Shown here one piece after another: positions 1 through 64,000 of a stretch of DNA of 64,000 nucleotides; position 1 is the first letter of the stretch, and the number at the start of each line of letters is the position of its first letter. A model generated the notes under the pieces. That model ran no database searches. It saw only the letters and a list, made by a program, of their open reading frames with translations, and was not told the origin of the DNA. A program made the translations under genes and the position numbers. This stretch comes from Pseudorhodobacter sp. MZDSW-24AT (GTDB lineage: Bacteria; Pseudomonadota; Alphaproteobacteria; Rhodobacterales; Rhodobacteraceae), in contig NZ_PGOI01000008.1 in assembly GCF_002794355.1 (NCBI RefSeq), positions 620,001 through 684,000 on the forward strand, read 5' to 3'.

Positions 1-1
1 C

Positions 2-304
2 GCGGACACGCCCCTGTTTCTGATCGGTGCGCCGTTTCAGATCAAGGTCTGGGAGGCGCTGTTGCGCATCCCCTCGGGTCATGTGACCACATATGGCGAC
101 ATTGCCACGGTGATTGGCCATCCCAAGGCTGTGCGGGCGGTGGGAACCGCGGTGGGGCGCAATCCGATCAGCCTGCTGATCCCCTGCCACCGCGCCTTGC
201 GCAAGAGCGGCGGTTTGGGCGGCTATCACTGGGGCCTGCCTGTGAAGCGTGCGATGCTGGCGCATGAGGCGGCCCGTGCCGAGGCCATCCACACCGCAAT
301 GTGA
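2..304 (+). CDS. Methylated-DNA--protein-cysteine methyltransferase, C-terminal part (5' end outside window)
   Basis: Repairs O6-alkylguanine by transferring the alkyl group to an active-site cysteine, a suicide reaction. The reading frame is open to the left edge, so only about 100 C-terminal residues are visible. The DNA-binding helix-turn-helix (RIPSGHVTTYGDIA) is followed by the PCHR active-site motif, with Cys encoded at 185-187, and by a GGYHWGLPVKR segment. The missing part decides whether this is a stand-alone Ogt or the C-terminal half of an Ada/AraC fusion; the GGYHWGL tail is common in Ada-type proteins. A TTG at 62 in the same frame is not a credible start because the homologous sequence continues upstream of it. 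Confidence 0.9.
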   Translation, partial: ADTPLFLIGAPFQIKVWEALLRIPSGHVTTYGDIATVIGHPKAVRAVGTAVGRNPISLLIPCHRALRKSGGLGGYHWGLPVKRAMLAHEAARAEAIHTAM

Positions 305-420
305 TGCGCGGAAATTTGCGCAAGACATAAGGGAACTGTTTGGGCCGACGGCGCGTTGCTATAAGCGCAGTCAGCTTGCGGGCCCTGCCCGCGGCGCACA
401 ATATTCATGAGGCGGCAGAC

Positions 421-1074
421 ATGACCTTCAAGACCCCCCTTCTTCTTTCTGCGGCATCGCTTCTGGCGCTGACCGCTTGTGTTGATCCCAATGCTTTCCC
501 CGACAACCCGAATGCGCGCGCGCAGCAAGGCGCGATCATGGGCGGCCTTGTGGGGGCTGCTGCGGGTGCAAGCTCGGGCGAGGATCGTCTGAGCCGCGCG
601 GTCTTGGGTGGTGCGGTTGGCGCCATCGCCGGGGGCGCGATCGGTGCCACGCTGGACCGTCAGGCGGCAGAGCTGCGCGGATCGCTCAACAACCCGAATG
701 TGACCGTCACCAACAATGGCCAATACCTGACCGTGAACCTGCCGCAAGACCTGCTGTTCGCCGTGGACAGCACGGCGCTGCGTCCAGATCTGCGCGCGGA
801 TCTGGCATCGGTGGCCCAAAGCCTGATCCGCTATCCCAACAGCCGGATCGAGGTGATCGGGCATACCGACAACACGGGCTCTGCCGCCTATAACTATGAC
901 CTGTCGCAGCGCCGCGCCTCGGCAGTGTCGGCCGTGCTCACGCAGAATGGCGTGCCATTCGGGCGCATCACCAATGTGGGCCGTGGTTTTGACCAGCCGA
1001 TCGCCTCGAACGCGACCGCGCAAGGTCGGGCCCAGAACCGTCGGGTGGAAATCATCATCCGCCCGATCCAGTAA
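421..1074 (+). CDS. OmpA-family outer-membrane lipoprotein (YiaD-like)
   Basis: Probably an outer-membrane-anchored lipoprotein that binds peptidoglycan and ties the envelope together. The start at 421 gives a short signal peptide ending in the lipobox LTAC with Cys20 as the lipidated residue; an in-frame start at 340 would bury this signal. Residues about 37-80 form a glycine-zipper segment (repeated GGxxGAxxG). Residues about 100-215 are an OmpA-like domain with the hallmark IGHTDNTGS and NRRVEI motifs. It is a single gene followed by a strong terminator. The closest known type is the glycine-zipper plus OmpA lipoprotein YiaD; the specific role is inferred. Confidence 0.88.
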   Translation: MTFKTPLLLSAASLLALTACVDPNAFPDNPNARAQQGAIMGGLVGAAAGASSGEDRLSRAVLGGAVGAIAGGAIGATLDRQAAELRGSLNNPNVTVTNNGQYLTVNLPQDLLFAVDSTALRPDLRADLASVAQSLIRYPNSRIEVIGHTDNTGSAAYNYDLSQRRASAVSAVLTQNGVPFGRITNVGRGFDQPIASNATAQGRAQNRRVEIIIRPIQ

Positions 1075-1113
1075 GGCCCAAAGGACTGCGGCCCGGACCG
1101 GGCTTGCACCATC

Positions 1114-1139
1114 GGCCGCCCCATCGGGGCGGCCTTTTT
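1114..1139 (+). terminator. Intrinsic terminator of the OmpA-like lipoprotein gene
   Basis: A 9-bp perfect stem (1114-1122 with 1126-1134) has a three-base loop and is followed by five T residues. It lies 40 bases after the stop codon of the lipoprotein gene. Confidence 0.9.
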
Positions 1140-1224
1140 GTTGCCGTGACACGTTTCAGATTGGCCTTGAGCCCAAGGCGCCGTGGTCATAGATTTTGAC
1201 CAATCCAATCAGGTGCCGCTTCCC

Positions 1225-1995
1225 ATGCCCTTTACCAAGATCCAGACCGAAAAACTCTCGCAATCGGTGGTGCGCCAGATCGAGCAGTTGATCCTGCGCG
1301 GCATCCTGCGCCCCGGGGAGCGGTTGCCTTCGGAGCGGGAACTCTCGGATCGGCTGGGCGTGTCGCGCCCGTCGCTGCGCGATGCAGTGGCGGATTTGCA
1401 AGCGCGTGGGCTGCTGGTCAGTCGGGCGGGCGCCGGGATTTACGTGGCAGAGGTACTGGGATCGGCGTTTTCGGGCGCCTTGGTGCAGCTGTTTGCCACC
1501 CATGACGAGGCGGTGTTCGATTACATCTCGTTTCGACGCGACATGGAAGGTCTGGCGGCCGAACGCGCGGCACGGCTTGGCTCTGACACCGATCTCAAGG
1601 TGGTGGATGCGGTGTTCCAAAAGATGGAAGCCGCGCATCTCAAGCGCGACCCAACCGACGAGGCGGGGCTGGACGCAGCCTTTCATCTGGCGATCATCGA
1701 GGCGAGCCATAATGTGGTGATGCTGCACATGATGCGGTCGATGTATGATCTGCTGCGGCAGGGCGTGTTCTACAATCGCCAAATGATGTTCCGCAACCGC
1801 ACCACGCGCGACATGCTGCTGGATCAACACCGCGCCATCAATGTGGGGCTACAGGCGCGTGACCCCGCCGCCGCACGCGCGGCGGTTGAAGCGCATCTGA
1901 CCTATGTGGAACAGGCGCTGTCGGATCAGATCAAGGCAGAGCGGAATGAGGCCATTGCGCAGCAGCGCTTTGAGCATGAGCGCAACCGACCGTGA
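1225..1995 (+). CDS. GntR-family transcriptional regulator, FadR/FCD subfamily (PdhR/LldR-like)
   Basis: Predicted DNA-binding repressor that responds to a small carboxylic acid. The N-terminal winged helix-turn-helix (residues about 10-70) carries the GntR signature GERLPSERELSDRLGVSR. The C-terminal part (about 85-235) is an all-helical FCD ligand domain with the usual metal-site histidines, for example in AAFHLAI and AHLTYVEQAL. The start at 1225 fits the family N-terminus (MPFTKIQTEKLSQ); a GTG at 1183 would add 14 residues. It is a single-gene unit convergent with the ATP synthase genes, and a bidirectional terminator separates them. Its target genes are not evident here, so pyruvate or lactate control is only a guess from family resemblance. 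Confidence 0.85.
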   Translation: MPFTKIQTEKLSQSVVRQIEQLILRGILRPGERLPSERELSDRLGVSRPSLRDAVADLQARGLLVSRAGAGIYVAEVLGSAFSGALVQLFATHDEAVFDYISFRRDMEGLAAERAARLGSDTDLKVVDAVFQKMEAAHLKRDPTDEAGLDAAFHLAIIEASHNVVMLHMMRSMYDLLRQGVFYNRQMMFRNRTTRDMLLDQHRAINVGLQARDPAAARAAVEAHLTYVEQALSDQIKAERNEAIAQQRFEHERNRP

Positions 1996-2004
1996 TGCGG
2001 CCAT

Positions 2005-2032
2005 AAAAAAACCGGCCCGAAGGCCGGTTTTT
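2005..2032. terminator. Bidirectional terminator between gntR-type gene and atpF
   Basis: The 7-bp stem 2011-2017/2022-2028 has a CGAA loop, is preceded by an A-run (2005-2010) and followed by a T-run (2028-2032). It can therefore end transcripts from both convergent units. Confidence 0.88.
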
Positions 2033-2053
2033 AAACTGTGTTGACCGAAGCGA

Positions 2054-2611
2054 TCAGTGCAGCTTGGCATCCACCTGCTTGATGGCCGCGTCGATCGACG
2101 CTTGCGCGCTTTCGGCGGTCTTCTGCTGGGCCAGAACGGCGCTTGCTGCGGCCACGGCGACCGAAATCGCCTCTTCCCGCACCGCCCGAACAGCCGAATT
2201 CTCGGCCGCCTGGATCTGCTCTTCGGCCGCAGCCATGCGGCGTGCGATCGCATTGTGCATGTCAGCCTTGGCTTGGGCCGCAGCGGCCTCGGCCTCGGCT
2301 TTCGCGGCAGCGACGATGCGCTCGGACTGATCGCGCACTTCTTTCTGCTTGCGCTCGTAAGAGGCCAGCAAAGCCTTTGCCTCTTCCCGCAGGGCGCGGG
2401 CCTCGTCCAGATCAGCCTTGATCTGGGCGGCGCGGGCATCCAGCAATCCTGTAATCTTCGACGGCACCTTGAAATAGAGCAAGATGGCGATGAAGACGAG
2501 GAACGCGATCGAGACCACGAAGTCAGAATTGCGCAGGCTGAAGAAGGGGCCGCTGGCCGCGAAGGCCGGGCTTGCGGCAAGGGCCAGAACGAGAGTGGTC
2601 AGTCTGGTCAT
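2054..2611 (-). CDS. atpF: ATP synthase F0 subunit b
   Basis: Subunit b of the peripheral stalk, which holds F1 against the rotating c-ring. The 185-residue protein starts with a hydrophobic, signal-like segment ending in AFAAS, then has the membrane anchor around residues 30-48 (DFVVSIAFLVFIAILLYF) followed by a long, charged, alanine-rich coiled coil up to about residue 165. The signal-like N-terminus is typical of alphaproteobacterial b subunits. It is the last gene of the F0 operon; only four bases separate it from the b' gene. F1 genes are absent, which agrees with the separate F1 operon usual in this group. Confidence 0.95.
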   Translation of the reverse strand: MTRLTTLVLALAASPAFAASGPFFSLRNSDFVVSIAFLVFIAILLYFKVPSKITGLLDARAAQIKADLDEARALREEAKALLASYERKQKEVRDQSERIVAAAKAEAEAAAAQAKADMHNAIARRMAAAEEQIQAAENSAVRAVREEAISVAVAAASAVLAQQKTAESAQASIDAAIKQVDAKLH

Positions 2612-2615
2612 TGCG

Positions 2616-3185
2616 TTACCCCTTCAACCGAGCGGAAACTGCCGCATCCACGGCACCTGCATCGCGCGCACCGCCCAATGCAACCACCAGTTCCTGCGCC
2701 GTTTCCTTGGCCACCTGTGCCACAGCCTCCATCGCACCGGCCCGGATTTCACCGATGCGGCGCTCGGAGTCGGCGGATTTGGCGGCGATTTCGGAGTCCG
2801 CCTTGGCCAAAGCTGCGTCAAGATCCTTCTGGATCTCGGCTTTCGCCTCGGCCACGATCCGGTTGGCGTCGGTGCGGGCCTGTGCGAGCGCAGCCACATA
2901 GGCCTGCTCGGCCGCAACGGCCTGCAGCTTCATTTCTTCAGCAGCGGCCAGATCATTCGTGATCGTGCCCTGACGTTCGGCCAGAACCGCTCCGATGCGG
3001 GGCAAGCCAACGCGCGACAGGAAGAAGTAGATCGCGATCAGGGCAACCAGAAGCCAGAAGATCTGGTTCGGCATCCAGTCGGCGCAGAGCTGTGGCATGC
3101 CAATGGCACTGCCGTTCACCCCGAGACAGGAGCTGACAGCAGCCCCGCCCTGCGCAACACCTTCTGCGAGTGTTTCAGTAGCCAT
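2616..3185 (-). CDS. atpF2: ATP synthase F0 subunit b'
   Basis: Second, divergent b-type stalk subunit; b and b' form a heterodimer in photosynthetic bacteria and alphaproteobacteria. The 189-residue protein has an extra N-terminal stretch of about 40 residues, one membrane segment ([20 protein letters not shown]) and a coiled-coil region. The start is taken as the second of two adjacent ATG codons because a GGAGG sequence lies five bases before it; an ATG four codons further upstream would sit on top of that ribosome site. It lies between atpE and atpF in the usual order. Confidence 0.94.
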
Positions 3186-3267
3186 CATGTCCTCCATCGG
3201 ACCCTTTGAAACTCAAGGGGGCAACGCAAACGCGCTGCACCCCTGTTTCGCAAGACGTCAAAAAGGA

Positions 3268-3507
3268 TTAGGCTGCGAACATCAGCAGGAGGGCGACGAG
3301 GAAGGCAAAGATGCCCAGAGCTTCGGCGAAGGCCAGACCGATGAAGAGGGTCGCGGTTTGCGAAGCGGCTGCCGAAGGATTGCGCAATGCGCCAGCCAGG
3401 TAGTTGGCGGCCACGTTGCCCACGCCGACGGCGGCGATGCCTGCACCGATGGCTGCAATGCCGGCGCCGATGAATTTGCCGAGTGCGGCTGCTGCTGCGA
3501 GTTCCAT
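3268..3507 (-). CDS. atpE: ATP synthase F0 subunit c
   Basis: Proteolipid of the rotating proton-driven c-ring. The protein has 79 residues and two membrane helices: a glycine-rich first helix ([17 protein letters not shown]), a polar loop with conserved RNP (ALRNPSA), and a second helix with the proton-carrying Glu in FAEALGIF. The start at 3507 ([10 protein letters not shown]) gives the usual length; an upstream in-frame ATG adds 24 residues without family support. It sits between atpB and the b' gene with roughly 50-80 bases of spacing on either side, wider than elsewhere in the operon, as expected for a subunit made in many copies. Confidence 0.96.
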
Positions 3508-3556
3508 GTGATGCTCCTTACGATGGAATTTGGATTTCTGGACGAGACGACCGGTG

Positions 3557-4315
3557 TCAGTGCGCCGGATGCAGGGCATCCTTCAGATACACACAGGTCA
3601 GGATGGTAAACACGTAAGCTTGGATCACGGCCACCAGCACTTCGAGTGCGTAGATCGCGGTGATCGCAAGAATGGAGGCCGGCGCGATCAGCGCGATGCC
3701 GGCGAAGGCTGCGAACACCTTAAGCACGGCGTGACCGGCGGTGATGTTGCCTGCAAGACGGATCGAATGGCTGACCGGGCGCACGAAGTAAGAGATCACT
3801 TCGATCACGGCGATGATGGGGCGCAGGAAGACCGGCGCGTCTTTCATCCAGAACAGGCCGAGGAAGTGGACACCGTTCTTGACAAAGCCGATCACGGTGA
3901 CCGCGATGAAGACACCAAAGCCCAGCACCGCCGTGACGGCAATATGCGAGGTCGGCGAGAAGGACATCGGGATCAGCGCGAGCATGTTCGAGAAGAAGAT
4001 GAACAGGAACAGCGTCATGATCCAAGGGAAGTACTTCACGCCATCATGGCCGGTGACATCTTCCACCATCTTGTAGATGAAGCCGTAGAACACCTCGGCC
4101 ACCGATTGCAGGCGCGACGGAATGATCGCCCGGCCGCGGGTGCCCAGAACGAACAAAGCCACCACACAAGCCACTGCGATCAGCATCCACAGCGCCGCGT
4201 TGGTTGGCGTATACCACATCACCGGGCCTTCGCCGAACAGCGGCTTCACGATGAACTGGTCCATCGGGTGGAACACCAAGCCCGTGCCTTCTGCTTCCGT
4301 TGCCACGTCAGTCAT
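3557..4315 (-). CDS. atpB: ATP synthase F0 subunit a
   Basis: Membrane subunit that forms the proton half-channels next to the c-ring. It has 252 residues and about six membrane helices. The conserved helix [14 protein letters not shown] contains the essential arginine. The start at 4315 ([10 protein letters not shown]) overlaps the end of atpI by eight bases, and an AGAGGG stretch lies directly upstream; an upstream in-frame ATG would extend deep into atpI. It is the second gene of the F0 operon. Confidence 0.95.
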
Positions 4316-4661
4316 CCCTCTTTTCGGCGGCGTCTTTTGCCAGCCGGCGTTCTTGCACTTCATTGGCCGAGCGCAGCATGGTTTTCACCCCCGCAGCCAG
4401 ACCGAACCCGATGAACAGCACCAGAAAAATCGGCATGGTTCCCAACAAGGTATCCAGCCCGTATCCGATGCCAAAGCCGATCACCAGACCGGCCACAAGC
4501 TCTATCACCATCCTCCAGGCGACCTGCGCCTGCGAATAGTCCTTCTTCATATGCGGGGTCGGCTCCGTCGCCGCCTTTGCCGCTGCGATCCGGGCCTCCA
4601 ACGCCTTTAACCGGGCGCTTTCGGACGGAGAGTGCGGGTCGGACACGAGCCTTGCCCCCAT
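4308..4661 (-). CDS. atpI: ATP synthase accessory protein AtpI
   Basis: Small membrane protein encoded first in F0 operons; it helps c-ring assembly or Mg2+ supply in related bacteria. About 117 residues: a charged N-terminus ([14 protein letters not shown]), a [24 protein letters not shown] helix pair typical of the AtpI/Atp-Q family, and a short basic tail. The start is uncertain: ATG at 4661 or GTG at 4646, the latter preceded by a purine-rich AAGG. It is translationally coupled to atpB by overlap. Confidence 0.85.
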
Positions 4662-4722
4662 GAAGATGGTTGTCGCGGTGCTAATGGCACAGCGGCACAG
4701 AGTCAAGCAGACTTGGCTTGGC

Positions 4723-4739
4723 ATATTCTGTATGAATAT
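4723..4739. promoter_or_regulatory. Inverted repeat upstream of the atp operon
   Basis: A perfect 6-5-6 palindrome (ATATTC, five bases, GAATAT) lies about 60 bases before the atpI start, in the 228-base divergent region shared with the ArsR-type gene. It could be an operator; no family assignment is possible from sequence alone. Confidence 0.3.
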
Positions 4740-4870
4740 CAACATTTTAAGCAGGTCGCCTTGGCCGCCGACAGGCTGACGGACCGCCAAAGCGACACAT
4801 TTCGATATTCAACTGATCAGTTTATCTTGCCAGAGCGCCTGCGACTTGCGCGGAACACTCAACCCGCCGG

Positions 4871-4886
4871 TTGACCTTTTTGTCAA
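4871..4886. promoter_or_regulatory. Palindrome next to the ArsR-type start codon (possible operator)
   Basis: TTGAC, six bases, GTCAA ends three bases before the ATG at 4890. ArsR-type repressors usually bind such palindromes in their own promoters, so autoregulation is a reasonable inference. Confidence 0.35.
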
Positions 4887-4889
4887 AGA

Positions 4890-5297
4890 ATGACCATGGT
4901 TTGCGGCATGACGGATGCGCTTTCCCATGTCTTTGCTGCCCTCGCCGACCCGACCCGTCGGGCGATTTTGGCGATGCTTCTGGAAGACGACATGGCGGTG
5001 ACGGATGTCGCGGCCCCCTTTGAGATGAGCCTTGCGGCCATCTCGAAGCATCTGACGGTGCTCACCGAAGCTGGGCTGGTCAGCCGGGAGAAACGCGGGC
5101 GGGTGATCTGGTGCAAGCTGGAGCCCGATGCGCTGCGCGCGGCGAGTGTCTGGATGCAGGGATTTGGGCAGTTCGAGCCAGTGGATCTGGATGCGTTCGA
5201 ACGCTTCCTGCTGGGGGAATTGGCCGACACGGGTGACGTTCTGGACGACGCCGAAGCATCATCTGAAGACGCGATGGCGCCGCAGCGGCACGAATAA
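4890..5297 (+). CDS. ArsR-family winged-helix regulator
   Basis: Small dimeric DNA-binding repressor of 135 residues (129 if translation starts at the ATG at 4908). The family signature FAALADPTRRAILAML is followed by the recognition helix region LAAISKHLTVLTEAGLVSREKRGR (about residues 45-70). No paired cysteines of a metal-sensing ArsR are seen, so it resembles the non-metal subgroup that often partners SRPBCC proteins. The acidic C-terminal tail (DTGDVLDDAEASSEDA) is unusual. No SRPBCC or other target gene follows, so the regulated gene is unknown. It is divergent from atpI. Confidence 0.85.
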   Translation: MTMVCGMTDALSHVFAALADPTRRAILAMLLEDDMAVTDVAAPFEMSLAAISKHLTVLTEAGLVSREKRGRVIWCKLEPDALRAASVWMQGFGQFEPVDLDAFERFLLGELADTGDVLDDAEASSEDAMAPQRHE

Positions 5298-5511
5298 CGC
5301 CGCAAGTCCCCTGCCCTGCAACCGCTGCCAACAGGGCGTCGCGCCAGACGGGGCCGGGGCGTCCCCCTCTCAAGGGCCGCTGCGGGGGGCAGGCCTGACA
5401 ACACTTCGTTGCAACAATGCCTTGCATCGGGCCATAGACTGCCGCGATTTTGCCGCAAGGCAACGCGAGGTTATGTTCATCGGGTTATCCACATGGGAAC
5501 AGGAGCCGGTT

Positions 5512-5664
5512 ATGAGTTTCGCGCGCACATTGCTTCAGAAGTTCGGGTTGTTCACCCCGAAAGCCGATACGACGGATGCCTTTGCCCATCGGCTTTCACG
5601 CATCGGCACGCGAGATTCGCGCCGCGAAGTGCGGGCCACGGTCTTTTTCAGAACTCCGGCGTAA
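5512..5664 (+). CDS. Possible small protein, 50 residues, unknown function
   Basis: A short frame starting MSFARTLLQKFGLF is preceded by AGGAG about seven bases upstream, a good ribosome site. It is basic, has no membrane segment or signal, and overlaps the 3' end of mipZ by 17 bases on the opposite strand. The 200 bases before it hold no other gene. The initiation context is the main support; no family is recognised, and it could be a chance frame. Confidence 0.4.
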   Translation: MSFARTLLQKFGLFTPKADTTDAFAHRLSRIGTRDSRREVRATVFFRTPA

Positions 5665-6457
5665 CGCCCGGCAAGCGCAGTTCGCGCATCAGGTCCCGCA
5701 CTTCTTGTCGGGCCGCGATGTTCGAGATGTTGAGCTGGTCCACGCCAGTATCCTTGAGATCGAGCAGCGTGATGCCGCGCGGAAAAAGCTCGCGGAAGAT
5801 CACGCGCTCGGAAAAGCCGGGCGAGACGCGGAAACCGATGCGTTTCGAGAGTTCCTCCAGCGCGGCGCCGACCTTTTTCTTGTTGTGCATTTGCTGTGCG
5901 CCAAGCCGGTTGCGCAGCACGATCCAGTCGATCGGCTTCAATCCGGCCTGCGCGCGCAGCTGGCGCGCATTCCAGACCATTTCCGAATAGATCGACGGGC
6001 CTTTCACCTTGCCGGTTTCCGGATCGGTGCGGGCCAAAAGGTCAAAGTCGACAAAACTGTCGTTGAGCGGCGTGATCAGGGTATCGGCGAGAGAATGCGC
6101 CACTTGTGACAGCCGCGTGTGGCTGCCGGGGCAATCGATGATGATGAAGTCCGACACCGGGTCCAGCACCGCCACGGCTGCGGAAAGCCGCGCGTCAAAC
6201 GGGTTCTCGCCCGGGGCCAAGGCAGATTCATCGATTTCGGGCAGATCAAGATAGTCAGGGCTGGGAAGTGTCAGGCCCGCGCGCGCCAGATAGGCGCGGC
6301 GATTTTCGACATAGCGGCCAAAGGACTTCTGCCGCAGGTCAAGATCAAGCCCGCCCACCCGAAAACCTTGGCGCACGAGGGCTGTTGCCACATGCATGCA
6401 GGTGGTCGACTTGCCCGACCCGCCCTTTTCATTGCCGACGACGATGATATGCGCCAT
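5648..6457 (-). CDS. mipZ: Division-plane positioning ATPase MipZ
   Basis: ParA/MinD-type P-loop ATPase that forms polar gradients with ParB and blocks FtsZ assembly away from midcell in alphaproteobacteria. The 269-residue protein begins with the deviant Walker A motif GNEKGGSGKST (residues 8-18), followed by the switch-like LDLDLRQ (about 37-43), Walker B-like FIIIDCPGS, and MipZ-specific stretches such as TPLNDSFVDFDLL, WIVLRNRL, VIYRELFP-like VIFRELFPRGITLLDL and AARQE. These match MipZ better than plasmid or chromosomal ParA. Single gene, convergent with a possible small frame. Confidence 0.95.
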   Translation of the reverse strand: MAHIIVVGNEKGGSGKSTTCMHVATALVRQGFRVGGLDLDLRQKSFGRYVENRRAYLARAGLTLPSPDYLDLPEIDESALAPGENPFDARLSAAVAVLDPVSDFIIIDCPGSHTRLSQVAHSLADTLITPLNDSFVDFDLLARTDPETGKVKGPSIYSEMVWNARQLRAQAGLKPIDWIVLRNRLGAQQMHNKKKVGAALEELSKRIGFRVSPGFSERVIFRELFPRGITLLDLKDTGVDQLNISNIAARQEVRDLMRELRLPGVTPEF

Positions 6458-6599
6458 GCCCTGCCCCTTTTCCCCAAGTCAGGCTGCCCTTTTAGGCGGG
6501 TTCCCGCGCAAGGGAAAGCGCGAAGGCACGCGGCGGGAGCCTCGGGCGGGGCACTGTGTCCGCGCCGCGTCAACTGGGGGCTTTCGGTGACCACATATG

Positions 6600-6623
6600 A
6601 AAAAGCCCCGCCGAAGCGGGGCC
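6600..6623 (-). terminator. Terminator of the rplS-rpmE unit
   Basis: The 7-bp GC stem 6605-6611/6616-6622 has a CGAA loop; on the minus strand it is followed by a T-run. It lies about 20 bases downstream of rpmE. Confidence 0.88.
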
Positions 6624-6644
6624 TTGCCATGACGCGGTGTGGGA

Positions 6645-6866
6645 TCAGAACCCCAGACCGGCGTATTTGTTCTTGAACTTCGACACGCGGCCGCCGGTGT
6701 CCATCAGCTTGGCGTTGCCGCCGGTCCATGCCGGGTGTGCCAGCGGGTCGATGTCGAGCGCGAGGCTGTCGCCTTCTTTGCCGTAGGTCGAGCGGGTCTG
6801 ATAGGTCGAACCGTCGGTCATCTTCACGGTGATGAAGTGATAGTCGGGGTGAATGCCTTCTTTCAT
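6645..6866 (-). CDS. rpmE: 50S ribosomal protein L31
   Basis: Large-subunit protein of 73 residues, recognised by the [18 protein letters not shown] start and the HPAWTGG motif. The zinc-binding cysteines of the C+ type are absent, so this is a zinc-independent form, common in alphaproteobacteria. It begins 11 bases after rplS and is followed by a strong terminator, so the two genes form one unit. Confidence 0.96.
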
Positions 6867-6877
6867 CGGTCCGATCC

Positions 6878-7252
6878 TTATTCAGATTTCGGTTTATAGG
6901 TCGTATCTTCCGAGATACGTGCCGATTTCCCGCGACGGGTGCGCAGGTAATACAGCTTGGCGCGACGCACCTTGCCGCGACGCACAACCTCGATCGAGTC
7001 GATGTTGGTCGAATACAGCGGGAACACACGCTCGACGCCTTCGCCGAACGAGATCTTGCGCACGGTGAAGGAGGCCGCGATGGTGGCGCCGCCTTGGCGG
7101 GCGATGCAGACGCCTTCGTAGTTCTGAATGCGCGAACGGGTGCCTTCGGTCACTTTGTAACCGACGCGCACGGTATCCCCGGCCTTGAAGTCCGGAATGG
7201 TCTTGCCAAGCGCAGCGATCTGCTCGGCTTCGAGTTGGGCGATCAGGTTCAT
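6878..7252 (-). CDS. rplS: 50S ribosomal protein L19
   Basis: Large-subunit protein at the 30S-50S interface. The 124-residue sequence has the family motifs [30 protein letters not shown] and [33 protein letters not shown]-type core. It starts the rplS-rpmE unit. In many relatives it follows trmD directly; here an oppositely oriented permease gene lies between, so rplS must use its own promoter in the 315-base gap upstream. Confidence 0.97.
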
Positions 7253-7567
7253 GCCCTGGTCCTTTCATAGCCTGCGGTGGGTCCGCAGAGGTGATGCCAT
7301 GCCTCAGAGCTCTTGGTCTTCACCGGGTCCCCATCGCATGCGATGAGCCCGCCAGAGGTCAGGCCAGCTTTTCATATGTGCCGCCCTGTCAGCCTGCGCA
7401 TCGGGGAAGGGCCCGATGAAACGACAAACAGGAATCGGGTCCGACGGAGCTTTCGATCCCGGACAGGCGCGTATAGGGGCAAGCCGGGCCATCGGTCAAG
7501 AGCGAGAGGCTTGCGCTGCCCGGCATTTGCGCGGAAAACACCTGCACCCAAGGAGTTTCCCGATCTT
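7253..7567. other. Divergent intergenic region between rplS and EamA gene, with palindromes
   Basis: No gene is seen in these 315 bases. Two structures stand out: a 6-5-6 inverted repeat (CTGCGG/CCGCAG, 7272-7288) in the rplS leader and a perfect 14-base palindrome at 7332-7345 (CATCGCATGCGATG). They are candidates for leader control of rplS and for an operator, respectively; neither role is proven. Confidence 0.4.
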
Positions 7568-8443
7568 ATGGACAAGACCACCGGAGGAAGCGCGCTGAAA
7601 GGCGTGCTGTTTGTCATGTTGGCTGTGTTCCTGTTCGCCGTGGCGGATGCGATGAACAAATATCTGGTCGAGCGCTATCCGATCGGTTTCGTGCAGGCGG
7701 GACGCTATCTTGTGAATGTGGCGCTGCTGGTTGTGCTCATGGCGCCCCGGCACGGAGCCGCGCTGTGGCGCACCCAGCGGACGGTCTGGGTGGTCGGGCG
7801 GGGCATCATTCTGGCTTTGGCGACCCTGACGATGAGCCTTGCCTTGCAGGTGATGCCCGTCGGAGAAACAGTGGCGATCATCTACCTTGCGCCCATTCTG
7901 GTCATGCTTTTGTCGGGGCCGTTGTTGCACGAAAAGGTGCATCCCGCCGCATGGTTCGGGGCGCTGCTGGCCTTTGGCGGAGTCATTCTGGTGATGCGGC
8001 CCGGCGCCGGGCTGGATGCGTGGGGCGTGGCCTTTGCGCTGATGAATGCCGTGTTGGGCACGGCCTATCACCTGATGACACGGGTTCTGGCGCGCACGGA
8101 ATCCACCATGTCAATGTTGTTTCATGTGGCTGTCGTGGGTGCGGTGACCTTTAGCCTGCTGGCGCTGCCCGATCTGCCCACCGTTCTGCCACCCGCGCGC
8201 GATCTGGCCCTGATCGTGGGGATGGGCGTCATTGCCACCGTGGGACATTTTCTGTTCACGATTGCCTATCGCGAAGGCCCGCCCTCCCTGCTTGCACCGG
8301 TGAACTATCTTCACCTCGTCTGGGCCGGTCTGTTGGGCTGGATCGTGTTCAGCCACGTCCCAGATGGCTTGAGCATGCTGGGGATGGCGATGGTGCTGGT
8401 GGCAGGAATCGCGGTGGCGGTCAGGGCGGGCCGGGTGGGTTGA
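7568..8443 (+). CDS. EamA-family (DMT) membrane transporter
   Basis: Predicted inner-membrane exporter or importer of a small metabolite; 291 residues, about ten membrane helices in two EamA repeats (roughly 10-140 and 155-285). The start at 7568 (MDKTTGGSALKG) places the first helix correctly, and an AAGGAG sequence lies upstream; earlier in-frame starts give an arginine-rich, non-membrane leader. The substrate cannot be told from sequence. The gene is inverted between rplS and trmD, genes that are usually contiguous, and ends nine bases from the trmD stop. A small hairpin (8441-8455) spans both stop codons. Confidence 0.85.
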   Translation: MDKTTGGSALKGVLFVMLAVFLFAVADAMNKYLVERYPIGFVQAGRYLVNVALLVVLMAPRHGAALWRTQRTVWVVGRGIILALATLTMSLALQVMPVGETVAIIYLAPILVMLLSGPLLHEKVHPAAWFGALLAFGGVILVMRPGAGLDAWGVAFALMNAVLGTAYHLMTRVLARTESTMSMLFHVAVVGAVTFSLLALPDLPTVLPPARDLALIVGMGVIATVGHFLFTIAYREGPPSLLAPVNYLHLVWAGLLGWIVFSHVPDGLSMLGMAMVLVAGIAVAVRAGRVG

Positions 8444-8452
8444 CCCTTTGGG

Positions 8453-9295
8453 TCATCCCCGCGACGGCTCCCTGCCCTGCTTGGCCCAGAGATCGGGCCG
8501 CCGCTCCGCCGTCAGCGCTTCGGCCTGCGCGCGCCGCCATTTGGCGATCTTGGCATGGTCCCCCGACAGCAGCACGGGAGGGATCTCACGGCCTTCCCAT
8601 TCCGGCGGGCGGGTGTATTGCGGATGCTCCAGCAAGCCGTTGGAATGGCTTTCCTCTTCCAGACTTTCGGCATTGCCCACCACACCGGGCAACAGCCGCA
8701 CCGTGGCATCCAGAATGGCCTGCGCCGCGATCTCGCCCCCGGTCAGCACAAAATCCCCGAGAGAGACTTCTTCGACCGCGTGATGATCCAGCACGCGTTG
8801 ATCGACGCCTTCAAAGCGGCCGCAGAGCAATGTCAGACCTTCGCAGGCGGCAAAGCGCCGGGCCATCGCCTGATCAAAAGGCTTGCCGCGTGGCGAAAGG
8901 TAGATCACCGGCCAGCGGGCGCGGTCGGGGTTGGCCCCCACACTGGCCGCGTTGAAGGCGGCGTCCACCACATCGGCCCTGAGCACCATCCCCGCGCCGC
9001 CCCCGGCAGGCGTGTCATCGACATTGCGGTGCTTGCCGATGCCAAAGCTGCGCAGGTCATAAGATTCCAGCCGCCACAGCCCCAGATCCATGGCGCGTCC
9101 GGTGAGCGATTGTTCCAGCACGCCCGGAAAGGCCTGCGGGAACAGGGTGATCACCCGCGCCAGCCACGCGCCGCGGACGGCACGCGCATCATCGAACAGA
9201 TCACGCGGGCGCAGCACAGGCTTGGCCGAAAGCCGCCCGTGCGAACGGGAGGGCGCAGAGACAAGGGAGGGATCTTCGGGGTGTTCATCAGACAT
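8453..9295 (-). CDS. trmD: tRNA (guanine-N1)-methyltransferase TrmD
   Basis: Makes m1G37 in tRNAs, preventing +1 frameshifts. A knotted SPOUT fold is indicated by RSFGIGKHRNVDDTPAGGGAGM, the SPRGKPFDQ and LCGRFEGVDQRVLD segments, DFVLTGGE and the C-terminal SGDHAKIAKWRR motif. It has 280 residues, about 25-30 longer than the E. coli enzyme, because of an N-terminal extension (start at 9295, MSDEHPEDPS) of low complexity before the conserved ARVITLFPQAFPG. A start at 9331 is possible but less likely. Third gene after rpsP and rimM. Confidence 0.95.
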   Translation of the reverse strand: MSDEHPEDPSLVSAPSRSHGRLSAKPVLRPRDLFDDARAVRGAWLARVITLFPQAFPGVLEQSLTGRAMDLGLWRLESYDLRSFGIGKHRNVDDTPAGGGAGMVLRADVVDAAFNAASVGANPDRARWPVIYLSPRGKPFDQAMARRFAACEGLTLLCGRFEGVDQRVLDHHAVEEVSLGDFVLTGGEIAAQAILDATVRLLPGVVGNAESLEEESHSNGLLEHPQYTRPPEWEGREIPPVLLSGDHAKIAKWRRAQAEALTAERRPDLWAKQGREPSRG

Positions 9296-9373
9296 GCGCC
9301 CGGTCTTACTCAAGCTGCCGCGGGCGTGCAAAGGAATTCACCGCCCGCGCCCGATCCTTGGCGTGGGGGCAGG

Positions 9374-9886
9374 TCAGACCAGCCCTTCGGGCAGGTCGGC
9401 GATAACGCGGCCGCTGGCCAGATCCACGGTCGGCACTGCCGCCTTGGTGAAAGGGATCAGCAAGGCCTGCTTGCGGTTCGGGGCATAGATTTCAAGCAGG
9501 TCCCCGGCGCCATGATTGTGCACGGCGCGCAGCTTGCCCAAAAGCACCCCGCCGGTGTCATAAACATCCAGACCGATCAGATCGGAGTGGTAGAATTCAT
9601 CATCCGGCAGCGAGGGCAAACGGGCGCGATCGACATAGAGATCGGTTCCACGCAAGGCATCGGCCTGATCCTTGGTCGCCACACCGGCAATCCGCGCGCC
9701 CAAGCCGCCGGCCACCGGGCGGGTCAGCTTGATCTGGAAACTGCGGCTGCCGTCCTCGGTGAACAGCGGGCCATAGTCCGCAATCGCCTCGGGGTCGGCA
9801 CAATAGGATTTCAGCCGCACCTCGCCCTGCACGCCAAAAGCGCCCGCGATAGAGCCGACACAGATACGTTCGGAAGATGTGGTCAT
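9374..9886 (-). CDS. rimM: 16S rRNA processing protein RimM
   Basis: Assists maturation of the 30S head, interacting with S19. The protein has 170 residues: an N-terminal RimM beta-barrel ([20 protein letters not shown], about residues 7-90) and a C-terminal PRC-barrel ([14 protein letters not shown] onwards, ending [15 protein letters not shown]). The start at 9886 (MTTSSERIC) is placed after a strong hairpin; a start at 9943 would overlap that hairpin and rpsP. Middle gene of rpsP-rimM-trmD. Confidence 0.94.
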
Positions 9887-9906
9887 GGCTGATCCCGAAA
9901 AGGGGT

Positions 9907-9931
9907 GCATGGCCCCAAGGCGGGGCCATGC
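9907..9931 (-). other. Strong hairpin between rpsP and rimM
   Basis: A perfect 10-bp stem (9907-9916 with 9922-9931) and five-base loop begins nine bases after the rpsP stop. It lacks a T-run, so it is more likely an mRNA-stabilising or partial-attenuation element. That would fit the known lower expression of rimM and trmD relative to rpsP. Confidence 0.6.
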
Positions 9932-9939
9932 GACAAAGA

Positions 9940-10293
9940 TCACTCTTCTGCCGGAGCTGCGGCGCGCGCGGCTTTCTTGGCGGCACGCTCTGCCATCTGC
10001 TTGCCCGGGACAGCCGATTTCGGGTTGTTGCGGGCTTTCTTTTCCAGAACGCCAGCCGACTCCAGGAAACGGGCGACGCGGTCGGTGGGCTGAGCGCCGG
10101 TGGCCAGCAGTTCCTTGATGCGGTCAAGGTTCATGACAACGCGCTTTTCGTTGTCCTTGGCCAGCATCGGGTCATACACGCCCAGCTTTTCCAGGAAACG
10201 GCCATCGCGCGGGTTGCGCGAGTCGGTCAGAACGATGGAATAGTGCGGGCGCTTTTTCGAGCCGCCGCGGGCCAGACGAATTTTAACAGCCAT
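9940..10293 (-). CDS. rpsP: 30S ribosomal protein S16
   Basis: Small-subunit assembly protein. The first 80 residues are the conserved S16 domain ([33 protein letters not shown]). The 117-residue length includes an alanine- and lysine-rich C-terminal tail ([14 protein letters not shown]) usual in alphaproteobacteria. A purine-rich GAAGGAGA lies just upstream of the start. First gene of rpsP-rimM-trmD, downstream of the chorismate mutase gene. Confidence 0.97.
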
Positions 10294-10319
10294 GGGTAGT
10301 CTCCTTCAGGGTCAGTGTA

Positions 10320-10341
10320 GGGTGCGTGATCTCACGCACCC
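10320..10341. other. 10-bp perfect inverted repeat between chorismate mutase gene and rpsP
   Basis: GGGTGCGTGA and its complement are separated by only two bases, forming a strong hairpin nine bases after the chorismate mutase stop. There is no T-run on the minus strand, so it may be a rho-assisted or partial terminator, or an mRNA 3'-end stabiliser, between the ffh-side genes and rpsP. Confidence 0.5.
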
Positions 10342-10350
10342 TTGTTTGGG

Positions 10351-10647
10351 TTATTTTTGCAGTTTTTCGTGATGCCTGATGACTTCGGAAATGATGAAGG
10401 TCAGGAATTTCTTGGCGAATTCAGGGTCGAGGTTGGCGTCTTGCGCCAATTGCTCCAGCCGGGCAATCTGGCGCGCCTCGCGCGAAGGATCGCTGGGCGG
10501 CAGCGCGTGTTCGGCCTTGAGCCGCCCCACCGCCTGCGTGTGCTTGAAACGCTCGGCCAGCGTGTAGACCAGTATGGCGTCCAGCCGGTCGATCGACTCG
10601 CGATGCTCTTTGAGCACCTCGGCGGCACGGTTTGCCGTGTCTGTCAT
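10351..10647 (-). CDS. Chorismate mutase, AroQ class
   Basis: Converts chorismate to prephenate for Phe/Tyr synthesis; 98 residues, all helical, monofunctional. Compared from memory with the E. coli P-protein mutase domain, the counterparts of Arg11 (HRESIDRLD), Arg28 (AERF), Lys39 (GRLK), Asp48, Arg51 and Glu52 (SDPSRE) are present. The Gln88 position appears to be His (EVIRHHE), a pattern seen in other alphaproteobacteria. The start at 10647 overlaps the acetyltransferase stop by four bases (ATGA), so translation is coupled. Confidence 0.9.
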   Translation of the reverse strand: MTDTANRAAEVLKEHRESIDRLDAILVYTLAERFKHTQAVGRLKAEHALPPSDPSREARQIARLEQLAQDANLDPEFAKKFLTFIISEVIRHHEKLQK

Positions 10648-11150
10648 TGCATCCTCCGGGTGTGACGCCACACCAGATCATCCGGCTCCGGGCGCGCGGC
10701 CTGTTCGTCCCGCACTGCCCCCAGACGCTGCGCCACGCGGATCGAGGCGTGATTGTCCGGGTCGGTGTAAGACACCAGACTTGCGACGGGCAGGTTTTCA
10801 AAGGCCCAGTCGCGCAAGGCGCCGGCGGCTTCGGTTGCATAGCCTTGGCCCTCGGCCCCGTCATAGAGCATCCAGCCCAGCTCAGGCTCGGGAAACAGCG
10901 GGCCGCCGTTCACCCCGACCTGACCAAGGGTCTGCCCATTGCCGCGCAGGTCCACCATCAGCGCGCCATGGCCAAACAGGGGCCAGCCCGCTGTGTCATG
11001 GCAAAACATGCCCCAAGCGGCGCGCGCATCATAGGGCCCGCCCATGCCCGCCGCGCGCGGCGATGCCATGGCCGCCGCATAGGCCGCGAAATCCTCGGCC
11101 CGCATCGGGCGCAGCGTCAGCCGCTGGGTATGCAGGGTGGGCGGGGTCAT
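10644..11150 (-). CDS. GNAT-family N-acetyltransferase (RimJ-like)
   Basis: Predicted acetyl-CoA-dependent acetyltransferase of 168 residues, Acetyltransf_3 type. It begins LHTQRLTLRPMRAEDF, carries the acetyl-CoA loop QGYATEAAGALRDWAF (about residues 108-125), and ends with the N-x-x-S-x-R-V-A-Q-R-L-G pattern typical of RimI/RimJ proteins. The substrate may be a ribosomal protein N-terminus, in keeping with its place between ffh and ribosomal genes, but drug or metabolite acetylation is possible. Four-base overlaps on both sides couple it to ffh and to the chorismate mutase gene. Confidence 0.85.
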   Translation of the reverse strand: MTPPTLHTQRLTLRPMRAEDFAAYAAAMASPRAAGMGGPYDARAAWGMFCHDTAGWPLFGHGALMVDLRGNGQTLGQVGVNGGPLFPEPELGWMLYDGAEGQGYATEAAGALRDWAFENLPVASLVSYTDPDNHASIRVAQRLGAVRDEQAARPEPDDLVWRHTRRMQ

Positions 11151-12643
11151 TTCTTCTTCATCAGCCCCGACAGGCCCGAGGGCAGGCTCAGCCCGCGTGG
11201 CATCCCCGGAAAGCCTGCGCCTTGGCCCAGCGATTCCTTCATGCCCTTGGCGGCCGCCTCGAGTTCGGCGGGCGACATCTTCGACGGGTCAGGCATTCCG
11301 CCTTTGCCCATCATCTGCTTGATGGCCTGCTTCATGCCGCCACCCTTGCCCATCTTCTTCATCATCTCGGCCATCTGCTTGTGCTGTTTCAGCAGACGGT
11401 TCAACTCCGACACCTCAAGCCCCGCCCCTGCCGCAATCCGCTTCTTGCGGCTGGCCGCCAGCAGATCGGGGTTGGCGCGTTCCTTCTTGGTCATCGAGTT
11501 GATCAGCGCCACCTGACGGCGCAGCATCTTGTCGTCAAAGCCCGCCTCTTCGGCCTGCTTCGCCATCTTGCCCATGCCCGGCAGCATGCCCATCAGGCCC
11601 TGCATGCCGCCCATCTTCTGCATCTGCTCCAGCTGGCCTTTCAGGTCGTTCATGTTGAACAGACCCTTGGCAAAGCGCTTGGCCATGCGTTCGGCCTGTT
11701 CGGCCTCGAAGGTTTCCTGCGCCTTCTCGACCAGCGCGACAATATCGCCCATCCCAAGGATGCGGCCCGCCACACGCTCGGCCTCAAAGGTCTCGAGCGC
11801 GTCCATCTTTTCGCCAAGGCCGACAAAGCGGATCGGCTTGCCGGTCACCGCGCGCATCGACAGCGCCGCACCGCCGCGACCGTCGCCGTCCATCCGCGTC
11901 AGCACGACACCGGAAATCCCGACCTTGCCGTCAAACTCGGAGGCCACGTTCACCGCATCCTGCCCGGTCAGACCATCGACCACCAAGAGCGTTTCACGCG
12001 GCTGCGCGATGTCGCGCACGGCCTGCACTTCATCCATCAACACTTCGTCGATGTGCAGACGGCCCGCGGTATCGAGGAACAGCACGTCATAGCCGCCCAT
12101 CGCGGCTTGGGTCTTGGCACGCCGGGCGATCTGCACCGCCGACTCGCCCTTGACGATCGGCAGGCTGTCCACCCCGATCTGCCCGGCCAGAATCGCCAGC
12201 TGCTCCATTGCGGCGGGGCGGTTGGTGTCGAGCGAGGCCAGAAGCACGCGCTTGTTGTTGCGGTCCTTCAACCGCTTGGCAAGCTTGGCGGTGGTGGTGG
12301 TTTTCCCCGAGCCTTGCAGACCCACCATCAGGATGGCCGCCGGCGGATTGTCGATCTTGAGCGTATCGGCCGGTTCATCGCCGGCCAGAACCCGGATCAG
12401 CTCGTCATGGACGATCTTGACGACCATCTGCCCCGGCGTGATCGATTTCGTGACCGCCGCACCTGTCGCCTTGTCCTGCACTCGCTTGATGAAGTCGCGT
12501 GCGACCGGCAGCGAGACATCGGCCTCGAGCAGCGCCACGCGCACCTCGCGCAGGGCCGCGATGACGTCAGCCTCGGACAGCGCGCCCTGTTTGGTCAGGC
12601 GGTCAAAGACGCTGCCAAGGCGATCTGATAGGCTTTCAAACAT
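11147..12643 (-). CDS. ffh: Signal recognition particle protein Ffh
   Basis: SRP54 GTPase that binds signal sequences and 4.5S RNA for cotranslational membrane targeting. It has 498 residues. The N and G domains hold GLQGSGKTTTTAKLA (P-loop), DTNRPAAMEQL, DTAGRLHID and TRMDGDGRGGAALS. The C-terminal M domain is methionine-rich (MQKMGGMQGLMGMLPGMGKM). The start at 12643 (MFESLSDRLG) has GGGAGA upstream; a longer frame to 12730 lacks homologous sequence. First gene of the run ffh-acetyltransferase-chorismate mutase. Confidence 0.97.
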   Translation of the reverse strand: MFESLSDRLGSVFDRLTKQGALSEADVIAALREVRVALLEADVSLPVARDFIKRVQDKATGAAVTKSITPGQMVVKIVHDELIRVLAGDEPADTLKIDNPPAAILMVGLQGSGKTTTTAKLAKRLKDRNNKRVLLASLDTNRPAAMEQLAILAGQIGVDSLPIVKGESAVQIARRAKTQAAMGGYDVLFLDTAGRLHIDEVLMDEVQAVRDIAQPRETLLVVDGLTGQDAVNVASEFDGKVGISGVVLTRMDGDGRGGAALSMRAVTGKPIRFVGLGEKMDALETFEAERVAGRILGMGDIVALVEKAQETFEAEQAERMAKRFAKGLFNMNDLKGQLEQMQKMGGMQGLMGMLPGMGKMAKQAEEAGFDDKMLRRQVALINSMTKKERANPDLLAASRKKRIAAGAGLEVSELNRLLKQHKQMAEMMKKMGKGGGMKQAIKQMMGKGGMPDPSKMSPAELEAAAKGMKESLGQGAGFPGMPRGLSLPSGLSGLMKKK

Positions 12644-12817
12644 GCGCGTCTCCCGACAGGCGTTGCGGCAATGACCAAGGGCACCTGCGGGCGCAACGCG
12701 CTGGCAGATGGCGATCCCGGCATATGCCAAGGGACCGGAAGCGACAGCCTCCGGGGAATTGCGGGCAGCCCTACGCTTTCAGGACCAGCGAGTCAAGGGA
12801 TGCCCGACACGACACAG

Positions 12818-12849
12818 CAAAACGGCCCGCACCAGATGGCACGGGCCGT
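12818..12849 (-). terminator. Probable terminator after the three-repeat protein gene
   Basis: On the minus strand an ACGGCCCG/CGGGCCGT stem with a 12-base loop ends in TTTT. It lies about 56 bases after the stop of the gene at 12905-13420. The rest of the gap up to the ffh start (12644) shows no gene. Confidence 0.65.
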
Positions 12850-12904
12850 CGCAAGACTGTGGTTCAGTCAGCCCGAACCACAGGGCACTCATACGCAGAC
12901 TGAC

Positions 12905-13420
12905 TTACGAACGGTTGTCTTCCAGGGTCTTGGCATAGAGAGCGGTCAGCTCGCTCAGCGTGTACTGCGACGCGTCCACACCCAGCGAGGCGGCCAGTTG
13001 TGCCTGACCGGGGGTCACGGTGGTGGTCGGATTGGCCTGTGCGCGGTTCTTGCCCGACAGGATGAAGTCAACCATGAAGTCGTCGTTGTCACGCTTGGCT
13101 TCGATCAGGAGCTGCATTTCGTTCGCGGTGAAACGGCCCGGCTCCACACCTGCGGCGGCTGCGAGCTGTGCGTCGTTCGACACCGTTTCTGCGCCCATGT
13201 TGCTGCGGGTCACTTCAGCGGTGCCAGCCTGCGACAGGATGAAGTTCGCGGTCACGGTGTCATTGTCGCGCAGTGCTTCTTCCAGCTGGATCAGCTGGGC
13301 TTGGGTCAGAGCACCGGGAGCAACGCCCAGCGAAGCGGCGTATTGGTCCACGCCCGGGTTTGCGGCGGCGATGCCAGCGGTCAGGGCAAGAGCGGCAGCA
13401 GAGATCATCAGGGTACGCAT
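12905..13420 (-). CDS. Exported protein with three tandem helical repeats, unknown function
   Basis: A 171-residue protein with a clear Sec signal peptide (MRTLMISAAALALTAGIAAA, cleavage near residue 20), so periplasmic or secreted. The mature part is made of three diverged repeats of about 45 residues. Each repeat has a small-residue Gly-Val/Gly-Asp start (AASLGVAPG, AAAAGVEPG, AASLGVDAS), then a Thr-x-x-Gln/Glu-Leu helix; the first two continue with a RDND...FIL segment, and the third ends at LEDN. The protein is acidic and has no cysteines. GAAGGAAG precedes the start. I do not recognise the family. It is divergent from a LysR regulator, which may control it. Confidence 0.8.
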   Translation of the reverse strand: MRTLMISAAALALTAGIAAANPGVDQYAASLGVAPGALTQAQLIQLEEALRDNDTVTANFILSQAGTAEVTRSNMGAETVSNDAQLAAAAGVEPGRFTANEMQLLIEAKRDNDDFMVDFILSGKNRAQANPTTTVTPGQAQLAASLGVDASQYTLSELTALYAKTLEDNRS

Positions 13421-13575
13421 TACTATCTTCCTTCATTAAAAAGCTGCAGGGTTGCAGCGTATAATTCTCTAACGAGACGGGCCCTTCCGGAGTTTCAGCA
13501 CTGCCGTGTTCCCGTCTTGTGAGGGGTAGATAGGCCCTCTGATTTTTCTTTACATTACAAAACTTTGCCCTCACT

Positions 13576-13593
13576 CTGTGCACAGGCGCACAG
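13576..13593. promoter_or_regulatory. Inverted repeat between divergent exported-protein and LysR genes
   Basis: CTGTGC, six bases, GCACAG forms an 18-base dyad 42 bases before the LysR start. Size and position suit a LysR-type operator, but this is only positional inference. Confidence 0.35.
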
Positions 13594-13635
13594 CAAACTT
13601 TCGTGATTTTGCGTGATTAAGAAAGGGTTTTCACC

Positions 13636-14520
13636 ATGGCACAGCCTGCGTGGGATGAGATCAGAACCGCGTTTCAAGTGGCCCGTTTGGGCACGGTTTC
13701 AGGGGCGGCCGAGGTCTTGGGCGTGCATCACGCGACCGTTATTCGGCACATTGACGCTTTGGAAAAAACGTTGGGAACAAAACTGTTTCAGCGGCACGCG
13801 CGTGGCTACACGCCCACCGAAGCAGGGCGTGATCTGCTGACGGTGGCGCAAACGACGGAAGAACAGTTCGCCCAGCTTTCAAGCCGCATCAAAGGACAAG
13901 GCGAAGTGGTGGCGGGCGAATTGACGGTCACCTCGATTTCCGGCGTCGCCGATCTTCTGGTGCCTTTGCTGACCGATTTCCAAGCGCTCTACCCCTTGGT
14001 GCAGGTGCGTTTCTTGACCGACATGCGCGTGTTCCGGCTGGATTACGGCGAAGCGCATGTCGCCATCCGCGCCGGGGCCGCCCCCGAAGAGCCTGACAAC
14101 GTGGCGCAACCCCTGCCCCCGATCCGCACCGGACTTTACGCCTCGCGCCGCTACATCGCCCAATACGGGAAACCGGCCGATGAAAGCGATTTCGCGCAGC
14201 ATCGCTTTGTCTGCATCGACAATGAAAACACGCGCGCGCCCTTTTACCGCTGGCTGCGCAACACGGTGCCGGCCTCGGCCCTCAGCTTTCGCGGCACCGA
14301 GGCTGCGGCGCTGGAAGAGGCCTTGCTGCAAGGAGCGGGCATTGGCTTTCTGGCCGCCTACAAGGCCTCGGCCAATCCGGATCTGGTGGAGATCCTGCCA
14401 CCCCGCCCGGAATGGGATGCCCCTTTGTGGATTGTGACCCATGTGGACCTGCACCGGACCCGCAAGGTTCAGGCCTTTTTGACCCATCTGAAAGAGGCGG
14501 CGAAGGTCTGGCCGGTCTGA
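13636..14520 (+). CDS. LysR-family transcriptional regulator
   Basis: Predicted LTTR of 294 residues. The N-terminal winged HTH (residues about 8-66) reads FQVARLGTVSGAAEVLGVHHATVIRHIDALEKTLGTKLF. The effector-binding domain (about 90-290) is of the periplasmic-binding fold. It ends three bases before the start of the EamA gene, so the two are probably cotranscribed, and it is divergent from the exported three-repeat protein. Either neighbour could be its target. The effector is unknown. Confidence 0.88.
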   Translation: MAQPAWDEIRTAFQVARLGTVSGAAEVLGVHHATVIRHIDALEKTLGTKLFQRHARGYTPTEAGRDLLTVAQTTEEQFAQLSSRIKGQGEVVAGELTVTSISGVADLLVPLLTDFQALYPLVQVRFLTDMRVFRLDYGEAHVAIRAGAAPEEPDNVAQPLPPIRTGLYASRRYIAQYGKPADESDFAQHRFVCIDNENTRAPFYRWLRNTVPASALSFRGTEAAALEEALLQGAGIGFLAAYKASANPDLVEILPPRPEWDAPLWIVTHVDLHRTRKVQAFLTHLKEAAKVWPV

Positions 14521-14523
14521 CCG

Positions 14524-15417
14524 ATGCCAAGGTCCGAGGCCGCGCGCGGCCATCTTGCCATGCTGGCATTCTCGGCCTTGGTGGCGGGATCGTTCAGCTT
14601 GGGCGCTTTGGCGGCGCCGCTGATTGATCCGGGGGCGCTCACGGCCCTGCGCTTCCTTCTCGCCGCCGCTCTGGTCGGGGCGGTGGCGTGGGCGCAAGGA
14701 GCCCTGTCGCGCCACGCGCTGCGCGCGCCGTGGCGCTATGCGCTTTTGGGCGGGCTGCTGGCGATTTACTTCGTGCTCATGTTTCACGGATTGAAGACGG
14801 CGCCCCCTGTGTCGGCTGCCGCTGTCTTTACCCTGACCCCGCTGATGGCGGCTGGGTTTGGCTGGCTTTTGCTGCGCCAGCAACTGACAGCGCGCATGGC
14901 TTTGGCGCTTGTCTTGGGTGCGGCAGGCGCGCTGTGGGTGATCTTTCGCGCCGACCTTGCGGCGGTGCGGCACCTTGATCTGGGGTTTGGCGAGGCGATT
15001 TACCTGCTCGGCTGCGTGGCCCATGCGCTCTATGCGCCCTTGGTACGCAAACTGAACCGAGGCGAGCCCGCCTTGGCCTTTACCTTTTTCACCATGATTG
15101 CCGGCTGCCTGCTGTTGACGGTCTGGGCCGAGACGCCCTTGCGGGAAACCCCTTGGCGCGCTTTGCCAGCCGTGGTTTGGGTTGCGCTGCTTTATCTTGC
15201 GGTTGCGGCCAGCGCCGCCAGTTTCGTTTTGCTGCAATATGCCAGCCTGCGCCTGCCTGCCGCCAAGGTGATGGCCTACACCTATCTCACCCCCGCGTGG
15301 GTGATCCTGTGGGAATTGGCCTTGGGCCATGGCGCCCCACCGCCTGCGATCCTGATGGGTCTGGGGCTCATCTGCGCGGCGCTTTGGCTGCTGTTGGAAG
15401 ACGCTCCGGCCCGTTAA
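14524..15417 (+). CDS. EamA-family (DMT) membrane transporter
   Basis: Inner-membrane transporter of 297 residues, ten predicted helices in two EamA repeats (about 12-140 and 155-290). Typical features are the FHGLKTAPPVSAAAVFTLTPLMAA segment at the end of helices 3-4 and its counterpart LQYASLRLPAAKVMAYTYLTPAW in the second half. It follows the LysR gene by three bases, which suggests shared transcription and possibly control of the export of the regulator's effector, a common LysR/DMT arrangement. Substrate unknown. Confidence 0.87.
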   Translation: MPRSEAARGHLAMLAFSALVAGSFSLGALAAPLIDPGALTALRFLLAAALVGAVAWAQGALSRHALRAPWRYALLGGLLAIYFVLMFHGLKTAPPVSAAAVFTLTPLMAAGFGWLLLRQQLTARMALALVLGAAGALWVIFRADLAAVRHLDLGFGEAIYLLGCVAHALYAPLVRKLNRGEPALAFTFFTMIAGCLLLTVWAETPLRETPWRALPAVVWVALLYLAVAASAASFVLLQYASLRLPAAKVMAYTYLTPAWVILWELALGHGAPPPAILMGLGLICAALWLLLEDAPAR

Positions 15418-15512
15418 CACCTTGGAAACATCGCGGGCCGTAAAGTCCATGTTCAGCCACATTTGCGCCCGAATTTCGGGTGATCTTCTTCGGGCAACGG
15501 CAGGAGAGCGTA

Positions 15513-15725
15513 ATGGCAGCGGTGTTTGTTCTGGCAGGTGGTGTGGTTGGTTTTTTCAGCGCAATCGCTTCCCTGATTCTTCTGGACGCCAGTTTCCTGA
15601 TGGCGCTGGCCATCTGGTCCGGCGCGGGCGTGGGCTTTCTTGGGCTTGGACTGGCCCTTACCCTGCTTGGCAAGCCCTCTGATCAGGCCACATCGCCCTT
15701 GGGCGCCGATCCGCACTCGGCCTGA
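15513..15725 (+). CDS. Small two-helix membrane protein, unknown function
   Basis: A 70-residue protein with two hydrophobic segments (AAVFVLAGGVVGFFSAIASLILL and FLMALAIWSGAGVGFLGLGLALTLL) and a short polar tail. The start at 15513 is preceded by AGGAGAG at a good distance; an upstream in-frame ATG at 15480 lacks a ribosome site. No family is recognised. It stands alone between the EamA and cold-shock genes. Confidence 0.6.
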   Translation: MAAVFVLAGGVVGFFSAIASLILLDASFLMALAIWSGAGVGFLGLGLALTLLGKPSDQATSPLGADPHSA

Positions 15726-15899
15726 TCCGCAATCCTTGGCAAATAATCTTGCCTTGCGTCGTAACTGACCCCATAATTGCGCTGCGACGTTATCTATTTC
15801 GACCACTGTCTTCGCCTCACGGCCACAGCAATCGACGATCAGCTGACTGCGCCGGGCCGCCGCAATCCCGCGGGCGGCGATACTACAGGAGACTTCACG

Positions 15900-16106
15900 A
15901 TGGCCAAGGGCACCGTGAAATGGTTCAACGAAACTAAAGGCTACGGCTTCATCGCACCAGAAGGCGGCAAGAAGGACGTTTTCGTCCACATCACCGCTTT
16001 GGAGCGTGCCGGGCTGCGCGGACTGAAAGACGGCCAAGCGGTCACCTTCGACATTGAAGCCGGGCGTGACGGCCGCGAATCCGCGACCAACCTCTCTCTG
16101 TCGTAA
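15900..16106 (+). CDS. Cold-shock protein, CspA family
   Basis: RNA chaperone of 68 residues forming one cold-shock domain: the [15 protein letters not shown] (RNP1) and DVFVHITAL (RNP2) motifs are intact. The start at 15900 has AGGAGA upstream. The gap of about 170 bases before it probably includes a long leader, as in other csp genes. A strong terminator follows at 16151-16184. Several csp paralogues usually exist, so a specific gene name is not given. Confidence 0.95.
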
Positions 16107-16150
16107 TCCGCCGCACGGGTTGAGCTGCCGAAAGGCGGGACACAGGTTTC

Positions 16151-16184
16151 AAAAGGGCGCGCCAATCTGGCTGCGCCCTTTTTT
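16151..16184 (+). terminator. Intrinsic terminator of the cold-shock gene
   Basis: The stem AAGGGCGC/GCGCCCTT (16153-16160 with 16173-16180) is followed by a six-base T-run and preceded by an A-run. Confidence 0.9.
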
Positions 16185-16285
16185 ATTGGCTGTTGTGTCC
16201 TTGGTGCGCGCGCGATTTGCGCAGGACAAGGCTGACAGCGGTAATCTTTCTTGTGACACGCGCCCGCCCGCGCCACACTGGCGCA

Positions 16286-17212
16286 ATGACCGATCCGCCG
16301 CCCCCCACGTTGACCGCTTTCGATTACGAAAGCCTGATCGATGCCCCGACTTGGGCGTTCATCCGTGCCACCGAAGCCGCCTATGCAGCGGAAGGCGCGG
16401 GATCTGAGATTTCCGATCAGCGCCGCGCCTATGATGCCATGTGCCGGGCGTTTTACGCAGGACGCCCCCCAGACATTCGCGTGGAGGAGACGCAAGTGGC
16501 GGGGATTGCCTGCCGTCGCTATCTTGGGCGCGGGCCGGTCGTGATCTATCTGCATGGCGGAGGTTTTGTTGTCGGCGGGCTGCACAGCCATGACGATATC
16601 TGCGCTGAGATTAGCGCGACAACCGGCTTGACGGTGCTGTCGGTTGATTACCGGCTTTGTCCGGAACACCCGCATCCTGCGGCCTATGAGGATTGCCTCG
16701 CCGTGGTCCGGGCCACACCCGGAGATCTTTTGCTGGCGGGCGACTCGGCCGGGGGCGCGCTGGCCGCTGCGGTCGCCGCGACGCTCCGCAGTTCGCGCGT
16801 CTTGGGACAGGTGCTGATCTATCCCGGCCTTGGGGGCGCGGGCGACAGCCACCGACGCCACGCACGGGCGCCGCTGCTGACCGCCGAAGACGTTGCCCTC
16901 TATGCCCGCCTTCGCGGCGCCGCGGGGGACGATGCCACCGCGTTTCCGCTGCGGGGTTCTGATTTCAGCGGTCTGCCGCCAACGCTCGCGCTTGCGGCGA
17001 CCTGCGACCCTTTGGCCGATGATGCGGTCGACTATGCTGCCCGGATCACTGCCGCCGGGGGCCGCGCCGTCGCGTTCACCGAGACGGGGCTTGTCCACGG
17101 GCATCTGCGCGCGCGTCATCGCGTGCCCCGCGCCCGTGAAAGTTTTGCGCGCGTCACATCCACCCTCGCCGCTTTTGCCGCAGGACGTTGGCCGTTTGGA
17201 GACCGCTCATGA
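16286..17212 (+). CDS. Alpha/beta hydrolase, hormone-sensitive-lipase-type esterase
   Basis: Predicted carboxylesterase of 308 residues acting on small esters in the cytoplasm. It has the HGGGF oxyanion motif (residues 90-94), the nucleophile elbow GDSAGG (Ser154), a CDPLADD aspartate loop and a C-terminal VHGHL histidine. The region after the histidine is rich in Arg and Ala. The start at 16286 fits the family; the upstream in-frame extension runs into the cold-shock terminator region. It overlaps the next gene by four bases (ATGA), so esterase and aldolase-like protein are coupled. Confidence 0.88.
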   Translation: MTDPPPPTLTAFDYESLIDAPTWAFIRATEAAYAAEGAGSEISDQRRAYDAMCRAFYAGRPPDIRVEETQVAGIACRRYLGRGPVVIYLHGGGFVVGGLHSHDDICAEISATTGLTVLSVDYRLCPEHPHPAAYEDCLAVVRATPGDLLLAGDSAGGALAAAVAATLRSSRVLGQVLIYPGLGGAGDSHRRHARAPLLTAEDVALYARLRGAAGDDATAFPLRGSDFSGLPPTLALAATCDPLADDAVDYAARITAAGGRAVAFTETGLVHGHLRARHRVPRARESFARVTSTLAAFAAGRWPFGDRS

Positions 17213-17955
17213 ACAGCTTGCCCCATCAGATGCACTGGACCGAACGCTGTGACATGGCAGCCGCGTTTCGCTGGACCGCGCGGCTGAACATGCATGAGGC
17301 GGTCGCCAACCATTTCAGCCTTTCGGTCAGCGAGGATGGCAGCCGGTTCCTGATCAACCCGGCGGGGCGTCATTTCAGCCGCATCACCGCCAGCAGCCTA
17401 ATCGAAAACGACGCCCATGACCCGACCACGCTGCAGCGCCCCGACGCGCCCGACCCCACCGCTTGGGGCCTGCACGGAAGCCTTCACCGGGCGTGCCCAC
17501 ATGCCGTCTGTGCGATGCATGTGCATTCGATCCATGCCACTGTGCTGGCCAGCTTGGCCGACAGCCGCCTGCCGGCGATCGACCAGACCACGGCGATGTT
17601 TCACAACCGCAGCGTGGTGGACGAGCACTATGGGGGAATGGCCTTTGAAGACGAGGCCGCCCGCTGTGTCAGCCTGCTGTCAGACCCGAAGATCACCACG
17701 CTGATCATGGGCAACCACGGTGTGCTGGTGATTGGCCGCACGGTCGCCGAAACCTTCAACCGGCTTTATTACTTCGAGCGCGCCGCAGAAACCTATATCC
17801 GCGCGCTGCAGACCGGGCGCCCCCTGCGCCTTCTGCCTGAAGCGATTGCCGAGAAAACGGCCCGTGAATGGGACAGTTATCCCGGATTTGCCGATGACCA
17901 TCTGCGCGAGATCCGGGCGATCCTTGAGGTCGAGGCGCCGGATTACGCGCAGTGA
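17209..17955 (+). CDS. Class II aldolase/adducin-domain protein
   Basis: Predicted zinc-dependent aldolase or decarboxylase of 248 residues. The family histidines are visible: HVHSIH (residues 104-109) and GNHGVLVIG for the third ligand. The N-terminal HEAVANHFSLSV motif is also typical. Related proteins include fuculose- and rhamnulose-phosphate aldolases and a less defined group that resembles adducin; this one belongs to the latter, and no substrate can be named. It is coupled to the upstream esterase, so the pair may process an ester of a hydroxy-carbonyl compound. Confidence 0.85.
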   Translation: MNSLPHQMHWTERCDMAAAFRWTARLNMHEAVANHFSLSVSEDGSRFLINPAGRHFSRITASSLIENDAHDPTTLQRPDAPDPTAWGLHGSLHRACPHAVCAMHVHSIHATVLASLADSRLPAIDQTTAMFHNRSVVDEHYGGMAFEDEAARCVSLLSDPKITTLIMGNHGVLVIGRTVAETFNRLYYFERAAETYIRALQTGRPLRLLPEAIAEKTAREWDSYPGFADDHLREIRAILEVEAPDYAQ

Positions 17956-18002
17956 CGCTGGCTCTGAAATGGTCCGCGCGCGGCCAATGCCGGATGCGCT
18001 CC

Positions 18003-18030
18003 GCGCGGGAGTATTTCAGAAAGGTGCAAG
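18003..18030 (+). repeat. Dispersed repeat, copy 1 (GCGGGAGTATTT...GTGCAAG)
   Basis: The stretch gcgcgggagtattt followed by cagaaaggtgcaag closely matches the reverse complement of 19694-19719, allowing for small changes. It lies between the aldolase-like gene and the end of the ABC operon. Similar short elements with a GGAGTATTT core are frequent between genes of Rhodobacterales, as far as I recall. Confidence 0.5.
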
Positions 18031-18044
18031 ACCTGCGGGCAGAC

Positions 18045-19679
18045 CTAATGCCCGGCGGCGGCCATCTTGCGGCTGTCCAGCACGCCTTCGAGCCAGCCGA
18101 GCTTCATGTCCGGCACCGAAGACAGAAGAAGTTCGGTATAGGCGTCATAAGGGGGGGCCAGAACATCGGTCTTGCTGCCATAACGGCGGACTTCGCCGCG
18201 ATACATCACCGCAATCCGGTCGGCGATGGCGCGCACGGTGGCCAGATCATGGGTGATGAAGAGATAAGCCACCCCCTCCGCCGCTTGTAAGTCAAGCAGA
18301 AGCTTGAGAATGCCGTCGGCCACCAACGGGTCCAGCGCCGAGGTTACCTCATCACAGATGATGAGCCGGGGCTTGGCGGCAAGCGCACGGGCGATGCAGA
18401 CCCGTTGTTTCTGCCCCCCGGAAAGCTCGGCCGGGTAGCGATCAATGAAGCCCTTGCCCATTTCGATCTGATCGAGCAACTCCTGCACGCGGGCCCGTTT
18501 GGCCTCTCCCTTCAGGCCAAAATAGAATTCCAAGGGGCGCCCGATAATGGTGCCAACGGTTTGACGCGGGTTCATGGCGGTGTCGGCCATCTGATAGATC
18601 ATCTGCACCTCACGCAGATCATCCCGGCTGCGCGCGGCAAGATCGGGCGCGAGGTTGCGCCCGGCAAAGCGGATCTGACCCTGCCCCGGCGGCAGAAGCC
18701 CGGTGATCACGCGGGCCAGCGTCGATTTTCCCGATCCACTCTCCCCGACCACCGCCAAGGTCTGGCCGGCCGGCAGATCCAGCGTGATGTTCTTGAGCAC
18801 ATCGAAAGACGTGCCCTGATAGCGCGCGGTGACGTTTTGAATCTGCAAGACCGCAGGCGCATCCGATTTCTCAACATGGTCGAGCGAGCGCACCGAGACC
18901 AGTGCCTGCGTATAAGGCTCGGCCGGGGCGGTGATGATCTGCGCCGTGGACCCGTATTCCACGCGCTTGCCATGACGCAACACCAGAATATCATCTGCCA
19001 CTTGCGCGACAACCGCGAGATCATGTGTGATGTAAAGAGCCGCCACCCCCGTATCGCGGATGGCCTCTTTGATTGCGGCCAGCACCTCGATCTGCGTGGT
19101 CACATCCAGCGCCGTGGTCGGCTCGTCAAAGATCACCAGATCCGGCTTCGGGCACAGCGCCATCGCCGTCATCGCGCGCTGCAATTGCCCGCCCGAGACC
19201 TGATGCGGGTACCGCTTGCCGAACCGCTCGGGGTTCGGCAGGCCCAGCTTGCGAAAGAGCAGGATCGCGCGCGCCTCGGCCTCGGCCCGGGTCATCACCT
19301 TGTGCAGGAGGCTGGTCTCGATCACCTGATCCATCAGCGGAATCGCCGGGTTGAAGGCCGCCGCTGCCGATTGCGCCACATAAGTCACCTCGCGCCCGCG
19401 CAAGGCCCGCAGCGCTTTGGCGTCGGCCAGCCGGATATCACGCCCGTTGAGCGCAATCGTGCCCCCCGTCAGACGCACGCCGCCCCGGCCATAGGCCATG
19501 GACGACAGGCCGATGGTCGATTTGCCTGCCCCCGATTCCCCGATCAGGCCAAGCACCCGCCCCTTGTCGACCGACACCGAGACATCATCGACCAACACCA
19601 CATCCCGCGGTGGTTCTCCCGGCGGATAAGAGGTCGCCTCGATGCGCAGGTTGCGAATGTCCAACAGGGTGTCAGCCAT
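18045..19679 (-). CDS. ABC transporter ATP-binding protein, two fused ATPase domains (Dpp/Opp type)
   Basis: Energises the neighbouring permease pair for uptake of a peptide-like or other small solute. The 544-residue protein combines a DppD-like and a DppF-like half. First half: Walker A GESGAGKST, an unusual signature VSGGQLQRA, Walker [13 protein letters not shown]. Second half: GESGSGKST, LSGGQKQRV and LIICDEVTSALD. The start at 19679 (MADTLLDIRN) follows the repeat region; a start at 19709 is inside it. It is the last gene of the operon esterase-SBP-permease-permease-ATPase, separated from the permease by a repeat with a GC hairpin. Confidence 0.9.
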   Translation of the reverse strand: MADTLLDIRNLRIEATSYPPGEPPRDVVLVDDVSVSVDKGRVLGLIGESGAGKSTIGLSSMAYGRGGVRLTGGTIALNGRDIRLADAKALRALRGREVTYVAQSAAAAFNPAIPLMDQVIETSLLHKVMTRAEAEARAILLFRKLGLPNPERFGKRYPHQVSGGQLQRAMTAMALCPKPDLVIFDEPTTALDVTTQIEVLAAIKEAIRDTGVAALYITHDLAVVAQVADDILVLRHGKRVEYGSTAQIITAPAEPYTQALVSVRSLDHVEKSDAPAVLQIQNVTARYQGTSFDVLKNITLDLPAGQTLAVVGESGSGKSTLARVITGLLPPGQGQIRFAGRNLAPDLAARSRDDLREVQMIYQMADTAMNPRQTVGTIIGRPLEFYFGLKGEAKRARVQELLDQIEMGKGFIDRYPAELSGGQKQRVCIARALAAKPRLIICDEVTSALDPLVADGILKLLLDLQAAEGVAYLFITHDLATVRAIADRIAVMYRGEVRRYGSKTDVLAPPYDAYTELLLSSVPDMKLGWLEGVLDSRKMAAAGH

Positions 19680-19693
19680 GCGGTGTCTCCTGA

Positions 19694-19746
19694 CTTGCAG
19701 CTTTTCCAAATACTCCGCGGGGGGTCTGGGGGGCGCGAAGCCCCCC
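19694..19746 (-). repeat. Dispersed repeat, copy 2, with attached GC hairpin
   Basis: 19694-19719 is the inverted counterpart of the repeat at 18003-18030 (GGAGTATTT core, GTGCAAG/CTGCAAG end). It is joined to a GC hairpin, GGGGGGC (19728-19734) with GCCCCCC (19740-19746), and lies between the second permease and ATPase genes of the same operon, so the ATPase may be expressed at a lower level. Confidence 0.55.
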
Positions 19747-19775
19747 GGGGGCAGCCGCTGCGCAAGGCGTCAGGA

Positions 19776-20588
19776 TCATCCGCGCCCCCCTTTCAGGCTG
19801 GTCGTGCGCGACAGCACCCAATCGGCCACCAGATTGACCGAGATCGCCAGCGCTGCGATGGCAAAGGCCGGGATCAGCGCCGCCGGGATGCCATAGACCA
19901 GACCCGAAGCGTTCTCCTTCACAATGCCGCCCCAATCGGCCAGCGGCGGTTGCACGCCCAGGCCCAGGAAAGACAGGGTCGAGATGAACAGGACCGCAAA
20001 AATAAAGCGCAACCCCAGTTCGGCCACCAAGGGCGACAAAGCATTCGGCAGGATCTCGCGGAAGATGATCCACCCCCAGCCCTCCCCGCGCAGGCGTGCC
20101 GCTTCGACATAGTCCATCACCGTGATGTCCACCGCCACCGCGCGCGCCAAGCGGAACACCCGCGTTGCATCCAGCAGACCCATCACAAGGATCAGCACCG
20201 TCAGCGTGACGGGCAAGACCGACAGGATCACCAAAGCAAGGATCAGCGCCGGGATGGCCATGACCAGATCGACAAGGCGGCTGAGCCCCTGATCCACCCA
20301 CCCGCCAGCGACCGCAGCCGAAAACCCAAGCACAGAACCAAGCGTAAAACTCAGGATCGTCGCGGCAGAGGCCACGAAAATCGTGGTTTGCCCGCCATAG
20401 ATCATCCGGGTCAGCAGGTCGCGACCGATGGCATCGGTGCCCAGCAAATGCGCGCCAGAGGCCGGGTCCCAGACCCCGCCGACGATCTCGGCCATGCCAT
20501 AGGGCGCGATCAACGGCGCCAGAATCGCGGCGAGGAAGAAAGCCCCGGTGAAGACCATCCCCACCAGAGCGGACAAAGGTATCCTCAT
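19776..20588 (-). CDS. ABC transporter permease, DppC/OppC type
   Basis: Inner-membrane subunit of 270 residues with about six helices. It carries the DppC hallmarks PLIAPYG, LLGTDAIGRDLLTRMIYGGQTTIFV and the EAA loop EAARLRGEGWGWIIFREILPNALSPLV, then LSFLGLGVQPPLADWG. Its start overlaps the stop of the DppB-like gene by four bases. Together they form the channel for the Tat-exported binding protein encoded upstream. Confidence 0.93.
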   Translation of the reverse strand: MRIPLSALVGMVFTGAFFLAAILAPLIAPYGMAEIVGGVWDPASGAHLLGTDAIGRDLLTRMIYGGQTTIFVASAATILSFTLGSVLGFSAAVAGGWVDQGLSRLVDLVMAIPALILALVILSVLPVTLTVLILVMGLLDATRVFRLARAVAVDITVMDYVEAARLRGEGWGWIIFREILPNALSPLVAELGLRFIFAVLFISTLSFLGLGVQPPLADWGGIVKENASGLVYGIPAALIPAFAIAALAISVNLVADWVLSRTTSLKGGRG

Positions 20589-21541
20589 TTCGGGTGCCTC
20601 AGTCTTGGGTTGGCAAGGATCGAGATCACATCCGCAAGGATATTCAGCCCGATATAGACAGCGGCAAAGATCAGCCCCACCGCCTGCACCACCGGCAGGT
20701 CGCGCTTGGCCACATGGTCCACCAGATACTGGCCCATGCCGGGGTAGACAAAGACCACCTCAACCACCACGACCCCCACCACCAGATAGGCAAGGTTGAG
20801 CATCACGACATTCACCACCGGTGCGATGGCATTGGGAAAGGCGTGGCGCCAGATCACCTTCATCGGCGACAGGCCCTTCAGCTCGGCTGTTTCGATATAG
20901 GCCGATTGCATCACGTTGAGGATCGCGGCCCGTGTCATGCGCATCATATGGGCCAGCACCACCAGCACCAGCACGATCACCGGCAGGATCACCGCGTTCA
21001 GCCGCTCCATCAATCCCATACCGGGAAAGACCATGGCGACCGACGGGAAGAGCTGCCATTTGACGGCCAGAAAATACAGAACCAGATAGCCCACCACAAA
21101 CTCGGGCAGGCTGATGGTCGACAGCGTCACGCCAGAGATCAGCTTATCCGGCCAGCGCCCGTTGTAACGCGCGGCGACCAGCCCCAGCAGGATGGCCAGC
21201 GGCACCGAGATCACCGCTGCCCAGAACGCCAGAAACAGCGTATTGCCCAAACGCTGCCCGATGGCCGTGGCGATGTCGGTGCCGTTGGAAATCGAGGTTC
21301 CCAGATCGCCGGTCAGGACACCGCCAAGCCAATTGAAATAGCGCGTGAGCGGGGGTTGATCCAACCCCATTTCGGCGCGCAGATTGGCAAGCGCTTGCGG
21401 CGTGGCCGACTGGCCCAGAATGGCCTGCGCCGTATCGCCCGGCAGCGCCGCGACGCCCAGAAAGATCACGGCTGACACCGCCAGCAACAAAAGGAAGCCC
21501 AGCGCAACGCGCTGGACAACCAAGGTCAAGACCGGATGCAC
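20585..21541 (-). CDS. ABC transporter permease, DppB/OppB type
   Basis: Inner-membrane subunit of 318 residues. N-terminal LALSVQRVALGFLLLLAVSAVIF-type helix, the ALPGDTAQAILGQSATPQAL segment, and the EAA loop (AELKGLSPMKVIWRHAFPNAIAP) identify the DppB type; it ends YVGLNILADVISILANPRLRHPK-like. It starts 12 bases after the SBP gene. Unlike the other three systems in this window, no hairpin separates SBP and permease genes. Confidence 0.93.
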   Translation of the reverse strand: MHPVLTLVVQRVALGFLLLLAVSAVIFLGVAALPGDTAQAILGQSATPQALANLRAEMGLDQPPLTRYFNWLGGVLTGDLGTSISNGTDIATAIGQRLGNTLFLAFWAAVISVPLAILLGLVAARYNGRWPDKLISGVTLSTISLPEFVVGYLVLYFLAVKWQLFPSVAMVFPGMGLMERLNAVILPVIVLVLVVLAHMMRMTRAAILNVMQSAYIETAELKGLSPMKVIWRHAFPNAIAPVVNVVMLNLAYLVVGVVVVEVVFVYPGMGQYLVDHVAKRDLPVVQAVGLIFAAVYIGLNILADVISILANPRLRHPK

Positions 21542-21553
21542 GCGCCCCGGCCC

Positions 21554-23137
21554 TTATGCCAGCCAGCACTTGACATGGGCACGGCCGTTCATCAGCTCGC
21601 CATTGGGGTCGGGCTCCCAGCCCTGCACCTCGTCGCGCACCGCCTCAACGAAATCGTTGAACATCGGCAGGATCAGGCCGCCTTCGTCGCGCACCATTTT
21701 GGCCATTTCCGAATAGGTGGCCTTGCGGGTGTCGCTGTTCAGCTCGGCCCGAGCGGCAAGCAGCAATTCGTCAAACTTGGCGTTCTTGAACCGGGTGTCG
21801 TTCCAGTCGGCGGTGGAGAGGTAGGCTGTGGCATACATCTGGTCCTGCACCGGTCGCCCGCCCCAGTAGCTCGCGCAGAAGGGGGCCACGTTCCAGACGT
21901 TCGACCAATAGCCATCATCAGGCTCGCGCTTGATTTCCAGCGGGATGCCGGCGGCATTGGCCGATTGCTGGAAAAGCTGGGCGGCTTCGACCGCACCCGG
22001 GAAAGCGCCTTGCGCCACCTGAAGGATGATCGGGCTGCCGTCATGGCCGGATTTGGCATAGTGGTCGGCGGCGGCGGCAGGATCGTATTCACGCTGCGGG
22101 ATGCTGTCATCAAACAGCGGATAGGCGGCGTTGATCGGAAAGTCATTGCCGATGCTGCCCAGCCCGCCCAAGATCTTGTCGACCATTTCCTGACGGTTGA
22201 TCGCCAATTTCAGGGCCGTGCGCAGATCATTGTTGTCGAACGGCGCCGTGTCGCAATGCATGATAAACACGTAATGCCCGCGTCCCGGCACCGATTTCAC
22301 CTGCACGCCCGGCGCGCGCTTGAGCAGTTCGGCGATCTTGGGATCGACGCGGTTGATCATATGAACCTGCCCCGATTGCACCGCCGAGGTGCGGGCAGTG
22401 CCATCGTTGATGACCAGAATTTCGGTCTGATCGGCGTGGCCGATGGTGTCGTCGAAATAGTTGGCGAATTTCTCGAACCCGTGGCGCACACCCGGTTCAT
22501 GCACCACGACCTTGTAAGGCCCGGCGCCCACCCCTTCGGTCGGGTTGTCAACGCCGCCGTTGGGTTGGATCACAAGGTGATAATCGGCCAGAAGGAAAGG
22601 CAGGTCGGCGTTGCCGCTGGCAAGTTTCAGCGTGACCATATCGCCTTCGGCCGACATCTCGCTGATGCCCTGCACGATGCCCAGCGCGCCGGATTGCGAT
22701 TTCTCATCGGTGTGACGGCGCAAGGTCGCGACCACGTCTTCGGCGGTGACGGTTTTGCCATTATGGAACTCGACGCCTTGGCGGATCTTGAACTTCCATT
22801 CGGTCGCATCGGCATTGGCGCTGACCTCTTCGGCGATCCGCATGACCACTTCACCGCCCGCGCTGACATCCACCAGCATCTCGCCCCAAGTGTAATTCAC
22901 GGCAAAGGGCACTTCAGAGGCCGCAAGGGCGGGATCAAGGCTGTTGGTGGACTCGCCCCCTTGCATCCCCATGCGGATCAGACCGCCTTTCTTGGGCTGA
23001 GCATGCGCAGCCTTGGTGAACAACGCCGAGGCCAAGCCTGCGGAAAGACCCAAGGCGGTGGTGCGCCCCACGAACTCACGGCGCGACATCCGGCCTGCTT
23101 GGGCGGCAGCAATCATACGGTCAAGCGGATCTGTCAT
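21554..23137 (-). CDS. ABC substrate-binding protein, SBP family 5, Tat-exported
   Basis: Periplasmic receptor for a peptide-like or other solute; 527 residues. The N-terminus holds a twin-arginine signal (MSRREFVGRTTALGLS, cleavage after AHA near residue 48), so it is exported folded. The order is the normal one for the family: GGLIRMGMQGG..TNSLDP, then FKIRQGVEFHNGKTVTAEDVV, then the lobe II part, and near the end LLLAARAELNSDTRKATYSEM. The start at 23137 (MTDPLDRMIAAAQ) agrees with family members. Transcribed after the acyl-esterase gene. Specificity unknown. Confidence 0.92.
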   Translation of the reverse strand: MTDPLDRMIAAAQAGRMSRREFVGRTTALGLSAGLASALFTKAAHAQPKKGGLIRMGMQGGESTNSLDPALAASEVPFAVNYTWGEMLVDVSAGGEVVMRIAEEVSANADATEWKFKIRQGVEFHNGKTVTAEDVVATLRRHTDEKSQSGALGIVQGISEMSAEGDMVTLKLASGNADLPFLLADYHLVIQPNGGVDNPTEGVGAGPYKVVVHEPGVRHGFEKFANYFDDTIGHADQTEILVINDGTARTSAVQSGQVHMINRVDPKIAELLKRAPGVQVKSVPGRGHYVFIMHCDTAPFDNNDLRTALKLAINRQEMVDKILGGLGSIGNDFPINAAYPLFDDSIPQREYDPAAAADHYAKSGHDGSPIILQVAQGAFPGAVEAAQLFQQSANAAGIPLEIKREPDDGYWSNVWNVAPFCASYWGGRPVQDQMYATAYLSTADWNDTRFKNAKFDELLLAARAELNSDTRKATYSEMAKMVRDEGGLILPMFNDFVEAVRDEVQGWEPDPNGELMNGRAHVKCWLA

Positions 23138-23254
23138 TCTGGTCGTCTCCCTGAATGGCGGCGGTTTTCCCACCCCGGTTTTGTTGATTGGTGAGTCAAT
23201 AGAAACGGGTGTTTTGCCATCGGGCAACGATTCGTGGCCCTTCACACGATTTTT

Positions 23255-25270
23255 TCAGACAAAGCGGCGCGGCACCTTTTCCTTGAAATCACGGGAAAAG
23301 ATCAGCTCATCGCCTTCCCAAGCGGCCAAAGTGGCATGCATGTGCAGATGCGACGCATCGCCAAACATTTGCGCCGTCACCTGCGTGCGCACCCGCCACG
23401 CCTCGCGCGACAGGCGCTGCTCCCAGACATGGGTGGCGCGGGCGCTCAGCGGGTCGTCGGGGTGGATTTCCCAGCGTTCGGTCAGCGTCTCACCCGTGCA
23501 CAGCCCGTGGCTCAGGTTTTCGACATCCCCCCCATCCTCCAGCACGCAAAGCGCGCGGGCGCCGGTGATCAGATCGGTCTCGACACAGCGGCGCGATTGC
23601 CCCTTGCGCAACACCCGGTGCGCCCAAGGCGTTGCGGCCTCGGGCGCGGGCGGGGACCAGCTGTCGCCCCCCTGATGCAGGGGCAGGGTCAGGCGGCCTT
23701 GGGTCAATGTCAGTTGGGCTTTGGCGGGCGAGGGCCAGAGGAAAGGCCAGTAGCTGTTCGACAGCGCCAGCCGCAGGCGATGGCCGGGGGAAAGGCGGTA
23801 GGCCATCTGGTCAAGATCGAAGGAAATCTCTTCCGCTTTGCCCGGCGTCATCGGCTCTGGCGCGGCCCGATCGTGACGGTGGCAAAGGTTCAGCATCCCA
23901 TGCGCGATGCGCACCGAAGTGCCATCCGGGGCCACGTCACACAGCCGCGCCACCACAAGGCCAAGCGGCTGGTCCGAGGCCAGCCGCAACCGTAGGCGGG
24001 CGGCGCCCAGAAGCGACAGGGGCGCGTCCAGCACCGGCCCGTCAAAGCAGAGGCTGAGCGCGTCATCCGGGGCCTGATCGCCGGGCATTTCCGCGTTCAG
24101 ACCCATGGGAAAGAACTCGCCCGCCCAGAGGCCAAGGTGTTGCGCTGTCGACACAATCCGCTCAAAACCTGAGGTTTCGACTTGCCCCAATATCCCGCCG
24201 CCGTCTGCGGTGACACCCAGATGCAGATCCTGCGCCGTGACCTGCGGGCTGGGCCAGTCCGCCTCGGCCACCCAATGCCCGGCGCGGTGGCGGGCCGAGG
24301 CATCGGGTGGGGCAGAGTGCAGCATGTAGGCGCGCATGGCCGGATCGGCCTCGGCCCCGTTGGGCAGGCCCTTGAGCCAGCGGTCCCACCAGCGCAGCGC
24401 CTCTTGCAGAAAGCCGATGGCCGGGCCCGGCACCGCCGTGTGCGGATATTGATGCACCCAAGGGCCGATGATGCCTTTGGCGCCCACATGGCGCACCAGC
24501 GCATCGACCGTGTTCATATAATTGTCGGCCCAGCCCCCGATCGACAGCACCGGCACCTGCACGCGTGCGAAATCCTCGCAGATGGAACCATGCTGCCAAT
24601 AGGCGTCGCGCGCCTGATGTGCGGCCCAGCGCGGCGCAAGCCACGGATTAGCCTCCAGCCGCCGGAGCCAATCCGCGCGCCAATCGGGGCGCAGCGCGGG
24701 ATCGGCGGGGCGGCTGGAGAAGGACAGCATCACCGCGCCCCAGCCGAAATTCTCGCCCAGAAGGCAGCCCCCCTTGAAATGGATATCATCGGCGAAACGG
24801 TCCGTGGTCGAGCAAACCGAGATCACCGCCTTGAGCGCAGGGGGCTGCAGAAAGGCGGTTTGCAGACAATTGAAGCCTCCCCAGCTTTTGCCCATCATGC
24901 CCACTGCGCCCGTGCACCACGGCTGTGCGGCCAGCCATGCGATCACATCGCAGGCATCCTGCAATTCCTGCGCCGTGTATTCATCTGTCATCAGCCCGTC
25001 ACTGTCACCATTGCCGCGCATATCGACCCGCACGCAGGCATAGCCGTGGCCGGCAACATAAGGGTGCATCAGCTCATCGCGGGGCAGCGTGCCATCCCGC
25101 TTGCGGTAAGGAATGTATTCCAGCACGGCTGGCACCGGATGCTCTGCCGCATCTTGAGGCAGCCAGACCCGTGCCGAAAGGCGGGTGCCATCGGGCATCA
25201 CGATGCCCATGTCCTCGACCTCGCGGATCGAACGCGGAAAGTCCGTTACTGTTTTCAAGGCATCCCCCAT
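23255..25270 (-). CDS. CocE/NonD-type acyl esterase (X-Pro dipeptidyl-peptidase S15 family)
   Basis: Predicted hydrolase of 671 residues. The alpha/beta hydrolase domain (residues 15-290) has EYIPYRKRDGTLPRDE, VRVDMRGNGDSDG and the nucleophile elbow GKSWGG (Ser129), with GWADNYMNT providing the aspartate region and GPWVHQYPH the histidine. A C-terminal jelly-roll (about 310-540) follows, as in cocaine esterase and glutaryl-acylases, and then an additional C-terminal segment to residue 671. No signal peptide, so cytoplasmic. First gene of the transporter operon, 98 bases from the divergent choline-sulfatase gene. It may hydrolyse an ester or amide brought in by the transporter. Confidence 0.88.
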   Translation of the reverse strand: MGDALKTVTDFPRSIREVEDMGIVMPDGTRLSARVWLPQDAAEHPVPAVLEYIPYRKRDGTLPRDELMHPYVAGHGYACVRVDMRGNGDSDGLMTDEYTAQELQDACDVIAWLAAQPWCTGAVGMMGKSWGGFNCLQTAFLQPPALKAVISVCSTTDRFADDIHFKGGCLLGENFGWGAVMLSFSSRPADPALRPDWRADWLRRLEANPWLAPRWAAHQARDAYWQHGSICEDFARVQVPVLSIGGWADNYMNTVDALVRHVGAKGIIGPWVHQYPHTAVPGPAIGFLQEALRWWDRWLKGLPNGAEADPAMRAYMLHSAPPDASARHRAGHWVAEADWPSPQVTAQDLHLGVTADGGGILGQVETSGFERIVSTAQHLGLWAGEFFPMGLNAEMPGDQAPDDALSLCFDGPVLDAPLSLLGAARLRLRLASDQPLGLVVARLCDVAPDGTSVRIAHGMLNLCHRHDRAAPEPMTPGKAEEISFDLDQMAYRLSPGHRLRLALSNSYWPFLWPSPAKAQLTLTQGRLTLPLHQGGDSWSPPAPEAATPWAHRVLRKGQSRRCVETDLITGARALCVLEDGGDVENLSHGLCTGETLTERWEIHPDDPLSARATHVWEQRLSREAWRVRTQVTAQMFGDASHLHMHATLAAWEGDELIFSRDFKEKVPRRFV

Positions 25271-25368
25271 GGTGGCGCATTTGGCTTGCGCGGGTCGCCT
25301 GTGATCAAGACAAGGAAAGGCACGCTTTGCAAGCTTGGGCCGACGTGCCAGCCAGAAGGATACCGCCG

Positions 25369-26895
25369 ATGTCCAGCCCCCAGACGCCACAAACCGACCG
25401 CCCGAATATTCTGGTGGTCATGGTCGATCAGCTCACGGGGACCCTGTTTCCGGACGGCCCTGCCCCGTTTTTGCACGCGCCCAATCTGCGACGGCTGGCC
25501 GACCATGCCTTGCGTTTTCAGAATTGCTACACTGCCTCACCGCTGTGCGCCCCGGCGCGCGCGTCCTTTATGTCGGGGCAACTGCCCAGCCGGACGCGGG
25601 TTTATGACAATGCTGCCGAATTCGCCTCGGATATCCCCACCTATGCCCATCATCTGCGGCGGGCAGGCTATTACACCGCACTTTCGGGCAAGATGCATTT
25701 CGTCGGGCCCGATCAGCTGCACGGCTTTGAAGACCGGCTGACCACGGATATCTACCCCGCCGATTTCGGCTGGACCCCCGATTACCGCAAACCCGGCGAG
25801 CGGATCGACTGGTGGTATCACAACCTTGGCTCGGTCACTGGCGCCGGTGTGGCCGAGATCACCAATCAGCTGGAATATGATGACGATGTGGCGTTTCAGG
25901 CCGTGCAGAAGCTTTACGATCTGTCGCGGGGAGGCGATGCCCGGCCTTGGTGCCTGACTGTCAGCTTCACGCATCCGCATGATCCTTTTGTCGCGCGGCG
26001 CAAGTATTGGGATCTTTACACGGGCGTGCCCGAACTGGAGCCGCCAGAGGCGATCCCTTATGCCGATCAGGACCCGCATTCCCAGCGTTTGATGGAGGCC
26101 TGCGACTGGCGGGCCTTCGACATCACAGCCGATCAGATCCGCCGGGCGCGCCAAGGCTATTTTGCCAACATCTCTTACGTCGACGCCAAGATCGGCGAAA
26201 TTTTCGCCGTGCTCGAGGCCACCCGACAGGAAGCCATCGTGGTGTTCCTGTCAGATCACGGCGAGATGCTGGGGGAGCGTGGCCTGTGGTTCAAGATGAA
26301 CTTCTTTGAAGGCGCGGCGCGGGTGCCTTTGATGATTTCAGCCCCGGATCTTACGCCCGGGCTGATCACCGATCCGGTGTCCACCATCGACCTTGCGCCG
26401 ACGCTGGCAGCGCTGGCCGGAGTCGATATGGCCGAGGTCAGCCCTTGGACTGATGGGGTCAATCTTTTGCCGATGGCCACAGGCGGCACCCGCCCCGTGG
26501 TGGCCATGGAATACGCCGCCGAAGGCACCCTTACCCCGATGGTCGCGTTGCGAGAGGGCGCGTGGAAATACATTCGCTGCCCTGCCGACCCCGAGCAACT
26601 GTTTGATCTCGCCTCTGACCCGGAAGAGCGCGAAAACCTTGCCAGCGATCCGCGCGCGGCCGAGATTCTGGCGCATTTCCGCAAGATCGCCGATCACCGC
26701 TGGGATTTGCCCCGCTTTGACGCCGCGGTGCGCGAAAGCCAGGCCCGCCGCTGGGTCGTGTATGAAGCGCTGCGCAACGGGGCCTATTTCCCATGGGACC
26801 ACCAGCCGCTGCGCGCTGCGTCAGAACGCTATATGCGCAACCATATGGATCTGAACGTGCTGGAAGAAAACAAGCGATTTCCCCGCGGAGAATAG
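25369..26895 (+). CDS. betC: Choline-sulfatase
   Basis: Hydrolyses choline-O-sulfate to choline and sulfate, feeding choline to osmoprotection or catabolism. The 508-residue protein has the alkaline-phosphatase-fold sulfatase features: PNILVVMVDQLTG at the metal site, the formylglycine motif CAPAR with Cys60, SGKMHFVGPDQLHGFE and VFLSDHGEMLGERGLWFKM. The C-terminal RRWVVYEALRNGAYFPWDHQPL tail is the choline-sulfatase-specific domain. Start at 25369 with AAGGA nine bases upstream. It is not next to betA/betB/betI here; it faces the esterase-transporter operon instead. Confidence 0.93.
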   Translation: MSSPQTPQTDRPNILVVMVDQLTGTLFPDGPAPFLHAPNLRRLADHALRFQNCYTASPLCAPARASFMSGQLPSRTRVYDNAAEFASDIPTYAHHLRRAGYYTALSGKMHFVGPDQLHGFEDRLTTDIYPADFGWTPDYRKPGERIDWWYHNLGSVTGAGVAEITNQLEYDDDVAFQAVQKLYDLSRGGDARPWCLTVSFTHPHDPFVARRKYWDLYTGVPELEPPEAIPYADQDPHSQRLMEACDWRAFDITADQIRRARQGYFANISYVDAKIGEIFAVLEATRQEAIVVFLSDHGEMLGERGLWFKMNFFEGAARVPLMISAPDLTPGLITDPVSTIDLAPTLAALAGVDMAEVSPWTDGVNLLPMATGGTRPVVAMEYAAEGTLTPMVALREGAWKYIRCPADPEQLFDLASDPEERENLASDPRAAEILAHFRKIADHRWDLPRFDAAVRESQARRWVVYEALRNGAYFPWDHQPLRAASERYMRNHMDLNVLEENKRFPRGE

Positions 26896-26964
26896 CGGGG
26901 CAGCGGCGGGCCAAGGCAGGATCATGCCTCGACGAAACGATAGCCATGGACCGCCGCGGCGGGA

Positions 26965-27190
26965 TTGGCTGTGATGAGGTGCTTTGCAGACATAAGCCGG
27001 GTGCAGAACTTCAGCCTGGACGCTGTCGATACAAAAGGTCTCTCATTCACCACGCCGGTGGGCCGCTCCCTGATCTTCCTGATGACCTCGACCGCCGGGG
27101 GGATTACCTTTTCTGTCGGTGCCGTGGCTGAGTCATGGTCAGAGCCTTGATCGGTCCTGCCAAACGCGGGCTGTTCCGCTGAAAAGCCTG
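26965..27190 (+). pseudogene. Possible decayed serine recombinase/resolvase
   Basis: The 419 bases from 26896 to 27314 hold no intact gene. A frame from a TTG at 26965 to a stop at 27150 reads, in order, like pieces of a resolvase catalytic domain: ISRVQNFSLDAVD (compare ARVSTxDQNLDLQxDAL), VGRSLIFL (compare LGRSLRHL), TSTAGGITFSVGAVAE (compare DTSTxGGRLxFxVxGAxAEFER). After a frameshift the next bases read LIGPAKRGL (compare LIRERTRAGL). Large internal parts are missing. This reading is by eye against remembered consensus, so it is tentative. Nothing else is seen in the remaining stretch. Confidence 0.35.
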
Positions 27191-27314
27191 CGAAGACCCA
27201 CAAGAATTGGCCAGTCAGGTATGCGGCGCTGTCTTACGCCTGCGCCAGTTGATTCGCGACTGCCAGCGCGCCTGATCCCGAAACACGCCGCCACTTTAGG
27301 CCTAAGTAGCAAAC

Positions 27315-28007
27315 TTAAAGGGCGACGTGATCGCTTTCCGAGTAGGTCCAATCGTCCTGCCGGGCATCTGCCTTATGTGTCGTGCCGATGCGCCGGTAAT
27401 TCGCGCGTGAACTGAGCAGATGCGCCCGCATCGCAGCCTCGACCCACTCTTTATCCTGTGCGTCAAACGCTGAAACCACATCTTCGTGCTGCCGGTTGCT
27501 GCGGATCAACTCGGCTTGCGTCCAGTTGTTGAAGGTGGGGCTGACCACGGGTTTGCGCGCCACCATATTCACCAGATCGCTGAAGATCGCATTGCCCCCC
27601 TGACGCCAGATGACCCGATGAAACTGCGCGTTCAAATCGCGATAGGCGCGCCGATCAGGGTCTGTCTGCAGGATGGCATAATCCATCCTTGCATGGAGAT
27701 CGCGCAAGGCATCGATGAAGCCCACATCGGCGAAGGGCACGGCCATGCCAGCGGCAATCGGCTCCAAGGCTGCCCGCGCAGTGAAAATATGGATCACCTC
27801 ATTGGGGTCGAGATCTACGACGATAGCGCGCCGGTAAGCTTCTCGGCGGATCACGCCTTCGGCCTGCAAGCGGCGCATGGCCTCGCGGACAGGGGTGCGG
27901 CTTACGCCAAGACGTGTTGCCAGTTCGCTTTCCGGAATACTGTCGCCGCCAATATAGGCCCCTTCCGCGATAAGCGCCCGAATTCTGGCATAGATGTCTT
28001 CTGCCAT
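27315..28007 (-). CDS. GntR-family regulator, FCD subfamily
   Basis: Predicted repressor of 230 residues with an N-terminal winged HTH (IYARIRALIAEGAYIGGDSI, then ATRLGVSRTPVREAMRRLQAEG) and an FCD ligand domain (about 75-215) with the histidines of the metal site (NAQFHRVIW, MRAHLLSSRANY). It is the last gene of the minus-strand operon that begins with the unusual binding protein at 35012, and a dyad in the divergent region 35013-35267 is its likely operator. It probably senses a carboxylic acid intermediate of the FAH-type pathway; this is inferred. Confidence 0.87.
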   Translation of the reverse strand: MAEDIYARIRALIAEGAYIGGDSIPESELATRLGVSRTPVREAMRRLQAEGVIRREAYRRAIVVDLDPNEVIHIFTARAALEPIAAGMAVPFADVGFIDALRDLHARMDYAILQTDPDRRAYRDLNAQFHRVIWRQGGNAIFSDLVNMVARKPVVSPTFNNWTQAELIRSNRQHEDVVSAFDAQDKEWVEAAMRAHLLSSRANYRRIGTTHKADARQDDWTYSESDHVAL

Positions 28008-28031
28008 TTCAGCTCCCCGTTTCCTTTGCGA

Positions 28032-29189
28032 CTATCCGAAATCCCGTGCCGCAAGCCAATCGGAAACCAAAGTAGCTGCGGCGGTGAGTTCCCGGGGCTG
28101 ACCAACGAAATAGTGGTTCGCTTTTGGCACCACCTGCATTGCCTTGTCCTGTGAGGCGACGGCAGCAAAAATGCGCCCTGTATGTGGCTGCGGAACGGCA
28201 TCATCGGCGCCACATTCCAGTGCCAAAAACGGCACGCTGATGGCTTTCCCGGCAACAAGAGAGTCAGCCCGGCTATGCGCGGGCGACCATTGTGACAACC
28301 AACTGCGCAAAGTGGAGACGCGCCCCAGACCAACCGGGCCGCTGTTAACGACCTCTGGTTTGCCCAGGTAGCTCCACCCCGGCTTGCGGCCGTTCGGGTC
28401 GATGCGAGGGTCCAGAAATCGTGGATCGGCCATCGTTCTGTGCGTGACAAAGACCCGCTCGGCTTCCAGCCCGCCCGACTTGCGCAGCCGCTCCAGCACC
28501 TCCAGCACACGCGTGGTAATCCGCTTCATCCGCGCGGCCTGAGCCGCACGATAGGCGGCAAGGAAATCGGCCGAAAAGGCCTGATCCAAGGGCTGCGCAT
28601 AGAGGTCAAGCAGAGGATCCCGATCATCCGGATCGCTTTCATCGCGGACCGACGGGTCAACCCATTCGGTCAGAAGCAAGGCGCGTGAACTGTGCGCTGC
28701 AATGCTTAGAACCGCGTCTGCCGGGCGAAGGTGCGCCCCTGCAATGTCCACCGGATCTCCTGCCGCTGTCTGGGTGATCGTTGGACGTTCTGCCTGTGAT
28801 TGATAAAGCATGGCCAAAGAGCCCCCCCCGCTCCACCCGCACAGAACCACCTTGTCGTACCCCCAGTCTTCGCGTGCAGCCCGGATCCATGCGCCCAGAT
28901 CCAGAACAACATTCTCCATGATCAGAGTGGTGTCATTGCGCTGATAGCGGCTTCCCGCGCATAAGACGTGATAGCCGGCCCTCGCCATGGCTTGCGGCAA
29001 GGGCAGGAGATGCAAGGTCGAGGATGGATGCATGAAGACAAGCAGGCTGCGCGACGTGCCTGTGGCGGGCCGGATGAGCACGCCTTCAATATGGGTCAGC
29101 CCTTGCGAGCCGCTGAAGCCATAAGTTTCGGTAAAGGCCCGATTTGCGGCAAAGGCAATATGTTTCCAGTCAAAAATCAACTCTGCCAT
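28032..29189 (-). CDS. Alpha/beta hydrolase, unknown substrate
   Basis: Predicted cytoplasmic hydrolase of 385 residues. The nucleophile elbow is GWSGGGS; a cap region of about 130 residues follows (residues about 145-270), then CGADDAVPQPHTG as the acid region and KANHYFVGQP with the catalytic histidine. No signal peptide. The start overlaps the end of the upstream ATPase gene by 13 bases, so it belongs to the transporter operon. A role in hydrolysing the imported ester, lactone or amide before FAH-type cleavage is suggested by the neighbours only. Confidence 0.83.
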   Translation of the reverse strand: MAELIFDWKHIAFAANRAFTETYGFSGSQGLTHIEGVLIRPATGTSRSLLVFMHPSSTLHLLPLPQAMARAGYHVLCAGSRYQRNDTTLIMENVVLDLGAWIRAAREDWGYDKVVLCGWSGGGSLAMLYQSQAERPTITQTAAGDPVDIAGAHLRPADAVLSIAAHSSRALLLTEWVDPSVRDESDPDDRDPLLDLYAQPLDQAFSADFLAAYRAAQAARMKRITTRVLEVLERLRKSGGLEAERVFVTHRTMADPRFLDPRIDPNGRKPGWSYLGKPEVVNSGPVGLGRVSTLRSWLSQWSPAHSRADSLVAGKAISVPFLALECGADDAVPQPHTGRIFAAVASQDKAMQVVPKANHYFVGQPRELTAAATLVSDWLAARDFG

Positions 29190-30301
29190 CTTGCATCCTC
29201 AGCCGCTGCGACCAAGGCCCCTGTCTCCGCGACCTCTGTGATCTTGCCGGCGCGGGGCGCGGGCAAATCAGGATGTGCCCGCGCGGCGCGGTCATCATAG
29301 ATGTGGCAACGCACGCGATGCGCCTCGGCTTGGTCCGACAGCGCGGGCTCCACCGCCTCACACAATGCGGTGGCATAGGGGCAGCGCGATGAGAAGCGAC
29401 AGCCCGGTGGCACCGCCAAGGGGGATGGCACGTCGCCACGCAACTCGATCCGTTCCGGTGTCTCGCCCGGGGTCATGCGCGGGATCGCATCCATCAGGCG
29501 CTGGGTGTAGGGATGCAGCGGGCGCATCAGAACGTCTTCCGACCGTCCCTCTTCGACGATGCGGCCAAGATACATCACTGCCACATGATTACAGATATAG
29601 CCCACCGTTGCGATGTCGTGGGAGATGTAAAGTACTGCCAGACCAAGCTCGCGCGACAATTCATCCAGCAATTCCAGCACACTGGCCTGAATGGACACGT
29701 CCAGCATCGACACTGGTTCATCCGCAACGATAAACTTGGGTTCTAGCACCAAAGCGCGCGCAATGGCCACCCTTTGCCGCTGGCCGCCCGACAGATCAGA
29801 CGGGTATCGGTCGATATTGCCTTCCGCCGGGATGCGGACCAGTTCCAATGCCCGGATCACCTTTTCGCGCCGCTCGGCCGCGGTGCCAATGCCATGGATG
29901 ATCAAGGGCTCTTCAATTACCTGCCCGATGGTTAGGCGCGGGTTCAGCGATGAGTAGGGGTCCTGAAAAATGATCTGCGCCGAATGGCGATACGCTTTAA
30001 GGCGCCGCCCTTCAACCTTGGTAATATCTTCCCCGCGATACAGAATCTGTCCGTCGGTGGGCTGATACATCCGCACCAGCGTCATGCCCAAAGTCGATTT
30101 CCCGCACCCAGATTCGCCAACCAGCCCCACAATCTCGCGCTCGCGGATGCGCAGGTCGACGCCATCCAAGGCACGCGCGCTTGGTGGCTTGACGCCGACC
30201 AAGGCGCTGAGGATGCCGCTTCGGCCCTGAAAATGGGTCTTCAGATCCTGTGCTTCGATCACGAGCGGTGCAGAGGGATCAATGGCGTGACGCGTGCTCA
30301 T
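29177..30301 (-). CDS. ABC transporter ATP-binding protein, OppF/DppF type
   Basis: ATPase of 374 residues with [24 protein letters not shown] and FIVADEPVSMLD, plus the C-terminal oligopeptide-transporter extension (CRFSSRCPYATALCEAVEP) whose cysteines bind an Fe-S cluster in related proteins. The start at 30301 overlaps the preceding ATPase gene by four bases. This system uses two separate ATPases, unlike the three other Dpp-type systems in the window, which use fused ones. Confidence 0.92.
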   Translation of the reverse strand: MSTRHAIDPSAPLVIEAQDLKTHFQGRSGILSALVGVKPPSARALDGVDLRIREREIVGLVGESGCGKSTLGMTLVRMYQPTDGQILYRGEDITKVEGRRLKAYRHSAQIIFQDPYSSLNPRLTIGQVIEEPLIIHGIGTAAERREKVIRALELVRIPAEGNIDRYPSDLSGGQRQRVAIARALVLEPKFIVADEPVSMLDVSIQASVLELLDELSRELGLAVLYISHDIATVGYICNHVAVMYLGRIVEEGRSEDVLMRPLHPYTQRLMDAIPRMTPGETPERIELRGDVPSPLAVPPGCRFSSRCPYATALCEAVEPALSDQAEAHRVRCHIYDDRAARAHPDLPAPRAGKITEVAETGALVAAAEDARWQS

Positions 30302-31419
30302 ACCGCACCTCTCATGGTTCGCCAGGTTTCGGGACGTGCCGCCGCGACACGGAATTCGGCGGCACGGTCCGTATGGTGGCAAGCCGCGCGCTGCGCGCCC
30401 ACCTGCACCACAGGCGGCGTCACCCTGTGGCAGACCTCGGTTGCAAAGGGGCAACGGCTGGCAAAGCGACACCCCGCCGGCGGCAACAGAAGGTTCGGCA
30501 CCACGCCGGGGATGGAAATCAAGGGCTGGCGCGGCGCACCCCGCTCTGGCAACCGTGGGAAGGCGTTTTTCAAACCCATGGTATAGGGGTGTAATGGGCT
30601 TTCCAGCACTTCCGCCGTCGGCCCACTTTCCGCGACTTTGCCCGCATACATCACCACGATGTTCTCGCAGGTCTCTGCGACGACCGCGATGTCGTGGGTC
30701 ACAAGGATCATGGAACAGCGAAGATGCGCATGAATGCCGCGGATACGTGTCATGATCTGGGATTGCATGATTGGATCGAGTGCGGTTGTCGGCTCATCCG
30801 CCAATAGCAGACCGGCATTCAGCGCAAGGGCCATGGCGATCACGGCGCGCTGCCGCATTCCGCCCGAAAACATATGCGGAAACTCATAAAGCCGCCCCGC
30901 TGGTAGCCCGACGAGGGCAAACATCTGCTCTGCTCGCGCCCAAGCCGTGGCCTTGCTGACAGGCTCGTGCGCCAGAATGGCCTCCGAAATCTGGTCGCCG
31001 ATGCAATAGACGGGGTCTAATGAGTTCATTGCGCTTTGGGTGATCAGCGACATACGCTTCCAGCGCACATCGCGCAGGGCGGTTTCATCAAGGCCAAGGA
31101 TGTTCTGGCCATCCAGCAAGGCGCGGCCGGAGACCTGCGTGGCCTCGGGTTGCAGCCCCATCAGCGTTTTGACCACAGTACTTTTCCCGCAGCCACTTTC
31201 TCCCACCAAGCCCAGATTGGTGCCAGCAGGCACTTCAAAGCTCACGTCTTCCACAGCGTGAAACCGACCGCGCAAGGTGGAATAGCCAATAGATAGCCCA
31301 TCGACCAGCAGATGCGCCGCAGGCTTGCGTGCGAGCCTTTCGGTCAGTTTCTCCAACTCGGCCAAGGTGGCGGGGCTGGCCGGACGTTGGCCAAAACGGG
31401 GCGAAGCAACGGCAACCAT
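30298..31419 (-). CDS. ABC transporter ATP-binding protein, OppD/DppD type
   Basis: ATPase of 373 residues with [24 protein letters not shown] and [12 protein letters not shown], and the oligopeptide-type C-terminal cysteine motif ([14 protein letters not shown]). An N-terminal extension of about 35 residues precedes the ATPase core. It joins the upstream permease gene by a TGATG one-base overlap. Confidence 0.92.
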
Positions 31420-32330
31420 CAGCGCTTCCTCAGTCGGGGGTTGGTCTGTTCCTCATAGGCCCGACCGATCAGGTAAAGGGCAGATACCAGCATCACCAGT
31501 GCCAGAGAGGGCGGCACCACCCACCACCACGCGGTGCGCAGATTGCCGCTGGAAAAGGCAGTGTTGAGCATCTGGCCCCAGCTGATCACCGTTGGATCAC
31601 CCAGGCCCAAGAACGACAGACTGGCCTCGGTCAGCACCGCAAAGGCCACCGACATTGTCACCCACAGAAAAACGACGCGGATGATATTGGGCAGAATGTG
31701 TCGCATGATGATGTGAAAATGCGATGCCCCCGCTGCGCGGGCCCATTTTACGTAAACCCGCTCGCGCTCTGTCAACACTGCCGACCGGATGATCCGCGCC
31801 CCGTTGCGCCAGAACAGAACGGTGATCACAAGGATGATGTTCTCAATGCTGGGCCCCAGCAGGGCAACCGCGACGATGGAAAAGGGCAAGGTAGGGATGG
31901 ACAATGCGACATCGGTGATCCGCATCAGCACATCATCCACCCAGCCCCCAAAGTAACCTGACAGCACACCGAACAAAGTCGAGATAAAGCCCACAGCAAT
32001 CGCTGCGACCAAGCCCACCAACAGCGCCACTCGGAAGCCATGCAGAAACTGGCTCAGCACATCATTGCCAAAGGCGGTGGTGCCCAACAAATGCTCTCCC
32101 GAAGGCGGCCGCAAGCGCGCGAGACGCCCTGTCTCGGTCATCATTGCTTTGAACGGATCGAAGGGGGCCAGATAGGGCGCCGTGAGTGCGATGATTACGA
32201 ACAGAAGCAAGATCGAGACGCCCACCACGGCAAAGCTGTCCTGCATGACTTGACGCCACGAGTCCCATGCCGCAGACCACGCGCTGCGACCCCGGATGGC
32301 GGCGGGGGTATGGGGAGAAGCCTGCTTCAT
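31419..32330 (-). CDS. ABC transporter permease, DppC/OppC type
   Basis: Inner-membrane subunit of 303 residues, six helices. Recognised by LTAPYLAPFDPF, HLLGTTAFGNDVLSQFLHG, the EAA loop (ARAAGASHFHIIMRHILPNIIRV) and SLSFLGLGDPTVISWG. The start at 32330 overlaps the DppB-like gene by four bases; a longer frame to 32486 adds a cysteine-rich, non-membrane leader and is rejected. Confidence 0.93.
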   Translation of the reverse strand: MKQASPHTPAAIRGRSAWSAAWDSWRQVMQDSFAVVGVSILLLFVIIALTAPYLAPFDPFKAMMTETGRLARLRPPSGEHLLGTTAFGNDVLSQFLHGFRVALLVGLVAAIAVGFISTLFGVLSGYFGGWVDDVLMRITDVALSIPTLPFSIVAVALLGPSIENIILVITVLFWRNGARIIRSAVLTERERVYVKWARAAGASHFHIIMRHILPNIIRVVFLWVTMSVAFAVLTEASLSFLGLGDPTVISWGQMLNTAFSSGNLRTAWWWVVPPSLALVMLVSALYLIGRAYEEQTNPRLRKR

Positions 32331-33292
32331 TTGTAAACCACCCGTGGATCGAGTTTTCCATAAATAAGATCGGCCGCAAGGTTTGCGATCACGATCATCA
32401 CGGCCAGCAGGAAGAAGGCAGCCTGCGCAAGAGGATAATCCTGCCGGGTCACCGCCAGCACCAATTCGCGCCCCACACCTGGCCATGAGAACACGATTTC
32501 AATTACCACGATCCCCGCGATGGTTTCAGCCAAGGCTGGAAACAGCCATGTGATCAGTGGCAGCATGGAATTGCGTGCGGCGTGCCATGCCACCCGCCGC
32601 TGCGGCACGCCTTTGGCGCGGACGAGCTCGATGTAATCCTCGGTTCGATTCTCGACCACGCCAGACCGCATCAGAAGCAGGTTTTCCGGCATGAAATAGA
32701 TGATCACCGCAATCAGAGGCAGCGCCAGGTGGTGCAGAAAATCCAGCGTCATGTAGCGCGCAAAGCCGGTCGTCTCGCCCGGATCTCCCATGCCAAAGCT
32801 AGGGAACCAGCCCAATGTGCTGGAGAAGATGGTCAGCAGCGCGATCCCGATGACAAAGTTCGGAACGCCTCGAATGATGGTCGCCAAAAATATGCCCGAC
32901 CGTTCCAGCTTGCCCCCCCGCTTGGCCCAGCCCACCGCGGTGCCGATGGCCGCGCCCAGTGCCGCGCCAAGGAGCAGACCGGGCACTGCAATCCACAATG
33001 TGTTGATGATCAACGGGGTCAGCACTTCCCAGACTGGTTTGCGATACAGGAAGGACGACCCGAAATCCCCGGTCAGGATATTGCCCAGGTAGGCGATGTA
33101 TTGATCCCAAAGTGAGCCGGTCAGCCCCCATTGCTCCAACAGCGCCTGACGCGCCTCGTCGGTCAGTCCGCGCTCGAGCAAAATCGCGGTGGGGTCTGCG
33201 GGCATGACGCGGAACATGAAAAACATGATCGTCGTCACGGCCCAGACGACAAGCACGCTTTGTGCAAGGCGACGGAAGATGTAAGCGCGCAT
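32327..33292 (-). CDS. ABC transporter permease, DppB/OppB type
   Basis: Inner-membrane subunit of 321 residues. Starts MRAYIFRRLAQSVLVVWAVT, has VMPADPTAILLERGLTDEARQALLEQWGL in the large first periplasmic loop and an EAA loop (RAKGVPQRRVAWHAARNSMLPLI). The gene lies 100 bases after the binding-protein gene, with a long GC hairpin between them. Confidence 0.93.
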   Translation of the reverse strand: MRAYIFRRLAQSVLVVWAVTTIMFFMFRVMPADPTAILLERGLTDEARQALLEQWGLTGSLWDQYIAYLGNILTGDFGSSFLYRKPVWEVLTPLIINTLWIAVPGLLLGAALGAAIGTAVGWAKRGGKLERSGIFLATIIRGVPNFVIGIALLTIFSSTLGWFPSFGMGDPGETTGFARYMTLDFLHHLALPLIAVIIYFMPENLLLMRSGVVENRTEDYIELVRAKGVPQRRVAWHAARNSMLPLITWLFPALAETIAGIVVIEIVFSWPGVGRELVLAVTRQDYPLAQAAFFLLAVMIVIANLAADLIYGKLDPRVVYK

Positions 33293-33354
33293 GTGACTCT
33301 CTGCCTGGAGATTACTTCGGTCAAACGCGTGCGATCTGCGTCTGGCCGCATGGA

Positions 33355-33385
33355 AAGCCCGGCCCCGTCAGCAGGGGCCGGGCTT
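33355..33385 (-). other. Intercistronic hairpin after the binding-protein gene (system 2)
   Basis: A perfect 12-bp stem (33355-33366 with 33374-33385) with seven-base loop begins seven bases after the stop codon. Only a TTT follows on the minus strand, so it is probably a partial terminator or 3'-stabiliser that keeps binding-protein mRNA above permease mRNA. Confidence 0.6.
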
Positions 33386-33392
33386 CGGCCTA

Positions 33393-35012
33393 TCACTGCT
33401 TGGGGTAATGAAGCGCGCCCTGCGCATCCCAGCCAAAGCCCGCTTCGGCCAAGGCGGCACGCGCCGCCTCGACATCGAAGGCGATTTCAGGCAGGTCAGG
33501 ATTGTACCACATGCCCAGTTGCTTGGGCACTGGCCCCTCTCCGGCCGGCACGGCAAACCCTAGCCAGCCCTCTATTGCGGCGCGGTCCTTGGCGGTCGCC
33601 AAGCGCAACGCCTTGCGGAAGGCCGGGTTGGTGAAAGGCTCCTTCTCATTGTTCAGCCAGATCAACATTGTGCCGTGCGACGGGATCTCTAGAAAATCGA
33701 GATCGGCATTCTGATCGGCCAAATCGTTCATTGACGCGACCGGCAGCACCATGGTGGCAATGTCACCTTGCCCCGAAAGCATGGCCGAGCGGATGGCATC
33801 TGCCTGCCCCAGCGCCAGACGCCGCACGCCATCATAGCCCGGTGCGTTGAAATGCGCCGTGTTGGCATCCAACTCGTGCACCTCGTTCACACGCCACGTC
33901 TTGAACTTGAAAGGACCGCTGCCGATCGCAACGCCATCGGCGATCACGTCGCGCGCCACCATGTCGCCCGTGTAATCTGCCCACAGGTGTTCTGGCAGGA
34001 TAAAGGCATAGGGCAGCACCGTGGTGACGAAGGTGGCATCCGGCGCTTTCAGTTTAACGATGAAAGTCAACTCATCCACCTTCTCTGCGCCCGCAAGGTT
34101 TGCGATCCGCGAAGACATCGCGGGCGGTTGCAACTCCACCACCTTGCTCAGAGTAAAGACAGCATCATCAGCCGTGACAGGCTCGCCATCGTGAAAGGTC
34201 ATCCCCTCGCGCAGGGTGATCTTCACCGTGGTCGGGTCGGTGAATTCCCATTCCGTGGCCGCCCAAGGGATTGTCTGCCCCTCGGAATTGTTCTTGGCGA
34301 AGGTATCATAGACAAAGCGCAGCCAGCCGACAGCGCCTTCCTCGGCCAAGGGGTTGTAGGTGGTCACATCTTCATAATGCGCCCAATCCAGCCAGCGGTC
34401 ATCCGTCAAGGGGCGCGCCGACAGCCAAGGGTCAATCAAACCCTCATGCGCGGCCACCGGCTCGGGCGAGGTTACATTTTCCCATTTCGCGCTGTTCCAG
34501 ACCATGCCATAGACCGTGTTCGTCGCGGGCCACCATGGCATCGTGTCATAGAATTGCTGCTGCGCGGCGTGGACGGCGGCAATACGCTCGTCCTGATCAA
34601 TCAGCTCGCGCTGGCCTTTGACGGCGGCGGTGTACCCCTCATCGCACCACTTTGCGCCGTTCCGCCGCGCGCCGCAGGCGCCAAGGTCATGCAGCCAATA
34701 GGTTGGGTCCACCCGATCCGGGTCGGCCCCCACGGTGAAGACGGCCATATCTTCCAGCCCACCCCCAACCATGATGTTCGAGATAAAGCTGCTAAACTGG
34801 ACCGGCTGCATCTGGAACCGAAGCCCCAGCTTCGCCCATTCTTCCGACAAAACGCGGGCAGACTGTTCATACATCGGGCCCATGTCTGCGGCGTAATAGG
34901 CGATCTTCAACTCTGGAACCGGCTCTCCGAGATCCTGCGCCAGTGCGGGCACGGCACATGCAAAAAGTCCTGTGGCCAGCCCAAAGGGCAGCCTCCTGAC
35001 GATGGCAGTCAT
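33393..35012 (-). CDS. ABC substrate-binding protein, SBP family 5, with apparently permuted halves
   Basis: Periplasmic receptor of transporter system 2; 539 residues with Sec signal (MTAIVRRLPFGLATGLFACAVPALAQ). The domain order is reversed. Residues 30-185 match the C-terminal part of ordinary family members: LSEEWAKLGLRFQMQPVQF, then DPDRVDPTYWLHDL and IDQDERIAAVHAAQQQF, like the ending of the binding protein at 21554. Residues about 205-539 match the N-terminal part: TTYNPLAEEGAVGWLRFVYDTF, EWEFTDPTTVKITLREG, MTFHDGEPVTADDAVFTL, and end at AARAALAEAGF, where relatives normally continue into the second half. One continuous frame, no stop. Cys113 and Cys123 may form a disulfide. Divergent from the FAH-type operon. 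Confidence 0.9.
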   Translation of the reverse strand: MTAIVRRLPFGLATGLFACAVPALAQDLGEPVPELKIAYYAADMGPMYEQSARVLSEEWAKLGLRFQMQPVQFSSFISNIMVGGGLEDMAVFTVGADPDRVDPTYWLHDLGACGARRNGAKWCDEGYTAAVKGQRELIDQDERIAAVHAAQQQFYDTMPWWPATNTVYGMVWNSAKWENVTSPEPVAAHEGLIDPWLSARPLTDDRWLDWAHYEDVTTYNPLAEEGAVGWLRFVYDTFAKNNSEGQTIPWAATEWEFTDPTTVKITLREGMTFHDGEPVTADDAVFTLSKVVELQPPAMSSRIANLAGAEKVDELTFIVKLKAPDATFVTTVLPYAFILPEHLWADYTGDMVARDVIADGVAIGSGPFKFKTWRVNEVHELDANTAHFNAPGYDGVRRLALGQADAIRSAMLSGQGDIATMVLPVASMNDLADQNADLDFLEIPSHGTMLIWLNNEKEPFTNPAFRKALRLATAKDRAAIEGWLGFAVPAGEGPVPKQLGMWYNPDLPEIAFDVEAARAALAEAGFGWDAQGALHYPKQ

Positions 35013-35107
35013 TGGTCTCTCCTCCCATTCACCGAACCATACAGGGAACCGCGCGACCCTCCTCGGTCGGAACGGCTTTTGGCATTCGAGTCGGCGTGTA
35101 TAAAAAC

Positions 35108-35115
35108 TGTATACA
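35108..35115. promoter_or_regulatory. Palindrome TGTATACA in the divergent control region
   Basis: A perfect eight-base palindrome within CTGTATACAAC lies 93 bases upstream of the binding-protein start, near a second TGTATA half (about 35096). Sites of the TTGTATACAA type are common for FCD-class GntR repressors; the regulator at 27315-28007 is the likely partner. Confidence 0.4.
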
Positions 35116-35267
35116 ACTTTTCAGAAGGTCAACAATTTTCTGCTTGATTTAGATCGAAACATGTCGAAATTGGATGCACTTGGGATTTGCCTCCGTTTCA
35201 AACGTTGAGGACAAAGCGCCATGGCGCCGGAAATCACAGCGCCACACAAACGCTTGGGAGGGCGAGT

Positions 35268-36542
35268 ATGACGCAATCATGGGTGAAGGGGGCAAATCGC
35301 CCAGACTGCGATTTCTCTTTGGGAAATTTGCCCTATGGCGTGTTCGAGGCCAATGGAAACACGCCCCGATGCGGGATAGCGATCGGCGACATGATCCTTG
35401 ATCTGTCAGAACTGGTCTTTGCCGGAAAGCTGGTCGCGGAGAATTGCGGATTTGACCGCCCTGCCCTGAATACCTTCATGGCTGCCGGACCAAACACTTG
35501 GGAAGCTGTACGCAATCGGGTGACGGAACTTCTGGCCGAAAATGGCAGCACCGATCTGCGCGATGATGCAGCGCTCTGCCACCGGGCGCTGGTGCCACAG
35601 TCCTCCGCACAGATGCATCTTCCCATCGAGGTCAAAGGCTATACGGATTTTTATGCCGGTCGGCAGCACGCCTTCAATTCTGGCTCGATCCTGCGTGGGC
35701 CAGAGAATGCGCTGCCCCCCAACTGGTCGCATATGCCGATCGGCTATAACGGACGCGCCTCAACGGTTGTCGTCTCGGGCACGCCAGTGCGGCGGCCCTT
35801 GGGCCAGACCTTGCCGCCGGGCGGGGACTCACCGGTCATCGGGCCTTCGCGGCGACTGGACATCGAAGTGGAATTCGGAGCCATCGTCGGTATTTCGACC
35901 GAGCTTGGCCAGACCCTGACATTGGCCGAGGCATGGGAGCACCTGTTTGGCTTTGTGCTGCTGAACGACTGGTCCGCGCGCGATATCCAGCGTTGGGAAG
36001 GCCAGCCGCTTGGCCCCTTTCAGTCAAAAGCTTTTGCCACCTCCATCAGCCCTTGGGTCGTCACCCGCGCCGCTCTGGAGGCGTGCCGTCGCTCAGCGCC
36101 TGCGCGCGACAAAGCGCTTTTGCCTTATCTGCATGAAACCGCGCCCTATTTCTTTGACATCACGCTGGAAGCGCATCTAAAGCCCGCCGATGCAGACCGC
36201 GCGAGCCGGATCGTGCAATGCAACACCACACAACTCACCTATTCCGCGCCACAACTTCTTGCCCATCACGCCCTGTGCGGCTGCCGGATGCAAACTGGCG
36301 ATCTGCTTGGCTCCGGCACGATTTCAGGGCCAGAGCGGCATAACTTTGGCTGCCTTATGGAGCAAAGCTGGGGAGGCCGCGACGAGATTGCCCTTGAGCA
36401 CGGTGGAAGCCGCAAGTTTCTGGAGGACGGGGATAGCGTAACCCTGACGGGCTGGGGCATGGCGAACGGTAATCGGATCGGGTTTGGCCGTTGCGAAGGG
36501 CAGATCTTGCCCGCGCATGCCGAAGTCGGAAAGGGCGCCTGA
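35268..36542 (+). CDS. fahA: Fumarylacetoacetase
   Basis: Hydrolyses fumarylacetoacetate to fumarate and acetoacetate, the last step of homogentisate (Phe/Tyr) breakdown. The 424-residue length and two-domain layout (N-terminal SH3-like domain to about residue 115, then the FAH catalytic domain) match full fumarylacetoacetases rather than the short FAH-fold family. Characteristic stretches: VKGYTDFYAGRQHA, RPLGQTLPPGGDSP, LDIEVEFGAIVG, LLNDWSARDIQ and GSGTISGPE. Start at 35268 with GGGAGGG upstream. First gene of a four-gene plus-strand operon. Homogentisate dioxygenase is not in the window. Confidence 0.92.
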   Translation: MTQSWVKGANRPDCDFSLGNLPYGVFEANGNTPRCGIAIGDMILDLSELVFAGKLVAENCGFDRPALNTFMAAGPNTWEAVRNRVTELLAENGSTDLRDDAALCHRALVPQSSAQMHLPIEVKGYTDFYAGRQHAFNSGSILRGPENALPPNWSHMPIGYNGRASTVVVSGTPVRRPLGQTLPPGGDSPVIGPSRRLDIEVEFGAIVGISTELGQTLTLAEAWEHLFGFVLLNDWSARDIQRWEGQPLGPFQSKAFATSISPWVVTRAALEACRRSAPARDKALLPYLHETAPYFFDITLEAHLKPADADRASRIVQCNTTQLTYSAPQLLAHHALCGCRMQTGDLLGSGTISGPERHNFGCLMEQSWGGRDEIALEHGGSRKFLEDGDSVTLTGWGMANGNRIGFGRCEGQILPAHAEVGKGA

Positions 36543-37393
36543 TGCGGATTTGCAGGTTCAATGACAATCGGCTTGGCGTCGTGCGCGGCGCGGGTGTGCA
36601 CGATGTTACCTGTGCGCTGGCGAGCCTGCCAACTTGGCAATACCCCTTGCCCGACCACGACCCCTTGATCGCGGCGCTGCCGACTCTTCGCCCCATGCTT
36701 GATGCTTTGGCAGACAAGGCCCCCGCCCTGCCCCTCGACACCCTGCAGCTGCTGCCGCCGGTTGCTTCGCCGCGCAAGATCATCGCGGCCCCGGTCAATT
36801 ATCGTCTGCACCATGACGAGGCCTTGGCGGATCCATCCATCCACCATGGCACCAATATCTTGCCCATCGACAAGGCCGGCCTGTTTCTAAAGGCCACCAG
36901 TTCGCTGATCGGAGCCTCTGATCCGGTGGTGATCCGGTTCCCCGAAGCACGCAACGACCACGAGATCGAACTCGTGGCCATCATCGGACGCCCCGCGTCA
37001 AAGGTGACTGCAGAGCAAGCGCTGTCTTATGTGGCGGGCTACAGCATTGGTCTGGACATGACGCTGCGTGGCACACAAGAACGCAGCCTGCGCAAATCCT
37101 GCGACAGCTACACTGTTCTGGGCCCGTGGCTGGTCACCTCGGACGAGGTTCCCGACCCAAGCGGGCTTGAGATGGAATTGCAGGTGAACGGTCAGACACG
37201 GCAACGCGCATCAACCAAAGACCTCTTGCGCGATGTTGCCACGCTGATCGCCCGCGCCTCGGCCTTCTACACGCTGATGCCCGGCGATCTTCTGTTTACC
37301 GGTACGCCCGAAGGGGTTGACCCGGTGATACCGGGCGATGTGATGCGCGCCCGGATTTCAGGCATTGGCGAAATGCAGGTCATGGTGACCTAA
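36542..37393 (+). CDS. Fumarylacetoacetate-hydrolase-family protein
   Basis: Predicted metal-dependent hydrolase or decarboxylase acting on an acylpyruvate-like beta-diketo acid; 283 residues. An N-terminal domain of about 90 residues precedes the FAH catalytic domain, which shows KIIAAPVNYRLH, the HEIELVAIIG metal-ligand glutamates, a VAGYSIGLDMTLR segment and FTGTPEGVDPV. It joins fahA by a TGATG overlap. The exact substrate cannot be deduced; relatives include 2-oxohept-3-enedioate hydratases and acylpyruvases. Confidence 0.87.
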   Translation: MRICRFNDNRLGVVRGAGVHDVTCALASLPTWQYPLPDHDPLIAALPTLRPMLDALADKAPALPLDTLQLLPPVASPRKIIAAPVNYRLHHDEALADPSIHHGTNILPIDKAGLFLKATSSLIGASDPVVIRFPEARNDHEIELVAIIGRPASKVTAEQALSYVAGYSIGLDMTLRGTQERSLRKSCDSYTVLGPWLVTSDEVPDPSGLEMELQVNGQTRQRASTKDLLRDVATLIARASAFYTLMPGDLLFTGTPEGVDPVIPGDVMRARISGIGEMQVMVT

Positions 37394-37408
37394 CAGCAGG
37401 AGCACTCC

Positions 37409-38104
37409 TTGGACTATCTTTTTGATCCTCTCCCCATCCAAAGCGTCGCGGTTGAAGGCGAAAGCCACCGCTTCCCATTGCGCCGCATTTTTTGCGTCGG
37501 CCGCAACTACGCGGATCATATCCGTGAAATGGGCTTTCAGCCCGAGCGCGAACCACCGTTCTTCTTTACCAAGCCGATTGATGCGCTAGTCCAAGATGGT
37601 GAAACAGTAGCCTATCCGCCACTCACAGAAAATTTCCACCACGAGGCAGAGCTTGTGGTCGCAATTGGCAAGCCTGGTGCGGACATCCCTGTCGAACGCG
37701 CCCTTGATCACGTCTACGGCTACGCAGTCGGAAATGATCTGACCCGGCGCGACGTGCAGTTCGCCCTTCGCGACCGCGGTCGTCCATGGGATTGGAGCAA
37801 GGCGTTTGACAGATCCGCCGTCGTCGGCACGATCACCCCTTCGCAACGGCGCGCCCTTTCCGGCGAGACCCGGATTCACCTTTCGGTCAATGACGAGGTG
37901 CGTCAAGATGCAACGCTGAAGACGATGATCTGGAGCGTCGCTGAAATCATCGCAGCCTTGTCAAACTCGGTCACCATTCGGCCCGGAGATCTGGTGTTTA
38001 CGGGCACACCAGCGGGCGTGGGCCCTCTGACACCGGGCGATATCTGCACCGTCAGCATCGACGGCCTGCACCCCATCACGACAGTCATCGGGCCCAGAGA
38101 ATGA
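37409..38104 (+). CDS. Fumarylpyruvate hydrolase-like FAH-family protein (NagK-type)
   Basis: A 231-residue single-domain FAH protein. It contains RIFCVGRNYADHIREMG, FFFTKPIDALV, the FHHEAELVVAIG ligand motif, GNDLTRRDVQ, WDWSKAFDRSA and FTGTPAGVGPL, a set typical of fumarylpyruvate hydrolases of the gentisate pathway. Translation begins at a TTG at 37409 preceded by AGGAG. It overlaps the GST-like gene by four bases, and this hydrolase-isomerase pair is the usual NagK/NagL couple. Confidence 0.85.
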   Translation: MDYLFDPLPIQSVAVEGESHRFPLRRIFCVGRNYADHIREMGFQPEREPPFFFTKPIDALVQDGETVAYPPLTENFHHEAELVVAIGKPGADIPVERALDHVYGYAVGNDLTRRDVQFALRDRGRPWDWSKAFDRSAVVGTITPSQRRALSGETRIHLSVNDEVRQDATLKTMIWSVAEIIAALSNSVTIRPGDLVFTGTPAGVGPLTPGDICTVSIDGLHPITTVIGPRE

Positions 38105-38748
38105 CCGCAATCCGGCTGCACAGCTATTTTCGCTCCTCCACCTCAGTGCGGGTACGCGTAGCGCTGGAGTTGAAAGGCCTTGCCTATGACTACATCGCTT
38201 GGAACCTGCGGACGAATGAACAGTGCAGTCCTGATTATCTCGACATTAACCCGCAAGGTCTTGTGCCAGCCATTGAAATCGATGGGCAGGTGCTGACGCA
38301 ATCCCTGCCCATCATCGAATACCTTGACGAACGATTTCCGGGCTCGCCCCTTTTGCCTGCGGAAAGCATGGCGCGGGCGCGGGTGCGGTCGCTTGCCGCC
38401 ATGGTGGCGAGCGATCTTCACCCTTTGAACAACCTGCGGGTCCTGCGATACCTTGAGGCGCAGTTTGGTGCTGATATGGCCGCACAAACCCTTTGGTTCA
38501 GGCACTGGGCCAAGGCCACGCTTGATCCGCTCGAGATGCTTTTGGCCCATTCGACGCAAACTGGACGGTTTTGCCATGGCGATGAGCCAAGCATGGCCGA
38601 CATTTGCCTGTTCGCCCAATTGCTGAACAATCGCCGCTTTGACATCGACAACGCGGCTTGGCCCACTTTGGCGCGCATTCACGCGGCGTGCGTCGCCGAT
38701 CCTGCCTTTGTCAAAGCCATGCCAGAGCAGCAGATCGATGCTGCGTGA
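38101..38748 (+). CDS. Maleylpyruvate/maleylacetoacetate isomerase (zeta-class GST)
   Basis: Glutathione-dependent cis-trans isomerase of a maleyl to a fumaryl keto acid; 215 residues. The zeta signature YFRSSTSVRVRVALELKG at residues 9-26, NPQGLVPAIEIDGQVLTQSLPIIEYLDERFP and the all-helical second domain are clear. Next to an NagK-like hydrolase it would act on maleylpyruvate; next to fahA it could act on maleylacetoacetate. Both substrates may be used. Last gene of the operon; 52 bases separate it from the convergent ATPase gene. Confidence 0.9.
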   Translation: MTAIRLHSYFRSSTSVRVRVALELKGLAYDYIAWNLRTNEQCSPDYLDINPQGLVPAIEIDGQVLTQSLPIIEYLDERFPGSPLLPAESMARARVRSLAAMVASDLHPLNNLRVLRYLEAQFGADMAAQTLWFRHWAKATLDPLEMLLAHSTQTGRFCHGDEPSMADICLFAQLLNNRRFDIDNAAWPTLARIHAACVADPAFVKAMPEQQIDAA

Positions 38749-38800
38749 GGACGCAAGAATATTCTCACCTCTGTCGGCTCGGGCGCGTTTGGGCGGCTCT

Positions 38801-40567
38801 TTAAGGTGCATCCTCCCAACGCCGGACGCGATGTTCGGACGAAACCTTGTCCCACATGGGCAGCGGCGGCGAGGCCCCAATCGGGTACACCGGCGCCGAA
38901 GTGACACCGCTTGCGGGCGCCCGCGCGAAGCGACGCCCCGGATGGGACACCGGCACCGCCTCTAGCAGCCGCCGGGTGTAGGGATGGGCCGGACGCGCCA
39001 ACACCTGCGCTGCCGGGCCCTGTTCGACCAGACCGCCCCGATACATCACCAAGATGCGGTCGGCGATGCGCTCCACCACTGCCATGTCATGCGAGATGAA
39101 AAGAAGGCCCATACCCTCTTCCTTGGTCAGACGTTCCAGAACTGCCAACACCTGTTCCTGCACCGCCACATCCAGCGCCGAGACGGGCTCGTCAGCGATC
39201 AGCACCTTGGGCCGAAGGACAAAGGCACGCGCGATACAGATGCGCTGGCGTTGTCCGCCGGAGAACTGGTGAGGGTAGCGGTCAAGGCTATCGGTAGGCA
39301 GTCCGACGCGGGCAATCAGCGCAGAAAGGCTGCCGTCGCTGGCCTCTGGGCTGCAGTGCAAGCCCCGGATGCGCAGAGGCTCGACAAGGATCTGGCGCAC
39401 CGACATGCGCGGATCGAGCGCAGCATAGGGGTCTTGGAACACCATCTGGATATCATTGCGGGCCAGCCGCAATTCGGGGCCGGAGAGCGAAAGGATGTCC
39501 TTGCCCCCCAAGAGCGCGCGCCCCTCCTGCGCAGTCACGAGCCGCAGCAGGCATTTCGCCAGCGAGGATTTCCCGCAGCCGCTTTCGCCGATCACGGCGA
39601 CGGTCTCGCCAGAGTGCAGGTCAAAACTGACATCCTCGACTGCATGCAGATTGGCAGTGTGCCGCCGCAAAAGGCCACTACGCACCGGAAAGCGCGCGCT
39701 GAGGTGGCTGACAGAGAGCACAGGCGCGGCTTGCGGCGGGGCGGCACCGGGGCGGGCATCGGCCTCGCGGAACTTGGGGGCCGCTGCAAGAAGGCGTTGG
39801 GTGTATTCATGTGCAGGCTGATCAAAGACGCGGGCTGCGGGACCTTCCTCGACGATGCGTCCCTTCAGCATCACCGCCACACGGTCGGCGATCTCGGCGA
39901 CCACACCCATATCATGCGTGATGAACAGCACCCCCATGCCCGTCTGGCGTTGCAGGCTGCGAATCAAGTGCAGGATTTCAGCCTGAACCGTCACATCCAA
40001 CGCGGTGGTGGGTTCATCAGCGATCAGGATGTCGGGCTCGCAGACCAAAGCCATGGCGATCATCACCCGCTGCCTCATCCCTCCCGAAAGTTCGTGCGGG
40101 AACTGGTCGAAACGACGCATTGGGTCTGTCATACGGACCTTTTCCAGCATGGCGACGGCACGGGCCTTGGCCGTTTGCTCTTCATGTGGACGATGCTGAC
40201 GAATCGCTTCCACCAGTTGCGCGCCGACAGTCATAACCGGATTCAGTGAGGTCATCGGATCCTGAAAGATCATCGCAATCCGCGCGCCCCGAACGCCGCG
40301 CAGCTGCCGCTCTGACTGGCGTACCAGATCCAGTGGTGCTTTGCCGGGGCTGTGCAGCAGGATCTGTCCCCCAGTGATGCGCCCGCCCTGATGATCGATC
40401 AGGCGCATCACCGCTTTGACCATAACCGATTTTCCCGAACCAGACTCGCCCACCAGCGTAAGGATTTCGCCGCGGTACAAATCAAGCGACAGATCATGCA
40501 CAACCGCTTTGGCCGAAGGACCAAAAGCGACGGTCAGGTTGCGCAGGCTAAGAAGCTGTTCGGGCAT
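38801..40567 (-). CDS. ABC transporter ATP-binding protein, two fused ATPase domains (GsiA-like)
   Basis: Energy-coupling subunit of transporter system 3; 588 residues. First half: [36 protein letters not shown]. Second half: [36 protein letters not shown]. The last 50 residues are a non-ATPase tail rich in Pro and Arg. It is the final gene of the operon and follows the two RidA-like genes by a six-base gap. No cognate second ATPase gene is needed. Confidence 0.92.
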   Translation of the reverse strand: MPEQLLSLRNLTVAFGPSAKAVVHDLSLDLYRGEILTLVGESGSGKSVMVKAVMRLIDHQGGRITGGQILLHSPGKAPLDLVRQSERQLRGVRGARIAMIFQDPMTSLNPVMTVGAQLVEAIRQHRPHEEQTAKARAVAMLEKVRMTDPMRRFDQFPHELSGGMRQRVMIAMALVCEPDILIADEPTTALDVTVQAEILHLIRSLQRQTGMGVLFITHDMGVVAEIADRVAVMLKGRIVEEGPAARVFDQPAHEYTQRLLAAAPKFREADARPGAAPPQAAPVLSVSHLSARFPVRSGLLRRHTANLHAVEDVSFDLHSGETVAVIGESGCGKSSLAKCLLRLVTAQEGRALLGGKDILSLSGPELRLARNDIQMVFQDPYAALDPRMSVRQILVEPLRIRGLHCSPEASDGSLSALIARVGLPTDSLDRYPHQFSGGQRQRICIARAFVLRPKVLIADEPVSALDVAVQEQVLAVLERLTKEEGMGLLFISHDMAVVERIADRILVMYRGGLVEQGPAAQVLARPAHPYTRRLLEAVPVSHPGRRFARAPASGVTSAPVYPIGASPPLPMWDKVSSEHRVRRWEDAP

Positions 40568-40573
40568 GGCGGC

Positions 40574-40948
40574 TTATCCTTGGGTTTGATCCGCGCGGGC
40601 GGCCCAGACGCGGATTTCCAGCATGGAATCGCGGCGCGAGGCCGACATCTGCACCACCGACAGGCCGGGTGGCGCATTGTTGTTAATCCAGTCGTTCCAG
40701 AGCGGGACGAACGCAGGCCAGTCGGCGATATCCGCCAGCCAGACCTGCGCCGAGAGAAGCTGCCCCCGATCGCTGCCCATCTGGCCCAGAAGATCGTCGA
40801 TGACGGCCAAGATTCCGCGGGTCTGGCCCGCAAAGTCTTCTGATTTGTCGGGCGCGGTCAGGCAGACCGAAGCGATATCCCCCGCGGCGGATCCTAGAAA
40901 TATCTTGGGGCCCCAACTGTCAATGCGGCCTGTTTTCTGAATGGTCAT
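40574..40948 (-). CDS. RidA/YjgF-family protein lacking the catalytic arginine
   Basis: A 124-residue protein of the Rid fold (RGILAVIDDLLGQMG, SAQVWLADI, WNDWINNNAPPGLSVVQ, MLEIRVWA). In enamine/imine deaminases an arginine follows the proline pair (PPARxxV); here the stretch reads PPGLSVV, so the arginine is missing and deaminase activity is doubtful. It may act by binding a ligand or pair with the paralogue encoded immediately upstream, which keeps that residue. Overlaps that gene by four bases. Confidence 0.85.
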   Translation of the reverse strand: MTIQKTGRIDSWGPKIFLGSAAGDIASVCLTAPDKSEDFAGQTRGILAVIDDLLGQMGSDRGQLLSAQVWLADIADWPAFVPLWNDWINNNAPPGLSVVQMSASRRDSMLEIRVWAARADQTQG

Positions 40949-41313
40949 GCCGCATCCTTTCGATAGGCGACGGCGACGATTTCCAGGAGTAGATCCGGCC
41001 GATACAGCTCACCCGACACACAGGTGCGGGCAGGCGGATTGGCCGCATCAACCCAGCTGTTCCAGACGGCGTTCAGGCCCGAGAAATAGCGCATGTCCTT
41101 GAGCCAGATGGTGACCGTGAAGAGATCGGATTGCGCAAGACCGGCTTCCATCAACAGCGCGTCAAGCTGTTCCACCACATCACGGGCCTGCGCTTTGATG
41201 TCACCGTCCAGATTGCGTGGCTGCAGGCCGGTGATGTGGGTCCAAGGACCCTTACTGCACACCAGCGCGCGTTTTGCGCCATCGAGGGTTTGGGTATGGG
41301 TGCGGGTAATCAT
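40945..41313 (-). CDS. RidA/YjgF-family protein with conserved arginine
   Basis: A 122-residue Rid-fold protein, predicted to hydrolyse reactive imine or enamine intermediates to ketones plus ammonia. Visible family features are WTHITGLQPRN, VVEQLDALLMEAGL, VTIWLKDMRYF, and NPPARTCVSGELYRPDLLLEIVAVA, with the arginine of the PPARxxV motif and the E-I-x-A glutamate. It sits between permease and ATPase genes of transporter system 3, so imine chemistry on the imported amine or amino acid is suggested. Confidence 0.88.
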   Translation of the reverse strand: MITRTHTQTLDGAKRALVCSKGPWTHITGLQPRNLDGDIKAQARDVVEQLDALLMEAGLAQSDLFTVTIWLKDMRYFSGLNAVWNSWVDAANPPARTCVSGELYRPDLLLEIVAVAYRKDAA

Positions 41314-41324
41314 AGGGTCTCCTG

Positions 41325-42197
41325 TTAGTGGGATTTCAGTTTAGGGTCGAACTGGCTGCGCAGTGCGTCGCCAAGTAGGTTCATGCCCAGAACGGTTAAA
41401 AAGATCGCCAGTCCGGGGAAAAGGGCCATCCACCAAGCGGTGGAGATGTAGGAGCGCGCATCTGACAGCATCCCGCCCCACGTCGGAATTGCAGGGGGTA
41501 CGCCAAGGCCCAGAAAGCTGAGCGCGCTTTCGGCAATGATCGCATTGGCCATGGCAAAGCTGGTCATGACAATGATCGACAACATCACATTGGGCAGAAT
41601 GTGATGACGGATGATAAAGCCATCCGAGGCACCAAGCGTGCGCGCCGACAGGATGAATTCGCGTTCGCGCAAGGCTATCGTTTCGGCGCGGGTCACGCGG
41701 CAATAGGGGATCCAGCGCTGCGCTGTAAGGGCGATTATGACGATCCCAAGACCTTGCCCGACAAAGGCCACAATCGCGATGGCCAACATCAGAGGCGGGA
41801 ACGACCAGAAGATTTCAACCAGTTTCTGGATAGCGTCGTCGATCCAACCGCCAAACCAGCCTGCGATCACGCCCAGCGCCACGCCGGTAGCGCTGGCAAA
41901 GATGGCCACCGCACCTGCGATGATCAGTGACACGCGCGAGCCATAAATGATCCGACTCAGGATATCACGCCCCACGTGATCCGTGCCCAGCACATAGGGC
42001 CCAGTCCAGTCGGGGGGGAGCATGGCTGCCATCAGATCCTGCTGATTGGGAGGATGCGGGGCGAGCCAAGGGCTGAAGAGTCCCATCGCCAGCAAAATCG
42101 CAAGCATCGCAAAGCCAAAGCCTGCTTTGAAACCCGTGAGGTGGCGATAGTCGCGTCGCAAAGCCTGCCAGCGCAGAGCGGAAAGGGAAAAGCTCAT
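41325..42197 (-). CDS. ABC transporter permease, DppC/OppC type
   Basis: Inner-membrane subunit of transporter system 3; 290 residues. It has FSPWLAPHPPNQQDL, YVLGTDHVGRDILSRIIYGSRVSLI, the EAA loop region RTLGASDGFIIRHHILPNVML and LSFLGLGVPPAIPTWG. The start at 42197 lies just inside the stop region of the DppB-like gene; an earlier start at 42239 would add 14 residues. Confidence 0.92.
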   Translation of the reverse strand: MSFSLSALRWQALRRDYRHLTGFKAGFGFAMLAILLAMGLFSPWLAPHPPNQQDLMAAMLPPDWTGPYVLGTDHVGRDILSRIIYGSRVSLIIAGAVAIFASATGVALGVIAGWFGGWIDDAIQKLVEIFWSFPPLMLAIAIVAFVGQGLGIVIIALTAQRWIPYCRVTRAETIALREREFILSARTLGASDGFIIRHHILPNVMLSIIVMTSFAMANAIIAESALSFLGLGVPPAIPTWGGMLSDARSYISTAWWMALFPGLAIFLTVLGMNLLGDALRSQFDPKLKSH

Positions 42198-42198
42198 C

Positions 42199-43203
42199 TC
42201 AGCGGATCCTGATGCGGGGGTCGATAATGGTGTAAGCAAGGTCGATCAGCAGGTTCACCAGAATGAAGATGGTGGTGTAAACCAGCACCAACCCGATGAT
42301 CAGCGGATAGTCGCGGGATGAGATGCCCTGTACCAAGAGGCTCCCGATGCCGGGCCAGGCAAAGACCGTTTCGACGATCATCGCACCCGAAAGCAGGGCT
42401 CCGAATTCCAACCCGATGATGGTGACCACCCCGATCAGAGCGTTGCGGAAGGCATGACGCCACAGCACCCGGGCGGCGGACAGGCCCTTCGCACGCGCAG
42501 TCATCACGAAATCTTCGTGCAACGCTTCCTGCACCGAGGCGCGGGTCAGCTGGGTGATGATGCCCATCATATTGGTGCCCAGCACAATGGCGGGCAGCGC
42601 AAGGTGTTTCAGTGCGGCAGCAAAGGCATCACCCCGTCCTTGCAGCAGCGCATCCAGCAGCAGAAAGCCGGTGATGCGGTCTAGCCCCAAGCCCCAAGGC
42701 TCACGCCCACCCGAGGGCAAGATGTGCCAATGGCCTGCAAACAGCAGAATGAGCAGAATCCCCATCCAGAAGTTGGGCATGGAAATGCCCGCAAAGCTGA
42801 AGGTGGAGGCGAGGCTGTCCCAGATCGAACCGGGCCGCGCCCCGGCCAACACGCCCAAGGGGATGCCTACAAGAACGGCCACCAACGTGGCAGCCATTGC
42901 CAGCTCTACCGTAGCAGGAAGCCGGGCCAAGACGATCTCCATCACCGGTTCACGGTAGCGAAACGACATGCCAAAATCGCCCTGCGCGGCCTTGGCCAGA
43001 AAGTTCAGGAACTGGACCACGGGTGGGCGGTGCAGCCCCCAAGCCTCACGTATGCGGGCTTTGTCGGCTTCCGATGCTTCGTCCGAGATCAACATGCTGA
43101 CGGCATCGCCCGGTGCAAATTGCATCAGGGCAAAGACGATGCCTGCCACCACCACTAGCACGGGGATAGCCCCAAGCAGACGTTTTGAAAAATAAACAAA
43201 CAT
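42199..43203 (-). CDS. ABC transporter permease, DppB/OppB type
   Basis: Inner-membrane subunit of transporter system 3; 334 residues, a little long because of an extended loop around residues 165-195 (GGREPWGLGLDRITGF). It starts MFVYFSKRLLGAIPVLVVVA and has the EAA loop ARAKGLSAARVLWRHAFRNALIG. The start at 43203 has GGAGG upstream; the in-frame extension to 43350 lies inside the binding-protein gene. Confidence 0.92.
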   Translation of the reverse strand: MFVYFSKRLLGAIPVLVVVAGIVFALMQFAPGDAVSMLISDEASEADKARIREAWGLHRPPVVQFLNFLAKAAQGDFGMSFRYREPVMEIVLARLPATVELAMAATLVAVLVGIPLGVLAGARPGSIWDSLASTFSFAGISMPNFWMGILLILLFAGHWHILPSGGREPWGLGLDRITGFLLLDALLQGRGDAFAAALKHLALPAIVLGTNMMGIITQLTRASVQEALHEDFVMTARAKGLSAARVLWRHAFRNALIGVVTIIGLEFGALLSGAMIVETVFAWPGIGSLLVQGISSRDYPLIIGLVLVYTTIFILVNLLIDLAYTIIDPRIRIR

Positions 43204-43225
43204 CGCGGCCTCCTGTGCGGGGCGT

Positions 43226-43242
43226 GGGCCGCAGGACGGCCC
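43226..43242 (-). other. Intercistronic hairpin after the binding-protein gene (system 3)
   Basis: GGGCCG (43226-43231) pairs with CGGCCC (43237-43242) in the 50-base gap between the binding-protein stop and the permease start. It is short and without a T-run. Confidence 0.45.
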
Positions 43243-43253
43243 AAACCTAAGCG

Positions 43254-44759
43254 TTACTCGACGAAAACTTCCCAACCGTTGACCTGATCTGCCGGGCGAG
43301 GGGTAAAGCGGATGCCTTCGGCGATCCCCCAAGCCATCTGGTGCTGCCACATGAAGGCTGCGGGGGCTTCTTCCACCAGATGGGAAATGGCCGCTTGCAT
43401 CTTGGCGCTGCGATCGGCCGGATCAAAGGCGGCGCGCTCAGCATTCAAAAGCGCGTCCAGCGCCGGATCCGCGAAACCAATGCGCGGCGAGCCTCCGGTG
43501 GCAAAATATTGGTGAAGCGCGCGCGAGGGATCGATCATCGAGCCGCGCCCCATGTAATAGAAGGGCACATTGCCCTGCTGCACATTCGCCCAGAGGGTCG
43601 CCCATTCCGGCGTGTCGAGCGTGACAGTGAACCCAGCGGCTTCCAGCATCGGCACCATGGCCTCGGCGATCTGCCGGTCGGCCGTATAGCGGCCCACGGG
43701 GGTCGACAGCGTGACTTCGACACCCTCTAAGCCCACCGAGTGCAGCAGCTCGCGCGCTTTCTCGGGATTGTAATCAAAGGGGCTGACGAAGCCCGGATCA
43801 AAGCCGATCTGGCCTTCGCTGACTGGGCCATTCAGCAGATGCGCCTGCCCTTGAAGGATGGCCCGCACAATTGCCTCACGGTTGATGGCATGTGCCACCG
43901 CTTGCCGTGCCTCTTTGACATCCCAAGGATGAGTTTTGGGCGACATGGCAAGGAACATCATCTCAACCGAGTTGACCGAGGCGATGCGGGCGTTGGGCAG
44001 GTCTTCGACCCGCTGCATCAGTTGCGGCGGCACGCTTTGTGCGATCTGAACCTCGCCGTTGGCCAGTGCCGTTACACGTTGCTCGGGTTCGGCCATAATT
44101 CGGTACATGATCTGGGCCGGATTTGAGGGCGATACGAGCGGGTGGTCGTCGTTGCGCTCAAGCACGATGTGCTGACCGATGGCAACTTCAGACAGTTTGT
44201 AAGGCCCTGCGCCATAAGGAGCCTCCGCGAACATGGCATCGCCCAATTGATCGAAAAGCGCTTTTGACGTGACCGCAACGCCGGCAAGGTTATCCCGCAG
44301 AGTGGCATCGGGGGTGGCAGTCGTGATGCGCACGGTGCGCGCATCCAACGCTTCGACTTTTTCCCAGCCGGCTACAAGGTAAGCCTTGCCCGAGCCCGGG
44401 TTGCTGCCGAGATATTGGATAGAATGCACGATGTCCTCGGCCAGTACCGGATCACCGTTATGGCGTTTCAGTCCCTCGGGCAGCACGATTTCCCAAGTCA
44501 ACTCATCGAGCGAAGTGACGGATTCAGCAAGGTAGGGGACGAATTCACCCTTGTCGAAATCATAACGCGTGATGCAGCCATAGATCTGGCACCAGACGCT
44601 GCCCAAAAGAACCACCGGATCACTATAGGGGTTATAGCCCGAGATGGTTTCGGTGATGGCCACCGCAATCCGCGCGCCCTGAGGCTCCTGCGCCTTGAGG
44701 GTTGTGGCCGGGCTTGCCACCGCGAGCGCCGCGAGAAGAGGTAGAAGTTTCGTTCGCAT
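43254..44759 (-). CDS. ABC substrate-binding protein, SBP family 5 (system 3)
   Basis: Periplasmic receptor of 501 residues with a Sec signal (MRTKLLPLLAALAVASPATT, cleavage near LKA). The usual order is present: SGYNPYSDPVVLLGSVWCQIYGCI, then FVPYLAESVTSLDELTWEIVLPEG, then a lobe II part and TADRQIAEAMVPMLEAAGF, ending with an ADRSAKMQAAISHLVEEAP stretch. Two cysteines (WCQIYGC) may form a disulfide. First gene of the operon; a 28-base dyad in the upstream region suggests control by the divergent TetR protein. Ligand unknown. Confidence 0.92.
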   Translation of the reverse strand: MRTKLLPLLAALAVASPATTLKAQEPQGARIAVAITETISGYNPYSDPVVLLGSVWCQIYGCITRYDFDKGEFVPYLAESVTSLDELTWEIVLPEGLKRHNGDPVLAEDIVHSIQYLGSNPGSGKAYLVAGWEKVEALDARTVRITTATPDATLRDNLAGVAVTSKALFDQLGDAMFAEAPYGAGPYKLSEVAIGQHIVLERNDDHPLVSPSNPAQIMYRIMAEPEQRVTALANGEVQIAQSVPPQLMQRVEDLPNARIASVNSVEMMFLAMSPKTHPWDVKEARQAVAHAINREAIVRAILQGQAHLLNGPVSEGQIGFDPGFVSPFDYNPEKARELLHSVGLEGVEVTLSTPVGRYTADRQIAEAMVPMLEAAGFTVTLDTPEWATLWANVQQGNVPFYYMGRGSMIDPSRALHQYFATGGSPRIGFADPALDALLNAERAAFDPADRSAKMQAAISHLVEEAPAAFMWQHQMAWGIAEGIRFTPRPADQVNGWEVFVE

Positions 44760-44841
44760 CCTGGTCCGCTTTCCTGGGCCATGTCACAGTGACAGGTCTT
44801 TGGGTTCGATTTTGTCTTGCCGTGCCACAATCAGCTGGCCA

Positions 44842-44869
44842 TTAAATAAGTGATCGCTTACTTACTAAA
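44842..44869. promoter_or_regulatory. 28-base imperfect palindrome, probable TetR operator
   Basis: TTAAATAAGTGA, four bases, TTACTTACTAAA: nine of twelve positions pair. It lies midway between the divergent binding-protein start (44759) and the TetR start (44974), where a TetR-type repressor would control both directions. Confidence 0.55.
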
Positions 44870-44973
44870 CGCAAGCCAGTGTGGCGGCACATCCCGGCAA
44901 AAGCCAAAGACCCGGACAAACGCGCCTTCGATTTGAACCAAATGCCCGAATTTCGCGCAAAACGGAGACAGAC

Positions 44974-45621
44974 ATGACCCAGATCGCCCCCTCCGAGCCC
45001 GAAGCGCCTTTCTACACCGGCGTCGCCGAGCGCCTGATTGAAGCAGGCATGCGGGAGTTCGTGCGGCACGGCTTTCAAGGCGCCAGCATTTCGCAAATTG
45101 TCGAAGCAGCCGAATGCAATGTGCGGATGATCTACCATTATTTCGGCAACAAGCTGGGCCTGTATCGCGCCTGTATCGACCGGGCCTATGCCGAACTGCG
45201 GCAGGCAGAGCGGGAGGCCACCTTCTGGTCTCTGCCCCCGCGCGCCGCGATGGCTGAACTGGTGCGCTTTACATATGACTACATGGTGGCCCATCCCGAG
45301 TTTCAGGGATTGATGCGAATCGAGAACATGGCGGATGGCGCGCATGTGCGCGGGCTGGAGCAGGTGAGCGCCCGAGCGGAAAGCCTGTTCGATGCCATTG
45401 CGCGCGTTCTGGATGCTGGGCGCGCCGCAGGCGCGTTTTCCCGGCGTCCCGATCCGGGGCGGCTTTATCTTACCATCCTGGGCTTGTGCACAATTCATGT
45501 GTCAAACCGCCACACGATGGGCGTAGTGATGGGCTGCGATCTGGCAGATCCCGTGTTTCTGGCCGACCGTCGCGAAGAGGTCGTTGCGGTTGTCCTGGCC
45601 GCATTGGGGGCGGCAGCATGA
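44974..45621 (+). CDS. TetR-family transcriptional regulator
   Basis: Predicted repressor of 215 residues. The N-terminal HTH reads LIEAGMREFVRHGFQGASIS, QIVEAAECNVRMIYHYFGNK and GLYRACIDRAY; the rest is a helical ligand domain, with the C-terminal type seen in RutR-like proteins. Start at 44974 with GGAGA upstream. It overlaps the gamma-glutamyltransferase-like gene by four bases (ATGA) and is divergent from transporter operon 3, so it likely controls both. Effector unknown. Confidence 0.87.
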   Translation: MTQIAPSEPEAPFYTGVAERLIEAGMREFVRHGFQGASISQIVEAAECNVRMIYHYFGNKLGLYRACIDRAYAELRQAEREATFWSLPPRAAMAELVRFTYDYMVAHPEFQGLMRIENMADGAHVRGLEQVSARAESLFDAIARVLDAGRAAGAFSRRPDPGRLYLTILGLCTIHVSNRHTMGVVMGCDLADPVFLADRREEVVAVVLAALGAAA

Positions 45622-47150
45622 GCGGGGCACTAACGACGCCGCATCCGCTGGCCACCAAAGCGGGACTGGCCGTGTTGCGCCAAGGCGGCACCGCGCCCGA
45701 AGCGCTGATCGCGGCGGGGGCAGTGCTAACGGTGGTGATGCCGCATTTTTGCGGCCTTGGCGGCGATGCCGTTTGGCTGGTGGCGGATCGCAAAGGGCAG
45801 GCACGATCTTTTCTGGCGATTGGCCAAGGGGTTTCTCGGCCGATGCCCGCGTCCCCCTTGCCGCTGCGCGGCGCGGGCTCGATCCTGACAACGGCGGCGG
45901 TGGTCGATGGCTGGCACCATGCGCATGAACATGCGCGCCAGCATCTGGGCGGCCGAATGGTCTGGGGTGATCTGCTGGCCCCTGCGATTGCCGCCGCCGA
46001 AAACGGATATGACGTCACGCCGTCGCAAGCCTTCTGGGCTGACTACCGTGCCGGAGAGATTGAAAACTGGCCCGGGTTTGAAGGTTTGTTCTTGCATAAG
46101 GGGCGCAGTGTGCCAGCCGGGCAGCGCCTGCGCCAACCCGGTCTTGCCCACGCTCTGAACGAGATCGCAAGCGAGGGTGCCCAAGCCTTCTACACCGGAG
46201 CGCTGTCACGGCGGATCGTGGAAGGGCTAACAGACGCCGGAGCGGTGATCTCGGCCGAAGATCTGGTCCGCACCACCACGCGCGAGGTTTTTCCCCTGTC
46301 GCAACGCTATCGTGGTGTCGCGCTATTGGCACCGCCTCCGCCCACCCAAGGGCTCACCACGCTGCAGATCATGGGCATTCTTCAGCGCTACGATCTGCAA
46401 AGCCTAGAGGTGGGCAGCGCTAATCATCTGCACCTCTGTGTCGAAGCCGTGAAACGCGCCTTTCTGGATCGCCCCGCCATCGCAGACAGCGGGGAAAAGG
46501 ATCTGGCGCAGTCCTTGCTTGACCCCGCGCATCTGGACCAGCTGGCGGCAGGGATCTCACAAGATCAGGCCATGCCTTGGCCACATCTGTGGCAGCACGG
46601 CGATACTGTCTATCTGGGCGCCATCGACGACCAAGGCAATGCAGCAAGCGTATTGCAAAGCACCTATTTCGACTGGGGCAGCGGGGTAGTGGCAGGCGAC
46701 ACAGGCATCCTGTGGCAAAACCGAGGTGCGGCCTTCAGCAGCGACGCCCGTCACCCAAATACCTTTGCGCCGGGCAAACTTCCGTTCTACACACTCAACC
46801 CCGGCATCGCCCTGCGCGATGGCACGCCCGCTTTTGTCTACGGTACCCAAGGGGCTGATGGACAGCCGCAAACCCTTGCGATGCTGCTCACAAGGCTGAT
46901 CGATTTTAGTCAAGACCCCGAAACCGCCTTGGCAGCCCCGCGCTTTCTGCTGGGACGAACGTTTTCCGATCAGCGCGACAGTCTTAAGATCGAGGCGCAT
47001 GCGGGGGAGGCTGTGATCGCGGCGCTTGCCGCCAAATCGCACGAAATCTGCCCGATCTCCGCGCTCAGCCCGCTGGCAGGTCTGGCGGGCATCGTGACGG
47101 CCAAGGCCGGTTTTCAGGACCCGCGCGGCAGCATCAAGCTGACAGAGTAA
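45618..47150 (+). CDS. Gamma-glutamyltransferase-like Ntn-hydrolase (YwrD type)
   Basis: Predicted self-processing amidohydrolase that cleaves a gamma-glutamyl or similar amide bond; 510 residues. The sequence around Thr330 (GDTVYLGAIDDQGNAAS, then GSGVVAGDTGILWQNRG) aligns with the processing/nucleophile threonine of E. coli GGT (TTHYSVVD). The neighbouring Thr of the classical pair is Val, and the classical PLSSM motif is replaced by LPFYTLNP, as in the YwrD subgroup. No signal peptide, so cytoplasmic, unlike classical GGT. Coupled to the TetR gene; convergent with the ATPase of transporter 4. Confidence 0.83.
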   Translation: MSGALTTPHPLATKAGLAVLRQGGTAPEALIAAGAVLTVVMPHFCGLGGDAVWLVADRKGQARSFLAIGQGVSRPMPASPLPLRGAGSILTTAAVVDGWHHAHEHARQHLGGRMVWGDLLAPAIAAAENGYDVTPSQAFWADYRAGEIENWPGFEGLFLHKGRSVPAGQRLRQPGLAHALNEIASEGAQAFYTGALSRRIVEGLTDAGAVISAEDLVRTTTREVFPLSQRYRGVALLAPPPPTQGLTTLQIMGILQRYDLQSLEVGSANHLHLCVEAVKRAFLDRPAIADSGEKDLAQSLLDPAHLDQLAAGISQDQAMPWPHLWQHGDTVYLGAIDDQGNAASVLQSTYFDWGSGVVAGDTGILWQNRGAAFSSDARHPNTFAPGKLPFYTLNPGIALRDGTPAFVYGTQGADGQPQTLAMLLTRLIDFSQDPETALAAPRFLLGRTFSDQRDSLKIEAHAGEAVIAALAAKSHEICPISALSPLAGLAGIVTAKAGFQDPRGSIKLTE

Positions 47151-47166
47151 GCCACGCGTAGGATTT

Positions 47167-48780
47167 TTAAGCCAGCGCGAGTCGCGCCTTGCGGCGCTCT
47201 GCCTGCACGTCTGGGTCTGGATCCAGACCTGCAGCCAGCAGCCGCTGGGTATAAGCCGCACGCGGCGCGTCAAAGACCTGCGCCACCGGGCCAAGCTCGA
47301 CCACCCTGCCTTTTTGCATAACCATCACCTGATCGGCAAAGTCGCGCACGACCGGCAGATCATGAGCGATGAATACATAACTTATGCCTAACCGCTTGCG
47401 CAGATCATCTAGCAGCGCAATTACCTGCGCCTGCACCGAGACATCCAGCGCCGACACGGCCTCGTCGCAGATGATTAGCTTCGGCTCCAAGGCCAAGGCC
47501 CGGGCGATCGCAATTCGCTGGCGCTGGCCCCCCGAGAATTGATGCGGATAGCGGCTTGCCATCTCGGGTTTGAGCCCGACCTGCAACAACAGCTCAGCCA
47601 CCCGTGCTTTCCAGCGGTCGCGCGGCAGGATCTCGGGGTGAATGACCCATGCCTCAGTGATCAGCTGCCAGACAGTCATCCGCGGATTAAGGCTTTGCGT
47701 CGGGTCCTGAAAGACCATCTGCAAATCGCGCCGGAGCTTGAACAACTCGGCGGGAGGCATGGCAAAAAGATCTCGCCCTTTCCAAAGCGCCTGCCCACCA
47801 CTTGGCTCTTCCAATCGCAATAGCATTTTAGCGACAGTGGATTTGCCCGAGCCGGACTCGCCGACTATGGCAAGGGTCTCGCCTTCCATTAGGTCAAAAG
47901 ACACGTCCTCCACCGCTGTAAATTGCCCGAACTGCTTGCGCACCTTTCGCACGCTGAGCACCGGCTCCCGGCGTGGCTGTTCAGGGTGCATCTCGCCCTT
48001 ACCCGGCGCTGCCGCGATCAAACGGGCGGTATAGGGGTGCTGCGGATTGCGGTACACTTCATGCGTCGCCCCCGTTTCCACCACCGCGCCCCCGTTCATC
48101 ACCGCAACACGGTCGGCGATTTCGGCCACGACGCCCAGATCATGGGTGATGATCAGCACTCCCATGCCGGTTTCCAGCTGCAGCTCTTTCAACAGCGCCA
48201 GCACTTCCGCTTGAACAGTCACATCCAGCGCGGTTGTCGGTTCATCCGCAATCAGAAGATCGGGACGCAAAGCCAAGGCCATGGCGATCATCAGACGCTG
48301 CCGCTGGCCGCCGGAAAATTCATGCGGGTACTTCTGCAAGCTGGTTTCGGGGTCTGGAATGCCAACACGCCTGACCAAGCGCAACGCTTCGGCTTTGGCG
48401 GTTGCCCGATCGGCACCATGCGCGGTCAGCGCCTCTTCGATCTGCCAGCCTACAGAATAGACCGGGTTCAAATGACTTAAAGGATCTTGAAAGATCATGG
48501 CGATCCGCCGCCCGTTGATCTCGCGGCGCGCAGAAGCAGGCATCCTCAGCAAGTCTTGTCCGTCAAACCAGATCTCGCCGCTGGTGATCTTGCCCGGCGG
48601 CATGTCGATCAAGTCCATGATAGCCGAAGAGGACACGGATTTCCCTGAACCAGACTCGCCGAGAATGGCAAGCGTCTCACCCCGGTCCAGATAAAAACTG
48701 ACGTTCCTCACGGCATGGACCGTGCCTGTGACAGTGTGGAAATCGACCGAAAGATCGCGGACGTCCAGGAACCGGGTCAT
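47167..48780 (-). CDS. ABC transporter ATP-binding protein, two fused ATPase domains (GsiA-like)
   Basis: Energy-coupling subunit of transporter system 4; 537 residues. First half: [37 protein letters not shown]. Second half: GESGSGKST, FSGGQRQRIAIARAL, LIICDEAVSALD. The start at 48780 (MTRFLDVRDLSVDF) overlaps the permease gene by four bases; a start at 48822 would give an overlap of 46 bases. Last gene of the operon. Confidence 0.92.
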   Translation of the reverse strand: MTRFLDVRDLSVDFHTVTGTVHAVRNVSFYLDRGETLAILGESGSGKSVSSSAIMDLIDMPPGKITSGEIWFDGQDLLRMPASARREINGRRIAMIFQDPLSHLNPVYSVGWQIEEALTAHGADRATAKAEALRLVRRVGIPDPETSLQKYPHEFSGGQRQRLMIAMALALRPDLLIADEPTTALDVTVQAEVLALLKELQLETGMGVLIITHDLGVVAEIADRVAVMNGGAVVETGATHEVYRNPQHPYTARLIAAAPGKGEMHPEQPRREPVLSVRKVRKQFGQFTAVEDVSFDLMEGETLAIVGESGSGKSTVAKMLLRLEEPSGGQALWKGRDLFAMPPAELFKLRRDLQMVFQDPTQSLNPRMTVWQLITEAWVIHPEILPRDRWKARVAELLLQVGLKPEMASRYPHQFSGGQRQRIAIARALALEPKLIICDEAVSALDVSVQAQVIALLDDLRKRLGISYVFIAHDLPVVRDFADQVMVMQKGRVVELGPVAQVFDAPRAAYTQRLLAAGLDPDPDVQAERRKARLALA

Positions 48781-49703
48781 GGTTTCACCTCGTTCTTTGA
48801 CGCGCGCATCTCCAGCCGCCAACGCTGGGTCGGGTCAAGCGCGATGCGCATCCAGCTGGACAGCAGGTTCAGCGAAAGGGTGGTCAGGATGATCGCCAGC
48901 CCCGGCCAGAACGACAACCACCACGCCGTCGTCAGGTATTGCCGTCCTTGAGCGATCATCAGGCCCCAAGTGATCTCAGGCGGTTGGATGCCGATGCCAA
49001 GGAAAGACAGCGCACTTTCAGCCAACATGACAAAAGCGAAATCCAAGGTAGCAATCGTCATTAAGGTGGGCAGGACCACAGGCAGGATGTGGCGAAAAAT
49101 GATACGCGGCGACGACGCCCCCATCACCTTGGCGGCCTGCACGAACATACGCTCACGAATCTCCATCACCTCGGCCCGCGTTGTGCGCAGGTAAACCGGA
49201 ATGCGTGTGATCGCCAAAACCACCACAAGATTCAGGACCGAAGGCCCAAGGATATACAGCACCACGACCGCCAGTAGCAACGAAGGGAAAGACATGATCA
49301 CATCCGCAAGGCGCATGATCACCAGCCCAGTCCGCTTGCCCGCGTATCCAGCGACCAAACCCAAAACCGTGCCGATCACCGCTGACCCGAGCACCGCTCC
49401 CGCCGCAACGGTCATCGTGTTCTGCGACGCGACCACGATGCGGGCCAGCAAAGGCCGGCCCAGCGCATCGGCTCCCAAGATCCAGATCCAGCCGCGCTCC
49501 CAATCGAAGGGTGGCGCATTTCTCCCGCGCAGGTTTTGCTTTTGGGCCGCCGCATCCAGCAGCCACGGTCCGATCAAAGCAAGCACGAAGATCAGGCACA
49601 AAAACAGCGCCGCCGCCAAGGCAAACTTGTCGGCCCAGAGCATCCGGGCAAAGCGGATCAGCGCCTTGGGTTCATCCGGGATCACATCGATCTGCGTCAT
49701 CAT
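48777..49703 (-). CDS. ABC transporter permease, DppC/OppC type
   Basis: Inner-membrane subunit of transporter system 4; 308 residues. Features are IGPWLLDAAAQKQNLRGRN, WILGADALGRPLLARIVV, the EAA loop (AKVMGASSPRIIFRHILPVVLPT) and LSFLGIGIQPPEITWG. AAGGAG precedes two adjacent ATG codons; the second (49700) has the better spacing. Confidence 0.92.
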   Translation of the reverse strand: MMTQIDVIPDEPKALIRFARMLWADKFALAAALFLCLIFVLALIGPWLLDAAAQKQNLRGRNAPPFDWERGWIWILGADALGRPLLARIVVASQNTMTVAAGAVLGSAVIGTVLGLVAGYAGKRTGLVIMRLADVIMSFPSLLLAVVVLYILGPSVLNLVVVLAITRIPVYLRTTRAEVMEIRERMFVQAAKVMGASSPRIIFRHILPVVLPTLMTIATLDFAFVMLAESALSFLGIGIQPPEITWGLMIAQGRQYLTTAWWLSFWPGLAIILTTLSLNLLSSWMRIALDPTQRWRLEMRASKNEVKP

Positions 49704-49709
49704 TGCTCC

Positions 49710-50624
49710 TTAATGCCGGATGCGCGGATCGAGCAGCGAATAGGCCAGATCGATCAACAGGTTCATCAGAAAAATCGCCATGGCCGTAACCATGATTGCG
49801 GCAAGCACCACGTTGAAATCGCGCTGCAGGATAGAGTCGATCATCAGCTTCCCTACCCCCGGGAAACCAAAGATCGTCTCGATCACCACTGCGCCATTTA
49901 GTAGCGCTGCCGCCTGATCCCCGATTACAGTGATCACCGGCAGCATTGCATTGCGCAGGGCGTGTACAAAGATAATGGCCTGCGACTTGACACCTTTGGC
50001 ACGCGCGGTTTTCACATAGGCCGAAGACAGTGCTGTGATCATCGCGCCGCGCACGACCTGCACGATCAGACCAAACGGCCGGATGAACAACACGGCAATC
50101 GGCAAGATCCAATGCGCAAGTGTCCCCGTCCCCGACGTGGGCACCCAGCCCAGCCCGACCGAGAAGACAACGATCGCCACGATGGCAACCCAGAAATCCG
50201 GAGCCGAGGCGCCAATCAGTGAACTGACGGTCGCCAGCCTGTCGAACAGGCCCCCTGCGCGAAAGGCCGCGAGTGACCCAAGCACGATTGCGGCGGCAGT
50301 CACTAGCGCCATGGTGATTAGAGCCAATTGCAGCGTCCACCAGAAAGCTTCGATCACGATCTCGAAGGCGGGCCGCGCCTTGCGGATAGAGTCTCCGAAA
50401 TTCAGCTGCGCCAAGTCAGAAACATAGCGCCCGAACTGCACTAGAACTGGGTCGTTCAACCCATGTACCTCGCGGAACTGCTGGCGCATCTCCTCTGATG
50501 CCTCGACCGGCAGATAAAGCGCCGCAGGGTCCCCGGTCAGCCGCGACAGGAAAAACACCGCCACCACCAGAAGCATGAGTGAGATCAAGCTGGCAATCGC
50601 CCGCTGTCTGATGAAACGGTGCAT
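49710..50624 (-). CDS. ABC transporter permease, DppB/OppB type
   Basis: Inner-membrane subunit of transporter system 4; 304 residues, start MHRFIRQRAIASLISLMLLV. It carries TGDPAALYLPVEASEEMRQQ and the EAA loop (RAKGVKSQAIIFVHALRNAMLPVI). The start at 50624 follows AGGGGGAG; longer in-frame extensions overlap the binding-protein gene and are rejected. Confidence 0.92.
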   Translation of the reverse strand: MHRFIRQRAIASLISLMLLVVAVFFLSRLTGDPAALYLPVEASEEMRQQFREVHGLNDPVLVQFGRYVSDLAQLNFGDSIRKARPAFEIVIEAFWWTLQLALITMALVTAAAIVLGSLAAFRAGGLFDRLATVSSLIGASAPDFWVAIVAIVVFSVGLGWVPTSGTGTLAHWILPIAVLFIRPFGLIVQVVRGAMITALSSAYVKTARAKGVKSQAIIFVHALRNAMLPVITVIGDQAAALLNGAVVIETIFGFPGVGKLMIDSILQRDFNVVLAAIMVTAMAIFLMNLLIDLAYSLLDPRIRH

Positions 50625-50644
50625 GGCTCCCCCTTGAAAAGGCA

Positions 50645-50674
50645 CAGGGCGAAGGGAAAAGCCCCCTCGCCCTG
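50645..50674 (-). other. Intercistronic hairpin after the binding-protein gene (system 4)
   Basis: CAGGGCGA (50645-50652) pairs with TCGCCCTG (50667-50674), extended by an inner AGGG/CCCC pairing, right after the stop codon at 50683. No T-run follows, so it resembles the hairpins at 33355-33385 and 60503-60529. Confidence 0.6.
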
Positions 50675-50682
50675 CAAATGTG

Positions 50683-52176
50683 TCAGTTGAAGTTGATTTC
50701 AGCCAGCGGCAGCATCGAGTTGGTAGCCATCGTCGGGCGCCAGTCCAGACGTTCCGAGACACGGCTGAAACCGACCATATGGAAGAGCAAAAGATCGGCC
50801 ACCACCTCATCATGTAGATAGGCCTGCAACTCCTGCCACAGCGCAACCCGCTCATCATCTGTCGCGGCCGAGGCGCGTGCGATCAGATCATCAACCTTCG
50901 AATCAGCGATGCCCGACTGACGGCCTTCGCTGGCGTATTTAAAGAACATCGAGAAGGAAGGATCGCCCTTGGAGTTGTCATGCATTGCCACCACCATCAT
51001 TGGGCCGCGCCCATCTGGGTAGGGTTTGGAATACAGCGCTTCAAACTCAGCCACTTCATAGAACTGCAGCTCGACCGTAAAGCCTGCTTCCTGCAACTGC
51101 TGCTGAACAGCCTCCAGAATTTCGGTCACGTTGGGGAAGTTCGCGGTGCGACCGATGAGCGTGATCGGTGTATCCACAGCCACGCCGTCAGCGCGCGCCT
51201 CTTCCAGCAATTTTCTAGCCTCGTCCGGGTTGTATTCCCAGACCGTCACATCCGGGTTCCAGCCCAGGGTCGGCGGCGGATAAACAGCCGTCGCTAACAA
51301 CGCACCTTCTGGCAGAAGGGTGCCGACAAAGGCTTCACGGTCCACGGCAAGGTTCAGGGCTTTGCGCACCCGCAGATCATCCAACGGTGGGACAGAGTGA
51401 TCAAGACGGGCGTAAACGGTTTCCGAGTCGAGATAAGAGAAATCGGTGGCCGCATTGGTTGCATCTAGGGCCGCGATGGATGGCGCGATATCCGCTTCAC
51501 CGGTGGCAACCATAGCGCCGCGCACAGCCGGATCACCGCGGAACAGGTAGGTCGCGGTCTGAACCGCAGGCGCATCCCCCCAGTACCCCTCACGGGCCGT
51601 CAGTACGATTTGCTGGCCCGGCGTCCATTCCGTCAGCGCATATGGTCCGGTTCCGACAGGCTCACGGATGAACTCGACCGGAGTTTCCTCGGGTACGATG
51701 GTCAGCAGTGTCATCAGCAAGGGTAGGATCGGCTGTACCGGATCTACCTTAAAGTCGATGGTCAAGTCGTCCAGCACCTCGGCGCTGATTGTCATGCCGC
51801 CAAAATAGCGTGGCACCTCACACGTGATCGAGGCATCCATGGCCCGGTCGAATGAATGCTTAACATCTTTGGCGTCAAAGGTGGTGCCATCCGAAAACGT
51901 CACACCCGAGCGCAACTTGAACCGCCACGACCCATCGGGGTTCTGCTCCCAGCTTTCAGCCAGCTTCGGTTGCAATCCGGTGCCGCCTTTGATGTCCAGA
52001 TAGGTCAGCGTTTCATTGATGTTCTGCATGGTGATCCGGCCCACGTTCGATCGCGTCGCCATGCAGGGTTCCAAAACGTCTGCCTCTTCGTTCAGAACAA
52101 TCTTCACATCCTGCGCAAAAGCCGGGGTCAGGGCTGTTGCAGCCGCCAAAGCCCCCCAAAGCATCACTTTCTTCAT
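50683..52176 (-). CDS. ABC substrate-binding protein, SBP family 5 (system 4)
   Basis: Periplasmic receptor of 497 residues with a Sec signal (MKKVMLWGALAAATALTPAFA). Normal domain order: NEEADVLEPCMATRSNVGRI, then LQPKLAESWEQNPDGSWRFK and LRSGVTFSDGTTFDAKDVKHSF, lobe II, and ATDDERVALWQELQAYLHDEV near the end. Cys residues near LEPC and TCEVPRYFGG may bond. Start at 52176 with GGGAGGA upstream. It follows the EamA gene by 44 bases on the same strand. Ligand unknown. Confidence 0.92.
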   Translation of the reverse strand: MKKVMLWGALAAATALTPAFAQDVKIVLNEEADVLEPCMATRSNVGRITMQNINETLTYLDIKGGTGLQPKLAESWEQNPDGSWRFKLRSGVTFSDGTTFDAKDVKHSFDRAMDASITCEVPRYFGGMTISAEVLDDLTIDFKVDPVQPILPLLMTLLTIVPEETPVEFIREPVGTGPYALTEWTPGQQIVLTAREGYWGDAPAVQTATYLFRGDPAVRGAMVATGEADIAPSIAALDATNAATDFSYLDSETVYARLDHSVPPLDDLRVRKALNLAVDREAFVGTLLPEGALLATAVYPPPTLGWNPDVTVWEYNPDEARKLLEEARADGVAVDTPITLIGRTANFPNVTEILEAVQQQLQEAGFTVELQFYEVAEFEALYSKPYPDGRGPMMVVAMHDNSKGDPSFSMFFKYASEGRQSGIADSKVDDLIARASAATDDERVALWQELQAYLHDEVVADLLLFHMVGFSRVSERLDWRPTMATNSMLPLAEINFN

Positions 52177-52220
52177 CTCAATCCTCCCGTTTTCAGTAGT
52201 GCTGTCGTAGGTACTTCCAC

Positions 52221-53105
52221 TCAATCCGCCCGCTGAGCAGGGGTCCTCCCTCCGCGCGAGGCAATCATGGCGGCGACACTGATAAGACCGCCCCCGACCC
52301 AGGTGGCGGGGCGGGCGGTCTCGGAGAACACCAGCCAGCCCAGCAGCGCGATCAGCGGTAGCCGCAAAAAATCGATTGGGGCCACGACAGAGGCATCGGC
52401 CAGACGAAACGCATGGGTCATCATCACCATGCAGGCCGCCCCTAGAACGCCCTGCAGCGCGAGCAGGCCCAACTGCGGCAGCGTTGGCGGAACCCAGACC
52501 GTCGCTGCCAGCACCGCCGCCATCGGCACCGTCAAGAGCAAGTTCAGAACCACAAGCGTGGCCGTACTGTCGCCCGAGGACATGCTTTTCAGCATGAGCT
52601 GAATCACCGCCTGCATGACCGCACCGGAAAGTGCGAACCCCATCCCCCATGTCAGCCCGGCACCCTGCGGACCAAGGATCACAAGTGCACCGACGAACCC
52701 CAAGCCCAGCGCGATCAGCTTCAGCAAGCCCAACCGCTCACCCAGCATCAGAGCCGCCCCGACCACCACGAATAACGGCGACGTGAAAGCGATGGCCGTC
52801 ACATCTGTCAGCGGCCCCTGCGCAAAAGCAGCAAAGAATGCAACCAAGGCCGCAAGCTTCAACCCGGCGCGCAGCATGTGTTGACGTAATGTGAACACGC
52901 TTTGCAGAACGGCCGGACGCAGGATCACGAGGGGCAGCACCACCAGAGCACCGAAACTGGCGCGAAAGAACGCAATGACAAACGGATGCACATCGCCATC
53001 GATCGCACGCACGATCGCAGCATCAACCGCCGCTAAGCAGGCCCCCATAGCCGCGAGCCCTACAGCGAGGCTCGTCAACTGCTTTTGGCCACCCGCACGG
53101 ATCAT
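52221..53105 (-). CDS. EamA-family (DMT) membrane transporter
   Basis: Inner-membrane transporter of 294 residues with ten helices in two EamA repeats (about 10-140, 155-285); PFVIAFFRASFGALVVLPLV and TDVTAIAFTSPLFVVVGAALML are typical. It is the first gene on the minus strand of transporter operon 4, 235 bases from the divergent acid-sugar operon. It could export a by-product or take up a related substrate; nothing in the sequence decides this. Confidence 0.86.
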   Translation of the reverse strand: MIRAGGQKQLTSLAVGLAAMGACLAAVDAAIVRAIDGDVHPFVIAFFRASFGALVVLPLVILRPAVLQSVFTLRQHMLRAGLKLAALVAFFAAFAQGPLTDVTAIAFTSPLFVVVGAALMLGERLGLLKLIALGLGFVGALVILGPQGAGLTWGMGFALSGAVMQAVIQLMLKSMSSGDSTATLVVLNLLLTVPMAAVLAATVWVPPTLPQLGLLALQGVLGAACMVMMTHAFRLADASVVAPIDFLRLPLIALLGWLVFSETARPATWVGGGLISVAAMIASRGGRTPAQRAD

Positions 53106-53340
53106 CTACCCCCCCGAATCCGGACGACACGCCCGGCACCACGACCATCCTCCGGGCGAATATATTTGTCAACACTTTCAACAATACCATCTGATGAACT
53201 GGATATATAGAAGTTAATTTGCTGTTTTTAAACAGTTTTATATTGATGACATTTCCAAATCCTCGAATAACACAAATCTTCAACTTGACAACTTAATAAA
53301 TTTACTGCCCTCTCCCCTCATCACGGCCAAGGAGAGCGGC
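53106..53340. promoter_or_regulatory. AT-rich divergent control region between EamA gene and acid-sugar operon
   Basis: This 235-base gap is markedly richer in A/T than its surroundings, especially 53160-53310. It contains two TTGTCAA elements in opposite orientation (about 53166-53172 and 53285-53291 as TTGACAA). They may be half-sites for the GntR regulator at 57538-58257, or promoter elements. No gene is seen. Confidence 0.4.
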
Positions 53341-54528
53341 ATGACTCCCACACAAATCAAAGACGGCATGACAGGAATTCTGCACACAGATGACAAAGGG
53401 CGCATCACAGCGCTTCTGCCGTCGCCCAAAGTGCATAACCATGCGGCGTTTCTGTCCTTGCAGCCTGATGGCGCCTTGATCTGCGCTTGGTTTGGCGGAA
53501 CGCTTGAGGGCAAGTCGGATATTTCGATTCACGCGTCCGTCCTTTTGCCAAGCGCTTCAGCTTGGGGTGCGGCCCACGCGCTTTCAGCTGACGTGAACCA
53601 TTCCGAACAGAATCCCGTTCTTTTCGCTGCACCCGATGGCGCACTTTGGCTGTTCCACACATCACAACCCTCCGGCAATCAGGATCAGTGCCGCATCCGC
53701 ATGGCGCGGGTCACGCGCGACGGCGCAAAGCTGTCCACCGATGCAGGCCGTTACCTTGATCTGCCGCGGGGCTGCTTTGTGCGCGCCCCCGTGGTGCTGC
53801 GTGACGATGGCGCTTGGCTCTTACCAATTTTTCGCTGCGTCATGCGCCCCGGTCAAAAGTGGAACGGCAGTCATGACACCGCAAATCTGGGCGTGTCGAC
53901 CGATGGTGGCGTCACATGGCGGCTGGAAGATGTGCCGGAGTCGATCGGCTCGGTGCATATGTCTCCGGTTCACCTTAAGGCCGGCAAGTGGGCTGCATTC
54001 TACCGCCGACGGCAGGCAGATTTTGTACACCGCTCGGTCAGCACGGATGGCGGGCAAAGCTGGTCAGCCCCAACGCCAACCGATGTGCCCAATAACAACT
54101 CCTCCATCGCCGCCATCAGCCTTGCGGACGGTCGTGTGGCCATCGTCTGCAACCCTGTGAACGCGGCGATGTCGCCAGACCGGCGCGCCTCTCTTTATGA
54201 TGAACTGGGTGAGGACGACCCCCGCCCCGATGCCGACCCTACCGGCGGCTGCACGCCTGTTTGGGGAGTTCCGCGCGCGCCTGTCTCTGTCTGCGTTTCA
54301 GAAGATGGCGGGCAGACGTTCCCCCTAAGACTGGTTATCGAGGATGGCCCCGGCACCTGCACGTCGAACGACAGCCTCGATGGCCGCAACAAAGAGCTTT
54401 CTTACCCTTGGCTGCTGGAAGGACCGGATGGCGCACTGCACATCGCCTATACCTGTCACCGCCGGGCCATCCGCTACACCCGTCTGGCCCCTGGCTGGAC
54501 CGCAGAGCTGAAGGACAGTCGCGCATGA
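53341..54528 (+). CDS. Asp-box (sialidase/neuraminidase-fold) protein, cytoplasmic
   Basis: A 395-residue beta-propeller-type protein with three Asp-box motifs: STDGGVTW (186-193), STDGGQSW (234-241) and SEDGGQTF (320-327). The N-terminal [21 protein letters not shown] resembles the start of the exo-sialidase-like BNR family. There is no signal peptide, so it works inside the cell and is unlikely to be a classical secreted sialidase. GGAGAG precedes the start. Its stop overlaps the PdxA-like start (ATGA), tying it to acid-sugar metabolism; an enzymatic role on a small sugar acid or its conjugate is inferred only. Confidence 0.83.
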
Positions 54529-55475
54529 GTGACATTATTGGCATTACCATGGGCGACCCAGCTGGCGTTGGCCCCGAAATCTGCATCAAAGCGCTGGCTG
54601 AGATGCCACCCGAAGACAGGGCGCGCACGCGCATTTACGGCAACCGCGCTACGCTTGAGGCTGCAAAGGCCGCCGTCGGCATCGATTTAAATCTCGAAAG
54701 CACCGTTGTGAATATTGAGTACGAAGGGGCGCCGCTGCCTTGGGGCAAGCTTTCTGCGGTGGCGGGCGATGCGGCCTTCAGCTTCATCAAGATGGCCGTG
54801 CAAGATGCTCAGGCGGGGACAATCGGCTGCATTGTTACCGCCCCAATCAATAAGGAGGCTCTTAACGCCGCGGGTCATCATTATGACGGCCACACCGGGA
54901 TGCTCCGCAGCCTAACCGGATCGAAAGCGGCTTACATGCTGCTTGCCTCTGAGCGGCTTAAGGTCATCCACGTTTCTACACATGTCGCGCTGCAGGAGGC
55001 GATCCGTCGCTCCACGACGGAGCGGGTTCTGGCCACCATCCGCGCGGGCCACACACATTTGCAGCGCATCGGTTATGTTAAGCCCCGGATTGCTGTGGCC
55101 GGGATCAATCCGCATTGTGGCGAGAACGGCCTGTTCGGCACCGAAGATGACGATCAGATCGCGCCAGCGGTCAAGCTGGCGCAGGCGGAAGACATCGACG
55201 TGCAAGGCCCAATCTCGGCCGACACGGTCTTCCACCGCGCCTACAACGGCGCCTTCGATCTGGTCGTCGCCCAGTACCACGATCAGGGGCATATCCCGAT
55301 CAAGCTGGTGGCATTCGATGACGCGGTGAACGTGTCTGTTGAGTTACCGATCGATCGGACTTCGGTGGATCACGGCACGGCATTCGACATCGCAGGCAAA
55401 GGCATTGCCAGTCATGGCAACATGCTTTCGGCCATCGCCTATGCCCGCAAACTGGTTTCGGGGGGAAAAAAATGA
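54525..55475 (+). CDS. pdxA2: PdxA-family 4-phospho-acid dehydrogenase (PdxA2-like)
   Basis: NAD-dependent oxidative decarboxylase of a 4-phosphorylated C4 acid: true PdxA uses 4-phosphohydroxythreonine, while PdxA2 uses 4-phospho-D-threonate or erythronate and yields dihydroxyacetone phosphate. The 316-residue protein has [22 protein letters not shown], the metal-binding histidines in [17 protein letters not shown] and [13 protein letters not shown], and [14 protein letters not shown]. The neighbourhood with a DUF1537 kinase favours the acid-sugar role over vitamin B6 synthesis. Overlaps both neighbours by four bases. Confidence 0.88.
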
Positions 55476-56386
55476 GCTTTGCGATTGAAGGCGTCTACTG
55501 CGCCGCCGCCACACCGCTACGATCAGACGGCACACCTGATCTTGCCCTTTTCGGCGCACACACCAAGGCGCTAATCGACGAAGGTTGCCATGGCATCGCG
55601 ATGCTTGGATCCACCGGAGAGGCCAACAGCTTCTCCGCGCGCGAACGGATGGACCTTCTGGAGGCCGCGCTGGAGGGGGGCACCCTGCCCCAGCAGCTGC
55701 TTCCGGGCACCTCGTCTTGCGCGGTCACTGAGGCGGTCGAGATGACACGCCATGCGGTGCAGGCGGGCGTCAAGGGCGTTGTCCTGCTGCCCCCCTTTTA
55801 CTACACCGCCTTCAGCGATGAGAGCCTCTTCCGATTTTACGCCACGATTATCGAACGGGTGAACGACCCCCGTTTGAAGGTGGTGCTGTATCATATCCCA
55901 ATGCTGACCGGAGTGCCCATCAGTCACAGTTTGATCGAGAAGCTGATCAAAACCTTCCCCGAAACCGTGGTGGGCATCAAAGATAGCGACGGCAAGATAG
56001 AGAACATGCACGCGATCTCGGCTCGCTTCCCCGGATTTAGCGTGCTGGCCGGTGCCGATCCACTGCTGTTGCCGGTGCTGCAGGGCGGCGGCGCGGGCTG
56101 CATCACCGCCAGCTCGAACCTTGTCGCGCGCGAATTGCGCATCGTCTATGACCATTGGAACGATTTGGCGCAGACGGAAAAGGTTAAGGCGGCGCAGGAT
56201 GTGATTGTTGCGTGGCGCAACCTGACCAACAGCTACACCCAGCTTCCCACCGTTAAGACAATGCTGGCTAAGCGCAGGGGGGATACGGGCTGGCTGAACG
56301 TCCACCCACCGTTTTCACCGCTTTCCGTGGCCGAAGCCAAACAAGTTTGGGCCACCATGGATCAGCTGGAAGCGGTGACAGCATGA
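55472..56386 (+). CDS. DapA-family aldolase (dihydrodipicolinate synthase/NAL fold)
   Basis: Class I aldolase or dehydratase of 304 residues acting on pyruvate-type substrates through a Schiff base. Visible are [10 protein letters not shown] (start of the pyruvate-binding site), [11 protein letters not shown] with the conserved Tyr, VVGIKDSDG with the Schiff-base Lys, and [20 protein letters not shown]. The family spans dihydrodipicolinate synthase, N-acetylneuraminate lyase, KDG aldolase and others; the substrate here is not clear. As a member of the acid-sugar operon it may split or form a 2-keto-3-deoxy acid. Confidence 0.87.
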
Positions 56387-57504
56387 CCCTGTCGCACGCC
56401 ATCAGCCTGCATCAACCCCGCCGCCTTGACATCGGAGCCAACTCCACGGCGCGGGTGGGCGGCTGGGCCCGTGATGCCGCCAGCATCTTCATACTGGCCA
56501 CACCGCAGACGGCTGCTTTTGCAGAAAGGCTGTGTCTGCGTGGCAAAGTGACAGTCTTTTCCGACATCCTTGGCGAGCCCGACATCGTTACCTTTGAAGC
56601 TGCCCTGCAGGCCGCCCGTGCGGCCAAGCCGGATCTAGTGATCGGCCTTGGCGGCGGCTCGGTCATGGATGTGGCCAAACTGGTGGCTGCAATGTGGAAC
56701 GGCGCGCAAACGCTTGGCGACGTGGCAGGCCCCAATCGGGTGGCAGGCCGCAGCACGCGGCTTGTTCAAGTGGCAACCACCGCAGGCACCGGATCGGAAG
56801 CGGGCATCCGTGCACTGATTACAGATAGGGACAAGGGAACGAAAGTTGCGGTGGAAAGCCCGTATCTGATCGCCGATCTGGCGGTACTGGACCCAACGCT
56901 CACCTATTCGGTGCCGCCAGCAGTGACGGCGGCCACCGGTATCGACGCATTGGCGCATTGCGTGGAGGCCTTCACCAACAAGAATGCCCACCCGGTTATC
57001 GACGGCTTCGCCCGCATGGGCATCGCGCTGGTCGGGACTTATCTGGCGCGCGCAGTGCGCGATGGGCAAGACACCGAGGCCCGCGAAGGCATGATGCTAG
57101 CCAGCTTTTATGGCGGCATCTGCCTTGGCCCGGTCAACACCGCTGCGGGGCATGCGCTTGCCTATCCGCTGGGCACGCTGCTACACCTGCCACACGGATT
57201 AGCCAATGCGATCATTTTTCCCCATGTACTTGCGTTCAACGAAAGCGCGGTGCCCTCGAAAACCGCCGAGGTGATCGACGCCCTTGGCCTTGCCCCGCGA
57301 GCGGAAGAAGAAGGCCTGTATAAGGCAGCGCACGCCTTTTGTGCCGAACTTGGGGTCGAAATGAGGCTGTCACAAAATGGCGCTTCGAAAGCGCAGTTGC
57401 CCCGCTTTGCACGTGATGCCCACGCCATCCGCCGACTGATGGACAACAATCCACGCGACATGACGGAGGACGAGGTCGAGGCGATCTACCGCGCCGCCTT
57501 CTGA
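56383..57504 (+). CDS. Iron-containing alcohol dehydrogenase
   Basis: NAD(P)-dependent alcohol or hydroxy-acid dehydrogenase of 373 residues, group III. It has the coenzyme motif VIGLGGGSVMDVAKL, TTAGTGSEA, and the metal ligands in ATGIDALAHCVEAF (Asp, His), AGHALAYPLG and LPHGLANAI. Last gene of the operon, overlapping the DapA-like gene by four bases. It may oxidise the starting alcohol or reduce an aldehyde released by the aldolase. Ends 33 bases before the convergent GntR gene. Confidence 0.9.
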   Translation: MTLSHAISLHQPRRLDIGANSTARVGGWARDAASIFILATPQTAAFAERLCLRGKVTVFSDILGEPDIVTFEAALQAARAAKPDLVIGLGGGSVMDVAKLVAAMWNGAQTLGDVAGPNRVAGRSTRLVQVATTAGTGSEAGIRALITDRDKGTKVAVESPYLIADLAVLDPTLTYSVPPAVTAATGIDALAHCVEAFTNKNAHPVIDGFARMGIALVGTYLARAVRDGQDTEAREGMMLASFYGGICLGPVNTAAGHALAYPLGTLLHLPHGLANAIIFPHVLAFNESAVPSKTAEVIDALGLAPRAEEEGLYKAAHAFCAELGVEMRLSQNGASKAQLPRFARDAHAIRRLMDNNPRDMTEDEVEAIYRAAF

Positions 57505-57537
57505 CAGAACGGATGGGCAGCCTTGCCCCTCCGGCAC

Positions 57538-58257
57538 CTACTGCTCAGTTTCAGAACGCCGCTTTTCAAACAGGCGCCCGCGCGAGCCGATCAGATGGTC
57601 GCGCATGAGCGCGCGCGCAGCAGACACATCCCGATCGCGGATGGCTTCGAAGATGGCCGAGTGCTCACCGAACACGCGTGTCAGACCGCTCGCCTCTCGC
57701 TTTACCGAGGCGCCGTGAAACCGCATGCCCACTGCAATATGGTCTTTCAACGCTTCCATTGCCGTAGAGAAATAAGTGTTTTCCGAAGCCCGCGCGATAG
57801 CGAGATGGAACTGAAAATCGGCATCCTCGCGGTGAGACTGACGGTTTGTCGCGTCGCGCATCATTTCCAGCGCGGCGCTGATTGACGCGAGGCTGGCCGT
57901 ATCCTGCCGCTCGGCGGCCAAGGCCGCAGCCTCCGGCTCTATGGTCACCCGGAATTCATAGCAATACAGCAGGTCAGACACATTCTCCAACTGGCCAAAG
58001 CCCAAGGGCTGCTTCAGGCCGATGACCCGCACAAAACTGCCCGCACCGCGCCGGGAATAGATCAAGCCCTGATCACGCAGCCGCTTCAGCGCCTCGCGCA
58101 CGATGGGACGCGACACCTCGAACTCGGCCGCCAGGTCATGTTCGGTGGGAAGCCGTTCATCGGGCCGATAGGCCCCCGACTTTATGGCGCGCTGCAGCCG
58201 GTCGAACACCACATCTGCCAAAGACCGACGGCCCGCGCCCTCGCCCTGCCCCATCAT
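57538..58257 (-). CDS. GntR-family regulator, FadR/FCD subfamily
   Basis: Predicted repressor of 239 residues: winged HTH (LQRAIKSGAYRPDERLPTEH, then AAEFEVSRPIVREALKRLRDQG, residues 18-75) and an FCD ligand domain with the histidines of FQFHLAIARA and FGEHSAIFEA. It overlaps the DUF1537 kinase gene by four bases and is convergent with the PdxA2 operon. It probably controls both and its ligand may be a sugar acid. Candidate operator at 59301-59314. Confidence 0.9.
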   Translation of the reverse strand: MMGQGEGAGRRSLADVVFDRLQRAIKSGAYRPDERLPTEHDLAAEFEVSRPIVREALKRLRDQGLIYSRRGAGSFVRVIGLKQPLGFGQLENVSDLLYCYEFRVTIEPEAAALAAERQDTASLASISAALEMMRDATNRQSHREDADFQFHLAIARASENTYFSTAMEALKDHIAVGMRFHGASVKREASGLTRVFGEHSAIFEAIRDRDVSAARALMRDHLIGSRGRLFEKRRSETEQ

Positions 58258-59273
58258 GCGCCCCTTCTTAAAAGAGCGGCGAGGCGGATCAAGGTGTCGC
58301 CTCCGCCAAATCCGCCTGATTTCAAGATCACCGTCACTCTTTCTCCCCGCCCCATTGGCACGCCCGGCAGCACTTCACCGTCCAGATGCAGCAGTTCTAG
58401 CTCCATCTGCGCCAGTACCGCCTCGGCCGTGGCACCGCCGGTCAGAAAAATCGTATCTATCCCATCCGTCAGCGCGGGGTGCACCGAAGCGCCAAGCCTT
58501 AGCGCCACCTCATCCCCGGAAGCTACGGCCTCTCCCTGCACCGCCTGAACCAGCGTCAAACCCTGGGACGACGAAGCTTGGGCCACCGCCAGCTGACCGT
58601 TGGGCGCGGGCCGCCAGTCGACCCCCTCCTTGCGCAGCGCCTCGACCTGCGCCACCGTGATCGGATCCCGCGATCCTACCACCATCAGCGCGCGCGATGC
58701 GATAGGGCGCGGGGCCACTGCCTGCGCGCGGCCTGTCATTTGCACGGCCAAGGCCTCGGCGAGGCCGCGGGCACCCACCAAAAGCGCGCCTGCAGGCGCC
58801 GCTTTAAGCGCCATTGCCATGTCGCGCGACGTCTCGGTGTCGGGCACCGTAGCGCGAGTCGCAAGGTCGCCCAAAACCTTCGCCACCGGGATCGGGGCCT
58901 CAACGCCAAACCCGGTCACAGCACCGCTTCGCACGACACGACCGAAATCAGGGATGGCCGGGGCAACAAAAAGTGCACCCGGGGTTAAGGCGGTCAATTC
59001 AGCCGCAATATGCCCTTTCAACCGCGAGTCGACTTTCTTGAAGATCCGCGCACCAACCGGAAGCTGCTTCGCCACCTCTGCAAGCCGCGCCACCGCGACC
59101 GCTTCGGACACATCACGTGACTGCGTGCTGAATGCCACCACATCAGGAGCCAATGCCACTGCACGGGCCAAAGCGCCATGCGCCAGCGCCACAACAACGG
59201 AAAGTCCGCGCCCCGCGAAAGGCGCCGCCGCGTCAAGCGCACCGGTCAGATCGTCAGCGATGATACAAAGCAA
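58254..59273 (-). CDS. Four-carbon acid sugar kinase, DUF1537 family
   Basis: ATP-dependent kinase that phosphorylates D-threonate, erythronate or similar acids at O4, giving the PdxA2 substrate. N-terminal IIADDLTGALDAA and FKKVDSRLKGHIAAEL are substrate-side motifs; VVGSRDPITVAQ, LTGGATAEAVL and ILKSGGFGGGDTL form the C-terminal nucleotide domain. At 339 residues it is shorter than the usual 400-430, the shortage lying in the region between the two domains (about 110-170). Start at 59273; candidate operator 27 bases upstream. Known pairing of DUF1537 kinases with PdxA-type enzymes supports the assignment. Confidence 0.88.
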   Translation of the reverse strand: MLCIIADDLTGALDAAAPFAGRGLSVVVALAHGALARAVALAPDVVAFSTQSRDVSEAVAVARLAEVAKQLPVGARIFKKVDSRLKGHIAAELTALTPGALFVAPAIPDFGRVVRSGAVTGFGVEAPIPVAKVLGDLATRATVPDTETSRDMAMALKAAPAGALLVGARGLAEALAVQMTGRAQAVAPRPIASRALMVVGSRDPITVAQVEALRKEGVDWRPAPNGQLAVAQASSSQGLTLVQAVQGEAVASGDEVALRLGASVHPALTDGIDTIFLTGGATAEAVLAQMELELLHLDGEVLPGVPMGRGERVTVILKSGGFGGGDTLIRLAALLRRGA

Positions 59274-59300
59274 AGATATTTCTCAACCGAATTGTTAGAA

Positions 59301-59314
59301 AGTTGATAACAACT
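59301..59314. promoter_or_regulatory. Dyad AGTTG-ATAA-CAACT, possible GntR operator
   Basis: A perfect 5-4-5 inverted repeat starts 28 bases before the DUF1537 kinase start. Its size and TTGT/ACAA-like halves suit an FCD-type GntR regulator, encoded in the same operon. Confidence 0.4.
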
Positions 59315-59416
59315 ATCCACTTTCCTGCGTTTGATAATGCTGACTTATATTGCACGCATCAAGGCTATAGTTGCAAATCTGATGCAAACTTACGAACCGA
59401 ATTGCGAATAAGATTC

Positions 59417-59438
59417 AGCGGTGGTGCCCACCGCTTTT
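59417..59438 (+). terminator. Terminator-like hairpin in the metQ leader (possible attenuator)
   Basis: AGCGGTGG (59417-59424) pairs with CCACCGCT (59428-59435), ending in TTTT on the plus strand. A second CCACCG at 59443-59448 could pair with the same upstream strand, giving a mutually exclusive fold. No plus-strand gene lies upstream, so the element can only act on the met transcript. Confidence 0.45.
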
Positions 59439-59664
59439 CCGGCCACCGGGCTTCGTTCGATTCGGTATAAGCAAGAAAGACCTGTTCAGGCACAGGGGAC
59501 CAAATCCTGCGCGCAGCCCTTTTGAAGGGCGGTCCTTCTCTTTCCGATGCCGGGAACAGAACGGACGCCCTAACCCCTTGGATTGCAAATATGCGACTCG
59601 AACGATAGATATTCGCTATCCCGCGCAGCACTTTGCGAGGCTGTGCCGAAAGATGGAGAATTTT

Positions 59665-60480
59665 ATGTCTGCAGATCATCGTTTCACGCGCCGCGCCCTT
59701 TTGGCGGCCTCCAGCTTTGCGCTCGCGCTCGCTTTCGGCCCGGCCGTGCAGGCCGATACGACCAAGATCAAGGTTGGCATCATTGGTGGCGAGGATGAAG
59801 CGGTCTGGGCCGTCGCTGCCGAGCAGGCCAAGGCGGCTGGCCTTGAACTGGAACTGGTGGTGTTCAACGATTACACCCAGCCGAACGAAGCCCTGCAGCG
59901 CGGCGAGATTGACGCCAATGCTTTCCAGCACGGTCCCTATCTTGACGCCCAGATCGCAGGCAACGGCTACACGATCACGCCCGTGGGCCTGACAGCGGTC
60001 TGGCCGATTGGCCTTTACTCCACCAAGGTCGACACGGTTGCCGAACTGCCCGACGGGGCGGTGGTGGGCGTGCCCAACGATCCGTCCAATGCGGGCCGCG
60101 CCTTGAACCTGCTTCAAGCCCAAGGGCTGATCACCCTGCGTGAGGATGCGGGCATTCTGGCCACCGCCGCCGATATCGTTGAAAACCCCAAGAACCTTGA
60201 CATCAAGGAACTGGACGCCGGGGTTGTGGGCCGGGCCATCGCCGACCTGGATGCCGCCGTGGTCAACACCGATTGGGCGTTGAAATCGGGGCTGGTGCCA
60301 GAAACCGACCGCATCGCGCAAGAGGCTGTGGAGGGCAACCCCTACAACAACTTCATTGCCGTAAAGACCGACCGCAAGGATGAGCCTTGGGTGAAGGATC
60401 TGGTTGCCGCCTATCAGAATGAAGCCGTGCGGGCAGAGTTCGACAAGGTTTACAAAGGCACGGGCATCGCCGCCTATTGA
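59665..60480 (+). CDS. metQ: D-methionine ABC transporter substrate-binding protein
   Basis: Periplasmic methionine receptor of the NlpA/MetQ family; 271 residues. It has IKVGIIGGEDEAVWAVAAEQ, VFNDYTQPNEALQRGEIDANAFQH-like and VGVPNDPSNAGRALNLLQAQGLI, all typical. Unlike the E. coli lipoprotein there is no lipobox cysteine; the N-terminus (FTRRALLAASSFALALAF, cleavage after VQA) looks like a twin-arginine signal. The start at 59665 has GGAGA at proper distance; earlier ATG codons precede it in frame. A hairpin separates it from metN. Confidence 0.92.
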   Translation: MSADHRFTRRALLAASSFALALAFGPAVQADTTKIKVGIIGGEDEAVWAVAAEQAKAAGLELELVVFNDYTQPNEALQRGEIDANAFQHGPYLDAQIAGNGYTITPVGLTAVWPIGLYSTKVDTVAELPDGAVVGVPNDPSNAGRALNLLQAQGLITLREDAGILATAADIVENPKNLDIKELDAGVVGRAIADLDAAVVNTDWALKSGLVPETDRIAQEAVEGNPYNNFIAVKTDRKDEPWVKDLVAAYQNEAVRAEFDKVYKGTGIAAY

Positions 60481-60502
60481 GGATACGGGCGTCTCATGAT
60501 CG

Positions 60503-60529
60503 GAAACGGGGCGACCTTCGCCCCGTTTC
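60503..60529 (+). other. Intercistronic hairpin between metQ and metN
   Basis: A perfect 12-bp stem (60503-60514 with 60518-60529) with three-base loop follows the metQ stop. Like the hairpins after three other binding-protein genes in the window, it likely raises binding protein over ATPase. Followed by TCTCGC, not a T-run. Confidence 0.6.
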
Positions 60530-60550
60530 TCGCATTTCAAGGACTAGAGA

Positions 60551-61621
60551 ATGGCTGACACAGCTTTCAACGGCGCAGACATGGCACAGACAGGCCCCAT
60601 CGTGGCCTTGCAGGGCGTGTCCCGCCGCTTTGGCGACCGCCCGGCCCTGCAAGACATCACCGCCACCATCGCGCGCGGCGAGATCATCGGGCTGATTGGC
60701 CGCTCCGGCGCGGGCAAATCCACCCTGATCCGTGTGCTCAACGGTTTGGATCGTCCGCAAGCTGGACGCGTGGTCATTGCAGGGCAGGACATCACCGATC
60801 TGGACGAGGCCGCGTTGCAGCCGATCCGTCGCCGGATCGGCATGATCTTCCAGCACTTCAACCTGCTCGCCCAGCGTACCGTGGCCGAGAATGTGGCCCT
60901 GCCGCTCAAGATCGCGGGGCAAGCGCCTGCCGCGCGGCGCAAGCGGGTGCTGGAATTGCTGGATCTGGTCGGACTCGCCGACAAGGCCGACCAATACCCC
61001 GCGCAGCTTTCGGGCGGGCAAAAGCAACGCGTCGGCATCGCCCGCGCCTTGGCCCCCGATCCTGTGCTGTTGCTGTCAGACGAGGCGACATCGGCGCTGG
61101 ACCCTGAAACCACGCATTCGATCCTTGATCTGCTGGCGCGGGTCAATCGGGACTTGGGGCTGACCATCCTGATGATCACCCATGAAATGGAAGTCGTGCG
61201 GCGTATTGCGGGCCGGGTTCTGGTGCTGGATGCGGGGCGCATCATCGAAGAAGGCCCGGTGGCGCGTGTTCTGGCCTCGCCGCGCGGCGACACCACAAAA
61301 AGCCTTGTCAGCGGCCTGTCTCCGAGCCTGCCTGCGGATCTGCTCGCACGGCTGGCCCCGACAGGAGAGCAGGCGCTGTTGCGTGTCGACCTGACAGGGA
61401 CCGCCGCGCGTTTGCCGATCTTGCAGCGCATCTCGCGCCTGACCGGGACGGATGCCCGGCTGCTGCATGGCGGCGTGGGCGATGTGCAGGGAGAACCCTA
61501 CGCGCGCTTTTTCATCGCCTTGGGCACGGCCGATCACGCCACTGTCGCGCAGGTCACCGCTGACCTGCATCCTCTTGCCACCGCTGTGGAGGTTCTGGGC
61601 CATGTCCCCCATGATGTTTGA
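60551..61621 (+). CDS. metN: Methionine ABC transporter ATP-binding protein
   Basis: ATPase of the methionine importer; 356 residues. Walker A GRSGAGKST, signature LSGGQKQRVGIARAL, Walker B LLLSDEATSALDPET. Residues about 270-345 form the C-terminal NIL (ACT-like) domain that binds methionine and slows transport when the cell has enough. AAGGA precedes the start. Its last 20 bases overlap metI. Confidence 0.94.
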   Translation: MADTAFNGADMAQTGPIVALQGVSRRFGDRPALQDITATIARGEIIGLIGRSGAGKSTLIRVLNGLDRPQAGRVVIAGQDITDLDEAALQPIRRRIGMIFQHFNLLAQRTVAENVALPLKIAGQAPAARRKRVLELLDLVGLADKADQYPAQLSGGQKQRVGIARALAPDPVLLLSDEATSALDPETTHSILDLLARVNRDLGLTILMITHEMEVVRRIAGRVLVLDAGRIIEEGPVARVLASPRGDTTKSLVSGLSPSLPADLLARLAPTGEQALLRVDLTGTAARLPILQRISRLTGTDARLLHGGVGDVQGEPYARFFIALGTADHATVAQVTADLHPLATAVEVLGHVPHDV

Positions 61622-62255
61622 TCTGCTGCTGACGGGCCTTTGGGAAACCATTGTCATGACTGGGGTTTCCGGTGCGCTGTCTTTTGTGCTGGGCTTGCCG
61701 CTGGCCCTGATCCTGTTCACCACCGAAAAGGGTGGGATCTATGAAAATGTCGCGCTGAACCGCATTCTCGGCGGGATCGTCAACGCGCTGCGCTCGGTGC
61801 CGTTCATCATCCTGCTGGTCGCGGTCATCCCCCTGACCCGCCTGATCGTGGGCACCGCCATCGGCATCTCGGCCGCCATCGTGCCGCTGACCATCGCCGC
61901 CACACCCTATTTCGCCCGGATCGCCGAAGTGTCCTTGCGTGAGGTGGATCGCGGCCTGATCGACGCCGCGCGCGCCATGGGGGCCAGCCGCTGGACCATC
62001 GTGCGCGAGGTGCTGGTGCCAGAGTCGCTTCCGGGTGTGATCTCGGGCTTCACCGTCACGCTGGTCACGCTTGTGGGCGCCTCGGCCATGGCGGGCGCGG
62101 TCGGAGCGGGCGGATTGGGAGATCTGGCGATCCGCTACGGCTATCAGCGCTTTGAAACCGGCGTGATGATTGCGGTCGTCGTGGTGCTGATCATCTTGGT
62201 CTGGGGCATGCAAGGCGCGGGCGATTGGCTGGCCCGGCGGCTCAATCACCGCTGA
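61602..62255 (+). CDS. metI: Methionine ABC transporter permease
   Basis: Membrane subunit of the methionine importer; 217 residues, five helices. It shows LLLTGLWETIVMTGVSGALS, RSVPFIILLVAVIPLTR and the EAA loop DAARAMGASRWTIVREVLVPESLPG. Three ATG codons lie close together (61602, 61611, 61614); the first gives the N-terminus most like E. coli MetI (MSxxM...). Last gene of metQNI. Confidence 0.93.
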   Translation: MSPMMFDLLLTGLWETIVMTGVSGALSFVLGLPLALILFTTEKGGIYENVALNRILGGIVNALRSVPFIILLVAVIPLTRLIVGTAIGISAAIVPLTIAATPYFARIAEVSLREVDRGLIDAARAMGASRWTIVREVLVPESLPGVISGFTVTLVTLVGASAMAGAVGAGGLGDLAIRYGYQRFETGVMIAVVVVLIILVWGMQGAGDWLARRLNHR

Positions 62256-62311
62256 TCCGACTGGCGCGCCCCTTCCCGCATGCGGTCTGGGGCGCGGCCG
62301 TTCTTTTGCGA

Positions 62312-63082
62312 TCAGATCGCTTTGATCGCGCCGCCATCAATGCGGATGCGTGAGCCTGTCACATATCCGGCCCGCTCCGAGGCAAGGAAGGTCACCACAT
62401 CGGCGAACTCTTCGGGCTTGCCGTAGCGCCCTGCCGGGATCGTCGCACGGGATTTCTCGGCGACTTGAGCCACTTCTGTCTGCGTGCGTTTGGCGGCGGC
62501 GGCATCGAGTTCATCCACCCGCTCGGTATGGATGCGCCCCGGCAGCACCACGTTCACCGTGATGCCATCCGCCGCGACCTCATTTGCAAGGGTTTTTGAC
62601 CACCCGACCACGGCCGAGCGCACGCCGTTTGACAGCGCAAGGTTCGGGATCGGTTGTTCGACCCCAGAGGAGGTGATGGAAATCACCCGCCCCCATTGGC
62701 GGCTTTGCATCGGCGGCAGCAGCCGTGCGGTGAGGTGAAACAGGTTGGCGGCCATCGCCTCGAAATGCAGGATCCATGCGGCGCGCTCTGCGCCCATGGC
62801 GGTGCCGGGCGGCGGGCCACCGCTGTTGTTCACCACGATATCCACGCCACCTTGTGCCAAAAGCCTGTCCGCCAAGGCATCGACGCTGGCAATATCGGCA
62901 AGGTCAAGCTGCACGGGGTGCACCAAGGGATTGCCCGCGGCCCAAGCCGTTATCTTGTCAAGGCTGCGTGCCGCGGCGATCACACTTGCGCCTTCGGCCG
63001 CCAGCGACATGGCAATCGCCTTGCCAAGACCACGGCTGGCCCCCAGCACAAGGGCGCGTTTTCCTGTCAGACCCAAATCCAT
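62312..63082 (-). CDS. Short-chain dehydrogenase/reductase with altered catalytic residues
   Basis: Rossmann-fold SDR protein of 256 residues: coenzyme motif VLGASRGLGKAIA, NNSGG, and active-site region ISITSSGVEQPIPNLALSNG followed by VRSAVVGWSKTLA. The catalytic Ser is in place, but the Tyr-x-x-x-Lys pair is replaced by Ser-x-x-x-Arg (SNGVR). A subgroup with LSNALR/LSNGVR in this position exists, so the change is not a recent lesion; its activity is uncertain. It follows the DapA-family gene by a TGATG overlap. Confidence 0.85.
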   Translation of the reverse strand: MDLGLTGKRALVLGASRGLGKAIAMSLAAEGASVIAAARSLDKITAWAAGNPLVHPVQLDLADIASVDALADRLLAQGGVDIVVNNSGGPPPGTAMGAERAAWILHFEAMAANLFHLTARLLPPMQSRQWGRVISITSSGVEQPIPNLALSNGVRSAVVGWSKTLANEVAADGITVNVVLPGRIHTERVDELDAAAAKRTQTEVAQVAEKSRATIPAGRYGKPEEFADVVTFLASERAGYVTGSRIRIDGGAIKAI

Positions 63083-64000
63083 CAGTTCAGTTCCTTCAAC
63101 CGTTTGTCCAACCGCGTCATCAGCACATCCACCTCTTGCCGTGTCTGCGCCGAAAGCGCTGCCCCCGGCTTGCGCAAGGCGTCATGGGCGATCACCCCGC
63201 GCTTGGCCAAGACATACTTGCGGATCGCCAGCCCCAGCCCCGGCTGCTGTTCAAAGCGCGCCAGCGGCAGATAGGCATCAAACAGATCGCGCGCGGCGTC
63301 GATGCGGCCTTCGTCGAAAAGCCGCACCACGCCCGTCATCATTTCAGGGTAGGCAAAGCCGGTCATTGCGCCATCGGCCCCGCGCACCATCTCTTCCGGC
63401 AGGAAAACCCCGCCATTGCCGCAGAGAATGGAAATGCGGCGGTTCAGCACGCCGTCGCGCCGCAGGGCCGAGATCTTTTCAAGCCCCGGCCAATCTTCAT
63501 GCTTGAGGCAGACACAGGTGGGGAGTTCGTTCACGATGCGCGCGATCACGCTGACCGACATCTGCACCGAAGTGACCAGCGGGAAATCCTGCAACACAAA
63601 GGGCACATCGCCGATCAGTTCCGCCACCTGCCGGTAATAGGTGACGATCTGGTCATCCGTGCGCAGGGCGGAAGGCGGCGCGATCATCACCGCAGCGGCC
63701 CCCATATCCATCACCATCCGCGTCAGGGTCGAGATCTGTGCGAAACCGGGAGCAGAGACGCCCACAACAACCGGCACGCGGCCATCCACCCGAGCGAGGA
63801 TGCGCGCCACAACGTCGCGCGACTCCTCGACCGTCAACTTCGGGGCCTCGCCCATCATGCCCAGCACGGTCAGGCCGGTCGCCCCTGCGTTCAGATAGAA
63901 ATCCACCATCGTGTCGCAGCTTTCCATGTCGATCCGGCCATCGGGATGAAACGGGGTCACCGCGATGACGTAAACGCCGCGTGCGTCTGTGGTAAGCTGG
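63082..64000 (-). CDS. DapA-family aldolase, 5' end outside window
   Basis: Class I aldolase or dehydratase of the dihydrodipicolinate-synthase fold. The reading frame continues to the right edge as LTTDARGVYVIAVTPFHPDG, so the GTG at 63960 is not the start; about 306 residues are visible. TVLGMMGEAPKLT and VCLKHED, with the Schiff-base Lys, are recognisable, but the usual Tyr of the YxxP motif is absent (VLQDFP). The substrate is unknown. It is coupled to the downstream SDR gene. Confidence 0.85.
   Translation of the reverse strand, partial: QLTTDARGVYVIAVTPFHPDGRIDMESCDTMVDFYLNAGATGLTVLGMMGEAPKLTVEESRDVVARILARVDGRVPVVVGVSAPGFAQISTLTRMVMDMGAAAVMIAPPSALRTDDQIVTYYRQVAELIGDVPFVLQDFPLVTSVQMSVSVIARIVNELPTCVCLKHEDWPGLEKISALRRDGVLNRRISILCGNGGVFLPEEMVRGADGAMTGFAYPEMMTGVVRLFDEGRIDAARDLFDAYLPLARFEQQPGLGLAIRKYVLAKRGVIAHDALRKPGAALSAQTRQEVDVLMTRLDKRLKELN

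Follow-up and report, generated by a model that had tools for sequence, protein, structure and literature searches.

We analyzed a 64,000-nucleotide stretch of the Pseudorhodobacter sp. MZDSW-24AT genome (the window) containing a gene for a substrate-binding protein (SBP) of family 5 whose 2 parts stand in swapped order, and compared it with 10 orthologous loci from Pseudotabrizicola, Rhodobacteraceae LNNU 3342, Paracoccus, Acuticoccus, 2 Stappia, Nitratireductor, Devosia, Aminobacter, and Aureimonas. The permuted gene is followed downstream by a transporter set (DppB-, DppC-, DppD-, and DppF-type genes) and by genes for an alpha/beta hydrolase and a regulator of the GntR type. The features of the window are as follows.

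33393..35012, minus strand: circularly permuted SBP family 5 gene, 539 aa (ATG start, 539 codons), identified by Pfam, HMM, and profile matches
34935..35012, minus strand: putative signal peptide, residues 1-26, ending ...PALAQ, without a lipobox (read from the sequence; motif scan)
34422..34931, minus strand: first half, residues 28-197, corresponding to the C-terminal part of ordinary SBP5 (HMM ~380-503; DppA ~355-479), by HMM, shuffles, and profile
34398..34460, minus strand: junction at which the former C- and N-termini meet, at about residues 185-205, from the rotation scan and the alignment of model residue 206 with DppA residue 1
33396..34421, minus strand: second half, residues 198-539, corresponding to the N-terminal part of ordinary SBP5 (HMM 49-368; DppA 1-346), by Pfam, HMM, and model
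32327..33292, minus strand: DppB-type permease
31419..32486, minus strand: DppC-type permease (probably begins downstream of the listed start)
30298..31419, minus strand: DppD-type ATPase
29177..30472, minus strand: DppF-type ATPase (probably begins downstream of the listed start)
28032..29189, minus strand: alpha/beta hydrolase, present in 10/10 orthologous loci
27315..28007, minus strand: GntR/FCD regulator, present in 10/10 orthologous loci
35187..36542, plus strand: divergent fumarylacetoacetase (TIGR01266), present in 10/10 orthologous loci
36491..37393, plus strand: FAA-hydrolase-family enzyme, present in 10/10 orthologous loci
21554-23245, 43254-44759, and 50683-52650: ordinary family 5 genes (own-genome entries C25, C26, and C20)

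The protein is encoded in one uninterrupted 539-residue frame, as the initial annotation had proposed without naming a strand; the strand is minus, and the plus strand across 33393-35012 carries 3 stops. The stretch GGGAGGAG stands immediately upstream of the ATG. The signal peptide claimed earlier agrees with a signal-peptide-like N-terminus, as read by eye. The source genome is rich in family 5 proteins, with 15 matches to the query, 4 of them, including the permuted one, within the 64 kb window. An X-Pro dipeptidyl-peptidase gene (S15/PepX_C) at 23255-25390 directly adjoins a gene for one of the ordinary family 5 proteins.

Homologues of the same order, for which the initial annotation had advised a search, were found. 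Under one HMM rule, 38 distinct proteins including that of the window were permuted (30 alphaproteobacterial and 8 haloarchaeal), and 28 were ordinary. The permuted set comprises the window protein, 14 plasmid loci, the 10 orthologous genome loci, and 13 further genome loci; duplicates (L001, L028, and L061-L066), a truncated sequence (L035), and a viral-contig sequence (L067) were left out. In all 38, the cut site falls in one short region, with the first half beginning at model position 365-396 and the second ending at 368-388. By tblastn against plasmids, the window query gave 34 records with at least 80% coverage at <30% identity and a Halalkalicoccus query gave 41 records; among the matches listed, all taxa at this coverage were Alphaproteobacteria or Halobacteria. 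Two plasmid hits considered as permuted candidates (H104 and H109, matching from query residues 144 and 174) were both ordinary when read. One genome (G044) carries 2 permuted copies. Two alphaproteobacterial proteins (L034 and L040) form a permuted subgroup with 100/100 support in a 61-row tree and have a longer stretch ahead of the first half, the matched part starting at frame residues 185 and 110, respectively.

Gene order around the permuted gene is retained at 10/10 orthologous loci; the second FAA gene (37409) has a close match in 6/10 of the orthologous stretches and maleylacetoacetate isomerase in 5/10. Fumarylacetoacetase, 2 FAA-hydrolase-family genes, and maleylacetoacetate isomerase are clustered at 35187-38748. 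We considered tyrosine/homogentisate breakdown as the setting, yet a search of the source genome found neither 4-hydroxyphenylpyruvate dioxygenase (TIGR01263) nor homogentisate dioxygenase HmgA (TIGR01015), so the setting is not plain tyrosine breakdown. Elsewhere, permuted proteins mostly adjoin Dpp-type transporter genes, and peptidase- or amidohydrolase-type genes (M20, M28, M81, TldD, D-aminoacylase, creatininase, and oxoprolinase) lie near 7/12 annotated plasmid loci. In Nitratireductor sp. OM-1 (L016:11328-13631) and Natrinema zhouii (L024:10768-12870), a single long ATP-binding gene, within which both DppD and DppF queries match, replaces the separate types.

Because its gene neighbors include a GntR regulator and catabolic enzymes, the permuted protein could be mainly a sensor or scavenger that no longer feeds a transporter, and the scoop-loop "ER" of DppB (E41 and R42 in E. 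coli) was identified in just 11/30 partner permeases, all in the orthologue group of the window. We consider this improbable, because 2 permeases and 1 or 2 ATPases then follow on the same strand in 12/12 annotated plasmid loci and the transporter genes are kept in 10/10 orthologous loci. The likely role is to bind an acyl or peptide-like compound in the periplasm and hand it over to the channel: the permuted protein would close on its ligand and deliver this to the neighboring channel of DppB and DppC, which DppD and DppF would drive.

The dipeptide-binding residues of DppA named in the available part of PMC12136057 are Arg383, the residue for the dipeptide carboxylate, and Asp436 (precursor numbering). 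Arg383 is retained in only 2/38 permuted proteins and absent from 36/38, so we do not assume that they bind dipeptides as DppA does; the ordinary sample itself has it in only 1/28. The Asp436 column is ambiguous because most permuted rows carry a 2-residue insertion. Beside this site, a P-[DE]-R-x-DP-like stretch, 2 residues longer than in DppA, occurs in most permuted proteins (window residues ~97-103) and is a possible signature of the subfamily.

SBP_bac_5 (PF00496) was the sole Pfam family matched by the 539-residue protein, at 174.5 bits against a curated cut-off of 32.4. Searched separately, as had been suggested as a check, the second half matched SBP_bac_5 positions 3-283 at 5.4e-48 alone; the first half matched positions 288-359 and was weak alone (E 0.042, below the curated cut-off), yet it scored 29.9 bits against an HMM built from 23 family 5 proteins of ordinary order, taken from the same genome and relatives, where 500 shuffles reached at most 3.7. 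An ordinary N-to-C match to PF00496 was obtained for the 28 ordinary proteins and not for the 539-residue protein, whose 2 stretches lie in swapped order, and it was therefore classed as a permuted variant and not as an ordinary family 5 member. The 3 other family 5 proteins of the window, at 21554, 43254, and 50683, which the initial annotation had used as an internal comparison, do keep the normal order, each matching PF00496 in one ordinary-order run, and both of its motif correspondences (the ending near residue 140 and LRxGVTFxDGTxFxAxDV at 267-285) were reproduced in the alignment.

Against the ordinary HMM in native order, residues 205-526 fell on model positions 49-368 (208.7 bits) and residues 42-163 on 380-503 (26.1 bits). 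A phmmer search of the PDB gave the same picture with HbpA (3tpa), query residues 248-526 aligning with chain positions 54-347 and residues 45-169 with 365-487, the second stretch at 12.7 bits. We then rotated the mature chain in 15-residue steps and scored it against the ordinary HMM. Cuts at 162-207 gave a single continuous match of about 49-503 with 245-246 bits, and cuts outside this range gave lower scores or a match split in two. The peak coincides with the join proposed earlier, where the natural termini would meet. Thus, one rotation is enough to restore a continuous match to the parent family, with the old termini joined near 185-205 and the new ones between DppA residues ~339 and ~355, as in a circular permutation.

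The weakness of the first half alone in Pfam would also be expected of a truncated ordinary protein, retaining its N-terminal part, that had been fused to an unrelated N-terminal domain, and a sequential structure aligner left the predicted model before residue ~198 unaligned, with 49/50 VIA rows beginning at model residue 198-207. This is very improbable, as the first half corresponds precisely to the C-terminal segment that the second half lacks (HMM 380-503, with the 500 shuffles as control). In an alignment of 23 permuted proteins (A1), the rotated chain scored higher than the best native-order domain in 23/23, with a gain of about 35-81 bits. All 23 matched PF00496 at E <= 0.001, and no other Pfam family, cluster B sugar-binding families included, was matched at that threshold. 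The A1 profile searched against the PDB placed both halves on one chain of DppA (1dpp) in swapped order, the second half at 32-339 and the first, with an i-Evalue of 8e-18, at 355-479. Further, Asp439 of DppA, in the DP motif (residue from the available part of PMC12136057), is D in 34/38 and E in 3/38 permuted proteins. The best stretch begins at profile position 204 or later in all of the best 60 of 105 PDB rows, so no solved structure among these spans the join.

A predicted model of the permuted protein (pLDDT 76) aligned residues 206-537 with DppA 1-346, the VIA and Foldseek rows covering the second half only. The alignment behind this model included ordinary family 5 proteins cut into 2 fragments, so the model is not independent of homology; one built from permuted rows alone (11 close relatives) was poor (pLDDT 41.7). 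We infer an ordinary two-lobed family 5 fold whose termini have shifted out of the N-lobe and into the C-lobe. What was the C-terminal part (DppA ~355 to the end) comes first, behind the putative export signal, and what was the N-terminal part (DppA residues 1 through ~346) follows, with the old termini joined and the new termini in the region of DppA ~339 to ~355.

An assembly error or recent local rearrangement that swapped two segments of an ordinary gene in the source genome only has in its favor the oddity itself, the 14 other family 5 matches of the genome starting at query residue 207 or later and looking ordinary, and is refuted to the point of being negligible by independent genomes, with the same order at 77-95% identity in 10 other assemblies of different species by contig search (which removes the read or assembly error at 185-205 that the initial annotation had named as fatal to its reading), by 27 more distant permuted proteins, and by purifying selection on both halves. 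Compared with the 10 orthologues, the first half had a dN/dS of 0.015-0.095 and the second half one of 0.034-0.10; across the join, dN/dS was <= 0.095 in 6/10 and undefined in 4/10, where dS was inestimable.

The proposal that the swapped halves are a natural circular permutation is thus supported by the HMM, the rotation scan, the profile match to DppA, and the predicted fold, and we are highly confident that the 539-residue protein is a naturally circularly permuted periplasmic SBP of family 5 (cluster C). Sequence analysis establishes that the halves are swapped, that the cut region is shared, that the protein is under purifying selection, and that it belongs to a transporter operon, and the arrangement looks like an old, kept rearrangement rather than a sequencing error. 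It also extends beyond the single protein visible to the initial annotation to an entire subfamily that is conserved among bacteria and archaea.

A match across the join was identified in 7/142 sampled genomes of the class (8 genes) and in 7/196 of the order; a separate scan of the class returned the same 7 genomes, 1 more that was cut by a contig end, and 4 that were ordinary. In Pseudomonadota, scans of 299 genomes (4 candidates per genome, E <= 1e-70) and of 398 genomes (up to 6 candidates per genome, E <= 1e-25) identified as permuted only the window's own protein, and these phylum-wide scans are weak because the samples were thin and few candidates were scored per genome. Six other genomes in the 398-genome scan matched the first-half part alone, to position 211/283, and looked ordinary.

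We built trees of the separate halves and joined trees in which the halves of permuted rows were placed in common order. Permuted rows formed one side of a branch in a 66-row quick tree (SH-aLRT 96), and the permuted branch had bootstrap 88 and SH-aLRT 24 in the 61-row joined tree and support of 95/85 in the second-half tree. The first-half tree required 2 changes in all bootstraps, because an ordinary long-branch sequence (L055) falls beside 2 permuted archaeal rows (75/85); for this half, an AU test did not reject a single permuted clade (p 0.273). A single origin of the permutation is favored, though unproven. Permuted rows from archaea and bacteria are interspersed, with 4 label changes in the 66-row tree and 5 for the archaeal group in the 61-row tree, which suggests transfer between the domains. 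The permutation would have arisen, most likely once, when an ordinary family 5 gene was duplicated in tandem, the copies fused in frame, and the outer ends were lost; the permuted genes may later have passed between Alphaproteobacteria and Halobacteria. No duplicated intermediate preceding the permutation was found among the frames scored for HMM classification.

A lipobox ([LVIAT][ASTVI][GAS]C) was identified ahead of the first half in 8/8 archaeal permuted proteins, each time preceded by an RR pair, in 0/30 bacterial permuted proteins by the same motif scan, and in 1/28 ordinary proteins scanned over the first 80 residues. Since the 30 bacterial members are without it, tethering is not needed for keeping the permutation. 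We take the DppA structure to have its ordinary termini in the N-lobe and the cut region in the C-lobe. From the archaeal lipobox and a cut in the C-lobe, we infer that the archaeal lipid anchor would sit on the other lobe than usual. Tentatively, and at somewhat less than an even chance, a single ancient permutation founded a subfamily that later moved between Bacteria and Archaea and transferred the anchor, whether for export or lipid, out of the N-lobe and into the C-lobe; haloarchaeal proteins would then be tethered by the opposite lobe and swing differently onto the transporter.

To our knowledge, it is uncommon for natural circular permutants to endure as entire families. The permuted protein resembles DppA, OppA, and AppA (SBP family 5, PF00496, cluster C) in sequence family, predicted two-lobed fold, export, and DppBCDF-type genes and differs in its swapped parts, with termini at DppA ~339-355 and not at 1/507. 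A close parallel is TpMglB-2 (Tp0684), described in the available part of PMC4990184 as a naturally circularly permuted substrate-binding protein of several bacteria that still binds its ligand, for which its authors coined "Type Ic / Cluster Bc" and whose moved termini, they proposed, might help a tethered protein. Both are natural permutations of a substrate-binding protein, but TpMglB-2 belongs to another family and fold class (cluster B, sugars) of mostly tethered proteins, whereas the permuted family 5 proteins belong to cluster C and include the 30 bacterial members lacking a lipobox. Permutation relations among glycine-betaine-binding proteins and their kin were found by structure comparison (CPSARST; PMC2395249); these are other families, found from structures at <24% identity, and the available part of that source names no family 5 protein. 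Among the matches listed in one open-access library, which does not cover all literature, we found no permuted family 5 protein in print. The earlier statement that none has been described stands on this basis for family 5, but it had left out the permuted binding proteins of the 2 other groups (PMC4990184, PMC2395249).

The permuted proteins constitute a real, conserved, and apparently undescribed family 5 subfamily across bacteria and archaea, which plain domain annotation hides: 12/12 annotated plasmid loci read "ABC transporter substrate-binding protein." The cut site marks a naturally accepted opening in the chain of a peptide-binding protein and is useful for sensor design. The subfamily offers soluble bacterial and lipid-anchored archaeal versions of one permuted design alongside relatives of ordinary order encoded by the same genome, and provides a second, independent test of the termini-tethering idea within a very common binding-protein family.
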